Translations under genes and position numbers: made by a program
Assembly: GCA_030849065.1 (NCBI GenBank)
Contig: JASAON010001661.1
Location: 208,754 to 272,753 of the forward strand
Length of the DNA stretch: 64,000 bases
Source: Jaenimonas drosophilae
Taxonomy: Eukaryota; Euglenozoa; Kinetoplastea; Trypanosomatida; Trypanosomatidae
Direction of reading: 5' to 3'
Shown here: positions 1-64,000 of the stretch, in pieces
How the letters are laid out: every line of letters begins with the position of its first letter
How positions within the stretch are numbered: the stretch's first letter is position 1
The notes under the pieces: model-generated
What the model saw: only the letters and a program-made list of their open reading frames with translations
Databases searched by the model: none
Told to the model about the DNA's origin: nothing

Positions 1-451
1 CCGGGTCCTGCGCCCACATGGAGTCCAGCACGATGCTCAGCACCTTGGAGATGCGCTTCTCAGGAAGCTTGACGAGGCTTTCGTTGAGGTGAGAGAAGAA
101 GCTGATTTGTTGTGAGGTGCTGCTGTTGGCCATGATATACTTGGCGGAGTCCTCCAGGGAGAGGTTTGAGCGCTCCATGTGCCGCTGCACCGCCTCATCG
201 CGCTCGCGGGCGTCGTTGAGGGCCTTGAGATTCTCCGCCGCGGGTATTTCTGGCACAAGGGCGGTAGGGTCGTCGGGCAGATTCATGTACCCCTTCAGAC
301 CTATGCCAGGTGATGCACCCGCACCACTTGGTGCCGCAGATACATCACTGGCCTGTGCTACTGGTGCATTTTTTGTGGTACGGGCGGCAGAGGCGGAGCG
401 CTGCTCCTCCATGAGCTGCTGGCGCACCTCAAAGGCAGAGCGATACTCCAT
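1..451 (-). CDS. Partial protein, N-terminal 150 aa, function unknown
   Basis: An open frame runs from an ATG at 451 to the window edge without a stop, so only the N-terminus is present. After a short Ala/Ser/Gly-rich linker (about residues 20-50) the protein becomes helical and charged, with a segment around residues 90-150 (KLPEKRISKVLSIVLDSMW at its end) that looks like the first helices of an alpha-solenoid. The reading frame continues upstream of the ATG for a few codons, but the DNA there is pyrimidine-rich on the minus strand (CTCCTCC), as expected of a trans-splice region, so I place the start at 451. A HEAT-repeat phosphatase regulatory subunit is one possibility, but I cannot confirm it. 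It is the last visible member of the minus-strand cluster. Confidence 0.6.
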   Translation of the reverse strand, partial: MEYRSAFEVRQQLMEEQRSASAARTTKNAPVAQASDVSAAPSGAGASPGIGLKGYMNLPDDPTALVPEIPAAENLKALNDARERDEAVQRHMERSNLSLEDSAKYIMANSSTSQQISFFSHLNESLVKLPEKRISKVLSIVLDSMWAQDP

Positions 452-2491
452 GGCTGCTGGCAAATTGTATAGGAGGAGGTGTGCTGTCTTCGGGGGAGAA
501 GGAGTGCCGCTGGTGGGGGTTGCGTGTTGAGGTGAGGGTTAGGGTGGAGCGAAGGAAGGGGTGCGTGTGGGTCGGATGGCGTTCGATCCACGGAAAACAG
601 CGAAAGATACAAAAATTAACAAGGAAGAACACGGAAAATAACAAAAAGAAAACGAGATCAGATACGATTGGTCTTGCTGAAAGCTGTCGCACGGGGTCTT
701 TGTGATTCTAACGGGGGGGATTGGTTGAGAGCTTCCACGTACGTCGCGAATGCGGCGGGTCAGTCACAAAAGAAGATGCGTGAATGCGTGCGTGAGTGGG
801 TAGAGGGTGTTCTCCCGGCACAAACAACAACACACTGTCTTAGTGAAAGCAGAAGAGGATCACCAAACACAGACTTTACACACGCACACGTTCACGCGAA
901 CAAAGAAGCGAAGCAGCCACAGAAGAGCGCAAGCGGAAGGTGAAGGGGGATGTGAGAAGGGTCTGTGTGTATGCGTGCAGGTGCTGGAGAGAAGCACAAA
1001 TTGCACAAAAAGGGGGTGTTGAGCGGGGAAAAAAAAACAAAACAACGAACCAGACGCAGACAAGGATAAACCCCTAGTGGTGTGTGTGTGTGTGCTTGTT
1101 TGTGTTTGTGTGTGTTCGTGAGTGGGAGGAAACAGGAAGGGTGGGGCGTGATGCTTCTCCGCTCTCTCAGTATCTGTTGATGTTGCTGCTTGGGTACGTG
1201 GAGGCTGAGACTAACCGGTTCGTGCTCAGTCAGCAATACAGCGATGCCACAAACAATGGATATTGAAAATGTAGTTGCCGTTGCAATGGCTAATCTCTGT
1301 TCTTTTTTGCTGGGTTTTTTTGGCGGAGTTCCCGTGAAGATTGGGAAGACGTTGTCTGAGATGCACCAATATGAGCGACGGGAAGATGCTTCGGCCTACT
1401 ATGAAAGCAGGCAAGTCAGGGATGGAAAAAAAAACGCCGGCAGATCAAAAAAAAAAAAATCAAAGGCACTCTCACTCAGCAGCAGTACTTGGCCCGAATG
1501 CAGCACGCGCTACACAATGGTAAGGTGCAAAGACGAGGAGGATCGTTCAGGACACCACGTGAATCTGAGAGCACGGAACAGGGAGAGAGCCTCACACACA
1601 GACGCAGACCACTACACTACGTACGTGTAAGCAAGCCTGCAATCAATGGTGCGCGTAGGGTGTGCGTATTGTGTGCTTTTTTTTCGTTCACCCACGAGAA
1701 ACAACGGCTACGTTCAGCTTCTGGCGGAACAAATAAAAAGCAGGAGATAAGTGCTCCACAGAGAACAGCCAAGCACCTCTCTCGCACCGCTCAATCTCTA
1801 ATCGATATCTGATAGTATGTGGTGCTACTTAGTGTATCTCGGCGTTAGGGATAGCCAATACGCAAACGTGAATGTGTGTGCTGGCCAAGTACAAATGGAT
1901 GTAGTAGGAGAAAGATGGATGCTCTTCCTAGATCTCCACCGCTGCTCTGGAACCAACAAGCACGGCTTTAGCCTGTGGTATGAACGCACACGCACAAACG
2001 AGCAGCGATCGAGTTTACGGTACGGCGTGCCCGTTTGGCGTTGATATTCCACGTGTTCTACGTGTTCCTTCTTTTTCTACAGCGAGCGTCCCAGGTTTTC
2101 CTTTTTGCGGTGTATGCGTATGTCGTGGCGGAGCCCTAATAGCGTCGCGTATCTCGCCTCGTACTCGAAGCTGATGTTGTTGAAACTGCTCCCCTCACGC
2201 CCAAGCACAAACGGAGAAATTCAGCGTAGACGAGGACTGAACCAAGCAGGTTGAGCTAGGAAAAATCCTCAAGAGAGCGCGACCCACAACAACACACGCA
2301 GAGGGAAGCAGAATGAAGAGAGAAGCTAAAAAAAAAAACAGAAGCTAAATAAAATAAAAATTAGAAGCAAGCTGGAGCTGACCCAACAACTACCAAACAA
2401 GCAAACGAACGAACAGCAACAACAACCAAACAACAAGCGAGCAACCACAGCAAATTAAAAAAAAAAAACCAAACACGAACGACGAGTAAAG

Positions 2492-2662
2492 ATGTCGCGG
2501 GAGGTGTACAAGGTTGGTGGAGAAACGTCCAGCCACCCAGCGCTGATGGATGATCTCCTACGGGGGGCCCGAGCGCGGGGGGTGAGTGAAGAGAGAGGGA
2601 GGTGCTCCAGTCAGTCCTGTGGTCTGGCGCGCTCCACCTCCAGACTCGTGCTCGAGGGTTGA
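2492..2662 (+). CDS. Doubtful small ORF (56 aa) against the cluster direction
   Basis: An ATG after an A-rich leader opens a 56-codon frame beginning MSREVYKVGGETSSHPAL. The first 30 residues have ordinary protein composition; the rest is Ser/Arg-rich. At 2582-2587 a GTGAGT hexamer falls exactly between codons, and a CTAAC (about 2671) and a (GTT)n-TTAG (2796-2819) follow, so a cis-spliced first exon is conceivable. Splicing to that AG gives only a short frame antisense to the next gene, which argues against it. Kinetoplastids have very few cis-introns. I would treat this as a candidate remnant or chance ORF. Confidence 0.15.
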   Translation: MSREVYKVGGETSSHPALMDDLLRGARARGVSEERGRCSSQSCGLARSTSRLVLEG

Positions 2663-2790
2663 TCTACGGCTAACTACACAACAAGAACAAGAAAGGAGAG
2701 AAGAAACAAAAGAGTTGGATGAGCTGCACACATCAGCAATGCCAGTGAGAGGTTCGTCTCACATAGTACAGTGGAATACGTCTTATGCCC

Positions 2791-2819
2791 ACGTGTGTTG
2801 TTGTTGTTGTTGTTGTTAG
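2791..2819 (+). repeat. (GTT)n microsatellite
   Basis: Eight or so GTT units ending in TTAG, just downstream of the stop codon of the minus-strand AAA+ gene, so on the transcribed strand it is an AAC-rich part of the 3' UTR. Confidence 0.8.
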
Positions 2820-2893
2820 ATGGAAGCTGATGGGGCCCTTCAATGGAGAAGAGGCCCACGTGGCTCAACAACAACAAACATGTTGTTGGCAAC

Positions 2894-4774
2894 TTACGAG
2901 AGGATCTCCACGTGCGTCGGAATCAGCACCGACGTGCACTCAAAGAGCACAGAATCCACCACACGCTGTGAAGGTAGGGCAGGAATGACACAGTTGGCCT
3001 TGTGATTGTTGGCTGAAGATGTGTCAGCCGTGGTGTGTGAAGGCTCATCCTCATCACCCAAGCTCCGCTCCACCACTTTTCGCAACGTGTAGGCCAACGA
3101 CACAGGAGCACAACCCACTGCACGAGAGGCAATCAAGCTGGAGAGCCGACGTGCCTCCTCCTCACACGCGGTAGTACCATCATCATCATCATCATGCGAT
3201 GGGTGGCGCGCAAATTGAGAGAAGCAGCGCCACGCCATCAACTCCGCCGCCTCACGCGTGAGGGGCGGCACAGGCAGCAAGGTCTCTAGCCTCCCTTGAC
3301 GAAGCACCGCCTGATCCATGGAGCGCGGGGTGTTGGTCGTGCCAATCGTGAGCACACCGCGGTTATCCGCCACACCGTCGAGCTCGCAGAGAAGTGCGGC
3401 CAACATGCGCTTCACCACATCCACCCCGCCACTCGTTGAACCACTGGAGCCCTGCATCTCTCCACGTGAAGCGGCGACAACGTCCATCTCGTCAAGCACC
3501 ACGACCGACGGCGCACGGCTCCGCGCATCGCGGTAAATGGCCCGCAAACGCTCCTCGCTCTCACCAAGATACTTACCAAACAGGGAGGTGCAGCTCACCA
3601 TGAAGAAGGATATGTGTGGGAAGGCCTCCGACGAGAGCCAACGAAGAAGCGCTGTCTTGCCACAGCCAGAGGGGCCGTAGAGCAGCACACCCGTCGTACA
3701 CGGAACCGTGGCTGACAAGGTCCCCGAAGGTCTGCCACCACTCTTCGATGTTGTGTTGTGTTGGTGTTGCGCAATGAAGATGGATACCATGAGGCGAAGG
3801 CGCTCAGCGAGGTCATCCAGGCCGTAGAGCGTTGATGCAGGTCGGTGTAGCTTGTTCGTAGATGGTGCCATGCCAACAGCGGCAGAAGAGAGCCACGATA
3901 GGCAGGAGGCAAGACGGCGTTCATCATCCCGCGAGCTCTTCATCTCATTGGGCTCCGTGTTGGCATTCTTCTTCGCATCATCTGCCAAGCACAGGCCCAT
4001 CATCAATAGCCGTCGAGAAGGTGGCGAACGTTCAGCTCCCTGTGCGCGAACATCTCCCTCCATGGCAGTAGCAGCGGCATCAGCCCAGTCTCGCAACGTC
4101 TGTGAGGTGCTCGGCAAACCTCGCGTGAGCCGACGTGCAGCTGGAGCAGTCAGTCCAGCAGGCAGTGCGTAGCACAGCGGTGGCGAAGCATCGAGCAGCT
4201 CTCGAGGAACAGACCCAGCGTCCATGGCGGTGATGAGGAGGAGGCCATCTCGCTCCACCTTTCCCGCCACGGAGGTTGATGATGGTGGCCGGCGCAACAG
4301 CGGGTGCAGCAAACGACGTAGTGCGGGGAGTACCCGATTCATGGCACACAAACGCCAGACGAGATCCACGTCATCAACCACGCCAATCACTGGAACGGAG
4401 AAACGCAGGTCTGCCGTGCCTGCCAATGGAGAGCGGGGCCGATGGAGCTCCTCCTGCACACTCATGTACGAGATGGGAAGAAGGGCCACGGCGGAGGAGC
4501 TCATCTTGTTTGGGGATGAAACAACAACGTTGTCAGAGGTTGGCTCGCACACGCTTGCCAGATCCGCGACCATCACGTACTCCTCTGCCGTTGTGGTGGC
4601 ATCAATGTGCTGGAGGCTTTGTAGGATGGAGGTGAGGGCGGTGGTCTTGCCCATCCCACGTGGCCCGGTGATGAGCAGCAAACGCGTGGGGAGAGGCTCC
4701 ACGGCTGCGGCACCATCGCGGCATGATCGCAGAAGCCGTCGCAGATCCGCCAACACCTCGCCATCCACAGACAT
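2894..4774 (-). CDS. AAA+ ATPase with two ATPase modules (CDC48/AFG2-like, divergent)
   Basis: 626 aa from the ATG at 4774 (the frame opens six codons earlier but only at a TTG). Module 1 has Walker A GPRGMGKT (37-44) and a Walker B-like IGVVDDVDL (about 130-138) in which the usual Glu is Asp. Module 2 is the stronger: Walker A GPSGCGKT (367-374), the pore-type motif FGKYLGESE, Walker B VVLDEMD (about 425-431), sensor 1 TTNTP, and a DQAVLRQGRLE stretch where the arginine-finger/second region of homology lies. Such double-ring type II ATPases (CDC48, AFG2/SPATA5, NVL, Pex1/Pex6) unfold or extract proteins. Here no large N-terminal domain is visible and the protein is shorter than the usual 750-800 aa. 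A run of Asp codons (GAT repeat near 3182-3194) interrupts the C-terminal lid. Minus-strand sequence CTTCATCCTTCTCTCTACC followed by ATAG at 4811 is a good splice acceptor. Confidence 0.85.
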   Translation of the reverse strand: MSVDGEVLADLRRLLRSCRDGAAAVEPLPTRLLLITGPRGMGKTTALTSILQSLQHIDATTTAEEYVMVADLASVCEPTSDNVVVSSPNKMSSSAVALLPISYMSVQEELHRPRSPLAGTADLRFSVPVIGVVDDVDLVWRLCAMNRVLPALRRLLHPLLRRPPSSTSVAGKVERDGLLLITAMDAGSVPRELLDASPPLCYALPAGLTAPAARRLTRGLPSTSQTLRDWADAAATAMEGDVRAQGAERSPPSRRLLMMGLCLADDAKKNANTEPNEMKSSRDDERRLASCLSWLSSAAVGMAPSTNKLHRPASTLYGLDDLAERLRLMVSIFIAQHQHNTTSKSGGRPSGTLSATVPCTTGVLLYGPSGCGKTALLRWLSSEAFPHISFFMVSCTSLFGKYLGESEERLRAIYRDARSRAPSVVVLDEMDVVAASRGEMQGSSGSTSGGVDVVKRMLAALLCELDGVADNRGVLTIGTTNTPRSMDQAVLRQGRLETLLPVPPLTREAAELMAWRCFSQFARHPSHDDDDDGTTACEEEARRLSSLIASRAVGCAPVSLAYTLRKVVERSLGDEDEPSHTTADTSSANNHKANCVIPALPSQRVVDSVLFECTSVLIPTHVEILS

Positions 4775-4972
4775 CTTCTGTGCGGAGTCCAAATGTGAAG
4801 CAGTTCGTACCTATATTGTGTGTGTGTGTAGGTAGAGAGAAGGATGAAGATTGTGTGCGTGAGTAGCAACCATGTTATTGAACGATACATGCCTGCGTAC
4901 CAAGTCACTGGCAACAAGCAGCACATGGATCTATACGGTTGTGGTGTGTACGAATAGCAGGTCAGGCCAGAC

Positions 4973-4990
4973 CATCATCATCATCATCAT
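4973..4990 (-). repeat. Trinucleotide repeat giving five tandem TGA stops
   Basis: Six CAT units on the plus strand read on the minus strand, in the frame of the phosducin-like gene, as five consecutive TGA codons starting at its stop (4989 down to 4975). Confidence 0.9.
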
Positions 4991-5799
4991 CGGCTGGCAT
5001 CTGTGCTTGGGTCCTCCTCATCCTCGTCTCGCGGCAGTACGCCGCATCGACGCAGAATGAGCTCCACCCCAGATACCGTCAGGCCCCCCTTGGCTCCTTG
5101 AGGCTGCCAATCCTCCAGCCCCATCATGCGCTGCACAAGATTCTCCTTGTGATACAACAACACACACGGAACGTGGCGAGAGGGAAAGTTGGCGATGGCC
5201 TCAGTCGCAATCATCGAAACAAACTTCACGGCAGGCTGGCGTTGTGCCACCGTGCGGAGGACCTGCAGCAACGCCTCACTCTGACTCTGGCCAGGCTCCA
5301 TCAGCACCGCCACCACCCAATTCATGCGAGAGGCGTGCGTTACTTCATCCACGTAGGCGCTGCCGGGTATGTGGCGCAGCACACCAAACTGATTCAGCTG
5401 TTTTTGCTTCTGTAGCTCAGCGAGACGGCGCCGACGAATGGCCATCAACGCATCATCATCCTCATCCTCCTCGCTGCTGTCGTTGGTGGGCAGCGGTTTG
5501 CCTCCTGCCGCATTGGTAGACGAGGAAGGCGGCGCAGTGAGGGTCTGCGCATGCCGAGCATCATCTCCCTTATCATCATCTTCACTGAGACAGTCGTAGC
5601 CTCCACGCGCGACCTTCGCTTCGTGTGCTTCCCGCTCCGCATCGTAGCTCTGTAGGCAGGCATCTTGATGTGTGTCAGAGAGCCGCTGTGCGAGGAGCTC
5701 GAGCTCATGCGTCGCGTACTTTCCGACGCGATTGCCAAACTTATATTGGATATCTTCCCACTCGGTGGTGCGAAGACGTTGATCAGCGCTCCGCTCCAT
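4987..5799 (-). CDS. Phosducin-like protein (PDCL2/PDCL3 type, thioredoxin fold)
   Basis: 270 aa. The N-terminus carries the TTEWEDIQYKFG segment that matches the conserved TEW-x-DI start of PDCL2/PDCL3 proteins, followed by an acidic, Ser-rich linker (about 65-120) and then RRRRLAELQKQKQLNQFG, which leads into the thioredoxin-like domain. Conserved features there are YVDEVTHA, VKFVSMIATEAIANFP and the cis-Pro-like RHVPCVLLYHKE. The domain lacks a CxxC redox pair, as expected of this family, whose members are co-chaperones of the CCT chaperonin in folding of tubulin, actin and G-protein beta-type subunits. The start is well supported: the minus strand has CTCTCCTTCCACCG, nine T and CAG, ending 13 nt before the ATG. 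Five tandem TGA codons end the gene. Confidence 0.9.
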   Translation of the reverse strand: MERSADQRLRTTEWEDIQYKFGNRVGKYATHELELLAQRLSDTHQDACLQSYDAEREAHEAKVARGGYDCLSEDDDKGDDARHAQTLTAPPSSSTNAAGGKPLPTNDSSEEDEDDDALMAIRRRRLAELQKQKQLNQFGVLRHIPGSAYVDEVTHASRMNWVVAVLMEPGQSQSEALLQVLRTVAQRQPAVKFVSMIATEAIANFPSRHVPCVLLYHKENLVQRMMGLEDWQPQGAKGGLTVSGVELILRRCGVLPRDEDEEDPSTDASR

Positions 5800-5811
5800 C
5801 TTGATGAGGGG

Positions 5812-5838
5812 CTGAAAAAAAAACGGTGGAAGGAGAGA
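5812..5838 (-). promoter_or_regulatory. Polypyrimidine tract and AG, trans-splice acceptor of the phosducin-like gene
   Basis: Read on the minus strand: CTCTCCTTCCACCG, nine T, CAG at 5812-5813, then 12 nt to the ATG. This is one of the clearest SL acceptor signals in the window. Confidence 0.7.
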
Positions 5839-6360
5839 AATGCGTAGGAATTCAGTTGTGCATCGTGATCATGGCAGTGGTATGAGCTCCACTGCAGCCA
5901 ACGTCCTCTTCGTGTGCTGAGGAGGCAGAAAAAAAATGGATTGGCGAGGGTTGGCAAACGTCTCAACGACGTGATTCGCAGCATTCAGTACATGAACCTT
6001 CTCCAGCATGTGCCACCTTCCTCACTCCAGCATCGTCAACCAAGTCTTCACGTCTGTGTGCAAGCCATGGAGTTGGTGGAGCTGAGGGAGTGGCGAGAAG
6101 AAGGAGCGGAACAGAGATGGAGCTACTCTAAGAGGAAACATGCCCCCGACTTTGATACATCAACAAACTAGCGGCGCATCATCCCTGCCGCCCGACGACG
6201 ACGATGACGAAAACACAACGTCCGTCGCTCACACTCACAAGTGCTCATCATTGATGTTTAAATCCATGATGTTGCGAATGGGCGCGTGTTTTGACGTGTG
6301 TTGGAAGCACGGGGAAGAGGTACGCGTACGTACGTACGTACGTGTGTCAGTAGGGGTCTT
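5814..6360. other. Intergenic region
   Basis: No convincing gene. Holds the splice signal of the phosducin-like gene at its left end, short Asp/GA-rich tracts (6190-6215) and, near the 6361 stop, a self-complementary CGTA repeat. Confidence 0.6.
6325..6344. repeat. Self-complementary (TACG)n tract
   Basis: Alternating purine-pyrimidine, self-complementary CGTACGTACGTACGTACG. It lies in the 3' UTR of the minus-strand gene, within 40 nt of its stop codon. Confidence 0.8.
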
Positions 6361-7224
6361 CTAGTGGTTCGACGCCAACATCGTACGCGTCGTCGCCCGC
6401 TTCACACTCGTGGTGTTTTGGTGGCCAGGGTGATGCATGTCGCTGCCCACCATCGCGTGGAGGTTCTTGGTCGAGGACCAAATCGGCACCGGGCCAGGGA
6501 AGCGGTCGCGCGCTCCACGCACCGCAGGGATCTCATGCTCGTACACCTGATTGCGGCACTTCACGGGGCGGCGATTGCAGCAGGTGATGTGAGAGTGTGG
6601 GAAGCAGGAGTGTGGCTTCTGCACAACGCCAATCTCGCCGAGCTCGTCGAAGCCAAAGTGAAGGCGGTCCACCTCCTCCAGATCCTTCTCGGTCGGGTCG
6701 CGGCCCTTGTAGGAGCGGAAGGCCTTCACGTAGGCATCTCGGGCGGCTAGCGATGGCACATCCTCCCGCACGGGTCGCTCCATCTGGCTGCGGGTCATCT
6801 TGACGGTGTAGCGATGCACAAAATCTTCATCCATCGTGCTGAGCTCATCACGGCGACGTGACTCACGGAAGGGGTCCGACTCCGAGGGCTGGTCGTGGTA
6901 GCTCACCTCGTAGTCCTTGAAGTGGGTGGAGCTATTCTGGGTGGCGATGTTGGCAAGGGAGGTCAGCGTCTCTGCCTGTGCGGCCTTGTTGCGGAGGTAG
7001 CGCTGCTTCGCCTCGGCGCGGATGGATGGGTGGAGCGACTTGGAGAGCTCGTGGGCGGTGGTGGTGGCATCCACGGCGCTGGGCAAGTTGGCATCGAACA
7101 TCGTCACTGGGCGCTTGGGCAGCTTCGATGACTGCAGGTGCACCTGCTCAATGTGGTTGGTGAGGTCCACCTTGCAGTGGGTGCTCAGCTTCGCCGTCTC
7201 TAACTGATCTTCGAGGGTGGCCAT
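6361..7224 (-). CDS. Conserved-type hypothetical protein, 287 aa
   Basis: A soluble, charged protein without signal peptide or membrane segment. It has a Leu/Ala-rich helical N-terminal half, a basic/acidic middle (RESRRRDEL, then EDFVHRYTVKMTRSQMERP at about 130-150) and a C-terminal stretch with His, Cys and Pro (KPHSCFPHSHITCCNRRP, about 203-220), then GPVPIWSSTKNLHAM. I recognise no family. The short linear motifs spaced by linkers resemble structural axonemal proteins (enkurin is in the same cluster), but that is only an impression. The start is set by the first ATG after a minus-strand TTCTCTCTCTTGTG...TTTTCTTAG tract near 7305. Confidence 0.8.
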   Translation of the reverse strand: MATLEDQLETAKLSTHCKVDLTNHIEQVHLQSSKLPKRPVTMFDANLPSAVDATTTAHELSKSLHPSIRAEAKQRYLRNKAAQAETLTSLANIATQNSSTHFKDYEVSYHDQPSESDPFRESRRRDELSTMDEDFVHRYTVKMTRSQMERPVREDVPSLAARDAYVKAFRSYKGRDPTEKDLEEVDRLHFGFDELGEIGVVQKPHSCFPHSHITCCNRRPVKCRNQVYEHEIPAVRGARDRFPGPVPIWSSTKNLHAMVGSDMHHPGHQNTTSVKRATTRTMLASNH

Positions 7225-7909
7225 GATGATGATGAGACAAGATCAACGTGGGTAATGAATGGGGGTGTACGCGTAGGGCACTCCAGAGGATACAAAATGT
7301 TGATCTAAGAAAACCTTCACAAGAGAGAGAAGTACAAGAATAATGATGATGGCGATGATGGCAGATAGCTCACATGAAGCAGTAGGTGCACCCACTCAGG
7401 TGTGGTGTAGTCGGCAGGCAGGCACGGCGAGGATGCCATGTGTTGGGGTTCTTCTTTTGGAAGGAGTCAACGAGGTTCAGCACAGGTGGTGAGGAATCCA
7501 TGGATTTGAGAGAGACTCCTTAATCACCTGCGCATTGCACCCATGACAAACAGAAACAACAAAACGTGAAGCGATAGGGGGGAGTTCCAGGAACGGAGTG
7601 GCACCGCGAGGGTGTGGCCCAGACGTGGGTAGCTGATGAGAGGAGTGGTGAGTGGTGTGTTGCACTACCTAATCCTCCGTGCATCCATTCTTTTTTGATG
7701 ATGTTTTCCGGGAAGCCACCCATCGCCACTGCGAAGGTCTGTCTCTCTACTCCATTGTGCCGTATTACTGCCGCCAGAGTGTGCTCACGTGCACTCTAGG
7801 CGCCGCGCACAAGGCCATACCCATAGCCAACACACATGCCATACACACAGGTATGTGCGTGCGTGTATGTTGGCCACCCTTGTGTGTGTGTGTGTGTGGC
7901 TCACTCTCT
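7225..7909. other. Intergenic region
   Basis: No convincing gene. Contains the splice-acceptor tract of the 6361-7224 gene (about 7305-7335) and a (TG)n tract at about 7880-7899 in the 3' UTR of PEX11. Confidence 0.6.
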
Positions 7910-8527
7910 CTACTTGGACTTGGTCTTCACCACCGCGGCCTGATACTGCTCGCGGGTGGCAATGGTGGCGCTGATGAGGCCGAGGGCGGCGCAGTTGGCG
8001 GCGCCTAGGTCGATGGGGAGGGCGTTGCCCACGCTGGAGATCATGTCGCAGGCGTTGCGCGTAAGAATGAGGTAGCGACCAACACGATCCTTGATGGTCT
8101 TGTCGCAAACAAGGTCGTAGAGGTCCACCAACACGGCAAAGACGTATCCGTAGAAGAGTGAGGCACGTGAGACGTGTGCGAGCTGCTTCAGATTGCACCT
8201 TGGGTTAAAAAAGTGGCCCAGGTACACGGCGTTGTCCAGCAGACTGAAGAGTCCATCCAACACCACACGCAGGATGTAGAGCACCGCACGCACCTGTGTG
8301 CCATTGGGGGAGGAGAGGGCCTCACTCGTCTTCTTCACATTGCCAATCCATGAACCCAGACGCATGACGGTACGAGCCTCCGACATGGACGCACCCATCT
8401 TCAGTGCGTTGCCGTTGCTGGTGAGAGCACCAACCAGCTTGAAGTAGGCGCCAAGGCCCTTGAGGAGCTTGTCGCGCGCATCGGTGCTGGCGAGATAGGT
8501 CGTTAGGTAGTCCACGGTATTTGGCAT
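7910..8527 (-). CDS. PEX11: PEX11-family peroxisomal/glycosomal membrane protein
   Basis: 205 aa from the ATG at 8527; the frame is open 86 codons further upstream, but that part is UTR-like, so I use the internal Met before PNTVDYLTTYLAST. The N-terminal DARDKLLKGLGAYFKLVGAL matches the amphipathic helix region of PEX11 (D-x-RDK-x-x-K pattern), which inserts into and elongates the organelle membrane before division. Two hydrophobic segments follow: RAVLYILRVVLDGLFSLLDNAVYLG (about 105-130) and a C-terminal one around AANCAALGLISATIA, ending in a short basic KTKSK tail. In kinetoplastids PEX11 and the related GIM5 proteins are the abundant membrane proteins of glycosomes. GIM5 remains an alternative name. 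Confidence 0.85.
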   Translation of the reverse strand: MPNTVDYLTTYLASTDARDKLLKGLGAYFKLVGALTSNGNALKMGASMSEARTVMRLGSWIGNVKKTSEALSSPNGTQVRAVLYILRVVLDGLFSLLDNAVYLGHFFNPRCNLKQLAHVSRASLFYGYVFAVLVDLYDLVCDKTIKDRVGRYLILTRNACDMISSVGNALPIDLGAANCAALGLISATIATREQYQAAVVKTKSK

Positions 8528-9079
8528 GCTGAGTGGTGTGTGGGGGGGAGGGTATGAAGTATGGAGTGAAGCTGGAGGCTTGTGAGCTACCCACATGCGA
8601 TGCAGCAACAAAGAGAAATGAAGATGGAAAATTGAGAGACATAATAGAGTCAGTGAAGAGATGTACATGATGCGTATCGTGCTCATTCTGCCACCAACCA
8701 GCCCACCCCTCTTAAAGGGCATGGCAGGCGGGGTGTTGGGCAATGTGCTCCGACCTGTACATGCTCCACCATCGCGTACTGGCAAGGAGCTCTACACCCC
8801 TGACAAGTGCGGGCATGCTCCACAGCAGGCGATTTGCAGAGCACATGCTGGAGGATTATAGAAAAACAAATAGTTGGCTAGGCTGGATGGACGTGCAGCC
8901 ACCCCCACCTCTCATCCCTTATGTTAGTGTGGTTGTGTGTGGTTGTGCGTCAGCGGAGTCATCATCCACTGAAGTCGCTTGGTGCATAACCAGTTTGAAC
9001 GATGCAGGAGAGACCAACCATCACACACAGCCTGGTTGCCATCGGAGTAGAGTACCTGAGTGTGTGTGCGTGGCTGACT
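8528..9079. other. Intergenic region
   Basis: Minus-strand TCTCTCAATTTTCCATCTTCATTTCTCTTTG at about 8612-8642 is pyrimidine-rich and probably serves PEX11. No gene seen. Confidence 0.6.
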
Positions 9080-10264
9080 TTACTGTGATGACTTGCCCTG
9101 CTTGAGGGCCTCCTCCTTCACCAAGGCGAGGTCCTTGTTGTTGGGGTCCAGCTTCAGCCCATGCATGGCGGTGTGAAAGGCCTCGGTAAAGCGCTTCATG
9201 GCCAACTCCGTGGCACTCTTGCGGAGGTAGCCCTTGGGCCACTGCGCATTCAGCGCGATGCAACGGCAGGCATCCCAGTAGGCGCCATCGAAGTAGCCCT
9301 GGTTGAAGTAGCATGCGGCACGGTTGCTGAAGTACACGTAGTTGGCGTTGTCCAAGTGAATGGCTAAGGTGTAGAACTTGGCCGCCTTCACATTCTCGCC
9401 CTGGCCAAAAACCTTGTTACCCTGCGTCTTGAAGCGCACCGCCTCCTCCGTACGCTTCTCCGCAGAAAGGAGCGGCTTGCTGAGCTCCTTCACGGCACCG
9501 GGAAGCTTCGCGGCAAGGTCGGCAGGGGTGGCGCCCTCGGCGTTCTTCACGGTGGGGTTGGCGCCGCTCGCGACCAAGGCGCGCACACATTCCACGTTTG
9601 CATGCTCCATGGCGATGTGCAGGGGAGTGGTGCCATCGCCTGGGATGACGATGTTAGGGTTGGCACCGTGGTCTAGCAGGAACTCCACCACCTCCGTCTG
9701 CTTCATGAAGAGGGCCGTCATGAGTGGTGTGCCGCCGTGCTGGTCGGGAGTATCCACAGGGATGGCAAATTCATAAATCATCGCGCCCACGGTGTTGAGG
9801 TTGCCAGAGTGGCAGGCCCAGTGAAGTGGGCTGCCGCCCTCCACAGGTGCGGAGGAGAGGCTGGCCCCGAGCTCCACGAGCACACGGAAGCACTCGAGCG
9901 CGCCGGCGGCAGCGGCGTGGTGCAGAGGCGTACTACCGGACTTTGCCGTGTGGTTGACGTTGGCTCCGGCCGCCGCCAAGGTGCGGATGGCCTCTACCTT
10001 CTTGCCCTTGATGGCCATCACAAGTGGTGTGTTGCCGTCAAAGTTCTCCAGATCCAGCGCGGGCTTATGCGCAATGAGCATCTCGAGCATCGCCGCATCG
10101 CCATTGAAAGCGGCGAAGTGGAGGGCGCAGTAGCCGCCCGCCTCAACCGTGTTCAGGAGCTCCGGCTTACCCTTCAAAAGGGCTGCGCACTGGGCCACAT
10201 CCCCGCCACGGGCGGCGCGGAGGAACACCTCCACGTCCTCGGCAATACGAACACCGTCATCCAT
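9080..10264 (-). CDS. Ankyrin-repeat protein with C-terminal TPR domain
   Basis: 394 aa from the ATG at 10264. The frame is open 121 codons upstream, but that part is Cys/His-rich UTR translation, and a CCTGCTTCTAATCCATTCCCGTACCAG acceptor tract lies just before the chosen start. Seven ankyrin repeats can be read (GYCALHFAAFNG, GNTPLVMAIKG, GSTPLHHAAAAG, GGSPLHWACHSG, GGTPLMTALF, GTTPLHIAMEHA, GATPADLAAK; about residues 40-265). They are followed by three TPR motifs (about 275-385) of the co-chaperone type: FKTQGNKVFGQGENVKAAKFYTLAI, NRAACYFNQG, and a third ending in DPNNKDLALV. The arrangement suggests an adaptor, possibly for Hsp70/Hsp90 through a TPR clamp. The specific client is unknown. 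Confidence 0.9.
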   Translation of the reverse strand: MDDGVRIAEDVEVFLRAARGGDVAQCAALLKGKPELLNTVEAGGYCALHFAAFNGDAAMLEMLIAHKPALDLENFDGNTPLVMAIKGKKVEAIRTLAAAGANVNHTAKSGSTPLHHAAAAGALECFRVLVELGASLSSAPVEGGSPLHWACHSGNLNTVGAMIYEFAIPVDTPDQHGGTPLMTALFMKQTEVVEFLLDHGANPNIVIPGDGTTPLHIAMEHANVECVRALVASGANPTVKNAEGATPADLAAKLPGAVKELSKPLLSAEKRTEEAVRFKTQGNKVFGQGENVKAAKFYTLAIHLDNANYVYFSNRAACYFNQGYFDGAYWDACRCIALNAQWPKGYLRKSATELAMKRFTEAFHTAMHGLKLDPNNKDLALVKEEALKQGKSSQ

Positions 10265-11185
10265 GGTTGCTGCACCTGTGTAGAGCTGGTACGGGAATGG
10301 ATTAGAAGCAGGAGGGCAATGTAGTGTGTTGATCAAAGACCCACACGCACACGATAATCTATGTACCCCACCAAAAGAAGATGAAAGTCGGGTATGATTC
10401 AGATGTGAGTGAATGCAGCAAGCACAAGGACAACATGGAAGGTGGCGGCAAGGAGAAGGATGGACGGTGGGAGAGGGCATCACCATCCAACATCTCCGTG
10501 CACGCACGCACACATACTCAACAACCACACAACAGCAGCAGCACAGGTGCGTGTGCGTGGAAAGAGAAGAAGAAAAAAGTTGGTCATTCATTATTTGAGC
10601 TTCAGGACAAGTCGCACAACTACACAATGAAAATACGGATTCACAGGAGAATGAGCTAGCACGCGGAGAGAGTGGCTAGTGCATCTGAGTGAGCTTTGGT
10701 GGCAGAAACGTACGTGTGGGTGTGTAGCGAGAGGAGCAGATTAGCTGGGGTTTGATGTGTACGTGTGTACGTGCAGAAATGTATGAGGTATGCGTCTGCC
10801 AAGGAGGTTTGTTAGGCTTCAACGGTAGCATCATAGTCTGTGCCAGGTTGAAGGTTAGAAAAAAGGATGTATATGGATCCAGTGTTTGAGATAATCCTTG
10901 GCACCACCCCACACCCGAGCACACACGCGCACGCACACGCACACTCCTTCACTACATCAAGCACTACGTCTGCAGCACCACTTCTCCTCCTCCGCCTCCT
11001 CCGTGTTCTCTGCCCATCACGCCGCCCATCCATCGCTTACTTACAACGGCGATGAAGTCGGTTGCATCCCTCGACAGATGTGTGAGGCACTGGTGCCATG
11101 CTGGGAGTGACGAGGCCGGCACGGGCTGCGGCTGGAGGTGGTGGGAGGTTGGCCGGGTTGCAACCGACAGGACCTCGTCCATCAC
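10265..11185. other. Intergenic region
   Basis: About 0.9 kb with CA/TG-rich and AC-rich tracts (10740-10780, 10915-10950) and the acceptor signal of the ankyrin-TPR gene at its left end. No gene or RNA gene seen. Confidence 0.6.
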
Positions 11186-12877
11186 TTAGGCTCCATCATA
11201 ACCATCCGAGCCGTCGTAGGTGGGGAAGAAGATGTCGAGGGTTTTACTATCGCCGCCCGCGTAGAGCGCGGAGCCTGCGGCATTCCACGCGATGGAGTTG
11301 TAGCGCGGGGTTCCTGTGCCACAGTCAGCGCGCGACGCCGCTGGGGCGGAGGCTCCTGTGGCGAAGTTCACGACGTATACCCCCGTTAGCGTTGAGACCG
11401 CGCACTGCATGTTGGGGCTGACTGAGAGGCTGAGTACTGCACTATCCATCTCACGAATGAGGGGTTGGTGGCCCATCATGCGCACATCCTCAACCACGAC
11501 GCGCCGGTCAAGGCCGCCTGTGAAGAGATAATCGCCGCACATACCAATGGAGGAAACGGTGCTGCGGTGGTGGGAAACTGTTGCCATGCTCTTCCTGGCG
11601 CGGAGGTCGTACAGCATAACACTGCAGTCGCGGGAGCCGGTGACAACCATCGTCTCGCGGTCCTGTGGCACGCAAATGGTGGTGAGTACGTCGGTGTGGT
11701 CGGCGTACTCCTGCGTCTGCTGATTGCGATCGTAGATGAGAAGGGGGTGCTCCGTGGCGGTACTGACGCCCACACAATAGCGGAGGCCAGCGGCGGCGCG
11801 AATACTCTTCACGCAGGAGATGAATCGTGCTCCATTGGGCTCCCCGCCGGTACTCTCCTCCCACTTGGCGCCACCATCGGAGCTGTACACGATGACGGCG
11901 GGGCAGATGTTAGAGGTGTGGCCGACCGCACCCACAATGAGGGTGTAGCCGCGGTTGGCGAGGTCGAGGGAAGAGGCGTAGTGGCGGGAGAGGAGGATGT
12001 TCTCCGTCAGCTTCCCACTTCCATCCCAGGTGCCAATGGTGCCATCCAGGTAGGAAGTTACGACTACTTCACGAAGTGGCGCGGGAATCCCGGGCAGCGC
12101 GCCGTGATACGCCAGTGAAAGAATGGGCAAGTTGGTGTGCGACTCACTGCGGCGCATCACCAGGGCGGGTTTATTCTGCGACCACCCCAGCGCCTCCATC
12201 ACGTACTCAACGTCGTAGAGGAAGGTGTCATCCTGCTGGGCAAAGGCAACGGCACTACGGAGCTTCTCCATGGGCTGCTGGCCATCGCACTGACGCACAA
12301 GCTCGTAGGCCACCTCCACCACCTTACCAAGAAGAGTCATTCCCGCGGTACGGGTGCTCTCGGATCGGATGAGCTGTGCTACCACCGGTGCCACATGGCG
12401 AACGGGCAGAAGCTCCTTCTTCGTCATCCAGGCTATCGTGTCGGCGTAGGGAAGCAGAGACACGCGGCTGCAATCCAGACGTCGTGGGATGGAGAAGAAG
12501 GCCATGGCACGCTGAATGATCTCGCGCTTTGCCCGCTCACGTGCCGCGTCGGGGAGGAGTGTGAGGAGGTGAATGACAGGCTCCACAGACTCCATCTTCT
12601 CATAGCGCAGCTGACTAAAGAGGAAGGATAGGCAGAGTACCTCGAGGGAGTCCTCCACAAGCCATGCGTAGCGGAGGCGCTCAACCATCTCCTTGTGAAT
12701 GGCCTCGCACTTGCCAGACTCGATGGCTTCAATGATGCGAGCTGAGAAAGCCTTCTTATCCGACACGAAGCGGGCATCTACATGGTGATCAGTGGCAATG
12801 CGCTCGAGCACCTGCTTGAGCTGCGGTGCGCGGGCGATGTCCGCCTCCGTGAGCTCAACATCAATCGTCACCTTCAT
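11186..12877 (-). CDS. WD40-repeat protein with helical N-terminal domain
   Basis: 563 aa from the ATG at 12877 (MKVTIDVELTEADIARAP); the frame upstream is UTR-like. Residues 1-240 are helical, with KSGKCEAIHKEMVERLRYAW-like amphipathic stretches resembling armadillo/HEAT-type helices. From about 240 to the end a beta-propeller can be read: SYLDGTIGTWDGSGK, HTDVLTTICVPQDRETMVVTGSRDCSVMLYDLR, HRSTVSSIGMCGDYLFTGGLDRRVVVEDVR, MDSAVLSLSVSP, and NSIAWNAAGSALYAGGDSKTLDIFF. The SRDCSVMLYDLR and GLDRRVVVEDVR blades are the most canonical. It is likely a scaffold; I cannot assign a complex. The last codons encode YDGSDGYDGA. Confidence 0.85.
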   Translation of the reverse strand: MKVTIDVELTEADIARAPQLKQVLERIATDHHVDARFVSDKKAFSARIIEAIESGKCEAIHKEMVERLRYAWLVEDSLEVLCLSFLFSQLRYEKMESVEPVIHLLTLLPDAARERAKREIIQRAMAFFSIPRRLDCSRVSLLPYADTIAWMTKKELLPVRHVAPVVAQLIRSESTRTAGMTLLGKVVEVAYELVRQCDGQQPMEKLRSAVAFAQQDDTFLYDVEYVMEALGWSQNKPALVMRRSESHTNLPILSLAYHGALPGIPAPLREVVVTSYLDGTIGTWDGSGKLTENILLSRHYASSLDLANRGYTLIVGAVGHTSNICPAVIVYSSDGGAKWEESTGGEPNGARFISCVKSIRAAAGLRYCVGVSTATEHPLLIYDRNQQTQEYADHTDVLTTICVPQDRETMVVTGSRDCSVMLYDLRARKSMATVSHHRSTVSSIGMCGDYLFTGGLDRRVVVEDVRMMGHQPLIREMDSAVLSLSVSPNMQCAVSTLTGVYVVNFATGASAPAASRADCGTGTPRYNSIAWNAAGSALYAGGDSKTLDIFFPTYDGSDGYDGA

Positions 12878-13443
12878 GGCGATGGATAAATGAAGGAGTG
12901 AGACGAGTGTGTGTAAGAGAGTAGAGTCGGCTGAGGTCTGAACTGGGTTCAGAGTGAATGTGGGTGCACTCTGTGTGTGTCCGTTTGTGTGTCGGCTGGT
13001 TGCTTGATGTGCAGGTACTAGTGTGCCAGGAAACGAAGGGTTGTTGAGGGGTAGGGGAGGGGATTGAGTTGAGAATTGACGGCTACTTGTTCGTCCTAGG
13101 GTCGCCACGTACCAACAACTCCGGTCTGCTAGCAGAAAATAGAGGGAAGGAGGGGTGGTGGTGTGGTGTGCTGGCAAGGGAACTTGCTAGTGTGTGGGTT
13201 AGCGTGTGTGTGTGGGGGGGGTGAGATTGTCGTGTTCTGAAAAATAAAACGTACGACCACACACCACAGCAGACTGGGAAGCAATGGCAGGTTGAGAAAG
13301 AAGAGAGCAAGGCAAGGTTGGTAGACCACACAACACAGAAGGAGGTGGATATACATGGAAGCAGTGATGATTCACATGCCATGCCACCAAGTGCAACAGA
13401 TTGCGTTGGGGGGGGTCATTTAAGCAGCCACAACTCACTCTGA
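12878..13443. other. Intergenic region
   Basis: Contains G-rich and GT-rich sequence (13180-13225), mostly purine-rich on the plus strand and so pyrimidine-rich on the transcribed strand. No gene seen. Confidence 0.6.
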
Positions 13444-14859
13444 CTACTGACGCATCCGCTTGCCCGGATTCTTGCGTACTCCCTTCGCCCCTTGAGGAGC
13501 CTGCGGCGGTCGTGACGCCCATCGCAGACCGGGGAAGCTGTACGACTCGGAGAAGTTGCCCGCACGGAAGGCCGACCAGAAGCTCTCCGTGAGAGGAACT
13601 GAAGCGGGTGAGGAGATGGAGCTTGTTGAGCTCTTCAGTGGAAGCATCCCATCGGTTGGGAGTGTGGCGGCATCCTTATACTGGCGCACCAACTCCATCA
13701 CCGTTGTGTAGTCCAAATGATCCTTGTAGCGATGGTACAGCTCCGTGAAGTCGTTCGGGGCTCGTCGGAACCGCACAGTGGAGTAGAGGTGTGTGGCCCA
13801 TCGAGCGGCGTCTTCTGTGGAGGTGAGCGGATTGAAGTCTGGGAAGCCGAGCGCTCGGCTGATGGTGCTGCTAAGACCCTCCACGTCGGCTGTTGGACCC
13901 TTCTTGAGAATCTCTGCGTGTGGAAATTGTTGTTGGAAGGTACCCAGGATGATGCGCTCCGCCTCGCAGTCGCTGGCGTGGCGGTCGTGAATGTTGTAGT
14001 AGTAGCACTGCGACTCGTGGCGCCGGCAGTGGTAGGAGCGCATTGGTGCGTTGTAGCTGCGGGTAAAGGGGCCCTCCACTACGAGACGCACCTCCGATGA
14101 GGATTTAGGTGCCCAGACGCCGAAGAGTTGCGAGCCATCGAGGTAGGTGATGGCGTCGGGGGTCTTATCCTCTGGGTCGAAGCCAGGCTCACCGGGTTGC
14201 TCCACGCGTGGGTAGGGCGGGTGGAACTTGAGCATTGCCGCCTCCGCCTGCAGCGACCAGCACCAACTCTTCTGCCACTCATTGTCGCGGTTCATCATCT
14301 CCGTATGCTGGAAGTTGCTCGTCATTCCCTTGGGCACCCCAGATCGAATATCACTAATGAGGTACAGCTCATACTCACCACCATAGCGTCGATGCAGACG
14401 CAGGCACAACTCATCGGTGCAATAATCCTGCACAATGGCGGCGATGGGGCCCTCGGACTCCACTGTTTCACCAGACGGAATGGCAGCCACGGACTCCCCC
14501 TCCGTCGTGGGAAGCACCAAAGCGCGCACCGCGGCGCAGAAGGGGGCAGGGTCAATGAGCACCAACCGAACATGAGGGAAGAAGTCCAGCAGGAGTGGTA
14601 TGTGGAGGCCATTGGCTGCCCCCGCGTAGACCAACATCATGGGCTTACGGACTGTGGTTGGTGCAGCAGCGCGGGCAGCCTCACGGCGAGCCTCTGCCGC
14701 ACAGAGGAACTCAATCTCAGAGAGGAGGAGCTTGCGCTGCCCATAGTGAAGACCCTTCCTGGATATGCTGGAGCCAAATGCCTCTGACTTGGATGGCGCA
14801 TACTTTGCCTCTGGCCGATCCTCGGTCAGTAGCCGCTTGGGATGAAAGATGAGCGGCAT
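13444..14859 (-). CDS. Cap-specific mRNA 2'-O-ribose methyltransferase, VP39-like (MTr2/MTr3 type)
   Basis: 471 aa. The SAM-dependent fold is shown by LHYGQRKLLLSEIEFL (about 37-52), VYAGAANGLHIPLLLDFFP (motif I, about 77-95) and VLIDPAPF (100-107). A K-D-K-E catalytic set can be placed at K43 (GQRK), D170 (ISDIRSG), K211 (MLKFHPP) and E256 (SSSEVRL), in the order and context of the poxvirus-type cap 2'-O-methyltransferase family. Trypanosomes use two proteins of this family (MTr2, MTr3) to methylate the second to fourth transcribed nucleotides of the spliced-leader cap 4; cap methylation promotes translation. The C-terminal 100 residues are Ser/Pro-rich and then basic (KGVRKNPGKRMRQ). Which of the two paralogues this is cannot be told from the sequence alone. 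Confidence 0.85.
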   Translation of the reverse strand: MPLIFHPKRLLTEDRPEAKYAPSKSEAFGSSISRKGLHYGQRKLLLSEIEFLCAAEARREAARAAAPTTVRKPMMLVYAGAANGLHIPLLLDFFPHVRLVLIDPAPFCAAVRALVLPTTEGESVAAIPSGETVESEGPIAAIVQDYCTDELCLRLHRRYGGEYELYLISDIRSGVPKGMTSNFQHTEMMNRDNEWQKSWCWSLQAEAAMLKFHPPYPRVEQPGEPGFDPEDKTPDAITYLDGSQLFGVWAPKSSSEVRLVVEGPFTRSYNAPMRSYHCRRHESQCYYYNIHDRHASDCEAERIILGTFQQQFPHAEILKKGPTADVEGLSSTISRALGFPDFNPLTSTEDAARWATHLYSTVRFRRAPNDFTELYHRYKDHLDYTTVMELVRQYKDAATLPTDGMLPLKSSTSSISSPASVPLTESFWSAFRAGNFSESYSFPGLRWASRPPQAPQGAKGVRKNPGKRMRQ

Positions 14860-15939
14860 AGGTTGTGTGAGTGTGCGTCCGCGGCACCAGTGGAGCAGAA
14901 TGACTCAACGAAGAGAAAGGCAAGGCACCTCCCTTTTGGCTTTAGAGAATCAGCAAGAAACAGTGAAAAAAAAAGACATATTTCATGGTCCAATACCCTC
15001 TGTGAGACACACGTGAGGGGCGGCACGCCCCTCAGACACATCTCACCACACACTCCTCTCCGTCCGTCAAGGCGGAGGTGGAGTAGGTGGAACGCTTGAG
15101 CAAAGAACATGTTCGTCATGCAGCATCCGCCGTAGCACCAGCACAGGCATCGAGTATTGGTTGGTGAAGTTACTATCATTCCCACCATCATATTCCATCC
15201 ACAGCACGGGGCCATCTCCAAACAAGCAAATACAAGTCGCTATTCATCATAAGGAGAGTGCAGGACGTGTGTAGATGGAAGTGTGTAAGTGGTCAAGTGG
15301 TGCGATTCACCATGACTATACATCAACGTAGCAACAGCCTACATGTTCAGCGCAGACATCCTCACCTCACGTCAGGTTTCAGCCCACCATAGAGAAGGCT
15401 AGTAGCAAGATAGAAGGTGAAGGGAGAGAATGAGCGGCAAAAACCAAATCGGGGTTACGGCTACGCACCAAGTGAATGAGAATCCTACACATCCATCTTC
15501 ACTCACTCACTACTCATCGCCCATCGATCTCCTGCCTGCGTGCGGTCTCCTCGCCAGCACAAAACCACATCGAAAAAAAAAAGAACAACAACAAATAGGA
15601 AGAACCGTCATGTGAGTTCATCCATCACCGCATTGTGTTCGGTTATGTACATGTCGTCGCGTCTTGTTGTATGACGTGGATCCATCACGACACCTCCCTA
15701 TCACCCTTGCTCATCCAATCACCTCCAACCACAACCTCCCAGGCATGGCGGCTCGCAACAGCTGAGCCCTCATCCGCTGATCATGACCATGCCGTGGTAG
15801 GGGTGCGTTGAGTGGTGGGAGAGAAGGAGGGGGAGAGGAGGGGTGAGTGTCCACCTGAGTGACCAAGACGATGCTCTATTCGCAGCATACCTCACATATA
15901 CCATCAACATGGGCGTCCTTGGGTCCGCGACAATCTTCC
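14860..15939. other. Intergenic region of 1.1 kb
   Basis: No gene seen on either strand. Contains a minus-strand pyrimidine-rich stretch near 14920-14980, an A run at 15570-15582 and a GA-rich stretch at 15815-15845. Confidence 0.6.
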
Positions 15940-16788
15940 CTACTTTTGATCATCGTAGACGTACACGGAATTACGGCTAAGTTTCTGAAGACCAAACTCT
16001 AAGGCAGCGAGCTGCTGCTCTAACTCGGCCTGGTGCGCCTTCTGCGACGGGGTCTGGAGCTTGCTGAATCCTTTGGACTGGTACTCCTTATTGAGGGAAT
16101 CCCACCTACGCTGGAGCCCGCTGCGGAGCTCAGCCAGCTTTTCTGGGGTCAGCTGCGTCCAGCGCTCGTTGGCCGCACGGACCTGAGTGCTGTAGGACTG
16201 AATCACCTCTCGACGGTGTTGGATATCCGCCTTGATCTCCTTGAGGTACTCCGGCACCTCACCAAAGTCCTTGCGGTCGGTGGGGCGGGGCTCCGCTGCG
16301 GGGATCTGCTTCGTGGGGATGGCCATGATGTTTTCCACGGCATTCGCCACAACGTAGTTCTTGTCGGTCTTCATTCCCATCACAGGGTGGTCGTAGCGGT
16401 CGGGGATGTCGGGCTTGACCTTCTCACGATGGTAGTCCGCCTTCTTGAACTTCATGTCGTTCACGGTTGCTGCGCCACGACTAGCGGTGAAGGGGCCTTC
16501 GTTCTTGCGTAAGAAGTTGGCGGGATTGATGGTGGGGCCAATCTCGCGGCCAAAGGTGCCAATGGGCTTGTGAGCAGGGTGGACGGAGGGTTCCGTGTTC
16601 TCTCCGCCGAGGTTGCCCACCACCGCGCTGGTGCCGTGGATGCCCATGGTGCAACCCGTTGGGGGTGGGGCGGGGCACTTGGCCTTCACCTTGCGCTCCG
16701 CACGTGGCGCGCGGAAGTGGGCCGTCGTCTCAGCCGGGACCGGTTGGTGGTCCATGCCGACCAAATCAAACACACACTCGCCCGACAT
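15940..16788 (-). CDS. ENKUR: Enkurin-like flagellar protein
   Basis: 282 aa, close to the usual size of enkurin. The C-terminal enkurin domain is clear: RKDFGEVPEYLKEIKADI (about 175-192), then LTPEKLAELRSGLQRRWDSL, QLAALEFGLQKLSRNSVYVY near the end. The middle has the family-type ENIMAIP linker before the Pro-rich PAAEPRP stretch, where enkurins carry an SH3-binding motif. In animals enkurin tethers signalling proteins to TRPC channels, binds calmodulin, and is a microtubule inner protein of axonemal doublets; the last role is the likely one in a flagellate. The ATG follows a minus-strand CCTTCTCCCCCTTCACTCCATCACTTGAG acceptor by only a few bases. Confidence 0.88.
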   Translation of the reverse strand: MSGECVFDLVGMDHQPVPAETTAHFRAPRAERKVKAKCPAPPPTGCTMGIHGTSAVVGNLGGENTEPSVHPAHKPIGTFGREIGPTINPANFLRKNEGPFTASRGAATVNDMKFKKADYHREKVKPDIPDRYDHPVMGMKTDKNYVVANAVENIMAIPTKQIPAAEPRPTDRKDFGEVPEYLKEIKADIQHRREVIQSYSTQVRAANERWTQLTPEKLAELRSGLQRRWDSLNKEYQSKGFSKLQTPSQKAHQAELEQQLAALEFGLQKLSRNSVYVYDDQK

Positions 16789-17250
16789 CTCTCAAGTGAT
16801 GGAGTGAAGGGGGAGAAGGTGGTGTTGTTGTGGGGAGTGGTTGTTAGAGGGGCAACACGAACGGTGCGTATTGCCTGGACAAAGCAAGATTGCTGTAGCA
16901 CGACCTCCTCTGGGGGGTTGTGGTTCTACGGGGGCCCACTAGAGAAGCAAACTAGGGTCAGAAGCACGAGAGAGAGAAGAGAAAAATACATACAAGAAGT
17001 ACAACAACACACATCAACAGCTTCAGACACACGCTCGCACGTGGACGAGGTAGCCTCAATCGAGGAGGAGATGAGGTTTAGGCATCAGACTGTGGAGGTG
17101 GACACGAATGTGGAGGAGCCGGTGTTCGCAACAACGCCGCAACACCCCTCACTTTCACCAGTCTCTCCTTCGGTTACGTAGAAGGTGGCTCTGTCGTACC
17201 ACCACCCCGTAGTGTGTGTGTGTGTGTGTGTGAGTCGCCATCTACTCCGT
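16789..17250. other. Intergenic region
   Basis: Carries the enkurin acceptor tract at its left end and a (TG)n tract at 17212-17232 in the 3' UTR of the DUF3592-like gene. No gene seen. Confidence 0.6.
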
Positions 17251-17919
17251 CTAGGAGCTTGGTGGCACCTTGGACAGATGCTGAGGATCTGCAGCAGGCG
17301 GGGGTGGGGGCGGTGGGTGGTTGTACACTGGATAGCGCACCCGCATCTTCTTGTTGGGGAGGTAGGCCTTGCACAGCAGCCACCAGTGGGACTTCATGTA
17401 GTAGCCCATCAGCATGGGAAAGAGGCCCATGAAGCAGACGATGGACATCTCAAAGGAGTTCGCGTCGTGTGCCAAGGCAGAGTGTGAGCCAGGGTGGCGC
17501 TTGTCGTAGAATACAGTGCACTGCTCACCTACACGCAGCACAGGGATAGACTGGAGGTACTCAGCCTCCGTGATGGTGTCCTTGTAGAAGCTGCTCATCC
17601 AACTCCGGTATGGAGAGCCGGTGGTGGCTCGGGTGCTCACGTACGTCTTCCCATCCACCTGGTATTCGTACTTGACCGCGTAGCGTGGAACACTGATGTA
17701 GCGATAGTTAAGCTTCTGAAGCTCCAGAAGCTTGCCCGAGGCGATGCCCCATCGCGCGCCTGCCTGATATGAGCTGAGTGCATCGTAGTAGCAACGCGTG
17801 TTGATGTACACCACGCCGAGGAGAATCATCGACGGGATGCGAAGCTCCAGTGCCATGTCCCACATCCACTGTGGCTGCTCCTTCCCAAAGATATACCTAT
17901 AAATGCGTCCAGATGACAT
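17251..17919 (-). CDS. Small membrane protein with DUF3592-like domain
   Basis: 222 aa from the ATG at 17919; a minus-strand TATACTCTTTCAG acceptor lies 19 nt upstream, so the longer open frame is not used. Two hydrophobic segments are seen, about 27-42 (IPSMILLGVVYIN) and 158-175 (MSIVCFMGLFPMLMGYYM). They flank a beta-rich domain (about 78-150) with VKYEYQVDGKTYVST and LRVGEQCTVFYDKRHPGSH. This pattern (Y-x-Y-x-V-x-G, then V-Y-Y-x-P-x-x-P-like end) is that of DUF3592, found in eukaryotic and bacterial membrane proteins of unknown function. The C-terminus is a short basic, then polyproline, tail (seven Pro). No function can be given. Confidence 0.8.
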   Translation of the reverse strand: MSSGRIYRYIFGKEQPQWMWDMALELRIPSMILLGVVYINTRCYYDALSSYQAGARWGIASGKLLELQKLNYRYISVPRYAVKYEYQVDGKTYVSTRATTGSPYRSWMSSFYKDTITEAEYLQSIPVLRVGEQCTVFYDKRHPGSHSALAHDANSFEMSIVCFMGLFPMLMGYYMKSHWWLLCKAYLPNKKMRVRYPVYNHPPPPPPPAADPQHLSKVPPSS

Positions 17920-17938
17920 GATGCCTACACGGAGTGAC

Positions 17939-17966
17939 CTGAAAGAGTATACCAAACAAAGAGAGG
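17939..17966 (-). promoter_or_regulatory. Trans-splice acceptor of the DUF3592-like gene
   Basis: Minus strand: CCTCTCTTTGTTTGGTATACTCTTTCAG, with the AG at 17939-17940. Confidence 0.65.
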
Positions 17967-18210
17967 TGCGGGAGCGTGATATAAAGAAGCATGCGCGCTC
18001 AGTGAACAATGAACACAGGAAGGACGGGGTGTCAGCCATGCTAGGCCAGCATACCTCGACGGGTTGACCCATTGGATCACATTCATTCTTCTGCCTGTCT
18101 TGCTTGCGCGGTCTTCATGAATCAATCAAGAAATTCAAACAACCTTGGCTGTTCCCTCGTCCGCTCTGAGATTGGCCCTTCACACGAAACATGCGTAGCG
18201 TGTAGGGCAG

Positions 18211-19674
18211 CTATGGGCTTGGCTCTGGTGCAACCACCTTGTCCCAGTTGAGCCCATTGCCCGTCGATGGCAGCGTAAGCAGGCAGCCAACGGGGTAGCT
18301 TCCCTTCTCTGAGTGATTCCCGCCAAGGGGGCATGTGGCGGCCCCTGGGCAGGGGATGCACTCGGGCTCTGTGTTGGCCCAGCGCCCCTCACACCGCTCA
18401 CACAGGTACCGGCTGCCAAAGCACATGTGGGTGGCTGGATTGCAGCAGTAGCGGCACTTGTACACTACCCACTCCCGCTGATGGTCTGGGCAGCTGAAGT
18501 CGTTGCGGCACTTCTCGCAGAGGAGGTCTGAGGGGGCCTTGGCAGGCTCACCACCCATCATGCGTGGGCAGACCTTATCCCCGCCAAAATAGGGAGCTTC
18601 ACAGCGGTGGCAGAGGTAAAAGAGGAGGTCGTCCTCGGTTTTGGATGGGTTGGCGAGCCTCTCCAGAACCTCCATCTTTGCCGCGCGGACCGTCGCGTGG
18701 AGCTTCCCAACCGGCACCGACTCCTCCACCTGCGGGTGGCGAACCAGCCGCCGGCACCCAGCGGGACACACTGCATGGGTGAAGACGATGTGCTCTGCCT
18801 TGGCCTTAAAGTCCAACCATTTTTGCACCCACATACGCACGCAATCGGCATGCAGCTGGTGACCGCAGTCCAGCACCAGTCCGTCCCCCCCGTCAAACTC
18901 ACAGAGGCATAGCGCGCAGGTTGGCTCCTCCTCATCCTCCGCCGCCTCTTCAGACGGAATGGGGCACACGCAGAGCGCGGAGGTGGTGTTGGTGATGGGG
19001 AGAGACTGCGTCACTACTCCCGACTTGGTGAGCACGTGCACGGTGGCGCCAGACACCGCGGCGATGGTGCCATCATCATCCACCCCCACAAAGGCGTTCG
19101 CTGTGGATGGAAGGGCCGCAAGAGACGGAAGCGCTGTCAGGGCAGCGGTCTCCGACGCCGCCGAGATGGTGCCATCCGGCAGACGAACAAGAGCAGCGCT
19201 GCGGTGGTAGCCAACCAACGTGGCCGGGGATGCAGCCGCCACGAAGGAGGAGAGGCCGTGGTTGAAGTGGTACCCCCACACACGACCCTCCGCCGTGGTG
19301 AAGACGAAGCCGTGGTCGGCAGGTTCGAAGTTCGCCATGGGCGTGCTGAGGTCAATCACCTCCGTCATGGCACAGAGTGGGTCATAGATGAGGAGGTGGC
19401 ATCCATCTCGTCCCAGGCCGTAGAGCTTGTGGCGGTAGCTGACAAGCTTCACACAGGGCATCGGCAGCTCCGTCACCGACGTTTTTGTGGAGCCACAGCA
19501 CAGCTTCAGACTTTGTGGGGCTGCCGTGGTGAGGTAGTACACACCAGCACGACCTCCGTGAGAGGCAGATTGAATGGCCTCGCCCAGTATGGGCCCTTCC
19601 GAGACGCGGACTCCGCTGGCTGCACTGTAGTGCACCGTGTACACCGCTCCATCTGACGTTACTACGCATGCCAT
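18211..19674 (-). CDS. Compact MYCBP2-like E3 ligase: beta-propeller, RING and tandem-cysteine (RCR) module
   Basis: 487 aa. Residues 1-240 are beta-rich with short repeats (LYGLGRDGCHLLIYD, FVFTTAEGRVWGYHF, FVGVDDDGTIAAVSG) like a small RCC1/WD-type propeller. After an acidic linker a RING finger begins at C253 (CALCLCEFDGGDGLVLDCGH, then HADC and CPAGC to 307). Residues 355-467 match the tandem-cysteine domain of MYCBP2/Highwire: FYLCHRCEAPYFGGDKVC, LLCEKCRNDFSCPDH, VVYKCRYCCNPATHMCFG, LCERC, and TCPLGGNH. MYCBP2 is the founding RING-Cys-relay ligase, which passes ubiquitin through two cysteines and esterifies threonine. C448 and H454 of the CPLGGNH segment lie where the second relay cysteine and catalytic His would be expected, so the activity may be kept (inference). 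MYCBP2 itself is over 4600 aa; this protein is a tenth of that. Confidence 0.85.
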   Translation of the reverse strand: MACVVTSDGAVYTVHYSAASGVRVSEGPILGEAIQSASHGGRAGVYYLTTAAPQSLKLCCGSTKTSVTELPMPCVKLVSYRHKLYGLGRDGCHLLIYDPLCAMTEVIDLSTPMANFEPADHGFVFTTAEGRVWGYHFNHGLSSFVAAASPATLVGYHRSAALVRLPDGTISAASETAALTALPSLAALPSTANAFVGVDDDGTIAAVSGATVHVLTKSGVVTQSLPITNTTSALCVCPIPSEEAAEDEEEPTCALCLCEFDGGDGLVLDCGHQLHADCVRMWVQKWLDFKAKAEHIVFTHAVCPAGCRRLVRHPQVEESVPVGKLHATVRAAKMEVLERLANPSKTEDDLLFYLCHRCEAPYFGGDKVCPRMMGGEPAKAPSDLLCEKCRNDFSCPDHQREWVVYKCRYCCNPATHMCFGSRYLCERCEGRWANTEPECIPCPGAATCPLGGNHSEKGSYPVGCLLTLPSTGNGLNWDKVVAPEPSP

Positions 19675-20140
19675 GACTACACCTCCTCACGAATATTGAT
19701 GAAGAGAGAACAAAAAAAAATGTGTTGGTTTGATACTGCTCACAGCGGAGGCCTCGATCTACGCTTGAAGTAGTCTGGGCGTATGTGCGGCCGTGCTAGG
19801 TTGGACTGTGTGGATTCCTAGAAACGGCGTATCTCGGACGTACGTGCCCAGAACACCACCCCCAGTCAGAAGCAGACGAAACGTGAAGGGAATTGACGTA
19901 GAGTTACGTTAGGCATAGGTCTCACATAACTGTATACACCCCAAGTCTGTCAGCCACGGTTGTTCGCCACACCACAATGGGGCTCAAACATGCGAACGGT
20001 GAACCCAGACTTTCTGGCTTACTACCAAGCGCCCCCCGATGCACACAGCAGACGACTGGACCACCTAGCCAACACTCCAGGGTCCGTCCATCCACCGAAG
20101 CTCACCCCCGCGTCCCTCACAACACTCCTGCACAGCAAAC
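19675..20140. other. Intergenic region
   Basis: Left end has a minus-strand ATTTTTTTTTGTTCTCTCTTC tract (about 19699-19720) serving the RCR ligase gene. No gene seen. Confidence 0.6.
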
Positions 20141-21520
20141 TTACTGACGGCCTGGGTGATTCTCCGCGTTGGTCCGCATGGCACGCAGTTTTTCTGCGGT
20201 GACGACGAAAATCTGAAGATCCATCCTCTTCTTTGATTCATCATCCATGGATTCACGAGCAATACCGTCTTGTTGTGTTTGCGTACGTCGGGATGATGCA
20301 CGCGCACGTCGCCACTCCTCCACAAAGATGCGCTTCACTTGGCTCTCGTACTCGGCGTCGTTGCCCCACCAGGGAAGCATCGTGTCTGACTGGATGTGGT
20401 CAGCCACCTGTGGCCGCTTCTTCTTCTCTTGGGCAGCACGGAACTTCGTCTCAGCCCATAGATACAGCACCACCACAATACAGATGGCAATGACAAAGAG
20501 CACACTGAACTCAAGCTTGATTTGCTTTACCTCATCGGTGTTGTTCATGACCTCGGTCGCCGTTCGAGAGGCGAGGCCTGCAACATCGGTTCTGTCTTGG
20601 ACATTGTGCTTCGCGTTAAGCACCTCAATGTCGCCGGCGCTAACCTCTGCCACCATGGCCACGGCCTCACCCTCTGAGTCGGGAGGAGGTGGTTGGGCAC
20701 CGCCATCCGCCTTCTCAGCTTTTGGTTCTGCGGTACTGGAGCCAGCCGTCTTAGCAGTCGTAGACTCCTGTGCTTCCTCATAATGGTTTGTGCTGGCTGC
20801 ACGGCCAGCCGCAGCAGTACCGTCAATTTGTTCCTCCTCCGTCTTCTCTTCACCCTCCTTGGGCAAGAACACGGGCTTCTCCGTACCATCGGTCAGGCCG
20901 AGAGCCTCCATGGCCGTCACAGTTCCATCCTCCAGCACCTTAAGCCGCACCGTCTTGAGCCCCGATTGCTCCATGATGTCTTCGATATCCTCCAACAACC
21001 ACATGGCCTCGTCGTTGTTTGCAGCCAGCTTTTCTGCGAGATCGTCCCCGAGCCTGGACTTCACCTCCTCGAGCTGATGAATGTAGTCCTCCAGCGTTGA
21101 CATGGGGATGTAGGATTGGATCTGCGTACGAGCATCAAGGTAGTTCTGAGCGGCGTGGTCGTCAGTCTGAAAGTTGCCAAGGTTCACAATCTTGTTGTCA
21201 ATGGTCTCCACACCGTAGTCCTTCATCACATCCTGATAGGCCAGGCTGACACGAAGGAAGGACTCAGCATCACCCCCAGCCTCCGGATGGGTTCGGCGAC
21301 ACGCCAACAAGTACTTCATCTTGGTGAGGGCCAAGGGTAGCCCAGGAGGGCACTCAAGCAGCTGATACCGAAGAGGGTACTTTGCCAGCTCCTGCTGCTT
21401 CGCCTCCAGCCGGACAAGCTCCTTCCGCTCGGACTCTAGCTTGCGATAGTCCTTCAAGACCGCTCCTTCACCTCCAACAGGGAGGATGGCCCCACACCGC
21501 CTCCACCAACTACGACGCAT
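20141..21520 (-). CDS. Membrane-anchored protein with a degenerate J-like domain
   Basis: 459 aa. Residues 61-103 (LALTKMKYLLACRRTHPEA then SFLRVSLAYQDVMKDYG) have the helix II/III pattern of a DnaJ J domain, but the HPD signature is HPE (78-80); HPD is needed to stimulate Hsp70 ATPase. A helical region, an acidic Glu/Thr/Ala-rich low-complexity region (about 220-290) and one membrane segment (338-356, FSVLFVIAICIVVVLYLWA) follow, then a basic Arg/Lys tail. The N-terminus (MRRSWWRRCGAILP) is Arg-rich without acidic residues and could be a mitochondrial presequence, so location could be mitochondrial or ER. Acceptor on the minus strand: CTCTG, eight T, GTTCAG near 21562. The J call is a pattern match only. 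Confidence 0.7.
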   Translation of the reverse strand: MRRSWWRRCGAILPVGGEGAVLKDYRKLESERKELVRLEAKQQELAKYPLRYQLLECPPGLPLALTKMKYLLACRRTHPEAGGDAESFLRVSLAYQDVMKDYGVETIDNKIVNLGNFQTDDHAAQNYLDARTQIQSYIPMSTLEDYIHQLEEVKSRLGDDLAEKLAANNDEAMWLLEDIEDIMEQSGLKTVRLKVLEDGTVTAMEALGLTDGTEKPVFLPKEGEEKTEEEQIDGTAAAGRAASTNHYEEAQESTTAKTAGSSTAEPKAEKADGGAQPPPPDSEGEAVAMVAEVSAGDIEVLNAKHNVQDRTDVAGLASRTATEVMNNTDEVKQIKLEFSVLFVIAICIVVVLYLWAETKFRAAQEKKKRPQVADHIQSDTMLPWWGNDAEYESQVKRIFVEEWRRARASSRRTQTQQDGIARESMDDESKKRMDLQIFVVTAEKLRAMRTNAENHPGRQ

Positions 21521-21896
21521 GTGTGTACGTAAGGTAGGGTTGGGGACTCACTAGAATGGTCCTGAACAAAAAAAACAGAGCTAAGAAGATGAATTGAGAA
21601 TAGGAAAGGAGGAGTAGCACAGCAAGAGCACACGTCTCTCACACAGAATAACAGTGGTGAACCCCCCCCCCGTCATGCGGAACACAACCGAGTGGAAAAT
21701 TTGGTTGTAGAACAGGTGTACATGGCGATGGTCTTGTGGGGGGCCTGAACAGCATCCCCACTCGGCCATCCCAATCTCGCGTATCCATTGGTCAGCAGGT
21801 ACGCACTGCCAGAATTCTAAGAGCAGCAGCACCATCATCAAATAAGATGGGAGGAGATCGATATTCTTGTTTGCCCTCACCATCATCATGTCGGGC
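21521..21896. other. Intergenic region
   Basis: Holds the acceptor of the J-like gene (about 21562-21582) and a run of nine C at 21661-21670. No gene seen. Confidence 0.6.
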
Positions 21897-23171
21897 CTAG
21901 GCGGTACTCTGTCGCCAGGACTCAATACGAGCGTTGGGGTCTTCCATGTACCACTGGCCATCCGCCGTCTGGACCCACTGTGGCGTGGGTTGTTGCACCA
22001 CAGGGGCGGGAGCAGGGGCAGCAGGAACCTGATACCATTGGCCGTCGGTTCCCTGAATCCACTGAAGCTCGGCCGCTGGTGCCACCGATTGAGGTGCTTG
22101 GTAACCAGATACAGAGCGCAGATAATTGTTCATGAAGAACGCGCCATGTTGCTGCGGCTGCATGTGAGTGGCAGCTTGAATATGGATGCTGGCTCGAATC
22201 TCCTGCTCCTGCTTCGCAATCGTCCGCTTGCCTGACCTGTTGCCGTACATGTAGAAGCGATGTGTAGCAATGATGAAGATGGGAATCGTGATGAGGAGGA
22301 AAATGAGGTACCACATCTTCTCCGCACACTGGCCAGTGCTGCCAATGACGGTTTCCGAGGCTTGGTCGCTGCTTTGGTATACCTGAACGCCGTTGACGCG
22401 AACAAAGGCGATGCGCTGCGACGACAATGCGGAGGCGTACCGCGCACGCGTCACCAATGATGCCAATCCCACCTCTCGATTCTGAACATAAATGTTGAAG
22501 GCATAGCGCTGATATGTCTTCACGGTGGAGATGCCAGTGATGGCGCCGGCGGTGGTGATGACCTCAGTGTCTTGCTTCAACAGCTCAATGAGGTTGCACG
22601 AGCCCAAGTTCAGGGCATTGCACAGTGCTGCCTGCAGACCCGTGGTTTGAGACTGCGTGAGGATGGTCACGGAAAGATTCCGAAGACAGGTGTATGAATT
22701 CATCCCCATAGCCACGTAGTTCCCGCAGCCTTCGCTCACTGCGATAGTGCGGCCCTGTTGGCCAACGTAGGTGTTGGTGACAGGATTGAGGTTCTGGTAC
22801 AAGGTGTTGCTCGTCGCTGGAGACGACCACTGCTCGAACGCCTTCTCTAGAGTAGCGATGTTGCTATTCACCGTGTTGTCGGTCCCTGTGGTCCAGAATG
22901 AGGCGACTACTGCGAGATGCGGAAATGCGTTGTACACCTGAGTTGTCAGCGCCGCATTGTTCCCCACAGCGACGTTGAGTGCCTTCGTCATATCGGTGTT
23001 CATTTGATCGGTTGGTGTGAAGTCTTCCTTACCAATCAGCGCGTCCTGGAAGATGATTTTTTCATTGAAGCACAGGGACGTATCTGCTGTCGCAAAGGTG
23101 GCAGCAAGGAAAATGTAGCAGGTAATAGCTGTGAGGATGGTCATCCTCCAGCGTGGCCCACAAGCGCGCAT
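21897..23171 (-). CDS. Type I surface membrane glycoprotein with WY-repeat cytoplasmic tail
   Basis: 424 aa. A signal peptide is clear (MTILTAITCYIFLAATFATA, cleavage near residue 29). The ectodomain (30-285) has spaced cysteines (C34, and others in SEGCGNY, SYTCLRN, ALCNALNLGSCN, GQCAEKMW) and an N-glycosylation sequon NLS. One membrane span lies at about 286-302 (MWYLIFLLITIPIFIIA), followed by basic residues, so the tail is cytoplasmic. The tail holds two copies of an 11-residue motif, QWIQGTDGQWY (370-380) and QWVQTADGQWY (398-408), separated by an Ala/Pro linker. I do not recognise the ectodomain. A cell-surface or flagellar-pocket role is inferred from the topology. Acceptor on the minus strand: TGTTTTCTTCTAACCTCTAG, about 35 nt before the ATG. 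Confidence 0.85.
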   Translation of the reverse strand: MRACGPRWRMTILTAITCYIFLAATFATADTSLCFNEKIIFQDALIGKEDFTPTDQMNTDMTKALNVAVGNNAALTTQVYNAFPHLAVVASFWTTGTDNTVNSNIATLEKAFEQWSSPATSNTLYQNLNPVTNTYVGQQGRTIAVSEGCGNYVAMGMNSYTCLRNLSVTILTQSQTTGLQAALCNALNLGSCNLIELLKQDTEVITTAGAITGISTVKTYQRYAFNIYVQNREVGLASLVTRARYASALSSQRIAFVRVNGVQVYQSSDQASETVIGSTGQCAEKMWYLIFLLITIPIFIIATHRFYMYGNRSGKRTIAKQEQEIRASIHIQAATHMQPQQHGAFFMNNYLRSVSGYQAPQSVAPAAELQWIQGTDGQWYQVPAAPAPAPVVQQPTPQWVQTADGQWYMEDPNARIESWRQSTA

Positions 23172-23473
23172 AGACTGCAGTCAATGGCAACGTGGAATTC
23201 CTACACTAGAGGTTAGAAGAAAACAAACACATTGAAGGAATGGCGCAGATATTCGTGAAGGATCGAATCAACAAAGAAGTGGGTCACATCAAAAGAATAA
23301 TAATGCTGGTTCAGCAGTACTTTTGCCCGAGAGAGGTGAAGTCAAGCCACCCGTTGGCTGAGGTGAGAGGAGACTGTGGGCGAATCAAGTGCGGAAAGTG
23401 GTATGATAAGTCGTAGGAGTGGTGATAGAGGGATTGTGCGGAAAACAACAGTGAAGGGAGTCTCTGCCTGGCA
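23172..23473. other. Intergenic region
   Basis: About 300 bases with the acceptor of the surface-protein gene (about 23200-23225). No gene seen. Confidence 0.6.
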
Positions 23474-24943
23474 CTACTTTTTACCGAATCCTTCTGCTGG
23501 GACCCTATCCGACAGCAACTGCTTGAGCTCACGCGTCAAATGTTGGGCTGTGCAGTCGTCCCGATCAGAAAACGGGAGTACGGTACACCGGAGACCGATC
23601 TGCCTGCAGGTGAGAACTGCCTGCAATATGTGAAGAGTTGCGTCTGGGTATTCTGGCATAGCTCCAGCTTGTCGCAGAGCTTGCCGAGCCAGAGCAAAAA
23701 TGCGCCGTTTCAGTTTCTCCACGAAGGTGGACGGCACTGTGAGACCCCATGGGGAGAGGTTGATCTCCTCCGCCTGCTCGAGCATGCGGACACAACTGTC
23801 GGCATCGTAGTTCGAGGTGCATAGAAAAGCCTGGGCATGCAGACGGTCATGAAGCGTACGCCATGCCTCAGCCTCAACGACTGTCAAAGAGTCCTCAACG
23901 GGGCAGTGACGGTGCATGTAGGTCAAGATGGAGTAGGCAGCCAAACAGGCTCCTCCATCCATGGTGTTGATCCGATCGTGCAACTCCCATGAGTAACAGA
24001 GCTCCAGAAGGTGAGACCGCTGGGCAAAGGATGGCGAGGGGGTCGTGCGCGTACACTGCAGACTGTACCGAAGAAGAAGTTGGGTTGGAGCTGGGGTGAA
24101 ATCGTCAACCGGGCTGCGGCTCAGAGAGTGGGCCATCTCATGTAACACCAGAACTGGCCGATCAGTGGTGCGTGTATGGCTAGCCTCAAACAGGCCTAGA
24201 TAGCTCAGCAGACGCTCCTCCATCGTTAGCAGTGGCCACTGTTCATGGAGGCGTCGTACGCAGCACGAGTATAGCCGTGCAGCACAGGATGGAGAGCCCA
24301 AAACAACATCGCTTAATGGTGCCGGCCTCGCTTCTCCAACCAACTGAAGCAGCCACCAGAGGACCTTCCAAGAGAGAGCCTTTTGGGGAAGCTGATTCAG
24401 CTGCACTCGGAGATAGTTCAGGAGAAGGTCTAGCGCAGCCCCTGACGGCGCCGGGCCCACCCACTGAAACCGTGGAGAAGACACCATCTCCAGTAAGATC
24501 AAGCAAGACGGCAAGGTCAGTTGTTGGAGCTGAGCAGGAGATGCAATCAACTCTCTCATCGTATCTGGCACGTCAGCGCCACCACACGCGCCGTCATAGC
24601 CATGAAGAACAGTGGTGTTTATGAAAGATGCTGAGTCAATCGAGGGGGATGGAGAATGAGAGAAAGATGGTGATTGTCCCCACATGGAAGCAACCTTCTG
24701 CAATAGTGACTGCTCTCGACGAGTCATACATGGGGACATGTTACAAACTGAGTCGCGGGCTGCACGCTCGAGCCCCTCAACCACAGTACCTGAGCGGAGA
24801 AGCACCTCCAGCACAGGGAGGGCCTGTGAAGGCGAGGACAGCTCCCAACATCGTTGATCCAGGAGTTGGTGGTGATTCTTGGATATAGCTTGACGATCAG
24901 ATATTGTGGTGAACGCAAGCCAATATCCGCAGGTTTTTAGCAT
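23474..24943 (-). CDS. Hypothetical helical protein, 489 aa, possibly mitochondrial
   Basis: The start at 24943 follows the very strong minus-strand acceptor of eleven T then CATAG (AG at 24973-24974); the frame open upstream would include that tract and is discarded. The protein is almost entirely helical, Leu- and Ser-rich, with repeated short helices (QQLTLPSCLILLEMV, LLNYLRVQLNQLP, SWKVLWWLLQLVGEA, LLRYSLQC, HLLELCYSWELHDRINTM) that look like an alpha-solenoid. The N-terminus MLKTCGYWLAFTTISDRQ is compatible with a mitochondrial targeting sequence. The overall style is like the many helical-repeat proteins of kinetoplastid mitochondria, but I see no diagnostic PPR or RAP motif. Confidence 0.75.
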   Translation of the reverse strand: MLKTCGYWLAFTTISDRQAISKNHHQLLDQRCWELSSPSQALPVLEVLLRSGTVVEGLERAARDSVCNMSPCMTRREQSLLQKVASMWGQSPSFSHSPSPSIDSASFINTTVLHGYDGACGGADVPDTMRELIASPAQLQQLTLPSCLILLEMVSSPRFQWVGPAPSGAALDLLLNYLRVQLNQLPQKALSWKVLWWLLQLVGEARPAPLSDVVLGSPSCAARLYSCCVRRLHEQWPLLTMEERLLSYLGLFEASHTRTTDRPVLVLHEMAHSLSRSPVDDFTPAPTQLLLRYSLQCTRTTPSPSFAQRSHLLELCYSWELHDRINTMDGGACLAAYSILTYMHRHCPVEDSLTVVEAEAWRTLHDRLHAQAFLCTSNYDADSCVRMLEQAEEINLSPWGLTVPSTFVEKLKRRIFALARQALRQAGAMPEYPDATLHILQAVLTCRQIGLRCTVLPFSDRDDCTAQHLTRELKQLLSDRVPAEGFGKK

Positions 24944-24972
24944 GCCTACAGAGCAGCATGCCACGCTATCTG

Positions 24973-24990
24973 CTATGAAAAAAAAAAATT
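24973..24990 (-). promoter_or_regulatory. Trans-splice acceptor of the 489-aa gene
   Basis: Minus strand: eleven T, CATAG (AG at 24973-24974), 29 nt before the ATG at 24943. Confidence 0.7.
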
Positions 24991-25160
24991 TCACCAAAAA
25001 GTCGGAAACAGAAAAATTGATCACACAGGTGTAACGATGGGCATGCAAGAACAACTGTCACCTCTGCCGTCCTAAGAGCAACAGAGCGCAAGATGAATAA
25101 AAACGCATTTTAATCAAAAATTAGATTGAAATTACTCATTCAGCCGTGGGACGCAGAAAT

Positions 25161-25661
25161 CTACTTCTTGGGGGCAGACTTGGGAGTGGGGACACGCTCC
25201 TTCTTCTCGCTCATGAACAGCTGCACGTGGCAGGGGCTGCACATGTAGGGGGAGATACGACCGTGGGCGCGGAAGGTACGGCGGCGCATGCGGGCAGCCT
25301 GGTCCACCTGAACGTGCTTGATGATCATCGTGTTGGGGTTCAGACCCTTCTCCACAGCGTTGGCTTCGGCATTCTTGAGGAGGGACAGCATCGCCACCAC
25401 AGACTTGCGAGGCCAGCGACCCTTGGTCTGGCCCCACTCCTTCGCCTGTCCGGTGCGGCCAGTCTTGCCGTTGTAGCGCTTGAAGGGAATGCAGCGGGTC
25501 TTGGCGAGCACCTGACGGTAGAGCTGCTGAGCCTTGCGAAGGGGCATGCCGTTGATCACATTAGCCGTCTCGAAGGTATTCTTGTAGTGGCAGCGAAGAT
25601 CACTGACCTTGGCCTTGCTGCTCTTGGCAGAGACCTGGGGCTTGCGGGAGTAGTGCGTCAT
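25161..25661 (-). CDS. RPL17: Large-subunit ribosomal protein uL22 (RPL17)
   Basis: 166 aa, the usual size for cytosolic uL22. Family landmarks are NTFETANVINGMPLRKA (helix lining the exit tunnel region), RYNGKTGRTGQAKEWG, GRWPRKSVVAMLSLLKNAEANA and the conserved extended loop MRRRTFRAHGRISPYMCSPC. uL22 lines the peptide exit tunnel of the cytosolic 60S subunit. The codon choice is markedly GC-rich and uniform compared with its neighbours on the right, as for other highly expressed genes. The splice AG lies three bases before the ATG, so the native 5' UTR after the spliced leader would be only about 3 nt. Confidence 0.96.
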   Translation of the reverse strand: MTHYSRKPQVSAKSSKAKVSDLRCHYKNTFETANVINGMPLRKAQQLYRQVLAKTRCIPFKRYNGKTGRTGQAKEWGQTKGRWPRKSVVAMLSLLKNAEANAVEKGLNPNTMIIKHVQVDQAARMRRRTFRAHGRISPYMCSPCHVQLFMSEKKERVPTPKSAPKK

Positions 25662-25664
25662 GGC

Positions 25665-25708
25665 CTAGAAAGTGGAGGGGAAAAAGTAAGCAATAGGAAA
25701 GAGATAGA
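25665..25708 (-). promoter_or_regulatory. Trans-splice acceptor of RPL17
   Basis: Minus strand: CTATCTCTTTCCTATTGC, then TTACTTTTTCCCCTCCACTT, TCTAG, with AG at 25665-25666, then GCC and ATG. Confidence 0.75.
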
Positions 25709-25804
25709 ATGTTGAAGCTACATGGAACGGGCACAACAGAGGAGTGAATAAGTTGTATTCATCATTGACTGTTCCGTTGATCCACCAAAATTGACAGCTT
25801 TGCG

Positions 25805-26242
25805 CTATGATGCAGGTGTTGTCTGTCTGGTACGAGATTTATCTCTGCGATACTTGCAAAACTTCTCAGCCCTTTTCTCTTCGAGCTTTGCCTTTTGTGC
25901 CTTTTCACGACATAGTTGAGAAGCAAGTGTTGAGAGAGCAACAACATTAACTCCGTTTTCTTTCCGAACAATAAAGAAGTTGCTCTGTGTGCTTGCAAAG
26001 TTGCCTAATCCTCCGAAGGGTACTAATGCCTCCTGTATATCATCAGGCATTTCGGCTGCCCATTTGTGAACGGCAATAGACCCAGTTGCAGGATACAAAT
26101 CAAGCAATTTTGCTACCATTTGGGGTTCATTGATACGCTGTGTATTTGCTCTTTGAGAGCTGTCAAATCGACGCCCAGACGATTGACTGCATGTTTGTAT
26201 GAGTGGGGTCGCACTAACTGCGAAAATTCTAAAGCAGCGCAT
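25805..26242 (-). CDS. Small basic protein, probably mitochondrial, winged-helix-like core
   Basis: 145 aa from the ATG at 26242 (the open frame further upstream begins only at a TTG). The N-terminus MRCFRIFAVSATPLIQ resembles a mitochondrial presequence. The core (about 40-115) reads MVAKLLDLYPATGSIAVHKW, then MPDDIQEALVPFGGLGNF and NFFIVRKENGVNVVALS, a pattern like LOTUS/winged-helix domains that bind RNA. The C-terminus is a Lys/Arg/Glu helix (REKAQKAKLEEKRAEKFC). Many RNA-processing and mitoribosome assembly proteins of kinetoplastids have this layout, but I cannot name it. A perfect 9-bp inverted repeat stands directly upstream of the ATG. Confidence 0.7.
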   Translation of the reverse strand: MRCFRIFAVSATPLIQTCSQSSGRRFDSSQRANTQRINEPQMVAKLLDLYPATGSIAVHKWAAEMPDDIQEALVPFGGLGNFASTQSNFFIVRKENGVNVVALSTLASQLCREKAQKAKLEEKRAEKFCKYRRDKSRTRQTTPAS

Positions 26243-26246
26243 CTTA

Positions 26247-26268
26247 ATTCGCACTCTCCAGTGCGAAT
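26247..26268 (-). promoter_or_regulatory. Perfect 9-bp hairpin in the 5' UTR
   Basis: ATTCGCACT (26247-26255), 4-nt loop, AGTGCGAAT (26260-26268). It ends 4 bases before the ATG of the 145-aa gene, downstream of a probable splice AG in TTGTTCTTAG near 26275, so it would be in the mature mRNA. Confidence 0.7.
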
Positions 26269-26436
26269 CTTGGCTAAGAACAAAGTTCAATGACGACAAC
26301 AAGTAAGGCTTTGCAATGTGGGAGGCAAGTACGCGATTTCAAAATTGTGATTACTCTGCTTAGTGAACCACAAACTGCTGTAAACGAAAACTCCTCAACG
26401 AAGGTACAGACTAGTGAGCACAAACAAGAAATGCTC

Positions 26437-27813
26437 CTACGGTTGTCCATGAGTTGCTTGGTCAAAAAGATCCTTGAACGGATCATCTTTTTTTCCTTTC
26501 TCATTTGAGATGTTGACCTTTGCTGGGGCTGGTGGATCTACAACGGGGGCAACCTGGAGTTGCGCCACGTACGGTGATGTCTGAGCTGAGGTATGCCAAT
26601 CACGCGGAGCGCCAGTGGTCCAGTTGGAGTCAACGGGTTCTGGTTCCTTCTGGTGGGAAAACTGGGTATGGAAAGTATTCATGTTCCGATCCAGTTCACC
26701 TTGTTCGCTTTGAGGTGTTGGCTCAAAGAGGTCATCCATGGTGATGGCGTACTTCTGGGGAGATGGTTGAGGAACTGTTTCCTGTGAAGTAGCTTCTTCG
26801 CCGCCAATCTCCTTAACAGGAAGCTCACTACTTGCGGATGGCTCTCTTACATCCTCGTGTTTTATACCTAAACTTTCCAGCGAACAGACCTCAACTGGCT
26901 GTTGAGTGAACGTGATGTCCTGCCTCAAGTTCGCCAATATGGATGGAGGAAAGCACTTCAGCCTCGGGATGGTAACCGAAAAGACGCATCTTGAATGCTG
27001 CATATCATTAAAAAGGTTTCTTAGCTTCTCAGCCGTTGATGCAAAACGTTCGAAGAGACCATACCACCGCTGCTTCAGGGATGAGGATAATTCCTCAAAC
27101 GTGTTCAGGACTAGTACGAATCGTTTTGAAAGCAGTTGAAACAGGTGCTTTCCATCTTGTATAATTAGTTGATACGCTTCCAGTGTGCAGTAGTTATTGA
27201 CAATCGACTCAATGAACGGAAGGGAAGCTAAGCTGCTAAGCTGCAAGAGGAGCTCCCTGCATGGAACCAGGAGTGGCTCAACAGCTAAAGAAGACATATA
27301 GTCATCAAACTCGGCAGCTTCAATCCTCCTTCCAAATCCGATTATTGGCCGAGCGGAGCACAGAACTGACAAATAATCCATGTAGTCATGGATAAACCGC
27401 TCCTCGTCCCATCCATTGGAAGATTTCGACAGCTTCTTTAGGCCCACAGGGTTGAATACGCCTCTGTATGACGTGCAGAGTGTCTGGACCAGTTCTTCCG
27501 AAGCACTACAGAGCAGTCTATGCAAAGTAATCAAAGACTTCAAAACCACAACCCAATTGTGACTATGAGAGCGCTTCTCCAGCTCACGGACGATGTGCTC
27601 ACATACGGGCCTTCCGTTCTTATGCGTCCTCTTCGTTTGTCCATGTGATGCGGCCAGAAGAACCTGCACATACTTTTCCTTTGGAGCCTTAAGCATGTGA
27701 CTGGTGGCCTTCAAAATTGCTTTGTCAATGTCACTTCCTGTGACAGAGCACAGTCCTATAGCTGCCTTTTCTTTGAAATACCCTGCACTCTCCCTTGCAT
27801 TTTTACCGTCCAT
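26437..27813 (-). CDS. CALM: ANTH-domain clathrin assembly protein (CALM/AP180)
   Basis: 458 aa from the ATG at 27813; a longer frame exists only through a TTG, and a CTGCAG acceptor lies between. Residues 1-270 are the ANTH domain: VTGSDIDKAILKATSHMLKAPKEKYVQ, HNWVVVLKSLITLHRLL and FEELSSSLKQRW-type helices. The first segment contains the KATSH-x-x-KAPKEKY stretch corresponding to the PIP2-binding basic patch. The C-terminal 170 residues are disordered, Pro/Gln/Ser-rich, with MDDLFEP (clathrin-box-like) and a DDPFKDLF near the end (DPF, an AP2-appendage-type motif). Trypanosomes keep CALM for clathrin endocytosis at the flagellar pocket although T. brucei lacks AP2. Confidence 0.92.
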   Translation of the reverse strand: MDGKNARESAGYFKEKAAIGLCSVTGSDIDKAILKATSHMLKAPKEKYVQVLLAASHGQTKRTHKNGRPVCEHIVRELEKRSHSHNWVVVLKSLITLHRLLCSASEELVQTLCTSYRGVFNPVGLKKLSKSSNGWDEERFIHDYMDYLSVLCSARPIIGFGRRIEAAEFDDYMSSLAVEPLLVPCRELLLQLSSLASLPFIESIVNNYCTLEAYQLIIQDGKHLFQLLSKRFVLVLNTFEELSSSLKQRWYGLFERFASTAEKLRNLFNDMQHSRCVFSVTIPRLKCFPPSILANLRQDITFTQQPVEVCSLESLGIKHEDVREPSASSELPVKEIGGEEATSQETVPQPSPQKYAITMDDLFEPTPQSEQGELDRNMNTFHTQFSHQKEPEPVDSNWTTGAPRDWHTSAQTSPYVAQLQVAPVVDPPAPAKVNISNEKGKKDDPFKDLFDQATHGQP

Positions 27814-28068
27814 CGTCACGAGCTGCAGCGGAGACAAGAATTATTATGTACCACAACAAGAGAGGAGTGCAGAAAGAGAAAGGTAACGAAAGTTAAACTC
27901 ACCACAGATATATCAGTTCTCTCTCACTCATTTCACCAAAGGTGTACTAATGATTGGGGGCGATACGGACAGAGTAAGAAACTGAACTCCAAGAAGAAAA
28001 AAATAAAGAATTGTGCTCGCTAAAACTCGAATTCAAAGAGGGAAATTGATCCAGAAGTACCCAGACTG

Positions 28069-29421
28069 CTACACTGATATTCCGTGAATTCCAGATGCGG
28101 GTAAGTAGAGCTGCCTGTCTGTTCCATAGCCCTCAATAGACACAACCGCTGCTTTCCCCCCAAGAACCTGAACAACGCAGTTTGCGTAAGGGAGGCCAAT
28201 AGGGCTGTGAATCCAAGTATCAATTTTTCTGGGATTCTCATAGTCGCTGTTCAAACTTCTGAGGGTCGACCAGTACGTTAGCGATAGATCTGCGGTGGCA
28301 AGAGGGAGTCCGCCAGCAGTATCCGAAACACGAACAGTGAAGCATTGGTTCTCCTTCTTTTGGGCTACAGTTACAATGATTTTTTCGCAGGGAATGCCCA
28401 AAAGTTCTTGTCGCTGCAAATTGGCTGTAATCGCATCGTGGATCAGCGCGGCAATGATATCAAAAGTAATGTACGGGATACCCGTGAAAGTGATGTCCGC
28501 ATCACCTGCAATACTCAGCTCGATATCTTCGTCGTACTCAGTCTTTGCGCTTCTAATAACACACTGCAGTAGTTTCATCAGCGACGTTTTCTTACATATA
28601 AACCCAACAAATTCTTCCGGAGGGTGGTCAAAGAACAGTGGAAGTGTTTCACCATCGCTGTCACTGTCTTTAACCTGACAGGCATCAACGTTCAGAATTT
28701 TCGTCGAGAGGTACATATAATGGCCGACAAGAAAACGAAGTCGAGCCCTGGCATGGCAAAAATTGCTGAAAAACTGCTCCACTTCGTTGTAATTCTGTAG
28801 GATCGAATCGTTGAGATCAGCCCACTTCCACTGCTCTCGGTGGGCAAGTTCATACATTCCCTCAATAAGAAGGTTGCTAACATTGTAATGGCGCAGGAAG
28901 ATTCGACGAACGAGCTTATCAAACTGAATGCACTCCTCTCTTGTTTTCGGCGCAGGAGTGCTGCGTACATCGTGGAAACTCCACTGGTACCACCTCTTCA
29001 GTTCTTGAAATGATGGCATTTGGGAAAGCCCGTAGGGAGCAGTTGTTAGAGCCTTAACACGAAGGGATATGCGTACCAGATACTCCCGGCGGAAGAGGGC
29101 CGCTGCAGCGATGAGGTCATTAACCGTTGTCATATACATAAGGTTGTCCAGCTCGATCTTTTTTGCTTTCTGGGCGGCAAAAAATTGGTTGAGCTCGGCA
29201 AACTCATCTGCTGACAACGGATCCTTGATATTCTCCTCACTCTCCTTGTACTCTTTGACATGTCTCCGAACGAGCTCCTTCGCTCGGGTTGCTACTTCGG
29301 GTGAGGTTCTCTCCACTGCACTTCGAAATGCTTTCAAATCGATTACCTCCTTTTCTAGGGAATCGAGCCGGTCAGTGAGGTGGCCGAGAGAAGTGAAAAA
29401 GGCAATGGACCTACGAAGCAT
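28069..29421 (-). CDS. PDK/BCKDK-family mitochondrial protein kinase, divergent ATP site
   Basis: 450 aa. The family N-domain is recognised by FDKLVRRIFLRHYNVSNLLIEG (about 168-188), equivalent to the RH-x-x-V-x-x-x-A-x-G segment, and by the QFFSNFCHARARLRFLVGHY helix (216-235), with H234 at the place of the conserved His. The C-terminal GHKL ATPase fold ends with SPIGLPYANCVVQVLGG and GYGTDRQLYLPA (431-442), typical of PDK. Two ATP-site motifs are altered: the N-box position reads ALIHDAITANL (325-335), where the Mg-binding Asn is replaced by Asp, and the G1 box reads VSDTAGGLP (365-373). Members phosphorylate pyruvate or branched-chain keto acid dehydrogenase E1 in mitochondria. Whether this one is active is open. 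It is the first gene of the minus cluster, beside the strand switch. Confidence 0.88.
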   Translation of the reverse strand: MLRRSIAFFTSLGHLTDRLDSLEKEVIDLKAFRSAVERTSPEVATRAKELVRRHVKEYKESEENIKDPLSADEFAELNQFFAAQKAKKIELDNLMYMTTVNDLIAAAALFRREYLVRISLRVKALTTAPYGLSQMPSFQELKRWYQWSFHDVRSTPAPKTREECIQFDKLVRRIFLRHYNVSNLLIEGMYELAHREQWKWADLNDSILQNYNEVEQFFSNFCHARARLRFLVGHYMYLSTKILNVDACQVKDSDSDGETLPLFFDHPPEEFVGFICKKTSLMKLLQCVIRSAKTEYDEDIELSIAGDADITFTGIPYITFDIIAALIHDAITANLQRQELLGIPCEKIIVTVAQKKENQCFTVRVSDTAGGLPLATADLSLTYWSTLRSLNSDYENPRKIDTWIHSPIGLPYANCVVQVLGGKAAVVSIEGYGTDRQLYLPASGIHGISV

Positions 29422-30162
29422 TTCAAGTAAACTCCGCTTCTTGTTGACCTTATAGATTCAGCAGGATGTGATGAGGAAAACGAAGACGATTGAATTGCTC
29501 CACAGGAATAGCATACTGCCGCCAAAGTTTAGGCCTTTGAAATAGAGAATAGGGGAAGTCACAAATCAACCAAAAAAATACCCAACGCGAAGCAGCATCC
29601 CACCCCCCCCCCCACACTCAAGCACGAGACTAGCGAAAAGAACGAAAGGTGCAGGCAAGGAATAGATTTGGCCCCGCCATCCTCCCCCCCCCCGCCCCCA
29701 ACACCAAACACAGTATACCCCCACCACGCCAAAGCCCCCAACCCTAACCGGAATGAAGTCCCCCCCCAACCCCCGCCAAACAAACAAAAATGCCGACACG
29801 CGCACATTGAATTCCCCCCCCCGAACGCAGACCATCAACTTGAAAAGGGCCGCGACGATGAAATTGTTTTGCCAAATCAGCAACCCCTAGTCTGGGGGGG
29901 AGACCCCACTCCCTAAAAAGGAACGCTCCTTCTAGTAGCGCGTTCGTTCCGGTCATAACGACAATCCCACATACATGTCTCCCACTAGCTGCTACATTCT
30001 CCGCCTCTTCCCTTCTCCTCACCCTCATGTCATTAACATCTCAAGAACCGCGCAACTGATCAGATCGCTTGGTTGCTAGCGTTAGGTACGGTTGACGAGA
30101 AGCGTGCCGAAGTATTCATTCTATATATAGCATACTACTAAACAAGTTGGCGGACGCCGAAA
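29422..30162. promoter_or_regulatory. Divergent strand-switch region, probable Pol II start region
   Basis: Genes to the left are all on the minus strand and genes to the right on the plus strand, so transcription must diverge here. The segment carries long C runs on the plus strand: 29603-29613, 29684-29693 (then a G and five C), 29760-29767, 29814-29822, and a G run at 29894-29900. In trypanosomatids divergent strand-switch regions are dispersed transcription start sites marked by modified histones, and G/C-tract asymmetry has been described there. No TATA-type core promoter is expected; a TATATATA at 30121-30128 is probably incidental. Confidence 0.75.
29996..30045 (+). promoter_or_regulatory. 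Trans-splice acceptor of the HECT gene
   Basis: Pyrimidine-rich CTCCGCCTCTTCCCTTCTCC and ACCCTCATG followed by TCAAG with AG at 30044-30045, about 117 nt before the ATG. Later AG dinucleotides (for example 30129) could also be used. Confidence 0.55.
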
Positions 30163-33100
30163 ATGGAGCAGTCGGACGCTGAAAATGTGTACGGGTGGCA
30201 ACGTGAAGATGCAGCGGATTCAGAATACAGTTCCGACAGCTCCGATGACCTTGATATCAACAATGCTGGGCATCAGCAGGCAAATAGACAAGCGGATCAC
30301 TCTTATGTGCGGGAACCCACAAATCCACAGTTCTACAAATTCGCAGCTTCTACAGACATTCGTGCTCGCCAGAAGACTGGAGTCTGGCGAGCAGAATCTG
30401 AAGGAGTCGAGAAACAACATCTCAGAGATTTTGTGAAGTACAGTCGATATGACCTTCTCACCATATCGTGGCACCTTGCCTCAATTGACTACAAGACGCG
30501 AACCCACGCGCCATTTTTCCCCCTCCCAGTGATGCCAGAGGTTCTGCAAGGGCTCTCCGTTGATGCCGGTGATGTTGCAAAATTTATGTGTCTATCATCC
30601 AATGAACTTTACAGAAGGCACGAAAAACTGTCGCCTGAAACTCTGCGCTCACTACCGGTTCGAGCTGCTGCAGACATTAGTGCCGCATGTCGCTCTCAGA
30701 TCTCCGAAGCGCCAAAAGTGTTTGATGATAGCTCCTTGAACCCAAAATGGGAAGCTGATGTTAGCAGCGATGACGACTCAGAGGATGAAGGAGACGGTGA
30801 CGTGAAAGAGCTAGATTTCTGCATAGCAATGACTTCCATGACGTCTTCACAGTGCATCGAGATTCGTAGTATCAAACTCCTCAACGGCCTCGTGAACAGG
30901 TGCATCAAGAGCTCACGCTTTTTCACTTTGCATTGTTGGGGAATCAGCCGCATCACTCAGTCGTTACTCAGAATTATTGGAAAAGAGATGCAAAAGCCAT
31001 CGCCCGACGAAAAGCTTGTTGCAATGTCACTGACTTTGGCATACAAGCTTTCTGTAGGTTCCTGCAACATGAACGCGGTTTTGGCCCTTCTACGATGGAG
31101 TTTCCATAATCGCTCATGTGCGGAACGAATACTTCTTCCAGATGCAGGAGCCTTGTTCGACATGTTGAACTCACTGAATTCAAGCAGAGTGAAGTTACTT
31201 ATACCAAAGGGAGCTTCGAGGGGTCAAGTGATCTCGGTAGTGCACTCTCTTAACTCTAGTAACCAAGTGAGGGGGTTGTGTGCTGTTCAGGAGAAGAAAT
31301 GCAGCTACTGTGTGATGCTGACAGACAGTGGCGTCATGAAGATTGAGCTGAGACCTCCGTTTTCTGTAGTACTGGAGAACTCACACTACACGAAAGATGT
31401 GTGCTGTGGAATGTTCGTCGAAGGTTCCAATATTGCGGTCATTGGAGAGAGTGGAGTGGACTTTCTCAGTATCGACACCCTAGAGGTTGTCCGTTTTACA
31501 CAGTCTCCCGTCACCCCTGACAATGTCTTTTCCCTGTATGTGGGGGAAAATACCTTCAAGACACCCTATTTCTCGTGTGGAAGGTCAGGCAAAAAGCACC
31601 CGTACTTCAATGGAAACACTGTCTCTGGAACTGTCGAGTGCACCGCTCCGCTTCTAATTACCCGAGGGAGTGACTCACTGAGTGTTCAGTTCTTCATTCT
31701 TCCTGAGTATTCATTTTCATCTTCAGAATTGACTCTCCTGGCCCTTAAAGAGGGGGATAGGAATTGGCTTACTGTCACAATTGTGGGAGGTATTTCTGGC
31801 ACCATAAAGGTGGTGTTCAAGCATGGATTCGATTGCGTTGCTGAAATTGACGAAACGGTAGACTCTGGGTGGCTCCTCATTAGCGCCACAATGTCTTCCG
31901 TAAATGACACTGCGACGTGGACCACATACTGTAACGGGGTTCAGTGTTCTGCTCGTGGTCAGAGTGGGTCGTTGGTGAAACCATCTGGGGGGCTCACACT
32001 TACGTTACTGTCAGGGACGTTCCGAGGATTCATTTCCTCTTTACAAGTGTGGGACAAGGCGCAGCACATTGGGGATATGCGGCTTGTGGCAAGTGGTGGT
32101 GAGTCTTCCTCGTGGTGCTCTTTCCAGATGAACGAGGAAGCTGGGATTTCACTTCACTGTCGCCAATGCGGAGCCATGTGGAGAGGAAACTCACTTTTGT
32201 GGAAAAGCTCACCAAAGGAACTCCCCGCAAGGAGTAGCGTCTCTGTTATTCCGTGGAAGCCGCGAGGAGCATACTATATTCTCACCAACCAGTTTGAGAT
32301 TGCTGTAATAGAAAATGATGTGACAACATGGATTGCCCTCGATGGATCCGTAGTTGATCAGCAGGAGTCCTTTTTCCGGGCAAGTGACCTATGCTTCTAC
32401 TGTCCGTACAACGCCAACCTTTTGATGATGTGTCATGAAAGTCTGTGCATTCGTTATGTCATAACAGGTGGCCCTGCCACATCACTTATCAGAGATCTTC
32501 CCACTGTGATTAGCGCTGAGGTGGTGACTCAGAGTAGCGTAGACGGTGTATCGGCAGTGGATGTTGCTCTGTTTGTAACACGTCATCTGAACTCTTTAGT
32601 GTTGTTTGGTGATCACGGGAATTCTGAGAGGTCACTTGATGTGCTCTCGAGAGTTCGGACTGTGTCACTGAAAACAATAGGCCGACTACTCAGTGTTTGC
32701 CAGGAAATTGTGGATGGCTGTGGCGATAGATCAGTTCACAGTCTGGACGTGCTAATCCTGTGCTTCACTGGTCGGCTCCTTATCCGGCAGGTTAAACTGA
32801 TGGAACGCAGGTGCCCCAGCAAAGTTGTTCCGCAGGTGGATGCTGTCCTTCGCTTCATTCAGGAAGCTAAGGAGACAAATGGGGGTGTTCTGGACGAGGC
32901 AGAGAGCATCTTTTCAGAACTCCACAAGGTAGTTCTTGCAGAGTCAGTCAGTCACGACTACCAGATGAATCTAATTGTTGCATCAGCAGATTTTGCGGAA
33001 GTCGAGCAACTTCTCACACAGGAGAACCTTCCCGCGCTCGTGTCAGCGGTTATCAGAAAGGATATGAAAAAGTCATTTATGTCGTATCTTCATCGACTGA

Positions 33101-36100
33101 GAGACGCGTGCGGAACAGAAGCAACGGAGCTTCTGAGTGGCAAGCCCCACTCCTTTGATGCATCGAATGTTATGCTAACAACACTCACTGGTATGCTCCA
33201 GAACTGCCGGTCGTATTGGGCACTTGTTGCGGTGGCACTCCTCAACTCAATTAGTGAGAATATTCTACGTATCTTCGAGCACCATCTTCTCGGTTCAGAT
33301 GATCGAGCTTCAAGCCTCCAACTTCTGAAGCAAACAGCTATTGGTGTTGTGGTGTATCCTCTTGCACATTACTTCTTGGACATGGTGTTGGATCAGTCCG
33401 TTGCCGCAGATGTTCTCAAGCTTCTGCATGGAATGTTTAAGGTATTCTCTCTATGGACTGCTAGCCCCCAAGTGGGAGGAAAACCCTCAACGCAGCATTC
33501 TCTGGTCGAGACCTACTCTCTCGTAACATCTCCTCAGTCGCACTCAGCTCATGCAGCGTCCATTGATCTCAAGCACGCAAAGGGTATCAGGGTGGATGTT
33601 TCATTTTGTGAGCCTCCTGTGGGAGAAGTTCTTCTTGTCGCTTCATTGATTTGTGGCGACCTTCGCAGACTCTCCAAGAAGGTTGAGTGTGGTCAGACGG
33701 TATCTTTTGACTGTGGAGGAGAGCTGACAATTTCTTCAACCAATGGTAAGGGATATCCAAGTCTTTCCATCGTGATTCACGCAGAGGTGGAGCTTGTCAT
33801 CGAAACGGAACTGGATTGGCTTAGTGATATTTGTTGCTGTCTTCGCCGTGCCATCATTACCGGGGGATACGCATCACTCCTTAGCGCAGGTGAAGTGCAA
33901 CCAGCGTCGAGCATTCGACGAGACTCGATACACCGTGCCGGTCTGACGAATGCAGCGCTGTCCGACCAAAAATGTGATTCCTTGGTGGTTGACTATGGAG
34001 CTCTACCAACTGCACATTCACAACTCCTTGCCCTGGCGGAAGGGGATGATACATGTACACTCACGACCACTTGGAAAGAGGTGTACCGGGGTAAGAACAT
34101 TCCAAATAGAACTTCACTGGAATGTGTAGTCAAGTGGTGTGCATGTGCTATCGCCTGGCACTGCACAAAGCACCACGTCGCGACGGTGACTGATCTGAAA
34201 GAAGAGCTCAGTGTTGCGCTGGACCACATTAAGCGGCGTTTGTTCCTTCTCCTGGAAGCTCGACAACTCGGAAAGGAAGACGCGATCGTGGCCCGTGCGA
34301 GATACTTGCTTGTGAATATTCATTCACGCCAATTCATGGAAGCACAACTTTCTGCCGCTAACCCCACCGAAGAGCCGGTGGATACACGCCAGCCATGGGC
34401 TACAACCCGGAGCGCAAATCATTCGTCACGGCGGGCCCATTTCAGTAGTGGGGCCTGGAGTAGAAGGCATGAATCCATGGATTTGTCTACGTCCGCCAAT
34501 CGTCTCGGCTCGAGCTCGGCGTCGATGCGTTCTACTTTTCAGCGCAATCAGTCAGCCATTACTGCTGTGAGCATGTTCAAGAAGGGCATCGAGACGGCAG
34601 ATCCTCTGCCCAATCAGCTTACAACATTTCTCTTTACGTCTGAGGATACACCAGATGATCTCCAACTGGCGCTGCTTCAACGAACTCGACGCGCCGCGGA
34701 TACTGTGGAAACGTTTCGGCTCCTTGCAGAGCTTGCGAAATCCTGTGTATCCGGCAAGCATGATGATCTCTCTCTCCTCCTGGACTCCTACCTGCAGTAC
34801 CGCGTGGCCTTGGCTACCTCATCAGGATCTGCTGAGCAGGAAAAGGCGGCATTTAACTCGCACTACACCGATCACCTTGTCGGCTGCGGCCTCCTGCGAG
34901 AGTTGGAGCTGCAGCAGTCGGTTTGTGGCTTCGTCCAGGCAGCCCTGCGAGCGGTGCTACATCAGCTCCTCCACCCTCCGGAACTCCCACTAGTGGAATG
35001 TCTTCAGTTGTGCGCCGTTCTCTGCCATCCCTGGGATAGCGTAGACATCTCACTTCTCCGTCCATCAGACATGTTTCTCTTTCTGCAACACTGCCTCTCC
35101 TCCGCCTTTGCCATGCGGATAGACAGGATGGAGAAGTCCGACCGCGAAGCGACCTACGTGGAGCGCAAGGGCCTCTTCGACCTGGCTCTTCGGTGTCTTG
35201 TAATGCCTAACTCTGTACTTCCAATATCCACAGAAAACGCACGAGTGGTGGATGGAGACGTACAAGGAATTCACGTGGAGCATGGTACAGTTGTCTGCGT
35301 CACACGCAACCAGTGGAAGCCACTCAATGGGTGGGAGCAGCTTCCCGCACCACTCCAAGATGGTGATGCCTACGCCAACTTCGGTCTTCCGTGCATCGTG
35401 TCGCAGCTACCAGACGTTCAGTACTTTGAAATCACCATTGACCTCGTCGTGCGTGATCCCTTGGATGCCGCCATTGGCATCAGCGAGCTTCCTCTCCCCA
35501 CAACTGGACTGGGCGATGGAACCAACGCGATTTGGTTCGGCGCCGATGGGCGGGCAAGGTTTCCAGGTGGGTCGGACGTCTGGCTGAGCGAGCCGTGGCA
35601 AGTGGAAGATGTTATTGGCTGCGGAGTGTTTGCGCCACACAATAGCGTCTTCTTCACGCGGAATGGGGTCTTTCTGGGTATCGTCACACGTTGCTCCTAC
35701 GCCGTCCTCTCTCCCTTCATCAAGATCACCACGACCAAGTCGGTTGTGCGTGTGATTGTGAACTTTGGCCGGGAGCCCTTCAAGTTGGACCTGGCCACTC
35801 TCCACTGCTCGTGCCGGTACAAGTTCATGACGAGCTCCGTCGTCAGTGATGCGGTTGTTACCACAGTCTGTTATCTACTCTCCATGTGCCATCGCAACTT
35901 CATGTCCTCCGAGCCAATGGCCATTGTGCATCGTGATGCCATCAGCTCTCTATTGGAACACGCCGCCACGTTTCTCTCGAGCAGTATCCTCGAGCTGCTG
36001 AACATCCTCAACGTGAAGTTGGCCGATCCCGCTCACCCTCCGTCCGATATCACGGAGGAAGCCGCGCTGGAGCAGCAGAGAGATGAGCAGGAAGTGAAGG

Positions 36101-39100
36101 TTTCACTGACAGTGATGCTCTCGCGACTCTTCCACTGCCTGCGAGTGGCCATTGAGTGTCTGCACTACGATGCCGTCACACCGGCCACTCACAGTGAAAT
36201 GCTGCAGCTCTGCGCGTATGTGATGGTACACTCCCGTGAGGTGCACCTCAAGCTGCAAGCCGCTAAGTGTCTCATCTTGATGCGGGAGTTGATGTCACCG
36301 GAGAGTCTGCTTCGAGCAACGGAGAGGCTTGACCTCTTTGTCTCTGCCGAACGCGTGGTGGAGACGCTGGTCGAGCTCGCGCACATCAACATCTTTGCCG
36401 AGGACGAGTGCAAGGTGACCCTAGCTCGTTGGAGCGACGACACAACCATTGTCCGGGGAAAAAACAGCTTCTTTGGAGCAACCCCCATGCCCTCCACTGG
36501 AACCCACACTGTGGGATTCCGCTTCAAGAGAGCCATGGTGCGGACAAGTGGCAAGGGCTCCAACCTGGGTGGGTGCTACTACGTTGGTCTGTGCAGTGGT
36601 CAGCCTCGCATCACCAACATGCAGAGCGTGCTCAGTCGGAATGATATCTTTGTTCTGCAGGACTGTGATGACAAGGATCAGGTGGAGCATCTGGAACTCC
36701 GGCGCAATGCCATACCCTTGAACCTGCGTGGGCGTATCTACGGTCATGACGAGGTGGTGTGGGTGGAGTACAATGCCGACCTTGGTGAAATCACCTTCTT
36801 CCGTGAAAACGTCTGCCTCGGTGTTGGCTTTCGAAATGTGTTGCTGGGAGAAGACTTGTACCCGATGGTGTTCAGCTTCAACGATGACGCAACGTGTGAA
36901 ATCGTGGAGGCTCCTGGCAAAACGGAGGAGTCCCTTGTCAAGTGGATCTCCAAGCTCCACCGAAGCACTGCGATTCATGCCTTGCAGCATCTCCATCTCG
37001 TGCCCTTCTTCGCCCCGATCATTCAACGCATGATCACGCGTTCCATCGCGGGACTGGAACAGCAGTTCACGGAGTGTCTAATTGGACTGGCGACGTTGGG
37101 TAGTGAACGAAGCTACATGTACTGCCAACACAGTGCCTACGGTCTTGTGGTGGTGGAGATGGTATCTGACGTTACGGGCCTTGCTGTCGTGTACATTGCG
37201 GATGATCCGAGCAAGCACTTCTTCACCATTGAGCCGAACAAGCTCACCCCATACTTTGTCTGCCCACCCATCTACGCAGAAAGGGTACCAGTGGCCCACA
37301 GCTGCGCCAAGCTTCTCACCCACACGCTGCAGCACAGCCTTGTCGATGCCTCCTTCTTCTCTCCGCTGACGTTGGAGGAAGAAGAACGACGTGCCGCCAT
37401 CGAGGAGGAGTACCACAGCTCGCTCGATGAGTTAAGTACCTTGGATCTCCTCAGCCTCCTTCACGCCACGCATCAAGGGACACCACGTACACAAGACATG
37501 CCCTTGGCGAGTGATGACTTTGTGCGGGCACAGGCAAGCGTGGCCAATTCCATTCTTCAACGAACCCCTGTGATTGTGGAGCCGAAGTACTCCACCAAGA
37601 CCATCTTCTCGCCCCACCCCTCTATCGGGGTGGCCACAGCTCCTGGCCCAACCATCATCCGTGGAAATGCACTGGAGATGAGCGGTCGTGAGGAGCTCAC
37701 CTTTGCTGTCTCCCTCCCTCGTACGGGCGATCATGGGGACCTTCTCTATGTGGGCATCACCACCTCCACCTCCCGCTATCCAGACCAGCAACTCTCGGAA
37801 GTGGCGCACTGGGAAGACACCTGGGCCCTCTGCAGCAAGGACTCAAGCTCGACAAACAACACACATTGCTGTGTGGAGCCAACCATGATCTTCAATGGAG
37901 AGGAGACCCTCTTTTCAGCACAGGATGTACTGTTGCTACGTCTGCACAGCGAGGGATCGTTGGAGTTCTCCCGGCTTCGCGGTGGTCGGCGGGAGGACTT
38001 TGGGGTGTTATTTGAGAATATACCGCTTCATCATGCGGTGATGGATTCCGACGAGGAGGAGGACGAAGAAGCGGTGGTCTTCCGGCCCTTCATTGCCTGC
38101 GGTGAGGGAACCTACGCGGTGTGGTCCTTCATGGATGCATTCATCTTCCCTGCACGCATGACGGTGTCACCGAGCAGTCTAGACAACCTTGTGGAGGGCT
38201 CTGTTCAGTGTGGTGTGTGCGGCTCCCCGTTGGGGACCTCCTGGTACGTCAACCACCGCACTACCCTATGCAACAGCTGCTTCATCATGTGGCAGCAACC
38301 GTTGGAAACTTTCTGCCGGATGGATCCTCAGGATGCTTCCATGAGTCTTCGGTACCTCGTCTCACCGCACAAGCCAAAGGAGCTTCTCCTTGGCCACTAT
38401 GTGGAGTTCGAGGAGTCCCCAATGCTTAGTTGGTCCCCCGAAAAGAGCGTCAACATGACTACGATGGGTGGCTGCTGCCTCGCCACTCGAGACGAGTGCA
38501 TTGCGGTGACGGAGTCCTTCTCCTCCACGGGGCAGACTCGGGTGGATCTGCTTCTGCACTATGTTGCTGGTGCTGCTGGCTTCCCCTTTGGAGGCCTCCT
38601 GCCTTTCAGTCCTCTCTGGCGCCAAGGGGGCAACACCACCTCTCACATTGACTTGGCTGCAAATGACGTGCGCGTCAGCACCTCGGTCATCCCACCAGGG
38701 ACGAAGGCCTTCTTCACGTTGCAGATACGTGAGGTGGCCGACACTACCAGCGTCGGTGAGACCACGGAAATCCGCGATCTCTTCTTGGGTCTCACCAACA
38801 ACACCAGCGTGTCAGCGGCGGCGGAACAGACCGTCGGAAGTGGCTGTCGCTCAACGGTGGAGCGGCTTCGGATGGAGGGCAGCTTGTGGGGGCTGTGGTG
38901 CGACAAGATCATCAGTCCCGATGGCCGCATTCTGGTGCTGATCGACACCCTCCACGGACGACTCAGCTTGAGCTCGTCCATGGTTGGTCTGCGACATGCA
39001 CCCACGGTCCTCACCTTCTCCGTCAATCCTGGCGAGCCCCTCCACATTCTTCTCTCCTCTTCCGAAGCCTGCCGCCTCACCGCTTGGGAGGGCTTCATCT

Positions 39101-42100
39101 CAGGAGAGGAGCGCACGGTGCCGAGCTTCGTTCCCATCGCTGTTGGCCTACTTCCCGATGACTTTGACTCTTGGAGTGGAAACGCGCTCGAGGGGGCGGT
39201 CCTGCTGGCCGACACCGTCGCCCACACGAAGGCCATGAGCCCAACACCGTGGGTCTTTGCCGAGGGGGTGACCCCGTCGCAGTCGCTCTTCCGCATGGGG
39301 GACCCCATCACCCTCATCCAGGATGGCGCCGAAGTGAGGTGCTACTGCCGCGGCCTCCCCATCGCCTCCACGACCCTCTCCCCCTGCCAAGTCGCTAGCC
39401 GCCATCGTGTTGTGGTGTCCCTCTCGGTGCAGGGTCTCTGTGCGACGGTGGTGCCGCCGCTGTGGGGGCGGGCTCGGGTCGGGCGCATCCAACGGGTGTG
39501 CAGCCCCGAGGTCTGCCTGGTGGAGTGCCCCTTGGAGGAGGAGGAGAAGAGGGAGAAGAAGATGGTCGCCAGAGGCCCCCGACTAATCCCTGTGCGGCGG
39601 CGCAATGTGCGCTACTGCGTCGTCGCCGCCACCTACGCCCCGTCCTTCCCTGAAGGCCTTCCCGTGGTATACAAGATTCGATGGATGCCACCCAAGCGTG
39701 GCGTACTGGCCTCAGTCCAGCCCCACTGCTTCGGCGTCCAAGACGTCCACTGTGTCGTCTCCGTCCAGCCCGAGTGCTGCTTCATCGCCGACAATGAAGA
39801 CTGCACGGCGTCGGTGCAAGCTGAACGCCCGTCTGTGGTCCCACCACGCGACACCGTCTCTCGAATCTTTGAGGTTGGCAAATTGCGCTACCGAATGCAG
39901 GGAAAGCGCTCATTCAACGGCATCATGTTCGATTGTCGGGCCAACACCCCCATCACTCTGACTGGTCTCCTCATCATGAGCCAAACCGCAGGGCGGCACC
40001 GCGTGGATGTCTTCTACAAGAAGGATTCTCACATTGGCTTTGAGCACAACGCCAACGCGTGGACTATCATCTACTCCGGGGACGTTGACATGAACCCCGA
40101 CACCTTCTACCCAGTCATCTTCCCCCCCGTTGGAATAGAGGCCATGAGCTCCTTCGCCCTCTACCTCAACACCTCACACAACTGCGGGGTTGGCTTCTAC
40201 GCCGACGAGGACAGCTGCACCGGTGCGGTGGGGACGGAGCTCGACACCGATGGCGTCCTCACCGTCTACATGGGCAAACCCAGCAGCTCATCCAACGACT
40301 TCATGGACATATCCACCCCTGCTCGTGGGTTCCTTGGGACAATCCTGTACGAGCACCACAGCACAGCACCGGTTCCTGCACCATCGCCTTCCTCCGGGCC
40401 GGCGTTGACCGCCCCCATTCGAAGCTCTATGGGCGCATTGTCGTCGTCCTCGTCGTCCGGAAGACGTGGCAACACGGCATCTCTTCCCCTCCGTGGAGAA
40501 CGCTTCATCCTCTCCAGTCGTCCCTTGCGTACTGCCACTGCCCCATCGATTAGCTTTGAGATGGAGGTCCTCCCCCCGTCCCTGCACCTCTCCGCGCTCT
40601 CGCTACCAATCCTTCTTCCTCCCACTACGGGTGGACCAGTCGGGGTGCAGCATGCCCTGCTCTCCGTGTCGCTTGCCTCAGGCAGCGTCAAGGGGGGTGC
40701 GGGGGGCAAGGGGAGCCCCGCATGGGTCTGGAGGTCTCGCGAGCTCCTCACCCACCCTACGACAGCAGTCCAGCTTCCCTTGGATTTGTGCCTTCGACAG
40801 GGTCGGTACATCCTCTCTGCCACCGTCCACCCCATCCGAAGCGAGGATGAGGAGGGCACCGAACCCTCCTCACCCCAAGACATCCCACTCATGCTGCACG
40901 CGGTGGATGGAGTCAGCTTCTGCCGTCGCAACCACGTCGTGGCCGTCTACGGCTTTGTTGGGGATCTGCGTCTGGAGATGGAGGCACTGCCCGTGTCGAG
41001 TCTCTTGCGGACAATGACGACGGGGGCCACCCTCAACCAAGGCAACGCCGCGTCCTACAACGGCATCATGTTCGACCTCTGTAGCAAGGTGGAGCTCACC
41101 ATTGAGCGGATGCTCTTTGTGTCGCAGACCTCAGCAGACATGGTCCTCGTCCGCCTCTATTGGAAAGAGGGAAGTATGCGAGGGGCGGAGAACTCGCCCA
41201 CGGAGTGGCGCGAGGTTACCGCCTCCTACATCAATCTCGTGGACAGGCAGCACTACAGCCCCGGCCCACTATCTCTGCACATGAAGCCGGGGCGACGCTA
41301 CTCGGTCTATCTCAACACCACCTCCAGCTGCGGGGTGCGCTTCTTCAATAGCTCCGACGGCTTCTCGCAGGCTGTGGGGGAGGAGTTCGAGAGCGACGGC
41401 ATCCTGACCTTGTTCGTGGGCAAAAAGTGCGAATCATCGACGCCCTTCGCCCAGATCCCAGACGAAGCCCGTGCGTTCCGTGGAAAGGTGGAGTACCGCA
41501 CCTACACCCCCCACACCGACATCCCCACCAACCAAGCCATCTTCAGCTGCCCCAGTGCCTTTGTCGTGACGCGGCTCCTTGTGGCACTCTACGCCTACGT
41601 CAACGCCACAGAGGATGGGGTAGTTAGTCCAGAGGAAGACGAGGAAGGTGGATTCGCCTACCGACAGCTGCTCGACGCCCTCGCCCCGTTGGCGACGGCA
41701 CCCCTCACGCGGGTTGAGCCCGCACTCAGCATGAATGCCATTGAGAACGCCACCTTCCAGCTCATGGACGAGCTGAGCGTCAACGAGGAGGAGGACAACT
41801 GCTTCTCCCTGAGCATGCGTCCTCGGGCAGAAGTTGGGGAAGCTGCCTCGACCTTCAGTAGCGGCGATCTGGCCATCCTCGTCGAGGAGAATCTGCAGGA
41901 TGCTTCTTTGGTGCGGCTGTGCTCGGACGCCAGGCCGGACGGAACCATTTTCGTCCAGACGGACAAGAGTGAGGAGACCATAGCGGTGGTGGAGCGGCGC
42001 CTGCTGCCCATTGCCCGATGCTTGCATTGTGATGGGGTTTACGCGGCAGAGCCCTCTTCATGCCCACACCACCGCCCGCCCGCGACGGAGGAGGCGCGCA

Positions 42101-45100
42101 TTGAGGCCATCCTCTCCCGACGCATTGCCAACACATTTGCCGTGGCACCATCCGAGGCGGCGGCCCTCGCAACGGCCCTCTTTGACGGCGACTCCACCTC
42201 CGTGCGTCCGGCCTTTACCTCGGTGGAGGAGCTGCGGGCGCTGCAGCGTCCCGAGCACCGCGAGGTGGTCGTCGTGAGGCGGCAATCGCGTGAGCATAGT
42301 CGCAACACAGCTACAGAAGAGAAGGAGGAAGTGGCGGAGATTCGGTTCCAGGTACCATCGTACCTCCTTCTTCCTGAAGGTGTGGTGGGGCCGGAGGACG
42401 GACTCTTGTGCCCGATGGCCTTCCACCCGACCCTGCAGGCTGCCTTTTCCCTCTACCTCCGCCCGCATCGTGATGGGGTGGAGATGTTCTTCATCACCGA
42501 CCTCCCAGAGCGGTGGCGGAAAGAGGAGGCGCAGCGGTCCAGTGCGGGTAAAGTGGCAGCGTCGCGGGAGGCATGCTTCCATCTGCATCCGTACCTCGTC
42601 ATGGAGGATGGGGTGACGACGGAGCCCCTCTCACCCACTCCTTTTGTGTTTCTCGCCAGCTCTGCAGGCCGTTCGTTGCTCTTCCTCCTGACCTGCGCCC
42701 CGCCCTACCGCGGCACCAGCGGGACAACCATTGAGATTGGTCTCTTCATCACCGCCGCCCCGCTTCCCGCCATCACGAGCCCTGCCGGCACCTCCAGCGC
42801 GCCGCGTTGGGGCTGGGAGAGCGGCAGTGTGTCAGAGGCACTGAGCCCGAGAAGCCCAGCCTTTCTGGATGGCACCTTTGGTGGGGAGGCGTGGCCACGA
42901 TCGAAGCCCCGTACCTGCGCCTTCGTCGCCATGTGTCTTGACAAGAAGGACACAACCCTCTTCCTGGAGCTCGTCGTTGTGCGTGCATCCAACACCCATG
43001 GCAGCTCGTCATCCTCCAAGTCGGTTGATTGTCGGGCACGTTTCAATGTGCTAAGTGGAGAGGTCGTGAGCATCTTCTTCGCCCCAGATGGAGATGTCCT
43101 TGTCTACGATGCTGACGACGTGGTGCGCTGCCACTTGTCGGAGCGTGAGATGCGTAGTGCCCAACAACACCGCTACCGCCTCGGCATTCTCTGCCTGGAG
43201 CCCACCACCCGTGTGGTGGCGCAGCTCGATCTTCCAGAGCCCTCCTTCCGGGGCTGGCGAGGCACTCCCACGGCAGAGGCCGGGCGTCGTGCCGATGCCT
43301 ACATCCCCTCCTGGCAACGCCACGACCCTCAGCACATTTGCATCAGTCGCCAAGGTCTCACAGCGCGCTTCCTGCTGGACGGCAGGACCCTGATTGGTGG
43401 CCAGGTGGTGCTCGGCAACCCGCTCCCCTCCACTGGTGTGTCGGCCTTCATCATGCAGATTGACCGCCGCGACCGCAAGCCGGGCACCTCACTCGGCTCC
43501 GGCCACTTCGCAGGCATCGCGGTCGCCTCCTTCTCCCGGCCCGCGCCGAGCTACGGCTACTTCAAGGGAACGGTGGATCAGGTGTGGGTCGTGCAGGACA
43601 TCCAGGACAGCGACTCGATGCCCAACCAGGCGGAGCTCCCGCCCCTCCACATGGAGGGAAGCAACCCGATCCTCTTCTCTGCCGGGACGAAGCTCCGCTT
43701 CACCGTTGACCGACCACGCCGCACCCTATCCCTTGCCCGCGACGATGAATCGCCACGAGTGATATTTTCCGACCTGCCGCCGGACGTGGTTGTCTGTCCT
43801 TTTGTGCGTCTTGACAACAGCTACAGCTCCGCCACCCTCTCCCGCTGCACCCCCCACGCCCTCCTACCTTCCTCCTCATCGGCCAACCGGCTCGACCCGC
43901 ATGCCCTGCCCATCACCCGCTCCCACCTCCGACGTCGTCCGCTCGCTGTCGTCATGAAGCTGTTTCCGGTGATGCGAGCACTCGTGCAGTCGCTCCCCTC
44001 CGCCCACGCCGCACGCCTGCTGGAGCGCTGGACCGACTCCCACCTCTACACCCGCTTCGACTACCGCGCCTCCACCGCCATGGACCGCATGATTGAGCTC
44101 GGCGCCTTCGAGGCAAAGATGATGTCATGCGATGATGAAGAGTGTGCCAAGTTCCTGCAGAACCCCGACATGCGGCTAGTGCTGGACTCCCTCGTTTCCC
44201 CACCCACGGCGACGATGGCCGTCTTCCCATGCCTCTCCGCCGGCCAGCAGCGGGCCTACTTCGAGCTCCCAGCCGAGTACGAGCTCCTTCACCGACTTCC
44301 CGACGCCAACATGGCGCGCCTGCTCTATCTGGACCCCATCAAGGGCCCTGTGGAGCGGAGTCTCTGCCTCGTGGAGTGGGGGCCCACAGAGCGCACGACC
44401 TTGGGTCTGCGACCTGCCAACGAGGTCCTTCCTCATCCCGGTGTGGTACAGGAACGACTGGTGCTTCGACCCCTCAACGATGCACACGCCTGTGCCATTG
44501 TCATTGATGGTTGGTACGACACTACTCTCGAACAGCTCGGGAGGGAGCTCCGCGTCCACGAGGCCAAGAAGGTGGCCTCCACCATCATTTGTGCCTTGGA
44601 GCACTGGCACCTCCACCGGCAGTGTCATGGCCACTTCCATGCCAACAATGTTCTTCTCCGCGTGGTGCATGGCGAGGTCGTCGCGTCGTGTCTGTGGCGA
44701 ATGCATCTCGGCCAGACTGTGACGCATCTAAACCCCGCATTATTGGAAGGTGCCCCACCTCATCCGCGTAGCTTGCAGAAGGATCTCTGCGATTGCGCAG
44801 CTCTGTTGCGGACCTTTCCCGCCCTTCTGGAGCAGGATGCGCACATGCAGCAATTCACGGACTTCGTTGTTGATGGAGTGAGTATCACCGACGCCATACG
44901 CGAGAGCGAGCTGCTCCAGAATGATCCCGAATCCGAAGACTCCCCGACACTCTCGCTACAGTCCGGTCTCAATCATCGTGGCGGCTCGGGCTCCTACCAT
45001 GGCATCATGTTCGACCTCGTCGCCAAGAACGTGAGCGTGCGAATCACGGCCATCCACTTCATGAGCGACTACAACGGAACGGCAACGGTGCGGCTGTACG

Positions 45101-48100
45101 CACGCCGTGGAACCTTCCTCGGGGCTGAAACCGATGCCTCGCAGTGGCACAAAGTCTTCGAGCACGACATGCAGCTCTCGTCAACTGCGGAGACGATTGT
45201 GACGGGCTTCCCCTCCGTCGTCATTCCGAGTGGGGATCGTGCCGGCTTCTTCCTGCACACCACCAACGGCAGCGGGGTCCTCTTCTTCTCCGAGTCGGAT
45301 GGCATCAAGGCTGGGACAGGTCAAGTGGAGTCGGAAAACGCCGATTTGGGCATCACCGTGGGCAAGAAGAGCGAGAACAGCGTTCCCTTCAGCTACATCA
45401 AGGCCGACAAGCGTCTTTTGCGCGGGACGATTGCCTACTCCTTGTTGATGTGTGGCCATGCCCCACGTAGCTCACTGGTGTACTCGAGCAAGGAAGTCTT
45501 CGACGGTCGCGAGCTACCCACCCCACCACCCACGCCCGACCCGCGCGTCGTTCCCATCACGTGGACGCGAAAGGAGGAGGCGGAAGCCCTCGGCTCCCAC
45601 ACATCGGAGAGCTACGCTCTGGTGCTCGACGGCTGCGAGGGCGATTCCTTGCAGCTTCGCATCGCCGAAGACCTCTCCTTCCGCATGGAGCCTCATCGCA
45701 CTGCCCACGTCCCACCCGACAATGGTGTGGTCCAGGCGTGGAATGCCGTCGAGGCCGCCGCCTTTAGCACAAAACTGGAAGGGTTGCGCCAACGGTATCA
45801 GCAATCGATCCTGGCCGGCTGCCAGCCACCCAACACGGAACGTGGAGAGCACGAGGCTCTCCGTTGGATGCGAAGCGGTGCCGACACGTCGCTCGCTGAT
45901 CCCTTATTGGGCGAGGGCGAGTGGTGGCGATCAACCCCCCTTACCACCTCCTCCACCATCTCTCTCTGGGCCGGCGAAGGCCACAAGATCCACCTCCGAC
46001 TGCGCCAATCGTCGGCGGAAGGTGAAGAAGTGCTGCTCGACCTCGGCGATGCCGCCGACCATGTGTGGTTCCTCGACTTGGAGTTGGGCTGCATCATGTT
46101 TCCGGATGGAGATAGTGTGCAGCACCCGAGTGGCTGTTTGCGCTTCCGCTGCCTCCCTGGCACTGGACCCGTCAGCGTCGAGATCCGCCTCGCTGATAGC
46201 TCCCGTGAGCATCCTCGCCACGCCAACATCAAGATTCCTCTGTGGAGCTACGTCCTGGCCCAGCCACCGCTGCCCCCGCGGAGCGTCTGTGCCGTGCTGC
46301 GGGCGTGCGATCCAGAAAACCTATTGTGGCCTCGACCGGTGCTGCACATGGAAGAGCCCTCCTCCTCGCCGAGCAGTTCATGTACCACCGACGTCACCAC
46401 CACCACCTCCTTCCGCAGCCCCTTTCTCGTGCACGTGCGCTCCATTGGCGAAGGTGGCTCAGGTGGGCGGAGGGGCTCCTCCGCCTCCACCCCACGCGGT
46501 GTGTCATCGGCCCCATCGTGGAAGCGTGTGCCGTGGGTGTCGTTGAGCAGCAGCTCCTCTGAGGTGGAAGTGGTGGGACAAGTGGCCCAACAAACGGTGT
46601 TTCGACTGAAGCCGTCGCAGTGTCGGGTGGTGCATCCGCGGGTGGTGGATAGTGATCGGAGTGTCGTGACATTGCGTCTCGTCTTCCGTCGCACCCACCC
46701 CATCAAGCTACAGCTTGAAGCGGCCAACTTCAGCCTAGCCCTCCCCCTCTACGCCATGTGCTCCGTGTTTGAGGAGTGCTTCACGGAGAGCGACATGATG
46801 GATGTGATGGTGCAGCTATACTTTGATCTCGCCGGGCGTTCCATCATGGTGCACAACCTCGGTTCTGGGGCGGTGTGTGAGGTGGCCTTCCCTGGTCGTG
46901 AGTGCCCCACACAGCTCCAGCTCACGGCCAACTTCCACTACCCCGGCTCGTGGGTGGAGGTGCTGTCGTGGTGGCAGTCGGAACGTCCACAGGAGGTTTC
47001 GATTGGCGCACAAGCCCTGCGTACAGCGTGCATGGCGCTCTCTCTGCCTTCCTTCACCTCCAACGTCTCACCCACGGTTGGTACCATTCTGCGCCATACC
47101 TACCGGCCCGAGGAAACGTCGCAGGATGGCGAGGCGCACTCGGCCGCCAAGATGGGTGGCCTCATGGTGGGCTATGCACGGCTCTTGTTGGAGTCGGCCA
47201 TCCTCTCCCACAACCAGGCACGTCGCGCCGCCAACCGCTCCCTCCATCGCTATCTCGCCTGCACCTCTTCCAGCAGCAGCGCCAAGCTGGCTGTGGTGGT
47301 GTTTCACGAACTACAGAACGGCTCACTGGAGCTCATTGCCCAGTCCTGCGCGTACCTCTTGCGCCCCCCGCTCCTGCAATCCACTGCCGGGGTTGATGCC
47401 AGCGTGCATACCATTGCCGCCGCACTCGACTACCCCGTTGTGCGCCAGCTACTCCAACACACCGTCTTTGGGCCCTCTCTTACCGTCTCACTCATCCACA
47501 CCGCGACGGTGGGCACACGTGGTACACGGCACACGGCGATGCTCTGCGCGCGCAAGATTCTTTCCCAGGAGCCCATCGCCCTGCCCCCACAGGGGCTCCT
47601 CATAGCCCACTTGGCGCCGCTGCTCCGCATGGTTGGCGGGCTCTGCCGCCGTGAACGCCTATCCTCGATGGTGGTGCAGATTGGCATCACTATGGTGGCC
47701 GATCTCATCCAACGCGGGCACACCGATTTGTGTGACGCACGACGCGGCCACCTCCTGACGGCCAACATTCCCTACCACACCGTGGTGTGCACGCGACGCC
47801 TCATTCGCGCCATTCTTGCCGACCCCCCAACCCCGCTGCCCGCCGCCTTGGTGCGCCACAGCAAAGCCCCGCTGGCTATCTCCTGCGCCGTCACCCACAT
47901 TGGCTCCGCCGGGGCCTACGGCCTCATCCCCGCCCTCTGTACCTACCAAGAGCTCCACGCCAAGAAGTGGGTCGGCACCCTCTCCATGGAGGTTGAGCTG
48001 CGTGAGGCAAGACGCGGGGTCGTGGTAGTTGGCTGGAACTCCCAACGACGCTCGCATCGCATACTGGAGCTCGGCAACCCGCAGGAGGTCTTTGCCAGTG

Positions 48101-49989
48101 GCTTCCAGAGCTACTTCCCAACCTGTGGCTACTACATCATGGCGGATGGATGGCTGTTTTTGTGCAATGAGGGGAAACGAAGTGACAAGCGCAGTGGGGT
48201 GAGTCTGCTTCCGGGTGATCGAGTACGCATATGCTGCTCCATCGCGGAGAGCTCTGTACGCTTGACTGTCGTGCGTGGTCGTTTGCCCGTCATCAGCACC
48301 AACTTCCACCTGGATGATGGCGTGGGTCTCCCCTTCTTCTCTGCCCAGCACCTCCCCGACGTAAGCTCAGAGTTTCAGCAAGTCGTCTCCACACGAACGG
48401 TCAACCTACAAAAGATGTACGCCGACTTGATGGAGGACCCCACCTCGATGGATGTGCTCCCCGCACAGTCCTTCGACTTCTTCACGGAACTCAACGTCTT
48501 CCATCGCCAGCTTCTTGCTGAGAAGCACATTGACCTTGGCGCCAACCCAGACTACCGCGTCCCAATTCACTTCATCGCCCCGTTTCCTCTGCTCGCCACC
48601 TGTGTGGAGGCTGGCTTTGGGGAGGATGTTGGCCTACAAGCACTCGTGCCGTACAGCCGTCGTTTGCAGCTCTTCGACTCCGTCACGGCTGCGCTCGCGC
48701 CGATGGTCAATCTCGAAAAGGAGATGGAGCCACTCGAGCTCTTCCGCATCCTGAAGAACCTCTGCTCCACCGAGACGGAGGAAAGCATCCAGGCGGCGGT
48801 GTTGCAGCCATTTCAGAAGCTCACAAGCCGCAAAGGCCACGTCACCATTCACCCTCCACGCACCAACACGGCGGGGATGAGCCCCCAACAGGTCTTTCTG
48901 CGGTCAGTGTACGGTCAGGTTTACGTGCAGCTCCATCAAACCCCGCGCGACATCTTCTACGCCTCGCCCATCTTCCAAGTTAAATTTGCTGGCTTCGCCT
49001 CCACCGACGCAGGAGGGCCCTACCGCGACCTCCTCTCGCAGCTCGCGACGGAGATCATGTCACCACACCCGAGTCAGCAATTCCAGCTCAACCCGCTCTT
49101 CGCCCCCTGCGTACGTGGAGAGGCGGCCCACATCATGCCCAACGCCACGCTGCTCGGGAGCGAACAAATGTGTCTCGCCCTGGAGTTTTTCGGCAAGCTG
49201 CTCGCCTCTTTCTTCATCTCAACGGACGTCCTCGCCGTGAAGTTTCCATCCATTTTTTGGAAGCTGCTTCTTGGCGAGCGCTGCACCATCAAGGACTTGG
49301 CCGCGCTGGATGCTAACGCCGTTCGCCATCTTGACCCGGCGGAGCTGATGGAGCGCACCGAGGAGGAGCTGGAAGAATTTGTGCCTGGAATATCCGACAT
49401 GTGGAGTGAGCTGCTCCGCAATCACAGCCACGGGGAGATGCCCGCCGAGGAGGAGGACGCCTCTCTCCCGCCACGTACCCTCGCTGGTGCCAGCCTCCTC
49501 TCCGCGCGCATCGTCAAGGGTGAGATACTTAAATTTTCCCAAGCCATGAACTACATCCGCCAAGGATTTGATGAAGTGATTGCGCTGCACACGCTGCAGG
49601 CCTTCCGGTGGCAAAAGGTGGAGCTCCTCATTTGCGGCACACCCAAGCTGTCGGTGGAGGCCTTCCTCGGTGAGTGCGATGTGGAGCTCCCCGACACCAC
49701 CTCGACCATGTTCAGGAGCTTTCTCGCCGCCATCACCGATGATGATCGCGGGCTCCTCCTGCGCTTCACAACGGGCCAGAGTCGGTTGCCCATCAAGACG
49801 CGCATGAAGGTGGTCCACCTCGACGGCATCAACTGCCTCCCGACCAGCGCAACGTGCTTCTCCACGCTGCGGATTCCGTCCTACTCCACCCTGGACCACA
49901 TGACGGAACGTGTTCTATACGCCATCCGCCACTGCAAGGCCATTGATGCCGATGGTCAGCCCGTCGAAAACTTGATGCTTGACTTCTAA
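30163..49989 (+). CDS. Giant HECT-type E3 ubiquitin ligase, 6608 aa
   Basis: One uninterrupted 19.8 kb frame. N-terminal helical region with an acidic patch, then a LamG/concanavalin-like beta sandwich (about 450-650). SPRY-like modules are read at about 1750-1885, 2085-2250, 2490-2655 and near 5890-6060; a CGVCG/LCNSC zinc-ribbon or ZZ-like pair lies near 2680-2710 and a CLHCDGVY/CPHH pair near 3947-3965. Three copies of a 150-residue module anchored on NGIMFD or HGIMFD occur at about 3251-3400, 3632-3785 and 4945-5095. Directly before the third copy, residues 4700-4910 resemble a protein kinase with HGHFHANN (4822-4829) in the catalytic-loop position. The C-terminal HECT domain (about 6237-6608) has FASTDAGGPYRDLL, the NYIRQGFDEVI helix and the catalytic motif LPTSATCFSTLRIPSY, with Cys6565. 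HERC1/HECTD-type giants are the nearest architecture. Base composition is clearly lower in GC before about 34.7 kb than after 39 kb. Confidence 0.93.
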   Translation: MEQSDAENVYGWQREDAADSEYSSDSSDDLDINNAGHQQANRQADHSYVREPTNPQFYKFAASTDIRARQKTGVWRAESEGVEKQHLRDFVKYSRYDLLTISWHLASIDYKTRTHAPFFPLPVMPEVLQGLSVDAGDVAKFMCLSSNELYRRHEKLSPETLRSLPVRAAADISAACRSQISEAPKVFDDSSLNPKWEADVSSDDDSEDEGDGDVKELDFCIAMTSMTSSQCIEIRSIKLLNGLVNRCIKSSRFFTLHCWGISRITQSLLRIIGKEMQKPSPDEKLVAMSLTLAYKLSVGSCNMNAVLALLRWSFHNRSCAERILLPDAGALFDMLNSLNSSRVKLLIPKGASRGQVISVVHSLNSSNQVRGLCAVQEKKCSYCVMLTDSGVMKIELRPPFSVVLENSHYTKDVCCGMFVEGSNIAVIGESGVDFLSIDTLEVVRFTQSPVTPDNVFSLYVGENTFKTPYFSCGRSGKKHPYFNGNTVSGTVECTAPLLITRGSDSLSVQFFILPEYSFSSSELTLLALKEGDRNWLTVTIVGGISGTIKVVFKHGFDCVAEIDETVDSGWLLISATMSSVNDTATWTTYCNGVQCSARGQSGSLVKPSGGLTLTLLSGTFRGFISSLQVWDKAQHIGDMRLVASGGESSSWCSFQMNEEAGISLHCRQCGAMWRGNSLLWKSSPKELPARSSVSVIPWKPRGAYYILTNQFEIAVIENDVTTWIALDGSVVDQQESFFRASDLCFYCPYNANLLMMCHESLCIRYVITGGPATSLIRDLPTVISAEVVTQSSVDGVSAVDVALFVTRHLNSLVLFGDHGNSERSLDVLSRVRTVSLKTIGRLLSVCQEIVDGCGDRSVHSLDVLILCFTGRLLIRQVKLMERRCPSKVVPQVDAVLRFIQEAKETNGGVLDEAESIFSELHKVVLAESVSHDYQMNLIVASADFAEVEQLLTQENLPALVSAVIRKDMKKSFMSYLHRLRDACGTEATELLSGKPHSFDASNVMLTTLTGMLQNCRSYWALVAVALLNSISENILRIFEHHLLGSDDRASSLQLLKQTAIGVVVYPLAHYFLDMVLDQSVAADVLKLLHGMFKVFSLWTASPQVGGKPSTQHSLVETYSLVTSPQSHSAHAASIDLKHAKGIRVDVSFCEPPVGEVLLVASLICGDLRRLSKKVECGQTVSFDCGGELTISSTNGKGYPSLSIVIHAEVELVIETELDWLSDICCCLRRAIITGGYASLLSAGEVQPASSIRRDSIHRAGLTNAALSDQKCDSLVVDYGALPTAHSQLLALAEGDDTCTLTTTWKEVYRGKNIPNRTSLECVVKWCACAIAWHCTKHHVATVTDLKEELSVALDHIKRRLFLLLEARQLGKEDAIVARARYLLVNIHSRQFMEAQLSAANPTEEPVDTRQPWATTRSANHSSRRAHFSSGAWSRRHESMDLSTSANRLGSSSASMRSTFQRNQSAITAVSMFKKGIETADPLPNQLTTFLFTSEDTPDDLQLALLQRTRRAADTVETFRLLAELAKSCVSGKHDDLSLLLDSYLQYRVALATSSGSAEQEKAAFNSHYTDHLVGCGLLRELELQQSVCGFVQAALRAVLHQLLHPPELPLVECLQLCAVLCHPWDSVDISLLRPSDMFLFLQHCLSSAFAMRIDRMEKSDREATYVERKGLFDLALRCLVMPNSVLPISTENARVVDGDVQGIHVEHGTVVCVTRNQWKPLNGWEQLPAPLQDGDAYANFGLPCIVSQLPDVQYFEITIDLVVRDPLDAAIGISELPLPTTGLGDGTNAIWFGADGRARFPGGSDVWLSEPWQVEDVIGCGVFAPHNSVFFTRNGVFLGIVTRCSYAVLSPFIKITTTKSVVRVIVNFGREPFKLDLATLHCSCRYKFMTSSVVSDAVVTTVCYLLSMCHRNFMSSEPMAIVHRDAISSLLEHAATFLSSSILELLNILNVKLADPAHPPSDITEEAALEQQRDEQEVKVSLTVMLSRLFHCLRVAIECLHYDAVTPATHSEMLQLCAYVMVHSREVHLKLQAAKCLILMRELMSPESLLRATERLDLFVSAERVVETLVELAHINIFAEDECKVTLARWSDDTTIVRGKNSFFGATPMPSTGTHTVGFRFKRAMVRTSGKGSNLGGCYYVGLCSGQPRITNMQSVLSRNDIFVLQDCDDKDQVEHLELRRNAIPLNLRGRIYGHDEVVWVEYNADLGEITFFRENVCLGVGFRNVLLGEDLYPMVFSFNDDATCEIVEAPGKTEESLVKWISKLHRSTAIHALQHLHLVPFFAPIIQRMITRSIAGLEQQFTECLIGLATLGSERSYMYCQHSAYGLVVVEMVSDVTGLAVVYIADDPSKHFFTIEPNKLTPYFVCPPIYAERVPVAHSCAKLLTHTLQHSLVDASFFSPLTLEEEERRAAIEEEYHSSLDELSTLDLLSLLHATHQGTPRTQDMPLASDDFVRAQASVANSILQRTPVIVEPKYSTKTIFSPHPSIGVATAPGPTIIRGNALEMSGREELTFAVSLPRTGDHGDLLYVGITTSTSRYPDQQLSEVAHWEDTWALCSKDSSSTNNTHCCVEPTMIFNGEETLFSAQDVLLLRLHSEGSLEFSRLRGGRREDFGVLFENIPLHHAVMDSDEEEDEEAVVFRPFIACGEGTYAVWSFMDAFIFPARMTVSPSSLDNLVEGSVQCGVCGSPLGTSWYVNHRTTLCNSCFIMWQQPLETFCRMDPQDASMSLRYLVSPHKPKELLLGHYVEFEESPMLSWSPEKSVNMTTMGGCCLATRDECIAVTESFSSTGQTRVDLLLHYVAGAAGFPFGGLLPFSPLWRQGGNTTSHIDLAANDVRVSTSVIPPGTKAFFTLQIREVADTTSVGETTEIRDLFLGLTNNTSVSAAAEQTVGSGCRSTVERLRMEGSLWGLWCDKIISPDGRILVLIDTLHGRLSLSSSMVGLRHAPTVLTFSVNPGEPLHILLSSSEACRLTAWEGFISGEERTVPSFVPIAVGLLPDDFDSWSGNALEGAVLLADTVAHTKAMSPTPWVFAEGVTPSQSLFRMGDPITLIQDGAEVRCYCRGLPIASTTLSPCQVASRHRVVVSLSVQGLCATVVPPLWGRARVGRIQRVCSPEVCLVECPLEEEEKREKKMVARGPRLIPVRRRNVRYCVVAATYAPSFPEGLPVVYKIRWMPPKRGVLASVQPHCFGVQDVHCVVSVQPECCFIADNEDCTASVQAERPSVVPPRDTVSRIFEVGKLRYRMQGKRSFNGIMFDCRANTPITLTGLLIMSQTAGRHRVDVFYKKDSHIGFEHNANAWTIIYSGDVDMNPDTFYPVIFPPVGIEAMSSFALYLNTSHNCGVGFYADEDSCTGAVGTELDTDGVLTVYMGKPSSSSNDFMDISTPARGFLGTILYEHHSTAPVPAPSPSSGPALTAPIRSSMGALSSSSSSGRRGNTASLPLRGERFILSSRPLRTATAPSISFEMEVLPPSLHLSALSLPILLPPTTGGPVGVQHALLSVSLASGSVKGGAGGKGSPAWVWRSRELLTHPTTAVQLPLDLCLRQGRYILSATVHPIRSEDEEGTEPSSPQDIPLMLHAVDGVSFCRRNHVVAVYGFVGDLRLEMEALPVSSLLRTMTTGATLNQGNAASYNGIMFDLCSKVELTIERMLFVSQTSADMVLVRLYWKEGSMRGAENSPTEWREVTASYINLVDRQHYSPGPLSLHMKPGRRYSVYLNTTSSCGVRFFNSSDGFSQAVGEEFESDGILTLFVGKKCESSTPFAQIPDEARAFRGKVEYRTYTPHTDIPTNQAIFSCPSAFVVTRLLVALYAYVNATEDGVVSPEEDEEGGFAYRQLLDALAPLATAPLTRVEPALSMNAIENATFQLMDELSVNEEEDNCFSLSMRPRAEVGEAASTFSSGDLAILVEENLQDASLVRLCSDARPDGTIFVQTDKSEETIAVVERRLLPIARCLHCDGVYAAEPSSCPHHRPPATEEARIEAILSRRIANTFAVAPSEAAALATALFDGDSTSVRPAFTSVEELRALQRPEHREVVVVRRQSREHSRNTATEEKEEVAEIRFQVPSYLLLPEGVVGPEDGLLCPMAFHPTLQAAFSLYLRPHRDGVEMFFITDLPERWRKEEAQRSSAGKVAASREACFHLHPYLVMEDGVTTEPLSPTPFVFLASSAGRSLLFLLTCAPPYRGTSGTTIEIGLFITAAPLPAITSPAGTSSAPRWGWESGSVSEALSPRSPAFLDGTFGGEAWPRSKPRTCAFVAMCLDKKDTTLFLELVVVRASNTHGSSSSSKSVDCRARFNVLSGEVVSIFFAPDGDVLVYDADDVVRCHLSEREMRSAQQHRYRLGILCLEPTTRVVAQLDLPEPSFRGWRGTPTAEAGRRADAYIPSWQRHDPQHICISRQGLTARFLLDGRTLIGGQVVLGNPLPSTGVSAFIMQIDRRDRKPGTSLGSGHFAGIAVASFSRPAPSYGYFKGTVDQVWVVQDIQDSDSMPNQAELPPLHMEGSNPILFSAGTKLRFTVDRPRRTLSLARDDESPRVIFSDLPPDVVVCPFVRLDNSYSSATLSRCTPHALLPSSSSANRLDPHALPITRSHLRRRPLAVVMKLFPVMRALVQSLPSAHAARLLERWTDSHLYTRFDYRASTAMDRMIELGAFEAKMMSCDDEECAKFLQNPDMRLVLDSLVSPPTATMAVFPCLSAGQQRAYFELPAEYELLHRLPDANMARLLYLDPIKGPVERSLCLVEWGPTERTTLGLRPANEVLPHPGVVQERLVLRPLNDAHACAIVIDGWYDTTLEQLGRELRVHEAKKVASTIICALEHWHLHRQCHGHFHANNVLLRVVHGEVVASCLWRMHLGQTVTHLNPALLEGAPPHPRSLQKDLCDCAALLRTFPALLEQDAHMQQFTDFVVDGVSITDAIRESELLQNDPESEDSPTLSLQSGLNHRGGSGSYHGIMFDLVAKNVSVRITAIHFMSDYNGTATVRLYARRGTFLGAETDASQWHKVFEHDMQLSSTAETIVTGFPSVVIPSGDRAGFFLHTTNGSGVLFFSESDGIKAGTGQVESENADLGITVGKKSENSVPFSYIKADKRLLRGTIAYSLLMCGHAPRSSLVYSSKEVFDGRELPTPPPTPDPRVVPITWTRKEEAEALGSHTSESYALVLDGCEGDSLQLRIAEDLSFRMEPHRTAHVPPDNGVVQAWNAVEAAAFSTKLEGLRQRYQQSILAGCQPPNTERGEHEALRWMRSGADTSLADPLLGEGEWWRSTPLTTSSTISLWAGEGHKIHLRLRQSSAEGEEVLLDLGDAADHVWFLDLELGCIMFPDGDSVQHPSGCLRFRCLPGTGPVSVEIRLADSSREHPRHANIKIPLWSYVLAQPPLPPRSVCAVLRACDPENLLWPRPVLHMEEPSSSPSSSCTTDVTTTTSFRSPFLVHVRSIGEGGSGGRRGSSASTPRGVSSAPSWKRVPWVSLSSSSSEVEVVGQVAQQTVFRLKPSQCRVVHPRVVDSDRSVVTLRLVFRRTHPIKLQLEAANFSLALPLYAMCSVFEECFTESDMMDVMVQLYFDLAGRSIMVHNLGSGAVCEVAFPGRECPTQLQLTANFHYPGSWVEVLSWWQSERPQEVSIGAQALRTACMALSLPSFTSNVSPTVGTILRHTYRPEETSQDGEAHSAAKMGGLMVGYARLLLESAILSHNQARRAANRSLHRYLACTSSSSSAKLAVVVFHELQNGSLELIAQSCAYLLRPPLLQSTAGVDASVHTIAAALDYPVVRQLLQHTVFGPSLTVSLIHTATVGTRGTRHTAMLCARKILSQEPIALPPQGLLIAHLAPLLRMVGGLCRRERLSSMVVQIGITMVADLIQRGHTDLCDARRGHLLTANIPYHTVVCTRRLIRAILADPPTPLPAALVRHSKAPLAISCAVTHIGSAGAYGLIPALCTYQELHAKKWVGTLSMEVELREARRGVVVVGWNSQRRSHRILELGNPQEVFASGFQSYFPTCGYYIMADGWLFLCNEGKRSDKRSGVSLLPGDRVRICCSIAESSVRLTVVRGRLPVISTNFHLDDGVGLPFFSAQHLPDVSSEFQQVVSTRTVNLQKMYADLMEDPTSMDVLPAQSFDFFTELNVFHRQLLAEKHIDLGANPDYRVPIHFIAPFPLLATCVEAGFGEDVGLQALVPYSRRLQLFDSVTAALAPMVNLEKEMEPLELFRILKNLCSTETEESIQAAVLQPFQKLTSRKGHVTIHPPRTNTAGMSPQQVFLRSVYGQVYVQLHQTPRDIFYASPIFQVKFAGFASTDAGGPYRDLLSQLATEIMSPHPSQQFQLNPLFAPCVRGEAAHIMPNATLLGSEQMCLALEFFGKLLASFFISTDVLAVKFPSIFWKLLLGERCTIKDLAALDANAVRHLDPAELMERTEEELEEFVPGISDMWSELLRNHSHGEMPAEEEDASLPPRTLAGASLLSARIVKGEILKFSQAMNYIRQGFDEVIALHTLQAFRWQKVELLICGTPKLSVEAFLGECDVELPDTTSTMFRSFLAAITDDDRGLLLRFTTGQSRLPIKTRMKVVHLDGINCLPTSATCFSTLRIPSYSTLDHMTERVLYAIRHCKAIDADGQPVENLMLDF

Positions 49990-50379
49990 CAACACAAACA
50001 TACGCACCTCCTCCTAACAAAAACGAAGCACAAATGATGATGATGATGATGATGGTTCCCTCATTGACACATATATTGAGCACAGTTTTTTTTTTCTTGC
50101 CGCAGTGTGGAGATTGCTTAGGTGGAATCCATCACTCATGGTTATACCCATATTGGAGAAACACACACACACAAGGATCCATGTTCCTCACTCGCCTATA
50201 CTCCTGCCTGCCTTTCATTCGATGCACCACAACCCTACACCCCTCTTCACACTTCTCTTGTTGTTGTTGTTTGGTATCAGATTGAAGGTGTGTCGTTTGC
50301 AAGAGAGTTACCCTACTCAAGCACACGAGCTTATTTGTTATTTCCTATATTCCTCCGCCTTCTTACGTCGCCCGGCCAT
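49990..50379. other. Intergenic region with two splice acceptors
   Basis: Begins with the HECT 3' UTR including an (ATG)n run at 50036-50054. Two acceptor-like signals follow (50105 and 50280). A short frame is open upstream of the kinesin ATG but is UTR-like. Confidence 0.6.
50085..50105 (+). promoter_or_regulatory. Trans-splice acceptor upstream of the kinesin
   Basis: A run of ten T, then CTTGCCGCAG, with AG at 50104-50105. A second candidate is CTTCTCTTGTTGTTGTTGTT then TGGTATCAG, AG at 50279-50280, nearer the ATG at 50380. Confidence 0.6.
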
Positions 50380-53300
50380 ATGGGGAAGAAGAACAGTGGA
50401 GCGGAGAACATCCGTGTGGTGATCCGCACCCGCGATCTTCTTCCGTACGAGTCGGAGCGCGGTGACAAAGCCCTGGTACGTCTTGACCTCGCCACCAACC
50501 AAGTCATTGTGCAGCACCCGATTGGAGATCCCGACGTGTTTGCCTTTGATGCAGTATATAACAACACCTTCACCCAGCGCGATATTTTCCTGCAGGAAGT
50601 GCAGCCCTTGGCCGATGCCGTATTGCAGGGATACAACGCCACCGTCTTCGCCTATGGCCAGTCGGGCTCTGGCAAGACACACACCATGACGGGTAAGCTC
50701 AGCAACAAGGAGAAGTGGGGTATGATGCCACAGGTCGTGGACTACCTCTTCAACGAGATCAAGAAGATGACCTCCTCCACCAAAACTTTCAAGGTGAAGG
50801 TGTCGTATGTGGAGCTCTACAATGGCAAGTCCCGCGATCTCCTCGCCACGAAGCAGGTGACCTTAGAGATCAAGCAAAACATGGCCAAAAACTTCTACGT
50901 GAAGGGTGCGGACATGCCCGAGGTGACGAGCTTTGCCGAAGCCATCAAGTGGTTCAACGCGGGTACGGACCGACGTCAGACCGCCTCCACCGACCTTAAC
51001 GACACGAGCAGCCGCTCCCACTCCCTCTTCACGGTGCAGATTGAGCAGTTCGACTTCGAAAATGATCCGAGCTCGCCCATCGTCATGACGAGCAAGATCA
51101 ACGTGGTGGATTTGGCCGGCTCAGAGAAGCTGAGTAAGACCAACGCCACGGGAGATACCGCCAAGGAAGGTTGCAATATCAATCTCTCCCTCTCCGCCCT
51201 CGCCACGGTCATCGACACCATCGTCAAGGGAGCCAAGCACATCCCATACCGTGGCTCTCCCCTAACGATGCTCCTCAAGGACTCCCTCGGTGGCAATGCC
51301 AAGACGGTCATGTTTGCCAATGTGGGTCCCTCCGACAAGAACACCTCCGAGACCATCTCCACGCTGCGCTTTGCCCTTCGAGCGAAGCAGATTGAGAATA
51401 AGCCGCTCAAGAACATGGACCCGAAGGATGCCCGCATCCAGGACCTTCTAGATCAGATCGAGGAGCTGAAGCATCGTCTGGGCAACGTCGACCTCAACGT
51501 GGAAGATACCCTGCGTCAACGCATTGAGGAGCTTGAGATTGAGAACTCCGACCTCCGTGGAGGTGGAGAGAAGAACAACCTCGAGCTCGAAGACTTGTGC
51601 CGCAATCTGCAAGCCCAGATTGAGGAGAAGGAGAAGAAAGTGTTGGAACTACAGAAGGACCTCCGCGAACAAATGGAGCGACGTGAGTTGGTGGAGTCGA
51701 ACCTCTCCACCGAAACCGGTCGCATGAGCGACTTGCGTAATATCAATATCAATTTTATCCAGCGCGTGTGCAGCGATGAGCAGATTGCCCAGATTCAGCA
51801 AAAGATGCCCAAGGATGGAAGCTACAACCTTAGCCATGAGCAGTGGGACGTGAAGGAGATTGGCTTCTATCTCCACGGTTTTGCCGAGTTGTACGAGCAC
51901 TGGAGGCAAGTAACCTACACCCAGGAAGATATGGAGAAGTACGCCCGTCGTGCTGTGGAGGACAATGGCCAACAGACCCAACTTCAGGTTGTGGATATCA
52001 CCCGCATGAAGGACGATTTGGAGCGCCAGTTGAAGGAGGAGGTGGATCGACGTGCGCTGGAGAATGAGGCCATCTCACAGCTCAAGGTGGAGCTCTCCAC
52101 CCTGCGCGAGGAGAATGTGAAGTTGCGGGAGAAGATTGAGCGCGACCAGGAAAAGATTAAGGCGAAGGTGGCCAAGGCTAAGGAGGAGATCAAGGCGACG
52201 CAGGACCAGCTGGAGGCGACGCGCGCCGTCGTGACGGAGAAGGATCGCGATATTGAGCGGCTGAAGCGCATGATGGAGGAGGTCGGGCCACAGCTCTCCT
52301 TCGCCCACTCGATGGCGTCGGGAAATTGGGGCCCAGCTGGCGCCGAAGACCGCTCCGCTCTCGTGCGTCAGCTAGAGGAAGAGCGCAGCGCCAAGACTGC
52401 CCTGGAGCACAAAATCAAGGAAACCAACATCTCACTCCGTCGCTTTGGGGTGTGCATCGCCGTTCCCAACCAGCTCGATGGGGGAGATGCCGCGGCCACC
52501 TCCAACGACAGTCAGGCCTTTGTGCTTGCTGCAGCCGATGAGCGGCCCATTGATGGGGATCTCTTCCTTAAGCTGCAGCAGCAGATTCGGATGAAGCAGC
52601 GCCTCACGGAGCTCCGCCATCAACACCAGCTCCGCCTGGACTCCATGATGCGGAAGTACGAGCTGCTCAAGACGGGCCAAGTCACCTCCAACAGCCCCGC
52701 AGCGGCAGCGGCCCTGACCTCCGCACCGGGCGCTCCCATGGCGGATGAGGCGGCCCTGCAGGCCATCCGCGAGCTTCTCCAGCGCAAGGAGGAGGAGATT
52801 GAGAATCTGCACACGGAGAAGGACCAAGTGTGCGACAAGTTGGTGAAGAAGCTCAATAAGAATGAGCGCCGGGTGAAGGAGCTCGAGTCGCTTCTCGAGG
52901 AGGAACGAGCGCAAATGGGAGATGAACGCGCGGAGCTCGCCAAGGAAAGCGCGGAGCTCCAGAAGTACAACCAGCACCTGGCGGTGGAGTTGGGCACCGT
53001 GAAAAGCCAGCTAGAGGCTTGCCGGGACCAGGTGCAGAGTCTCCAGCGGGCCAAGGAGGCGGAGTCAGACTGCCTCAAGGAGCACATTGCGGAGCTGCAG
53101 CGGCGCTTTGATGGGGTGCGGAGCAAGGCGGCGGAGTTTGAGGAACTCCAGAAGAGCTTCCATCGTGTGCAGCAGCAGCTCGGTCGCACCGAAACCGCCC
53201 TCCAACAAAAAACCGAAAGCCAAGAAAACAATCGACAGATGGTCAAGTGGTCGAATGAGCTGCTGGAGCGTGAAAAGAAGAAGGCTGAGGAACTGGAGAC

Positions 53301-53670
53301 GACCATCCGCCAGCAAGAGATGGAGATTCGGCGTCAGGATGACATTTGGAAGGCAGAAATCGCTGACCGCGAAGGCAAGTGGGTTGCAGCGAACAACCGC
53401 CGTCTGGAGCAGCAAACGGAGCAGTTCCAGGTACTTCTTGCCGAAGAGCACGCCAAGCAGAAGAGTCTCCACAAGAAACTCAAGAGCGCCAAGGCCGTTG
53501 CCGCCATGGCGGCACAGCGATACGACGAGTTGATTCTTGAAAATGAAGATCTGGCCACGAAGCTTGGAGAATTGAAGGTTACATCCATGAAGATGTACCT
53601 CGAGAAACAAGAAGCTCAGCGTGACCTCGACGCCATGCGACCCAACGCCCGTGCCCGAGCAGCTTTTTGA
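50380..53670 (+). CDS. N-terminal-motor kinesin with long coiled coil
   Basis: 1096 aa from the ATG at 50380 (MGKKNSGAENIRVVIRTRDL); the 86 codons open upstream contain the splice-acceptor tract and are left out. Motor domain about 10-345: P-loop GQSGSGKT (93-100), switch I NDTSSRSH (207-214), switch II DLAGSE (244-249), and the microtubule-binding HIPYRGSPLTMLLKDSLGG. The motor is N-terminal, so plus-end directed movement is expected. From about 350 to the C-terminus the protein is nearly all coiled coil (heptads rich in Glu, Lys, Leu), broken near 560-620 and near 790-850 by less charged segments that may be hinges. No PH, FHA or other cargo domain is seen. The subfamily cannot be decided by eye; kinetoplastids have many lineage-specific kinesins, some on the flagellum. 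Confidence 0.92.
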   Translation: MGKKNSGAENIRVVIRTRDLLPYESERGDKALVRLDLATNQVIVQHPIGDPDVFAFDAVYNNTFTQRDIFLQEVQPLADAVLQGYNATVFAYGQSGSGKTHTMTGKLSNKEKWGMMPQVVDYLFNEIKKMTSSTKTFKVKVSYVELYNGKSRDLLATKQVTLEIKQNMAKNFYVKGADMPEVTSFAEAIKWFNAGTDRRQTASTDLNDTSSRSHSLFTVQIEQFDFENDPSSPIVMTSKINVVDLAGSEKLSKTNATGDTAKEGCNINLSLSALATVIDTIVKGAKHIPYRGSPLTMLLKDSLGGNAKTVMFANVGPSDKNTSETISTLRFALRAKQIENKPLKNMDPKDARIQDLLDQIEELKHRLGNVDLNVEDTLRQRIEELEIENSDLRGGGEKNNLELEDLCRNLQAQIEEKEKKVLELQKDLREQMERRELVESNLSTETGRMSDLRNININFIQRVCSDEQIAQIQQKMPKDGSYNLSHEQWDVKEIGFYLHGFAELYEHWRQVTYTQEDMEKYARRAVEDNGQQTQLQVVDITRMKDDLERQLKEEVDRRALENEAISQLKVELSTLREENVKLREKIERDQEKIKAKVAKAKEEIKATQDQLEATRAVVTEKDRDIERLKRMMEEVGPQLSFAHSMASGNWGPAGAEDRSALVRQLEEERSAKTALEHKIKETNISLRRFGVCIAVPNQLDGGDAAATSNDSQAFVLAAADERPIDGDLFLKLQQQIRMKQRLTELRHQHQLRLDSMMRKYELLKTGQVTSNSPAAAAALTSAPGAPMADEAALQAIRELLQRKEEEIENLHTEKDQVCDKLVKKLNKNERRVKELESLLEEERAQMGDERAELAKESAELQKYNQHLAVELGTVKSQLEACRDQVQSLQRAKEAESDCLKEHIAELQRRFDGVRSKAAEFEELQKSFHRVQQQLGRTETALQQKTESQENNRQMVKWSNELLEREKKKAEELETTIRQQEMEIRRQDDIWKAEIADREGKWVAANNRRLEQQTEQFQVLLAEEHAKQKSLHKKLKSAKAVAAMAAQRYDELILENEDLATKLGELKVTSMKMYLEKQEAQRDLDAMRPNARARAAF

Positions 53671-54104
53671 GTGTTTCCCATTCTACTCAGTTATACTATT
53701 CTGTGCAAGACCATAGACAACAGACACCACACCACCTCAGAGGTCCATGATCCCCTTCATTCCTTCACCCACAAATGACATCATCCCGTTTACACCCACC
53801 CACCCACTTTTCTCCCCATTCTCTTGTCACCAATAGCACCACAACAAAGCCATCCTCATGCCACCTCTCTAAATTTACCCCCCCCCCCTCCCCACCACCC
53901 ACCCACTACTACTGCAACACCACGAAACCCATACCGACCCCTCGCACTTCCCCAACCACCAGCAAGGTCCCAACACCAACATCACTCACTATCACCGCAC
54001 GCGACAACCGCACCAGCTTCACTCTTTGCCATCATTTCGACGCCCATATTCCCTTGCATTCAACGTCCATCCTGCCACGTGCACAGAGGGGGGTTACGCT
54101 AAGC
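53671..54104. other. Pyrimidine-rich spacer between the kinesin and the retroelement
   Basis: CCACC and CTTC-rich, with a run of ten C near 53879-53888. No gene seen. It may carry the 3' processing signals of the kinesin mRNA. The exact end of the minus-strand element is not visible here. Confidence 0.55.
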
Positions 54105-56010
54105 TATGCAGAGTATGTTGAGCAGGAAAAGAATGCAATAATTCAGCTGGACTGCTGGGCGTGTTGCGCTCACTGTTCTACGCATATCACATTGCCTCAC
54201 TATTGTTTCGGTTCCTTTGGCTGTGGCTTTGCCCCCTCCCCATCGGTCCTGGACGTTGCCTACTCTGTGCGTGTCCCGCCGTGCTGTTGGGCGGTTTGTG
54301 GGTAGTCGCCTGGGAGTCGGCATCTTGTGCCGTTCAACGGGGGAAGCGTTTCTTGCCTGGTGTGGTCCACCTCGGTGACTTCGCCCCGTGTTCCTGTTAC
54401 CCCAAAGTTGCGTGACGGACGGGGGGTCCGCTGAGTTTAGCTCGCCCTGAACGTGAAAGAAGGTTACCTCCAGTCTCCTTGTTTCTCTAATTTCATTCGC
54501 GTGGTCGTGTATCCGCAACCCGCTCCTCCGAAGCCGTTGGGTTTCTTCTGTGCTCTCATGATGGGCTCGTGGTCTGTTGCCAAGGTTATCTGTGCTCCAT
54601 CTGTGGACCACCCTTGTCCAGCAAGTGTCTCAGGGTGAGCCATGCGGCTCTCGGCGTGCTCTGGGTGCTGGTCTTTGAAACCTGAACTCCGACACGTTCC
54701 TATCGCGTGGGTCGTCGTGCATTCGTCTTTCTGTGGAGACGCGCACGCATTGTTGTTGTAGCTTTGTGAGCAATCCGTCTGCCTCTGCGCCGGCGCTCCC
54801 CAACCCGCAGCGGGGGCGTCAGTACAGATGATGTGGTCGCGGTCGGAGTCACGATACGAGACGTGTCGCCCGTCAGCAATTTGCCACCATTCGTTGCGCG
54901 ACGCAATGTTGCAAATACCGTCCAGCTGTTGGTGGACCAGCGGGTCGAGTTCCTCGATTGGGTCGTCCCAGTCCGAGCCCATGTTTACCCGCCTGCAGAG
55001 GGCTCGGTGCGCTCGCATGAGTCTGAATGTGCGCGCCGGGTTTAGCCGGGTCGTGTGCGTGGCGTAAATTACGAGTGATATGGCTGCTACGAAGTTGCAG
55101 TGGCTGAACTGCTCAGTTTTCACTGCCATCCTCATCATTTCCCCGCCCCCCATCTGCGCGATGGTTTCCCTGCCAGGCGAGGTCATCGGATTGCTGTTTG
55201 TATCCTTTGGGTGATTTCGCGCACTGCCGCCAGAAATTCCTTCTCCCGGCCTTCTCCCGCCACTATCAGGATGTTGTCAATCATTGTGTGGATCGTTACA
55301 GGTGTCTCAATGTCCGCAATGGCGCTCGTGACGGCTTGGCCCACAGCGGCGCTCCATCTTGCGCCGGTGGCGAGGGTTTTTAGCCTGTGGTAGCGATTTC
55401 CTCTTACCGGGAAGACGGCGAAGTTTCGTAGGTTTTCTGGGGGGGGGCGGGGTCGTAGAAAGCTTCGAAGTCAATCTGTAGCATGTACTTGCATCGCCTG
55501 AGGGATTGTCTTATCTGCAGCCTGCTGGGGTGTGTTAGCTTTGGAAGATTTCGGTCTGTGATTGCTGCGTTCAAGGCGAGCTCCGTGATGATGCGCCGGC
55601 GACGTTTGTGTTCGTACGTGTAGAAGACGCCAGCGCCGAATACTCCCGCCGGGAGTTTCTTCCTGGTGGGCTGCCCTTCCCCACAGGGTTCAAACTTTCC
55701 CATTTCCACCGCCCGTTTTAGCTCATCCTTCGGCTGCTGCGTTGGTTTGGGGCTGCCGCGTAAATGGTGGCGCTTGAAGAAATCCGGGCCGAAAAACTTC
55801 TTTGCGGCTTCGGGGGGTTCACCTGATGCGTTTGTAGCCGTTGGGAGTGCTCGAACCGCCTCCATGCACAGCAAGGTAGTCATCTTCAGGTGGGGCGGCC
55901 GCTGTTTGGGGTGTGGTGCTTCCGCGGCCACCGGAAGCCCATTCGGTCTCTGAATTTCCGCATACAGTTCCTCTGCATTGATGCCGATGTCCTTCGCCTT
56001 GGGGGCTCTC
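54105..56010 (-). pseudogene. RT-RNase H of the minus-strand retroelement, frameshifted
   Basis: The RT starts without a clear ATG near 56010. Motif A is YMLQIDFEAFYD (near 55465), then a frameshift; the next frame has a motif B-like LATGARWSAAVGQAVTSA and motif C as IHTMIDNILIVA (near 55285), with Asn in place of the second Asp of the YxDD box, as is usual for VIPER/DIRS-type RTs. RNase H follows in another frame from the ATG at 55186: HIICTDAPAAGWGA, SRMAHPETL and ATDHEPIMRAQ. A third frame finishes with FFHVQGELNSADPPS (near 54460), the typical C-terminal RNase H motif. At least two frameshifts separate these blocks. Confidence 0.8.
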
Positions 56011-56906
56011 TGGCCTAATCGGCCGACTCGGGGTGGAGCAGGGGGCGCTGTCCTGTGCGGATTCGGCCTCCGCCGTCAGCGGGGGGCCATCTCCGAGGTA
56101 TCTGCGCAGGGTTGTCGCCCTCGTGTGGCCTGTCATCGCCACGAGGTCCTTCTCGCCCACCCCTTGTTTCCCGAGATGTTGCGCGGCTTCCCGCCCCGTG
56201 GAGGGGAGTGTCATCTCGCAGTTGGGTCCCTTGAGTGCCACTCTCACCTGGTCTTTCAGCGCGAAAGCCTTTCTGAAGATGCGCTCCGTGTTCCGTCTCT
56301 GCGCCAGGAGGTTTGCGGGGAGGCGATGTGTCTTGCGGGTTCAGTGTGGTCGCAACCCTGTAGGTGCTTCTCATATTGGCGTATTTCCCGCGTCGCATGA
56401 TCAGAGCGACCCCGTAAGTACCGTCCTCCCTCGGGTCTGGGGAGATTACCACATCTCTTTTCTCAAGTAGGGTGATGTCCCCCACTCTCGCCCCTGCACT
56501 CCACACCAATTTGAGGAAGAGGGGGGCCTTGGGCGATGACTTCTCCAGTTCCTCCCTGGCTGTCAGAATGTTTTCGAGGGTCGTCGGTGGTGGTGGGTAT
56601 GCGATGGCGTTTCTCGTCTGTCGTTTTGCTTATTCTGCCGCGGCCACCCACTGTGTTGATTTCCGTAGGTTTATCCCTTCGAGGCAGCTCGTGTAGTGGT
56701 AGTTTGGCCAGGGCCCCCGCTACACCGCCGAAGTTGCGGTCCACTGTTGCCCAACACCAGCCTCTCAGCACGGCTCTCTGTCTGATCATCTCGATGGCAG
56801 TGGTTGCCAGGTCCCATCTCACGAGGTTTGCCGGTGCTGCCCTCAGGTCTAACAGCCACTTCCTGTGTAGACGTCGTACCCCCTTGCTCGTGCGGCGGGA
56901 CGACAT
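55985..56906 (-). pseudogene. Tyrosine recombinase of the minus-strand retroelement, broken
   Basis: Starts at the ATG at 56906 with a basic MSSRRTSKGVRRLHRKWLLD and a helical core-binding domain (WDLATTAIEMIRQRAVLRG). A stop (TAA) and a frame change follow near 56640. The second frame has SAGARVGDITLLEKRDVV (catalytic Arg I in ARVGDI) and GVALIMRRGKYA (beta-hairpin Lys region). After another frame change the third has LPSTGREAAQHL (box II region) and MTGHTRATTLRRYLGDG with the second His and the nucleophile Tyr. All catalytic residues but possibly the box II His can be placed, so decay is recent or limited to indels. Confidence 0.78.
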
Positions 56907-56911
56907 TGGGT

Positions 56912-57610
56912 TCACATGTTGGGGTCGGCCCTCGTAGATATACCATTTGGGTGGGAAGACGCACGACCCCTCCGGTCGTCTCTGCCTTCCAAGTTTAAAT
57001 GGATGGTCGCTGCTTCTTTGAGAGCATCGCACTCATCCTCGTCGCCTTCACTGTTGGAGGATTCGGACTCCGAGTGTGTGATCGTCTGGTGTGGGTTTCC
57101 CCGTGTTGTCTTTTTCGGTTTGGTCTTTGACCTCCGTGTAGCCACGTACCTGTGCACGGGTTGTGTGTCGGGCACATACACTCCGTACACCGCCTCGGTT
57201 GGGTCGGTTGTGAGTGAGTAGTGGCCCTCCATGGCTCCGTGGGGCCCAAGTTCTCCACTGAACTTCGCTCCCAGTCGGAACCTGTGTTTCTCCAAAGTTG
57301 GGGGAAGCGGGGTGCCGGTGTGCGTTTGCACATACAGGGGTTCTCGTTCGTCCCGGTCTTGTCGCTGGACAAGCTCCGCGGGGGCGCCTTCCCTTTGGCA
57401 CGCAAAGAGGTCCAGCCGGGGGTTCATCTTTCCCAGCGCCTCCCCAACATCTCGTTGCACCTTCGGCCCCTTTCCGAAGGCTTTGTACACGTCCCCACCA
57501 ACAGCAACCTGAATGGGCCTGTCGGATCCTTCCCCGACCTTTCGAAGACCTGCAGCCGCTAGGAAGTAGCAGATTTTTCTTTCGCGCAGCCTCTCTCGCA
57601 GGCGTTGCAC
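56912..57610 (-). pseudogene. Unknown ORF of the minus-strand retroelement
   Basis: An open frame of about 230 codons without its own ATG at the 5' end, overlapping the end of the protease frame. It has a helical basic start (RLRERLRERKICYFL), a mid-region with YGVYVPDTQPVHRYVA and a long Ser/Glu/Asp-rich acidic stretch (SESESSNSEGDEDE) before the recombinase. No family recognised. It could be the C-terminal part of the protease polyprotein after a frameshift, or a separate Gag-like product. Confidence 0.45.
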
Positions 57611-58400
57611 TCGTCAATCACCGTCCGGGTCCAGCCCGCCGTGTCGCAGTTTGCCGGTGTTCCCGTATGGTCAGGTCTTCTCCGCCGGGGGCGGTTTTGG
57701 GGTTTGCGAGCCGGTTTACGCTGTTTGGTCTGGTTCTGTTGTGCTGTCCTCGCCGCCTCCTCCTTGGAAAGTTTGGCCGGCGCTCGTCTTGTTTGTGGTG
57801 GGTCTAGGCGTCGCGCGTGTGTCACGGGTTTCGTCTCCCGTTCGCGGCGGTTTAGAAGGGGGGCAGGCAAGTTCTCGATCCGCTGCAAGAATTTCTTCTT
57901 CTCCATGTCGGAGGTCTGGGCTGTGTGGCATAGGTCGCGTAGCCGAGCAGCAATGGTCTTGCCGTCTTTGATACGCACGCCGCCAGCAGTTGCGAAGAAA
58001 TGAGCGGTCATATGGAGTCCGCAGTCGTTACTCCCGCGTTGTTGGATCGTTGGCGGGCCATCCATGATGAGGAGCTCTGGGATGGCCGCGTGCAGGATCT
58101 GGTGGAGGTCTTTGTGCACGCATTCGGATGGGGCCGAATCATGCACCGTCAAAGTTTGGCGCTGGTTGCCGGCTCGTATAACGCCTGCGATCCAGTGGTG
58201 TCGGACGAAAAGTGTTAGGAGGATCATTCTCTTCTCCTCCAGCTTCTTCAATATCTCCTTCGCGCTCTGAACAGTCAGACGCGGAAGGGTATGACACGGG
58301 AGGACAGTCACCTCGTCGGCAAGGTATTTTCTGTAGATGTCGTCCAGCTGTATGTTGAACGTCTTGCCTTGGAGGAAGTCCACTCCCCAAATTTCTTTTT
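57559..58400 (-). pseudogene. Ulp1/SENP-type (C48) cysteine protease domain of the retroelement
   Basis: The frame opens at about 58400 without an ATG, so it may once have been joined to the ORF upstream. The C48 signature is complete: RHHWIAGVI with the catalytic His (about 58195), VHDSAPS with the Asp (about 58140), PPTIQQRGSNDCGLH with the oxyanion Gln and the nucleophile Cys (about 58021-58023). The N-terminal NIQLDDIYRKYLADEVTVLP corresponds to the substrate-binding start of the fold. After the domain comes a 120-residue Arg/Lys/Pro-rich tail (KQRKPARKPQNRPRRRRP), which could bind nucleic acid. C48 proteases remove SUMO-like modifiers, and some mobile elements carry them. The domain itself is uninterrupted, but the start is lost. 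Confidence 0.78.
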
Positions 58401-58522
58401 TGAACGTCCGCCCCCTTGCATCTGCGGTTTGTTGAGGGCGGTCGTGTTTTTTGCGACCGGCGGTACCGTTGTCGGTGGTGCCTGTTCCGTCCGCTGGGTT
58501 GCGGGTTGCTGTCTGCGCCTGT

Positions 58523-59030
58523 TCAGTAGGTTTTGTCCTTCGGCCTCGCCCCCGGACAAGACTGGGTGGTTTTGGAACGCCCGCGTCGTGCTGGTTTGGT
58601 GCCTGGGGGCGAGCAACTGGCCTCGCGCGGCTCCATCCGTGTCGCCCACAGAGTACAGGTGTGCAAAAGGGTTTGGCTCGTCCTCTCCGCCTCCGTACTC
58701 GGTTTACCTTGCCACACCCATGTCCTCAGCGCCTCCACGACTCGCTCGTTGAGGTCGTGGAGTTCGTCACTCATGTATAAGGGGTATGGGAGGTGTTCCA
58801 TGTACGGACCCCATCTTTGTTGGTCGGCCGGTGGCATCTCTTCCACTTCCAGCCAATTGTGGGTGGTGATGAGTTCCTCGGGGTGGATGGTGAGAAGGAG
58901 GTTTAAAATCTTCCTCTCCCTCTCTTCCGGCGTGCCTCTTCCGAACAGCAAGATACCGCAGGTGATGACCCGCCCGGCGTCCAGCCTTCCTGCGCGGCAC
59001 TGCGACACGTACTTCCTTTGGAGAGAGATG
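58523..59030 (-). pseudogene. First ORF of the minus-strand retroelement (fragment)
   Basis: About 165 codons follow an in-frame TGA at about 59030, without ATG. Helical segments (PEERERKILNLLLTIHPEEL, MSDELHDLNERVVEALRTWVW) are followed by an Arg/Pro/Ser-rich end. Another frame (58308-58649) is Gln/Pro/Thr-rich and could be its continuation after a frameshift toward the protease. Position suggests a Gag-like role; no zinc knuckle is seen. Confidence 0.5.
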
Positions 59031-59050
59031 GATTCTCACGCGTTCCACTA

Positions 59051-59626
59051 GTGGTGCACAATTCTATTCTTACATCATCTACACATGACGCCGCTCACTT
59101 CACTTCATTTCCCACGTAATCCACAACTGATGCGCCGATGAGTATGCATTTTTTTTCCTACAACCTTTTGTGCAGAGTCAATGCATTTGTTTGCATTAAC
59201 TGTTATTCTGATGAATCACATGGTGGCGAGTTTAGTTATGATGATTTCGCTGGTTTCCATTTGTTTATTCTAGATCGATTCAGGATCTTGAAGCTAGGAT
59301 TGCTTGAAAAAAGCATCGTTAGGTATTTTCCGAGTTTTTTAAGAAGGTGAGTTTTTCTTTACACGCAAATTTTTCATGGATAGGTGTAGGTTTTTTACCT
59401 ACGATTTTGTTTTTTGACTTACTCATTTTTAGTCTTCAGAGGAACTCATTGTTAGTCTTATAGGGACCTTTCCTTGATCAGGACCGTTTCTGTGTATCGT
59501 TTTCAATTGACACTACCAACGATACCCCATGAATCCCCAAGAAGGAGCCTTGGTGCGGGAGTTCCGATGCTTTCCTTTCCTAGTACATGCTACTTCCTAT
59601 AGAATGAACGACTATGGTGGACCCTT
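59051..59626. other. AT-rich spacer between the two head-to-head retroelements
   Basis: T-rich, with T runs at 59150-59157, 59335-59340 and 59389-59394. A 70-codon plus ORF (59138-59350) is Phe/Leu-rich and not recognised. The left half contains TTTGCATTAACT (59190-59201), also found at the window end. It may contain the 5' leader of the plus-strand element. Confidence 0.5.
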
Positions 59627-60970
59627 GTGGAAGCAGCCCGAAGTGCAGGCTATTTTGAAAGGCACGCATCAGCCCTCAGTGCAACATTACGTACGCATTA
59701 TGAGATGATGCACAGCAACATGCAGTTGCAGTCGGAGCTTGAACGAAGTCGCCTCACGACAGAATTAGTTGAGGAAAAATCCCGTGCACAATATGAGGTG
59801 TCTCAAGCAAGAAATGTCGCTCGGATATCCATATCAGAAGAAGGATCGAGAGCTCAATTTGAAAGTATGGAATGTCGTGTCCTGAACTACCACAATGGAC
59901 TTGCAGCTCACATTGTATCGACATCCGAGAAATTTGAAGTCCTCCAGGCATTCGAGATGCGCTTGACACGTATGGAGCAAAGTATGAGAAACCATCACGA
60001 GACTTCCCGAGTCTCATTTGATAAACTACGTTCAACGGTAGAAAAGCTTGTGAGACAGGCTGGGTAGTGGGATACTTTGGAACAATCATTACAACAGGCT
60101 CAGGATGCTTTGCAACATCTACAAGAAGGCGCACAGGTTGATATGGACACGGTGGCGAAGGGATTATTTGGGAAATCCACTGATGCTCAAACGACTCTTG
60201 CCAAAATGGAGGAGGATTTTCGACTGTCCAAGAAGAATACTGCACAAGAGATTTGGATGGTGAGAGAGGATTGTATAGCGGCCGTTAAACGCGTGGAGGC
60301 CGCCTGTATGTCAAAGCAGTCGCCATCGATGGCAGGAATGGAAGCTCCACACCGGGGACCGCTTGAAGAGGTCAAGAACATCACGTCGAGTCCTTTGATG
60401 GCTGGGAGGAACAACTGGGACCCTTTGACCCGGAAGACCTAAGTACGTGGCGGCATCACTTTGAAGGTTTGAGCCCAGCGGACATTGAGATGAAATTGAG
60501 GGAAATCTTTTTGAGGAGCCACTCCGTATGCCTCAGATGTCGTCGGTCTGCTCAAGGATTTGATCAATTGGATTATGTTTGCCAACAGAAACCCCAACCA
60601 GTGAGGTGATAATGGAACAGGAAGACGACTTTCACGTACGTTGTTCTTTCGGCTAAACCCTGTGAAAACGGACATGACAGAGGAGAATTTCTTGAGATCC
60701 CGGGACCAAAAAAGGTTTAACTTTGCCAAGTTGCAAAAAGGATACATGGACATGTGTCGTCTGTATTCACGTCCGCCTGCGCGTTTTCCCTCCAAGAATC
60801 CACAATCTACGATCATTTGTAGTAATTGTGGACGACAAGGACACAAGGCGTCAGTATGCAACAGACCCTATGTATCTGCCAGGGTATCAACTCTCCATCG
60901 GCACACATCGTCAAAAAGCCCTCCGCACGCGCCTCTTGTAAAAATCAAAAAAGGGGCCTTCACCAAATGA
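59627..60970 (+). pseudogene. Gag-like protein with coiled coil and CCHC zinc knuckle
   Basis: The N-terminal part (from about 59627) is a long coiled coil (LERSRLTTELVEEKSRAQYE, FEVLQAFEMRLTRMEQSM). An in-frame TAG at 60065-60067 interrupts it, and the same frame continues to 60442. After a frame change the sequence reads FDPEDLSTWRHHFEGLSPAD, and a third frame contains the CCHC knuckle CSNCGRQGHKASVC (60818-60859), flanked by basic Arg/Pro sequence. Coiled coil followed by a knuckle is a common Gag layout; the knuckle binds element RNA. Decay is clear. Confidence 0.75.
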
Positions 60971-61175
60971 CTCCAATGGAGGCCCAGCAACAACAACAAT
61001 GATGCTCGTCAGACGCACAGGGATGCTGCTGCCATTTTACCCACGCCGCCGACCGTGGACCACGAACGACTCACCAGGTTCGAACTGGAGGCGATGATTC
61101 CAAATCACGTTTCGGTGGGTAGCAGAAAGACTGCCACATGCGTCCCCGGTAGGTGCATCCATCAACGACGCGCGG

Positions 61176-62065
61176 ATGATTTACGACGGGAAAACGGTAG
61201 TATCACCGCACATGGCAGCTCTATGCATGCGCATAAACGGAGTAGCGGCAGCCATGTACGAGACGTCGACCCAACAACAGCGGCTCTCAATTTATCGCAG
61301 CTTCCGCAACTATTGCCTAGGGGACGGACTCTCCTTACACACCAGCATGATACCATTCTTCCTCGAGGACAGCAAGTTCAAGTACAGCACCAAACTTCAA
61401 TATGGACAGACGCTGCTATCTATACTGACAAAGGACATCTCCTTGACGCAAGCGTATCTTGCAGGACTCAGGAAAATGGCAGCCAAGGACGACGTACGAC
61501 AGGCAGAAGGCATTACCCCCGAGCACATGAAGATAGTTGTACAACAAGCAGCCAACAGTCAGGAGGCTAGCTAGCATGGGCGACAGCGAGTCGCTGGGGC
61601 GAAATTCACGGCCTCCAGACAGTCAACATCTTGCCTCAAGCAGACGGAAGTGTCATTCTCGACTGGCTAGCGGTACCCAAAACCTCCAAGATGCACCCCA
61701 ATCGGACACATCGATACATTCGCATCCTAGGTCCCCTGGGGCACGAATTGACACGCCTCAAGAACCAGCTGGGTCCGAGACAACCTATCACCCAACTGAC
61801 GACGCAACAACTGGCTCGACGCATCACGCCATTGGGTTATTCCGTACACTCCATCAAACGGGGAGCTCTCTGCGAGGCAGCAGATTTGGTCGAGAAGCAC
61901 TCGCTGGACCCCGAGCAATTGGTGGCACTGGCGAAACACGCCAACCCTCGCGAGATACTACCACCAACCACGGTGCGTTGCCTGGGACCAGTGACGACAA
62001 AACTGACACATTCTCACACACTTCCCACACTGCTGGGAGCGAGAGCGTTCGCGTCGCCGAAGTAG
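61176..62065 (+). pseudogene. Tyrosine recombinase of the plus-strand retroelement
   Basis: From the ATG at 61176 a helical core-binding domain is seen (RLSIYRSFRNYCLGDG, TKLQYGQTLLSILTKDIS). The frame stops at 61572-61574; after a frame change, LAWATASRWGEIHGL carries the box I Arg, VILDWLAVPKTSKMHP the Lys hairpin, SVHSIKRGALCEAA the box II His and Lys/Arg, and LAKHANPRE the second His. At the expected nucleophile position the sequence reads TTVRCLG, that is Cys where the other element has Tyr (TLRRYLG). With the frameshift this makes the copy inactive. Confidence 0.78.
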
Positions 62066-62111
62066 CGGCGGCGCTGTGGGGATTACTACACTATATGACC
62101 ACATACGACCT

Positions 62112-62390
62112 ATGAAACGACACACGATTACGCGACGATTCGCTCGGACACGAATGGCCACAACAGAAGAGATGCAGCTTCCGCTACAGAATATGGAAGT
62201 TCCCCCATCGGATATTGACATTCTGCACGAACGAATGACGCCAGAGGCCATTTATCGTTTTGACCAATTATGGCAACTTTTAGGTTTCCATTCTACAGGA
62301 ACCATAGGCCTCCGCCCTTACGCAACATAACTGCGAATGATGCACAACGGCTTATGTATGCGGGGATTATTGCTCGCGCTTCCTCGGCAC
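62112..62390 (+). pseudogene. N-terminal piece of the RT-RNase H ORF, before the insert
   Basis: Starts at an ATG (MKRHTITRRFARTRMATTEE) and contains PPSDIDILHERMTPEAIYRFDQLW. It stops at 62328-62330; a shifted frame continues as PPLRNITANDAQRLMYAGIIARASSA and runs into the peroxidase-like fragment. Assigned to the RT ORF by position, frame and base composition; no RT motif is expected this early. Confidence 0.5.
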
Positions 62391-62870
62391 CCGCACAAGG
62401 GTGGGTGGTACCTCTCCGATGAGGAGTGTGTGGCGCTGATGGGCTGCCACGGGGTGGGGGAGTTCCACGAGGAAGTGAGCGGGGTGGAGGATGCCGTCAC
62501 ACGAATGGGCCGCCGCTACACGCTGGACAACAGCTACTTCAAGTTCCTCCTGGATCACGAAAAGTCGCTCAAGCGGCTGGAGCTGCAGCGTACCGAGACC
62601 AACCGCTGTGTGCCACAGCTGCCGCGGATGATGTGGACGATGTCTGCGGGAGGTGACGAGGGCGGGATGAAGCGCAAGCCGCGCAGGTGCGTCTTGAGTG
62701 AGGTGGAGGTGGAGGCGCTGCTTCGTCGGCCAGCCTGGCGCGTCATTGTGGAGCGCTTCGCCAAGGACCCGGAAGCCTGGAAGCAGGCCTTCGCGTCTGG
62801 ATTCACTAAAATGCTGGACAGCCACTTTAGGCGACTTCGCCCATACAGCGATCCGCGTGCATCGTAGCGA
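62391..62870 (+). pseudogene. C-terminal half of a class I heme peroxidase-like gene inside the retroelement
   Basis: GC-rich DNA with an open frame to a TAG at 62865-62867. WYLSDEECVALMGCHGVGEF matches the proximal-His segment of ascorbate/cytochrome c peroxidases (His at 62448-62450). EVSGVEDAVTRMGRRYTLDN then SYFKFLL matches the SG-x-x-x-x-W-T ... FDNSYFK-x-LL segment, and EALLRRPAWRVIVERFAKDP then AWKQAFASGFTKML matches the C-terminal helices. The Trp of the GPW motif and the Asp that hydrogen-bonds the proximal His are not seen at their usual places, so it may derive from a catalytically altered paralogue. The distal (N-terminal) half is absent. Neighbouring DNA on both sides is retroelement sequence. 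Confidence 0.72.
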
Positions 62871-62993
62871 CGCCTCACTGCGTGTGGCATTGTTGTTGGA
62901 GTTAGCCGTGGAGTGATGATAATTCCCCGCGTCATAACGATGCATGCTCCACTTGTTGTTGTTGTGTGCGTGAAGAAGGTAGTTGCTTTCTCG

Positions 62994-64000
62994 GTAGTGG
63001 AGAAGAAACCGACAGGATGGCGAAGGCGATTTATCGCATGGCCAAAACCCAAAAATGAGGCGGATGATTACGAAGCCTCTGTTCCGCTTGATCATGTGTC
63101 AAGATACTTACGAGCAGTCCGCTCACAATGTGCATCAAATTTGGACCGGAAGGCTTCTTTTTATCAGGTCCCTTTACCGCCAACGGCGCGCCAGTTTTTT
63201 CGCTGCCTTACAGCTGATGCCACACTGGTGGAGCTTTGCCGATTACCAATGGGATATCGCGCGAGTCCCGAAATCATGCAATTACTTACATCAGCGCTGG
63301 CAGGCGAACCCACAGTGGTACGGCCAGAGCACGCCGCCCCGATACCTTTACAGGTGGACATCTGGATTGATAACATTCGCTTCCATGGGCCGCGAGCAGC
63401 TGTGGAGAAGTGGACGCACACCACACTCTCGTTCGCCGGCAAGGCGTCGATCACAATGGGTGATTGTGAAATCGCCGTAACGGATTAGACGTTTGTAGGT
63501 GTCCATTTCAATCATGATACCAAAATGGTCTCGTTTGGCGAGAAATCGCACAGTCATGTGATGAGTACCCCTGAATGGGGTAGTATGACTGTAGGCGAAT
63601 TGGAGGTATTCGCGTCGGCGGTGCTGGGCATTCAACTGTTTCAGTTTTCTTATTTCTTCAAATCTGCCACGCGCAAACTAAGCGCTTTAAACTGAGGGCT
63701 GTGCAAGGAGACGGATGGGGCGCCGATTTCCCCATCTGTGACAATGGTAGGCGATCAATAGCTGCAAAAGATGCGGGCCAACATCCCTCGCCTCATTCAG
63801 TATTGCAAGGATAACAAGGCAGCTACGTTGGTGTCCGACTCCTCCCTCGACGGATGGGGGTCCATCGTCTTTGCACAAGATGGATCTGTAAGTACTCCCG
63901 GTGGGCCTTGGGACACGTCGCCAACCATGATTCCGCAAGCTGAGGCGCGGGCCGTCATGCTTGCATTAGCGAGTTCTTACATTTTTTTGCATTAACTTTT
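62994..64000 (+). pseudogene. RT-RNase H core of the plus-strand retroelement, truncated by window end
   Basis: One frame holds the whole core: VVEKKPTGWRRRFIAWPKPK, motif A CASNLDRKASFYQVPLP, motif B LCRLPMGYRASPEIMQLL, motif C VDIWIDNIRFHG (IDN for the usual DD), then TFVGVHFNHDTKM and the connection region. RNase H: ATLVSDSSLDGWGSIVF (first Asp) and IPQAEARAVMLALASS (Glu). The frame is kept throughout but is broken by TAG at 63486-63488, TGA at 63693-63695 and TAG at 63759-63761. Confidence 0.82.

Follow-up and report, generated by a model that had tools for sequence, protein, structure and literature searches.

The PHR E3 ligases (MYCBP2/Highwire/RPM-1) combine RCC1-like and RING-type domains with a PHR domain, and MYCBP2 is a RING-type ligase. 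A second point of comparison is offered by the HERC and HECTD ligases, whose C-terminal HECT domain, long N-terminal region and SPRY domain recur in the trypanosomatid protein described here; neither PHR-fold modules nor a pseudokinase are known parts of HERC or HECTD ligases. The main text on the HECT ligases of Leishmania gives 733 kDa as the upper size limit of the set, reports that an L. mexicana hect11 null mutant has a fitness at least 20-fold lower from metacyclics to the 3-week footpad in mice, and contains no mention of SPRY, PHR or pseudokinase (PMC7647121). The T. cruzi HECT list covers proteins of 162 to 4423 aa with domains that include SPRY and Laminin G3, and a search of that paper's text did not find PHR (PMC5976635). 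In the literature searched, which was mostly that available without subscription and included the accessible text of PMC7647121, PMC5976635, PMC11285970 and PMC4806438, we found no description of the modules that are the subject of this report.

The window, by which we mean the whole stretch of 64,000 nucleotides from Jaenimonas drosophilae, contains the following features of a single giant gene.

30163..49989, + strand, predicted giant HECT ubiquitin ligase gene, a single open frame of 6608 aa with 13 orthologues
35422..35748, + strand, SPRY domain 1, residues 1754-1862 (PF00622)
36571..36882, + strand, SPRY-like domain 2, residues ~2137-2240 (PF00622, E 8.1e-5)
39856..40362, + strand, module 1, residues 3232-3400, present in 14/14 rows
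40978..41508, + strand, module 2, residues 3606-3782, modelled as a PHR-like beta-sandwich, present in 14/14 rows
44227..44931, + strand, predicted pseudokinase domain, residues 4689-4923, kinase fold without the catalytic Asp
44944..45453, + strand, module 3, residues 4928-5097, present in 14/14 rows
49162..49938, + strand, HECT domain, residues 6334-6592 (PF00632, E 1e-36)
49855..49857, + strand, putative catalytic cysteine C6565 of the HECT domain, a Cys aligned in 14/14 rows

The protein is most likely a trypanosomatid HECT-type E3 ubiquitin ligase, an activity predicted from its C-terminal HECT domain (127.6 bits against a PF00632 cut-off of 23.9) and the candidate cysteine of the C-lobe. 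It differs from HERC and HECTD ligases in that Pfam, at E up to 10, found neither RCC1 nor DOC nor any further HERC/HECTD component, and from MYCBP2 in being a HECT rather than a RING-type enzyme; with the E limit set at 10, Pfam scans of the two parts of the protein (residues 1-4500 and 4501-6608) returned neither RCC1-like nor RING-type domains. SPRY domain 1 matches PF00622 at E 6.5e-12 in two stretches when residues 1-4500 are scanned and at 1.7e-8 when scanned alone, while SPRY-like domain 2 alone reaches 23.1 bits, under the cut-off of 26.3. The N-terminus appears by eye to be a charged, polar stretch without a hydrophobic leader. DUF2911, whose best match (E 0.00031) scores 21.1 bits where 27 are required, and a GATA zinc finger (18.6 bits, 26.8 required) were rejected as certain domains of the ligase.

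The initial annotation had proposed, from the letters alone, three copies of a 150-residue module, and pairwise BLASTP bears this out with identities of 32% for modules 1 and 2 (E 3e-27), 28% for modules 1 and 3 (E 5e-18) and 35% for modules 2 and 3 (E 2e-27), each E being that of a single comparison. Its anchors F3251, Y3632 and Y4945 were numbered correctly, with GIMFD at residues 3253, 3634 and 4947. The tryptophan that it had placed about 50 residues further on is aligned in every copy, 47-48 residues past the G of GIMFD, and the G-V-x-F-F/Y segment is likewise seen in all three (GVGFY, GVRFF and GVLFF). Of the R-x-F-x-G-x-I/V-x-Y ending, the R...G-x-I/V-x-Y frame is common to all copies, but copy 3 has R-L-L in place of R-x-F. 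Pfam and NCBIfam models did not match the modules, and we therefore reject the notion that they belong to the standard parts of known ligases that Pfam lists. Additionally, tblastn searches of plasmids and phages with module 2 gave best E values of 4 and 1, none of 48 pattern-matching stretches of viral contigs searched with the trypanosomatid module profile A2 was confirmed, and PDB sequences compared with module 1, A2 and the bacterial alignment A6 gave three matches (best E 0.43) that we take as chance.

All three modules are carried by each of the 13 orthologues found, those of L. donovani and L. mexicana among them. Loosened motifs for each module were recovered in 14/14 rows (the window and the 13 orthologues); P0002, P0006 and P0013, although shorter at 3652, 4950 and 4289 aa, span the modules. 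Identity of the modules among rows is 64-74%, like that of the HECT domain (67.5%) and above that of the linkers (44-46%). Of the 42 module rows that the 14 proteins provide, A2 takes 20 (7 of module 1, 6 of module 2 and 7 of module 3), and A5 takes 8 of the 14 rows. In the tree, the module copies cluster by position across the sampled lineages, each keeping a position-specific sequence, so the module was tripled within the ligase gene before those lineages diverged.

The same model had pointed to a resemblance to a module of secreted bacterial proteins, and this lead holds. In a one-to-one comparison the trypanosomatid module profile aligns over its full length with a bacterial module (Prob 99.3, E 7.8e-21), as compared with a best value of 0.043 among 100 shuffled controls, and each copy family alone gives E values of 5.7e-14, 2.4e-14 and 5.2e-17. 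When 76 blocks of the ligase were compared with the bacterial module, the ten best all overlapped the modules and the next scored 0.065; on this block-by-block comparison and the pairwise BLASTP, chance resemblance is rejected. The bacterial set consists of 14 loci (L009-L022), all from MAGs, of which 10 are matched by A2 at i-E <= 0.001 (L022 via two partial matches), with L016, L019, L020 and L021 above it at 0.0059, 0.0038, 0.031 and 0.65. The alignment A6 takes 12 copies from 11 of these loci, omitting L020-L022 as well as L014's other frame and L019's second copy. The module occurs in 27/199 sampled genomes of the phylum of the Planctomycetota seed and in 2/198 of that of the Ulvibacter (Bacteroidota) seed; a protein search with the module of an LRR-like protein gave 264 candidates, none at E <= 1. 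The trypanosomatid and bacterial modules have in common the G-x-M-F-D, G-x-E, W, P-F and R..x-G-x-I-x-Y positions and differ in the stretch after the GV-x-F segment, which is longer in the trypanosomatid copies. Some bacterial carriers also differ in bearing predicted sorting signals, namely a T9SS tail in L011 (E 3.6e-15) and PEP-CTERM in L012, which passes its cut-off of 16 with 16.3 bits. Judged by profile homology, the module family is one that occurs also in exported bacterial proteins.

The PHR domain of MYCBP2 had been suggested as a further fold relative, and here the evidence comes from modelling. The model of module 2 (pLDDT 94.1) is a beta-sandwich that matches PHR domains best, although in the second aligner two proteins that are not PHR score equally well; in its predicted structure, module 2 is a PHR-like beta-sandwich. 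Its similarity to the PHR domains (PF08005) of MYCBP2 and BTBD2 is one of fold, with only 5-11% identity, and PF08005, with E values up to 10 admitted, matched none of the three modules (HMMER's filters remove the majority of matches beyond about 0.1), nor did it match P0015 or three bacterial proteins. A PF08005 search of the organism's own genome was empty, as was its control. The bacterial profile homology and the PHR-like model therefore indicate that both of these leads hold, the module being linked to bacteria by its sequence and to PHR by its predicted fold.

The domain directly N-terminal to module 3, at residues ~4689-4923, was called kinase-like and a pseudokinase in the initial annotation, and both labels stand. 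A protein-kinase fold is predicted by fold comparison, and in orthologue P0014 the corresponding stretch matches PF00069 at E 9.6e-16. From residue 4822 (DNA 44626), HGH replaces HRD, and the column of the HRD Asp holds H in 13/14 rows and N in 1/14, so that a live kinase is rejected; no conserved DFG was seen in the inspected rows of the kinase-domain alignment.

We consider it probable that this is a HECT ligase in which the modules and the pseudokinase form a recognition or scaffold part. The modules, tripled before the sampled lineages diverged, would act as protein-interaction surfaces that choose substrates or position the enzyme within the cell, by analogy with the PHR1 domain, which does so for RPM-1. 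The pseudokinase beside module 3 may have a scaffolding role or act as a regulatory switch; the HECT domain would hand ubiquitin to the bound substrate.

With regard to origin, a substantial minority of our confidence goes to vertical inheritance, by which the module is a long-standing member of a superfamily of beta-sandwiches to which PHR also belongs, and the bacterial copies are ancient cousins with no bacterium-to-trypanosomatid transfer. This would be in keeping with animal PHR domains as the best fold matches, but the relatives found at the level of sequence are bacterial, and the PF08005 searches of the modules, P0015 and the three bacterial proteins found no such kinship. Among the 859 candidates that were scored in a search of long proteins, those with the most words in common, 13 were orthologues, trypanosomatid or unnamed, with no others, a result that counts against old eukaryotic ancestry even as the word-based, length-limited nature of the search leaves room for other eukaryotic carriers. 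The trypanosomatid copies form one side of a 100/100 branch. In favour of vertical inheritance, the branch that parts them from the bacterial-type copies is a long one, of 1.46 + 1.02 changes per column on the two sides of a midpoint root, and the tree, being unrooted, gives no direction of transfer; the 14 bacterial loci, moreover, all come from MAGs. This alternative concerns origin and is compatible with the recognition role proposed above.

It is improbable that the modules only stiffen a very large scaffold, with the SPRY domains binding substrate. Conservation over 150 residues does peak in a SPRY-like segment of the ligase (2101-2250, 76.3% in 12/14 rows, P0002 and P0013 being left out as lacking this block), but in those 12 rows module 2 almost ties (75.7%), modules 1 and 3 (66.8 and 69.9%) are level with HECT (69.2%), and the position-specific sequence kept by each copy across lineages goes beyond a spacer's need. 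Least probable of all is a sensor role in which the modules bind a sugar or another small ligand, as carbohydrate-binding modules with a similar fold do, to which CBM6, CBM35 and carbohydrate esterases among the lower-ranked fold matches and the surface-sorting signals of L011 and L012 would point.

The recognition reading supplies domain borders for what is probably the substrate-recognition region of this conserved trypanosomatid ligase, and it ties the PHR fold, as modelled, to an exported bacterial module that is unclassified in that no Pfam or NCBIfam model matched it in the scans made. The locus is also a candidate example of an extracellular bacterial module that works within a eukaryotic ubiquitin ligase. 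A bolder scenario, which we regard as doubtful, is that a trypanosomatid ancestor acquired a bacterial cell-surface module and tripled it in a HECT ligase beside a kinase domain that subsequently died, giving rise to a second, independent class of giant PHR-type ligases that parallels animal MYCBP2/Highwire and is needed by Leishmania for normal growth in the mammalian host. The L. donovani orthologue P0010 bears the name HECT11, and the L. mexicana orthologue P0008 has a computed mass of 732.6 kDa as compared with the reported upper limit of 733 kDa; from this name and this mass, L. mexicana HECT11 is a candidate identity for P0008. If the ligase is HECT11, then Leishmania needs it for normal growth in mice.

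The ligase lies in an assembly of 18.8 Mb in which the HECT profile matches 15 places overall.

Window 30163-49989, + strand: ligase, a single open frame of 6608 residues.

When this frame was scanned as two pieces, only two kinds of domain passed Pfam cut-offs, SPRY and, at the C-terminus, HECT (E 1e-36). The frame contains the GIMFD motif at three sites (residues 3253, 3634 and 4947), and the corresponding segments of ~150 residues align along their length in pairwise comparison (32%, 28% and 35% identity; E 3e-27, 5e-18 and 2e-27), which confirms the three modules proposed in the initial annotation at the positions it gave. Its broader interpretation, that modules of bacterial style and a pseudokinase reside within a HECT ligase, is also supported. 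Neither Pfam nor NCBIfam returned any match to the three modules at E up to 10. The parts of the ligase are of known kinds; as far as Pfam, NCBIfam and literature searches show, what is new is how they are combined, the unclassified module family and the link of that family to bacteria.

A search with residues 3220-5100 against 5.8 billion proteins gave 859 scored candidates, among which 13 orthologues were found at E <= 0.001, nine of them from Leishmania (four), Leptomonas, Novymonas, Trypanosoma cruzi, T. theileri and T. grayi. All 13 keep the three modules, and in loosened form the GIMFD, W, GV-x-F-Y and final R...G-x-I-x-Y motifs are present in 14/14 rows with the window counted, as is a Cys in the column of the putative catalytic C6565. 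Averaged over pairs of rows, the three modules share 64.1, 74.0 and 66.6% identity, against 67.5% in HECT, 49.2% in the kinase-like domain and 44-46% in linkers. Constraint on the modules is about equal to that on the catalytic domain. The most conserved 150-residue stretch of the ligase is a SPRY-like block at residues 2101-2250 (window 36463-36912; 76.3% in 12 of the 14 rows), as compared with 75.7% for module 2 and 69.2% for HECT in the same 12 rows. T. brucei is absent by name from the 13 orthologues, though T. cruzi, T. theileri and T. grayi are present, and loss of the ligase in African trypanosomes is possible.

Among 661 candidates scored with the trypanosomatid profile, a single protein reached E <= 10; this protein, P0015 (298 aa, E 1.7e-12), carries two modules in tandem. 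Patterns derived from P0015 led to 14 loci in bacterial MAGs, nine of them labelled Planctomycetota and the rest Myxococcales, Ulvibacter, Verrucomicrobiales, Bacteroidetes or uncultured bacterium, and the trypanosomatid HMM alone recovers 10 of the 14 at i-E <= 0.001 among 520 frame segments. Profile-profile comparison of trypanosomatid and bacterial modules gave Prob 99.3 over 144 columns (E 7.8e-21, for a one-to-one comparison), and the single copy families gave E 5.7e-14, 2.4e-14 and 5.2e-17 against the bacterial profile. As controls, the best of 100 column-shuffled bacterial profiles gave E 0.043 (Prob 1.2), a reversed profile scored 0.19, and among 76 ligase blocks each of the top ten overlaps a module, with the next at 0.065. 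Part of the bacterial carriers are clearly of an exported kind; L011 has a T9SS sorting tail (E 3.6e-15), L012 a PEP-CTERM signal (TIGR02595, 16.3 bits against a cut-off of 16) and L009 cadherin-like repeats. In a genome survey at E <= 1e-8 the module was found in 27/199 genomes for the phylum of L013 (two being seeds) versus 2/198 for that of L011 (one being the seed genome). Two seed genomes, the planctomycete MAGs of L014 and L019, contain 20 matches apiece at E <= 0.001, partial matches counted. The "Bacteroidetes-like" label originally suggested is therefore too narrow.

Within the Jaenimonas assembly the module occurs in four places, three in this ligase, which is the only HECT gene matched, and one in a protein on another contig.

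L027:1394-5092: protein of 1232 aa that combines coiled-coil-like, low-complexity and LRR-like stretches (the LRR hits being under cut-off) and has a module at its C-terminal end.

This fourth copy clusters with module 2 on a long branch and had no relative at E <= 1 in a protein search. The unrooted module tree contains 35 copies, of which 14 are bacterial-type (12 from MAGs, two from P0015) and 21 trypanosomatid, and one branch with support of 100/100 separates these two sets. Modules 1 and 2 each cluster by position in every included lineage and module 3 nearly so (two label changes), which indicates that the tripling within the gene is older than the split of the sampled lineages. As the tree lacks both a root and any further eukaryote, it fits bacterial transfer and older common descent alike; the protein searches reach proteins that share exact words within length limits, and thus further eukaryotic carriers are possible.

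In our working model, the PHR-fold modules, SPRY domains and pseudokinase of this giant ligase would hold partners, to which ubiquitin would be handed on via C6565. The L. donovani orthologue bears the name HECT11, and L. mexicana hect11 nulls are described in PMC7647121 as losing fitness in axenic amastigotes and as dropping in fitness at least 20-fold from metacyclics to three-week footpads. That L. mexicana HECT11 is the gene of P0008, the orthologue in that species, is supported by size, not proved: its computed mass is 732.6 kDa, and the HECTs of that study range up to 733 kDa. A point against is that P0008 requires 19.9 kbp, while the passages of PMC7647121 consulted single out HECT3 (18.6 kbp) as large and make no such remark about HECT11. 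In the main text of that paper the terms SPRY, PHR and pseudokinase occur 0 times.

Several matches in the ligase fall under cut-off. A weak one to the concanavalin-like Laminin_G_3 (E 0.019) lies at window 31600-32262; PMC5976635 names Laminin G3 as one of the domains of T. cruzi HECT proteins. In window 38209-38922, CxxC pairs (residues 2683 and 2703) accompany a GATA zinc-finger match (E 0.0015), and a DUF2911 match (E 0.00031) lies beyond it. As far as 29421 the largest open frames of the window are on the - strand, whereas those between 30163 and 53670 are on the + strand. Strand-switch regions between divergent gene clusters are known in kinetoplastids, and window 29421-30163 is perhaps one. 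The next gene downstream (window 50122-53670) is by translation what we take to be kinesin-like. G+C is 62.5-62.7% at window 40001-48000, the module region, as opposed to 48.5-58.8% in the other 4-kb steps.
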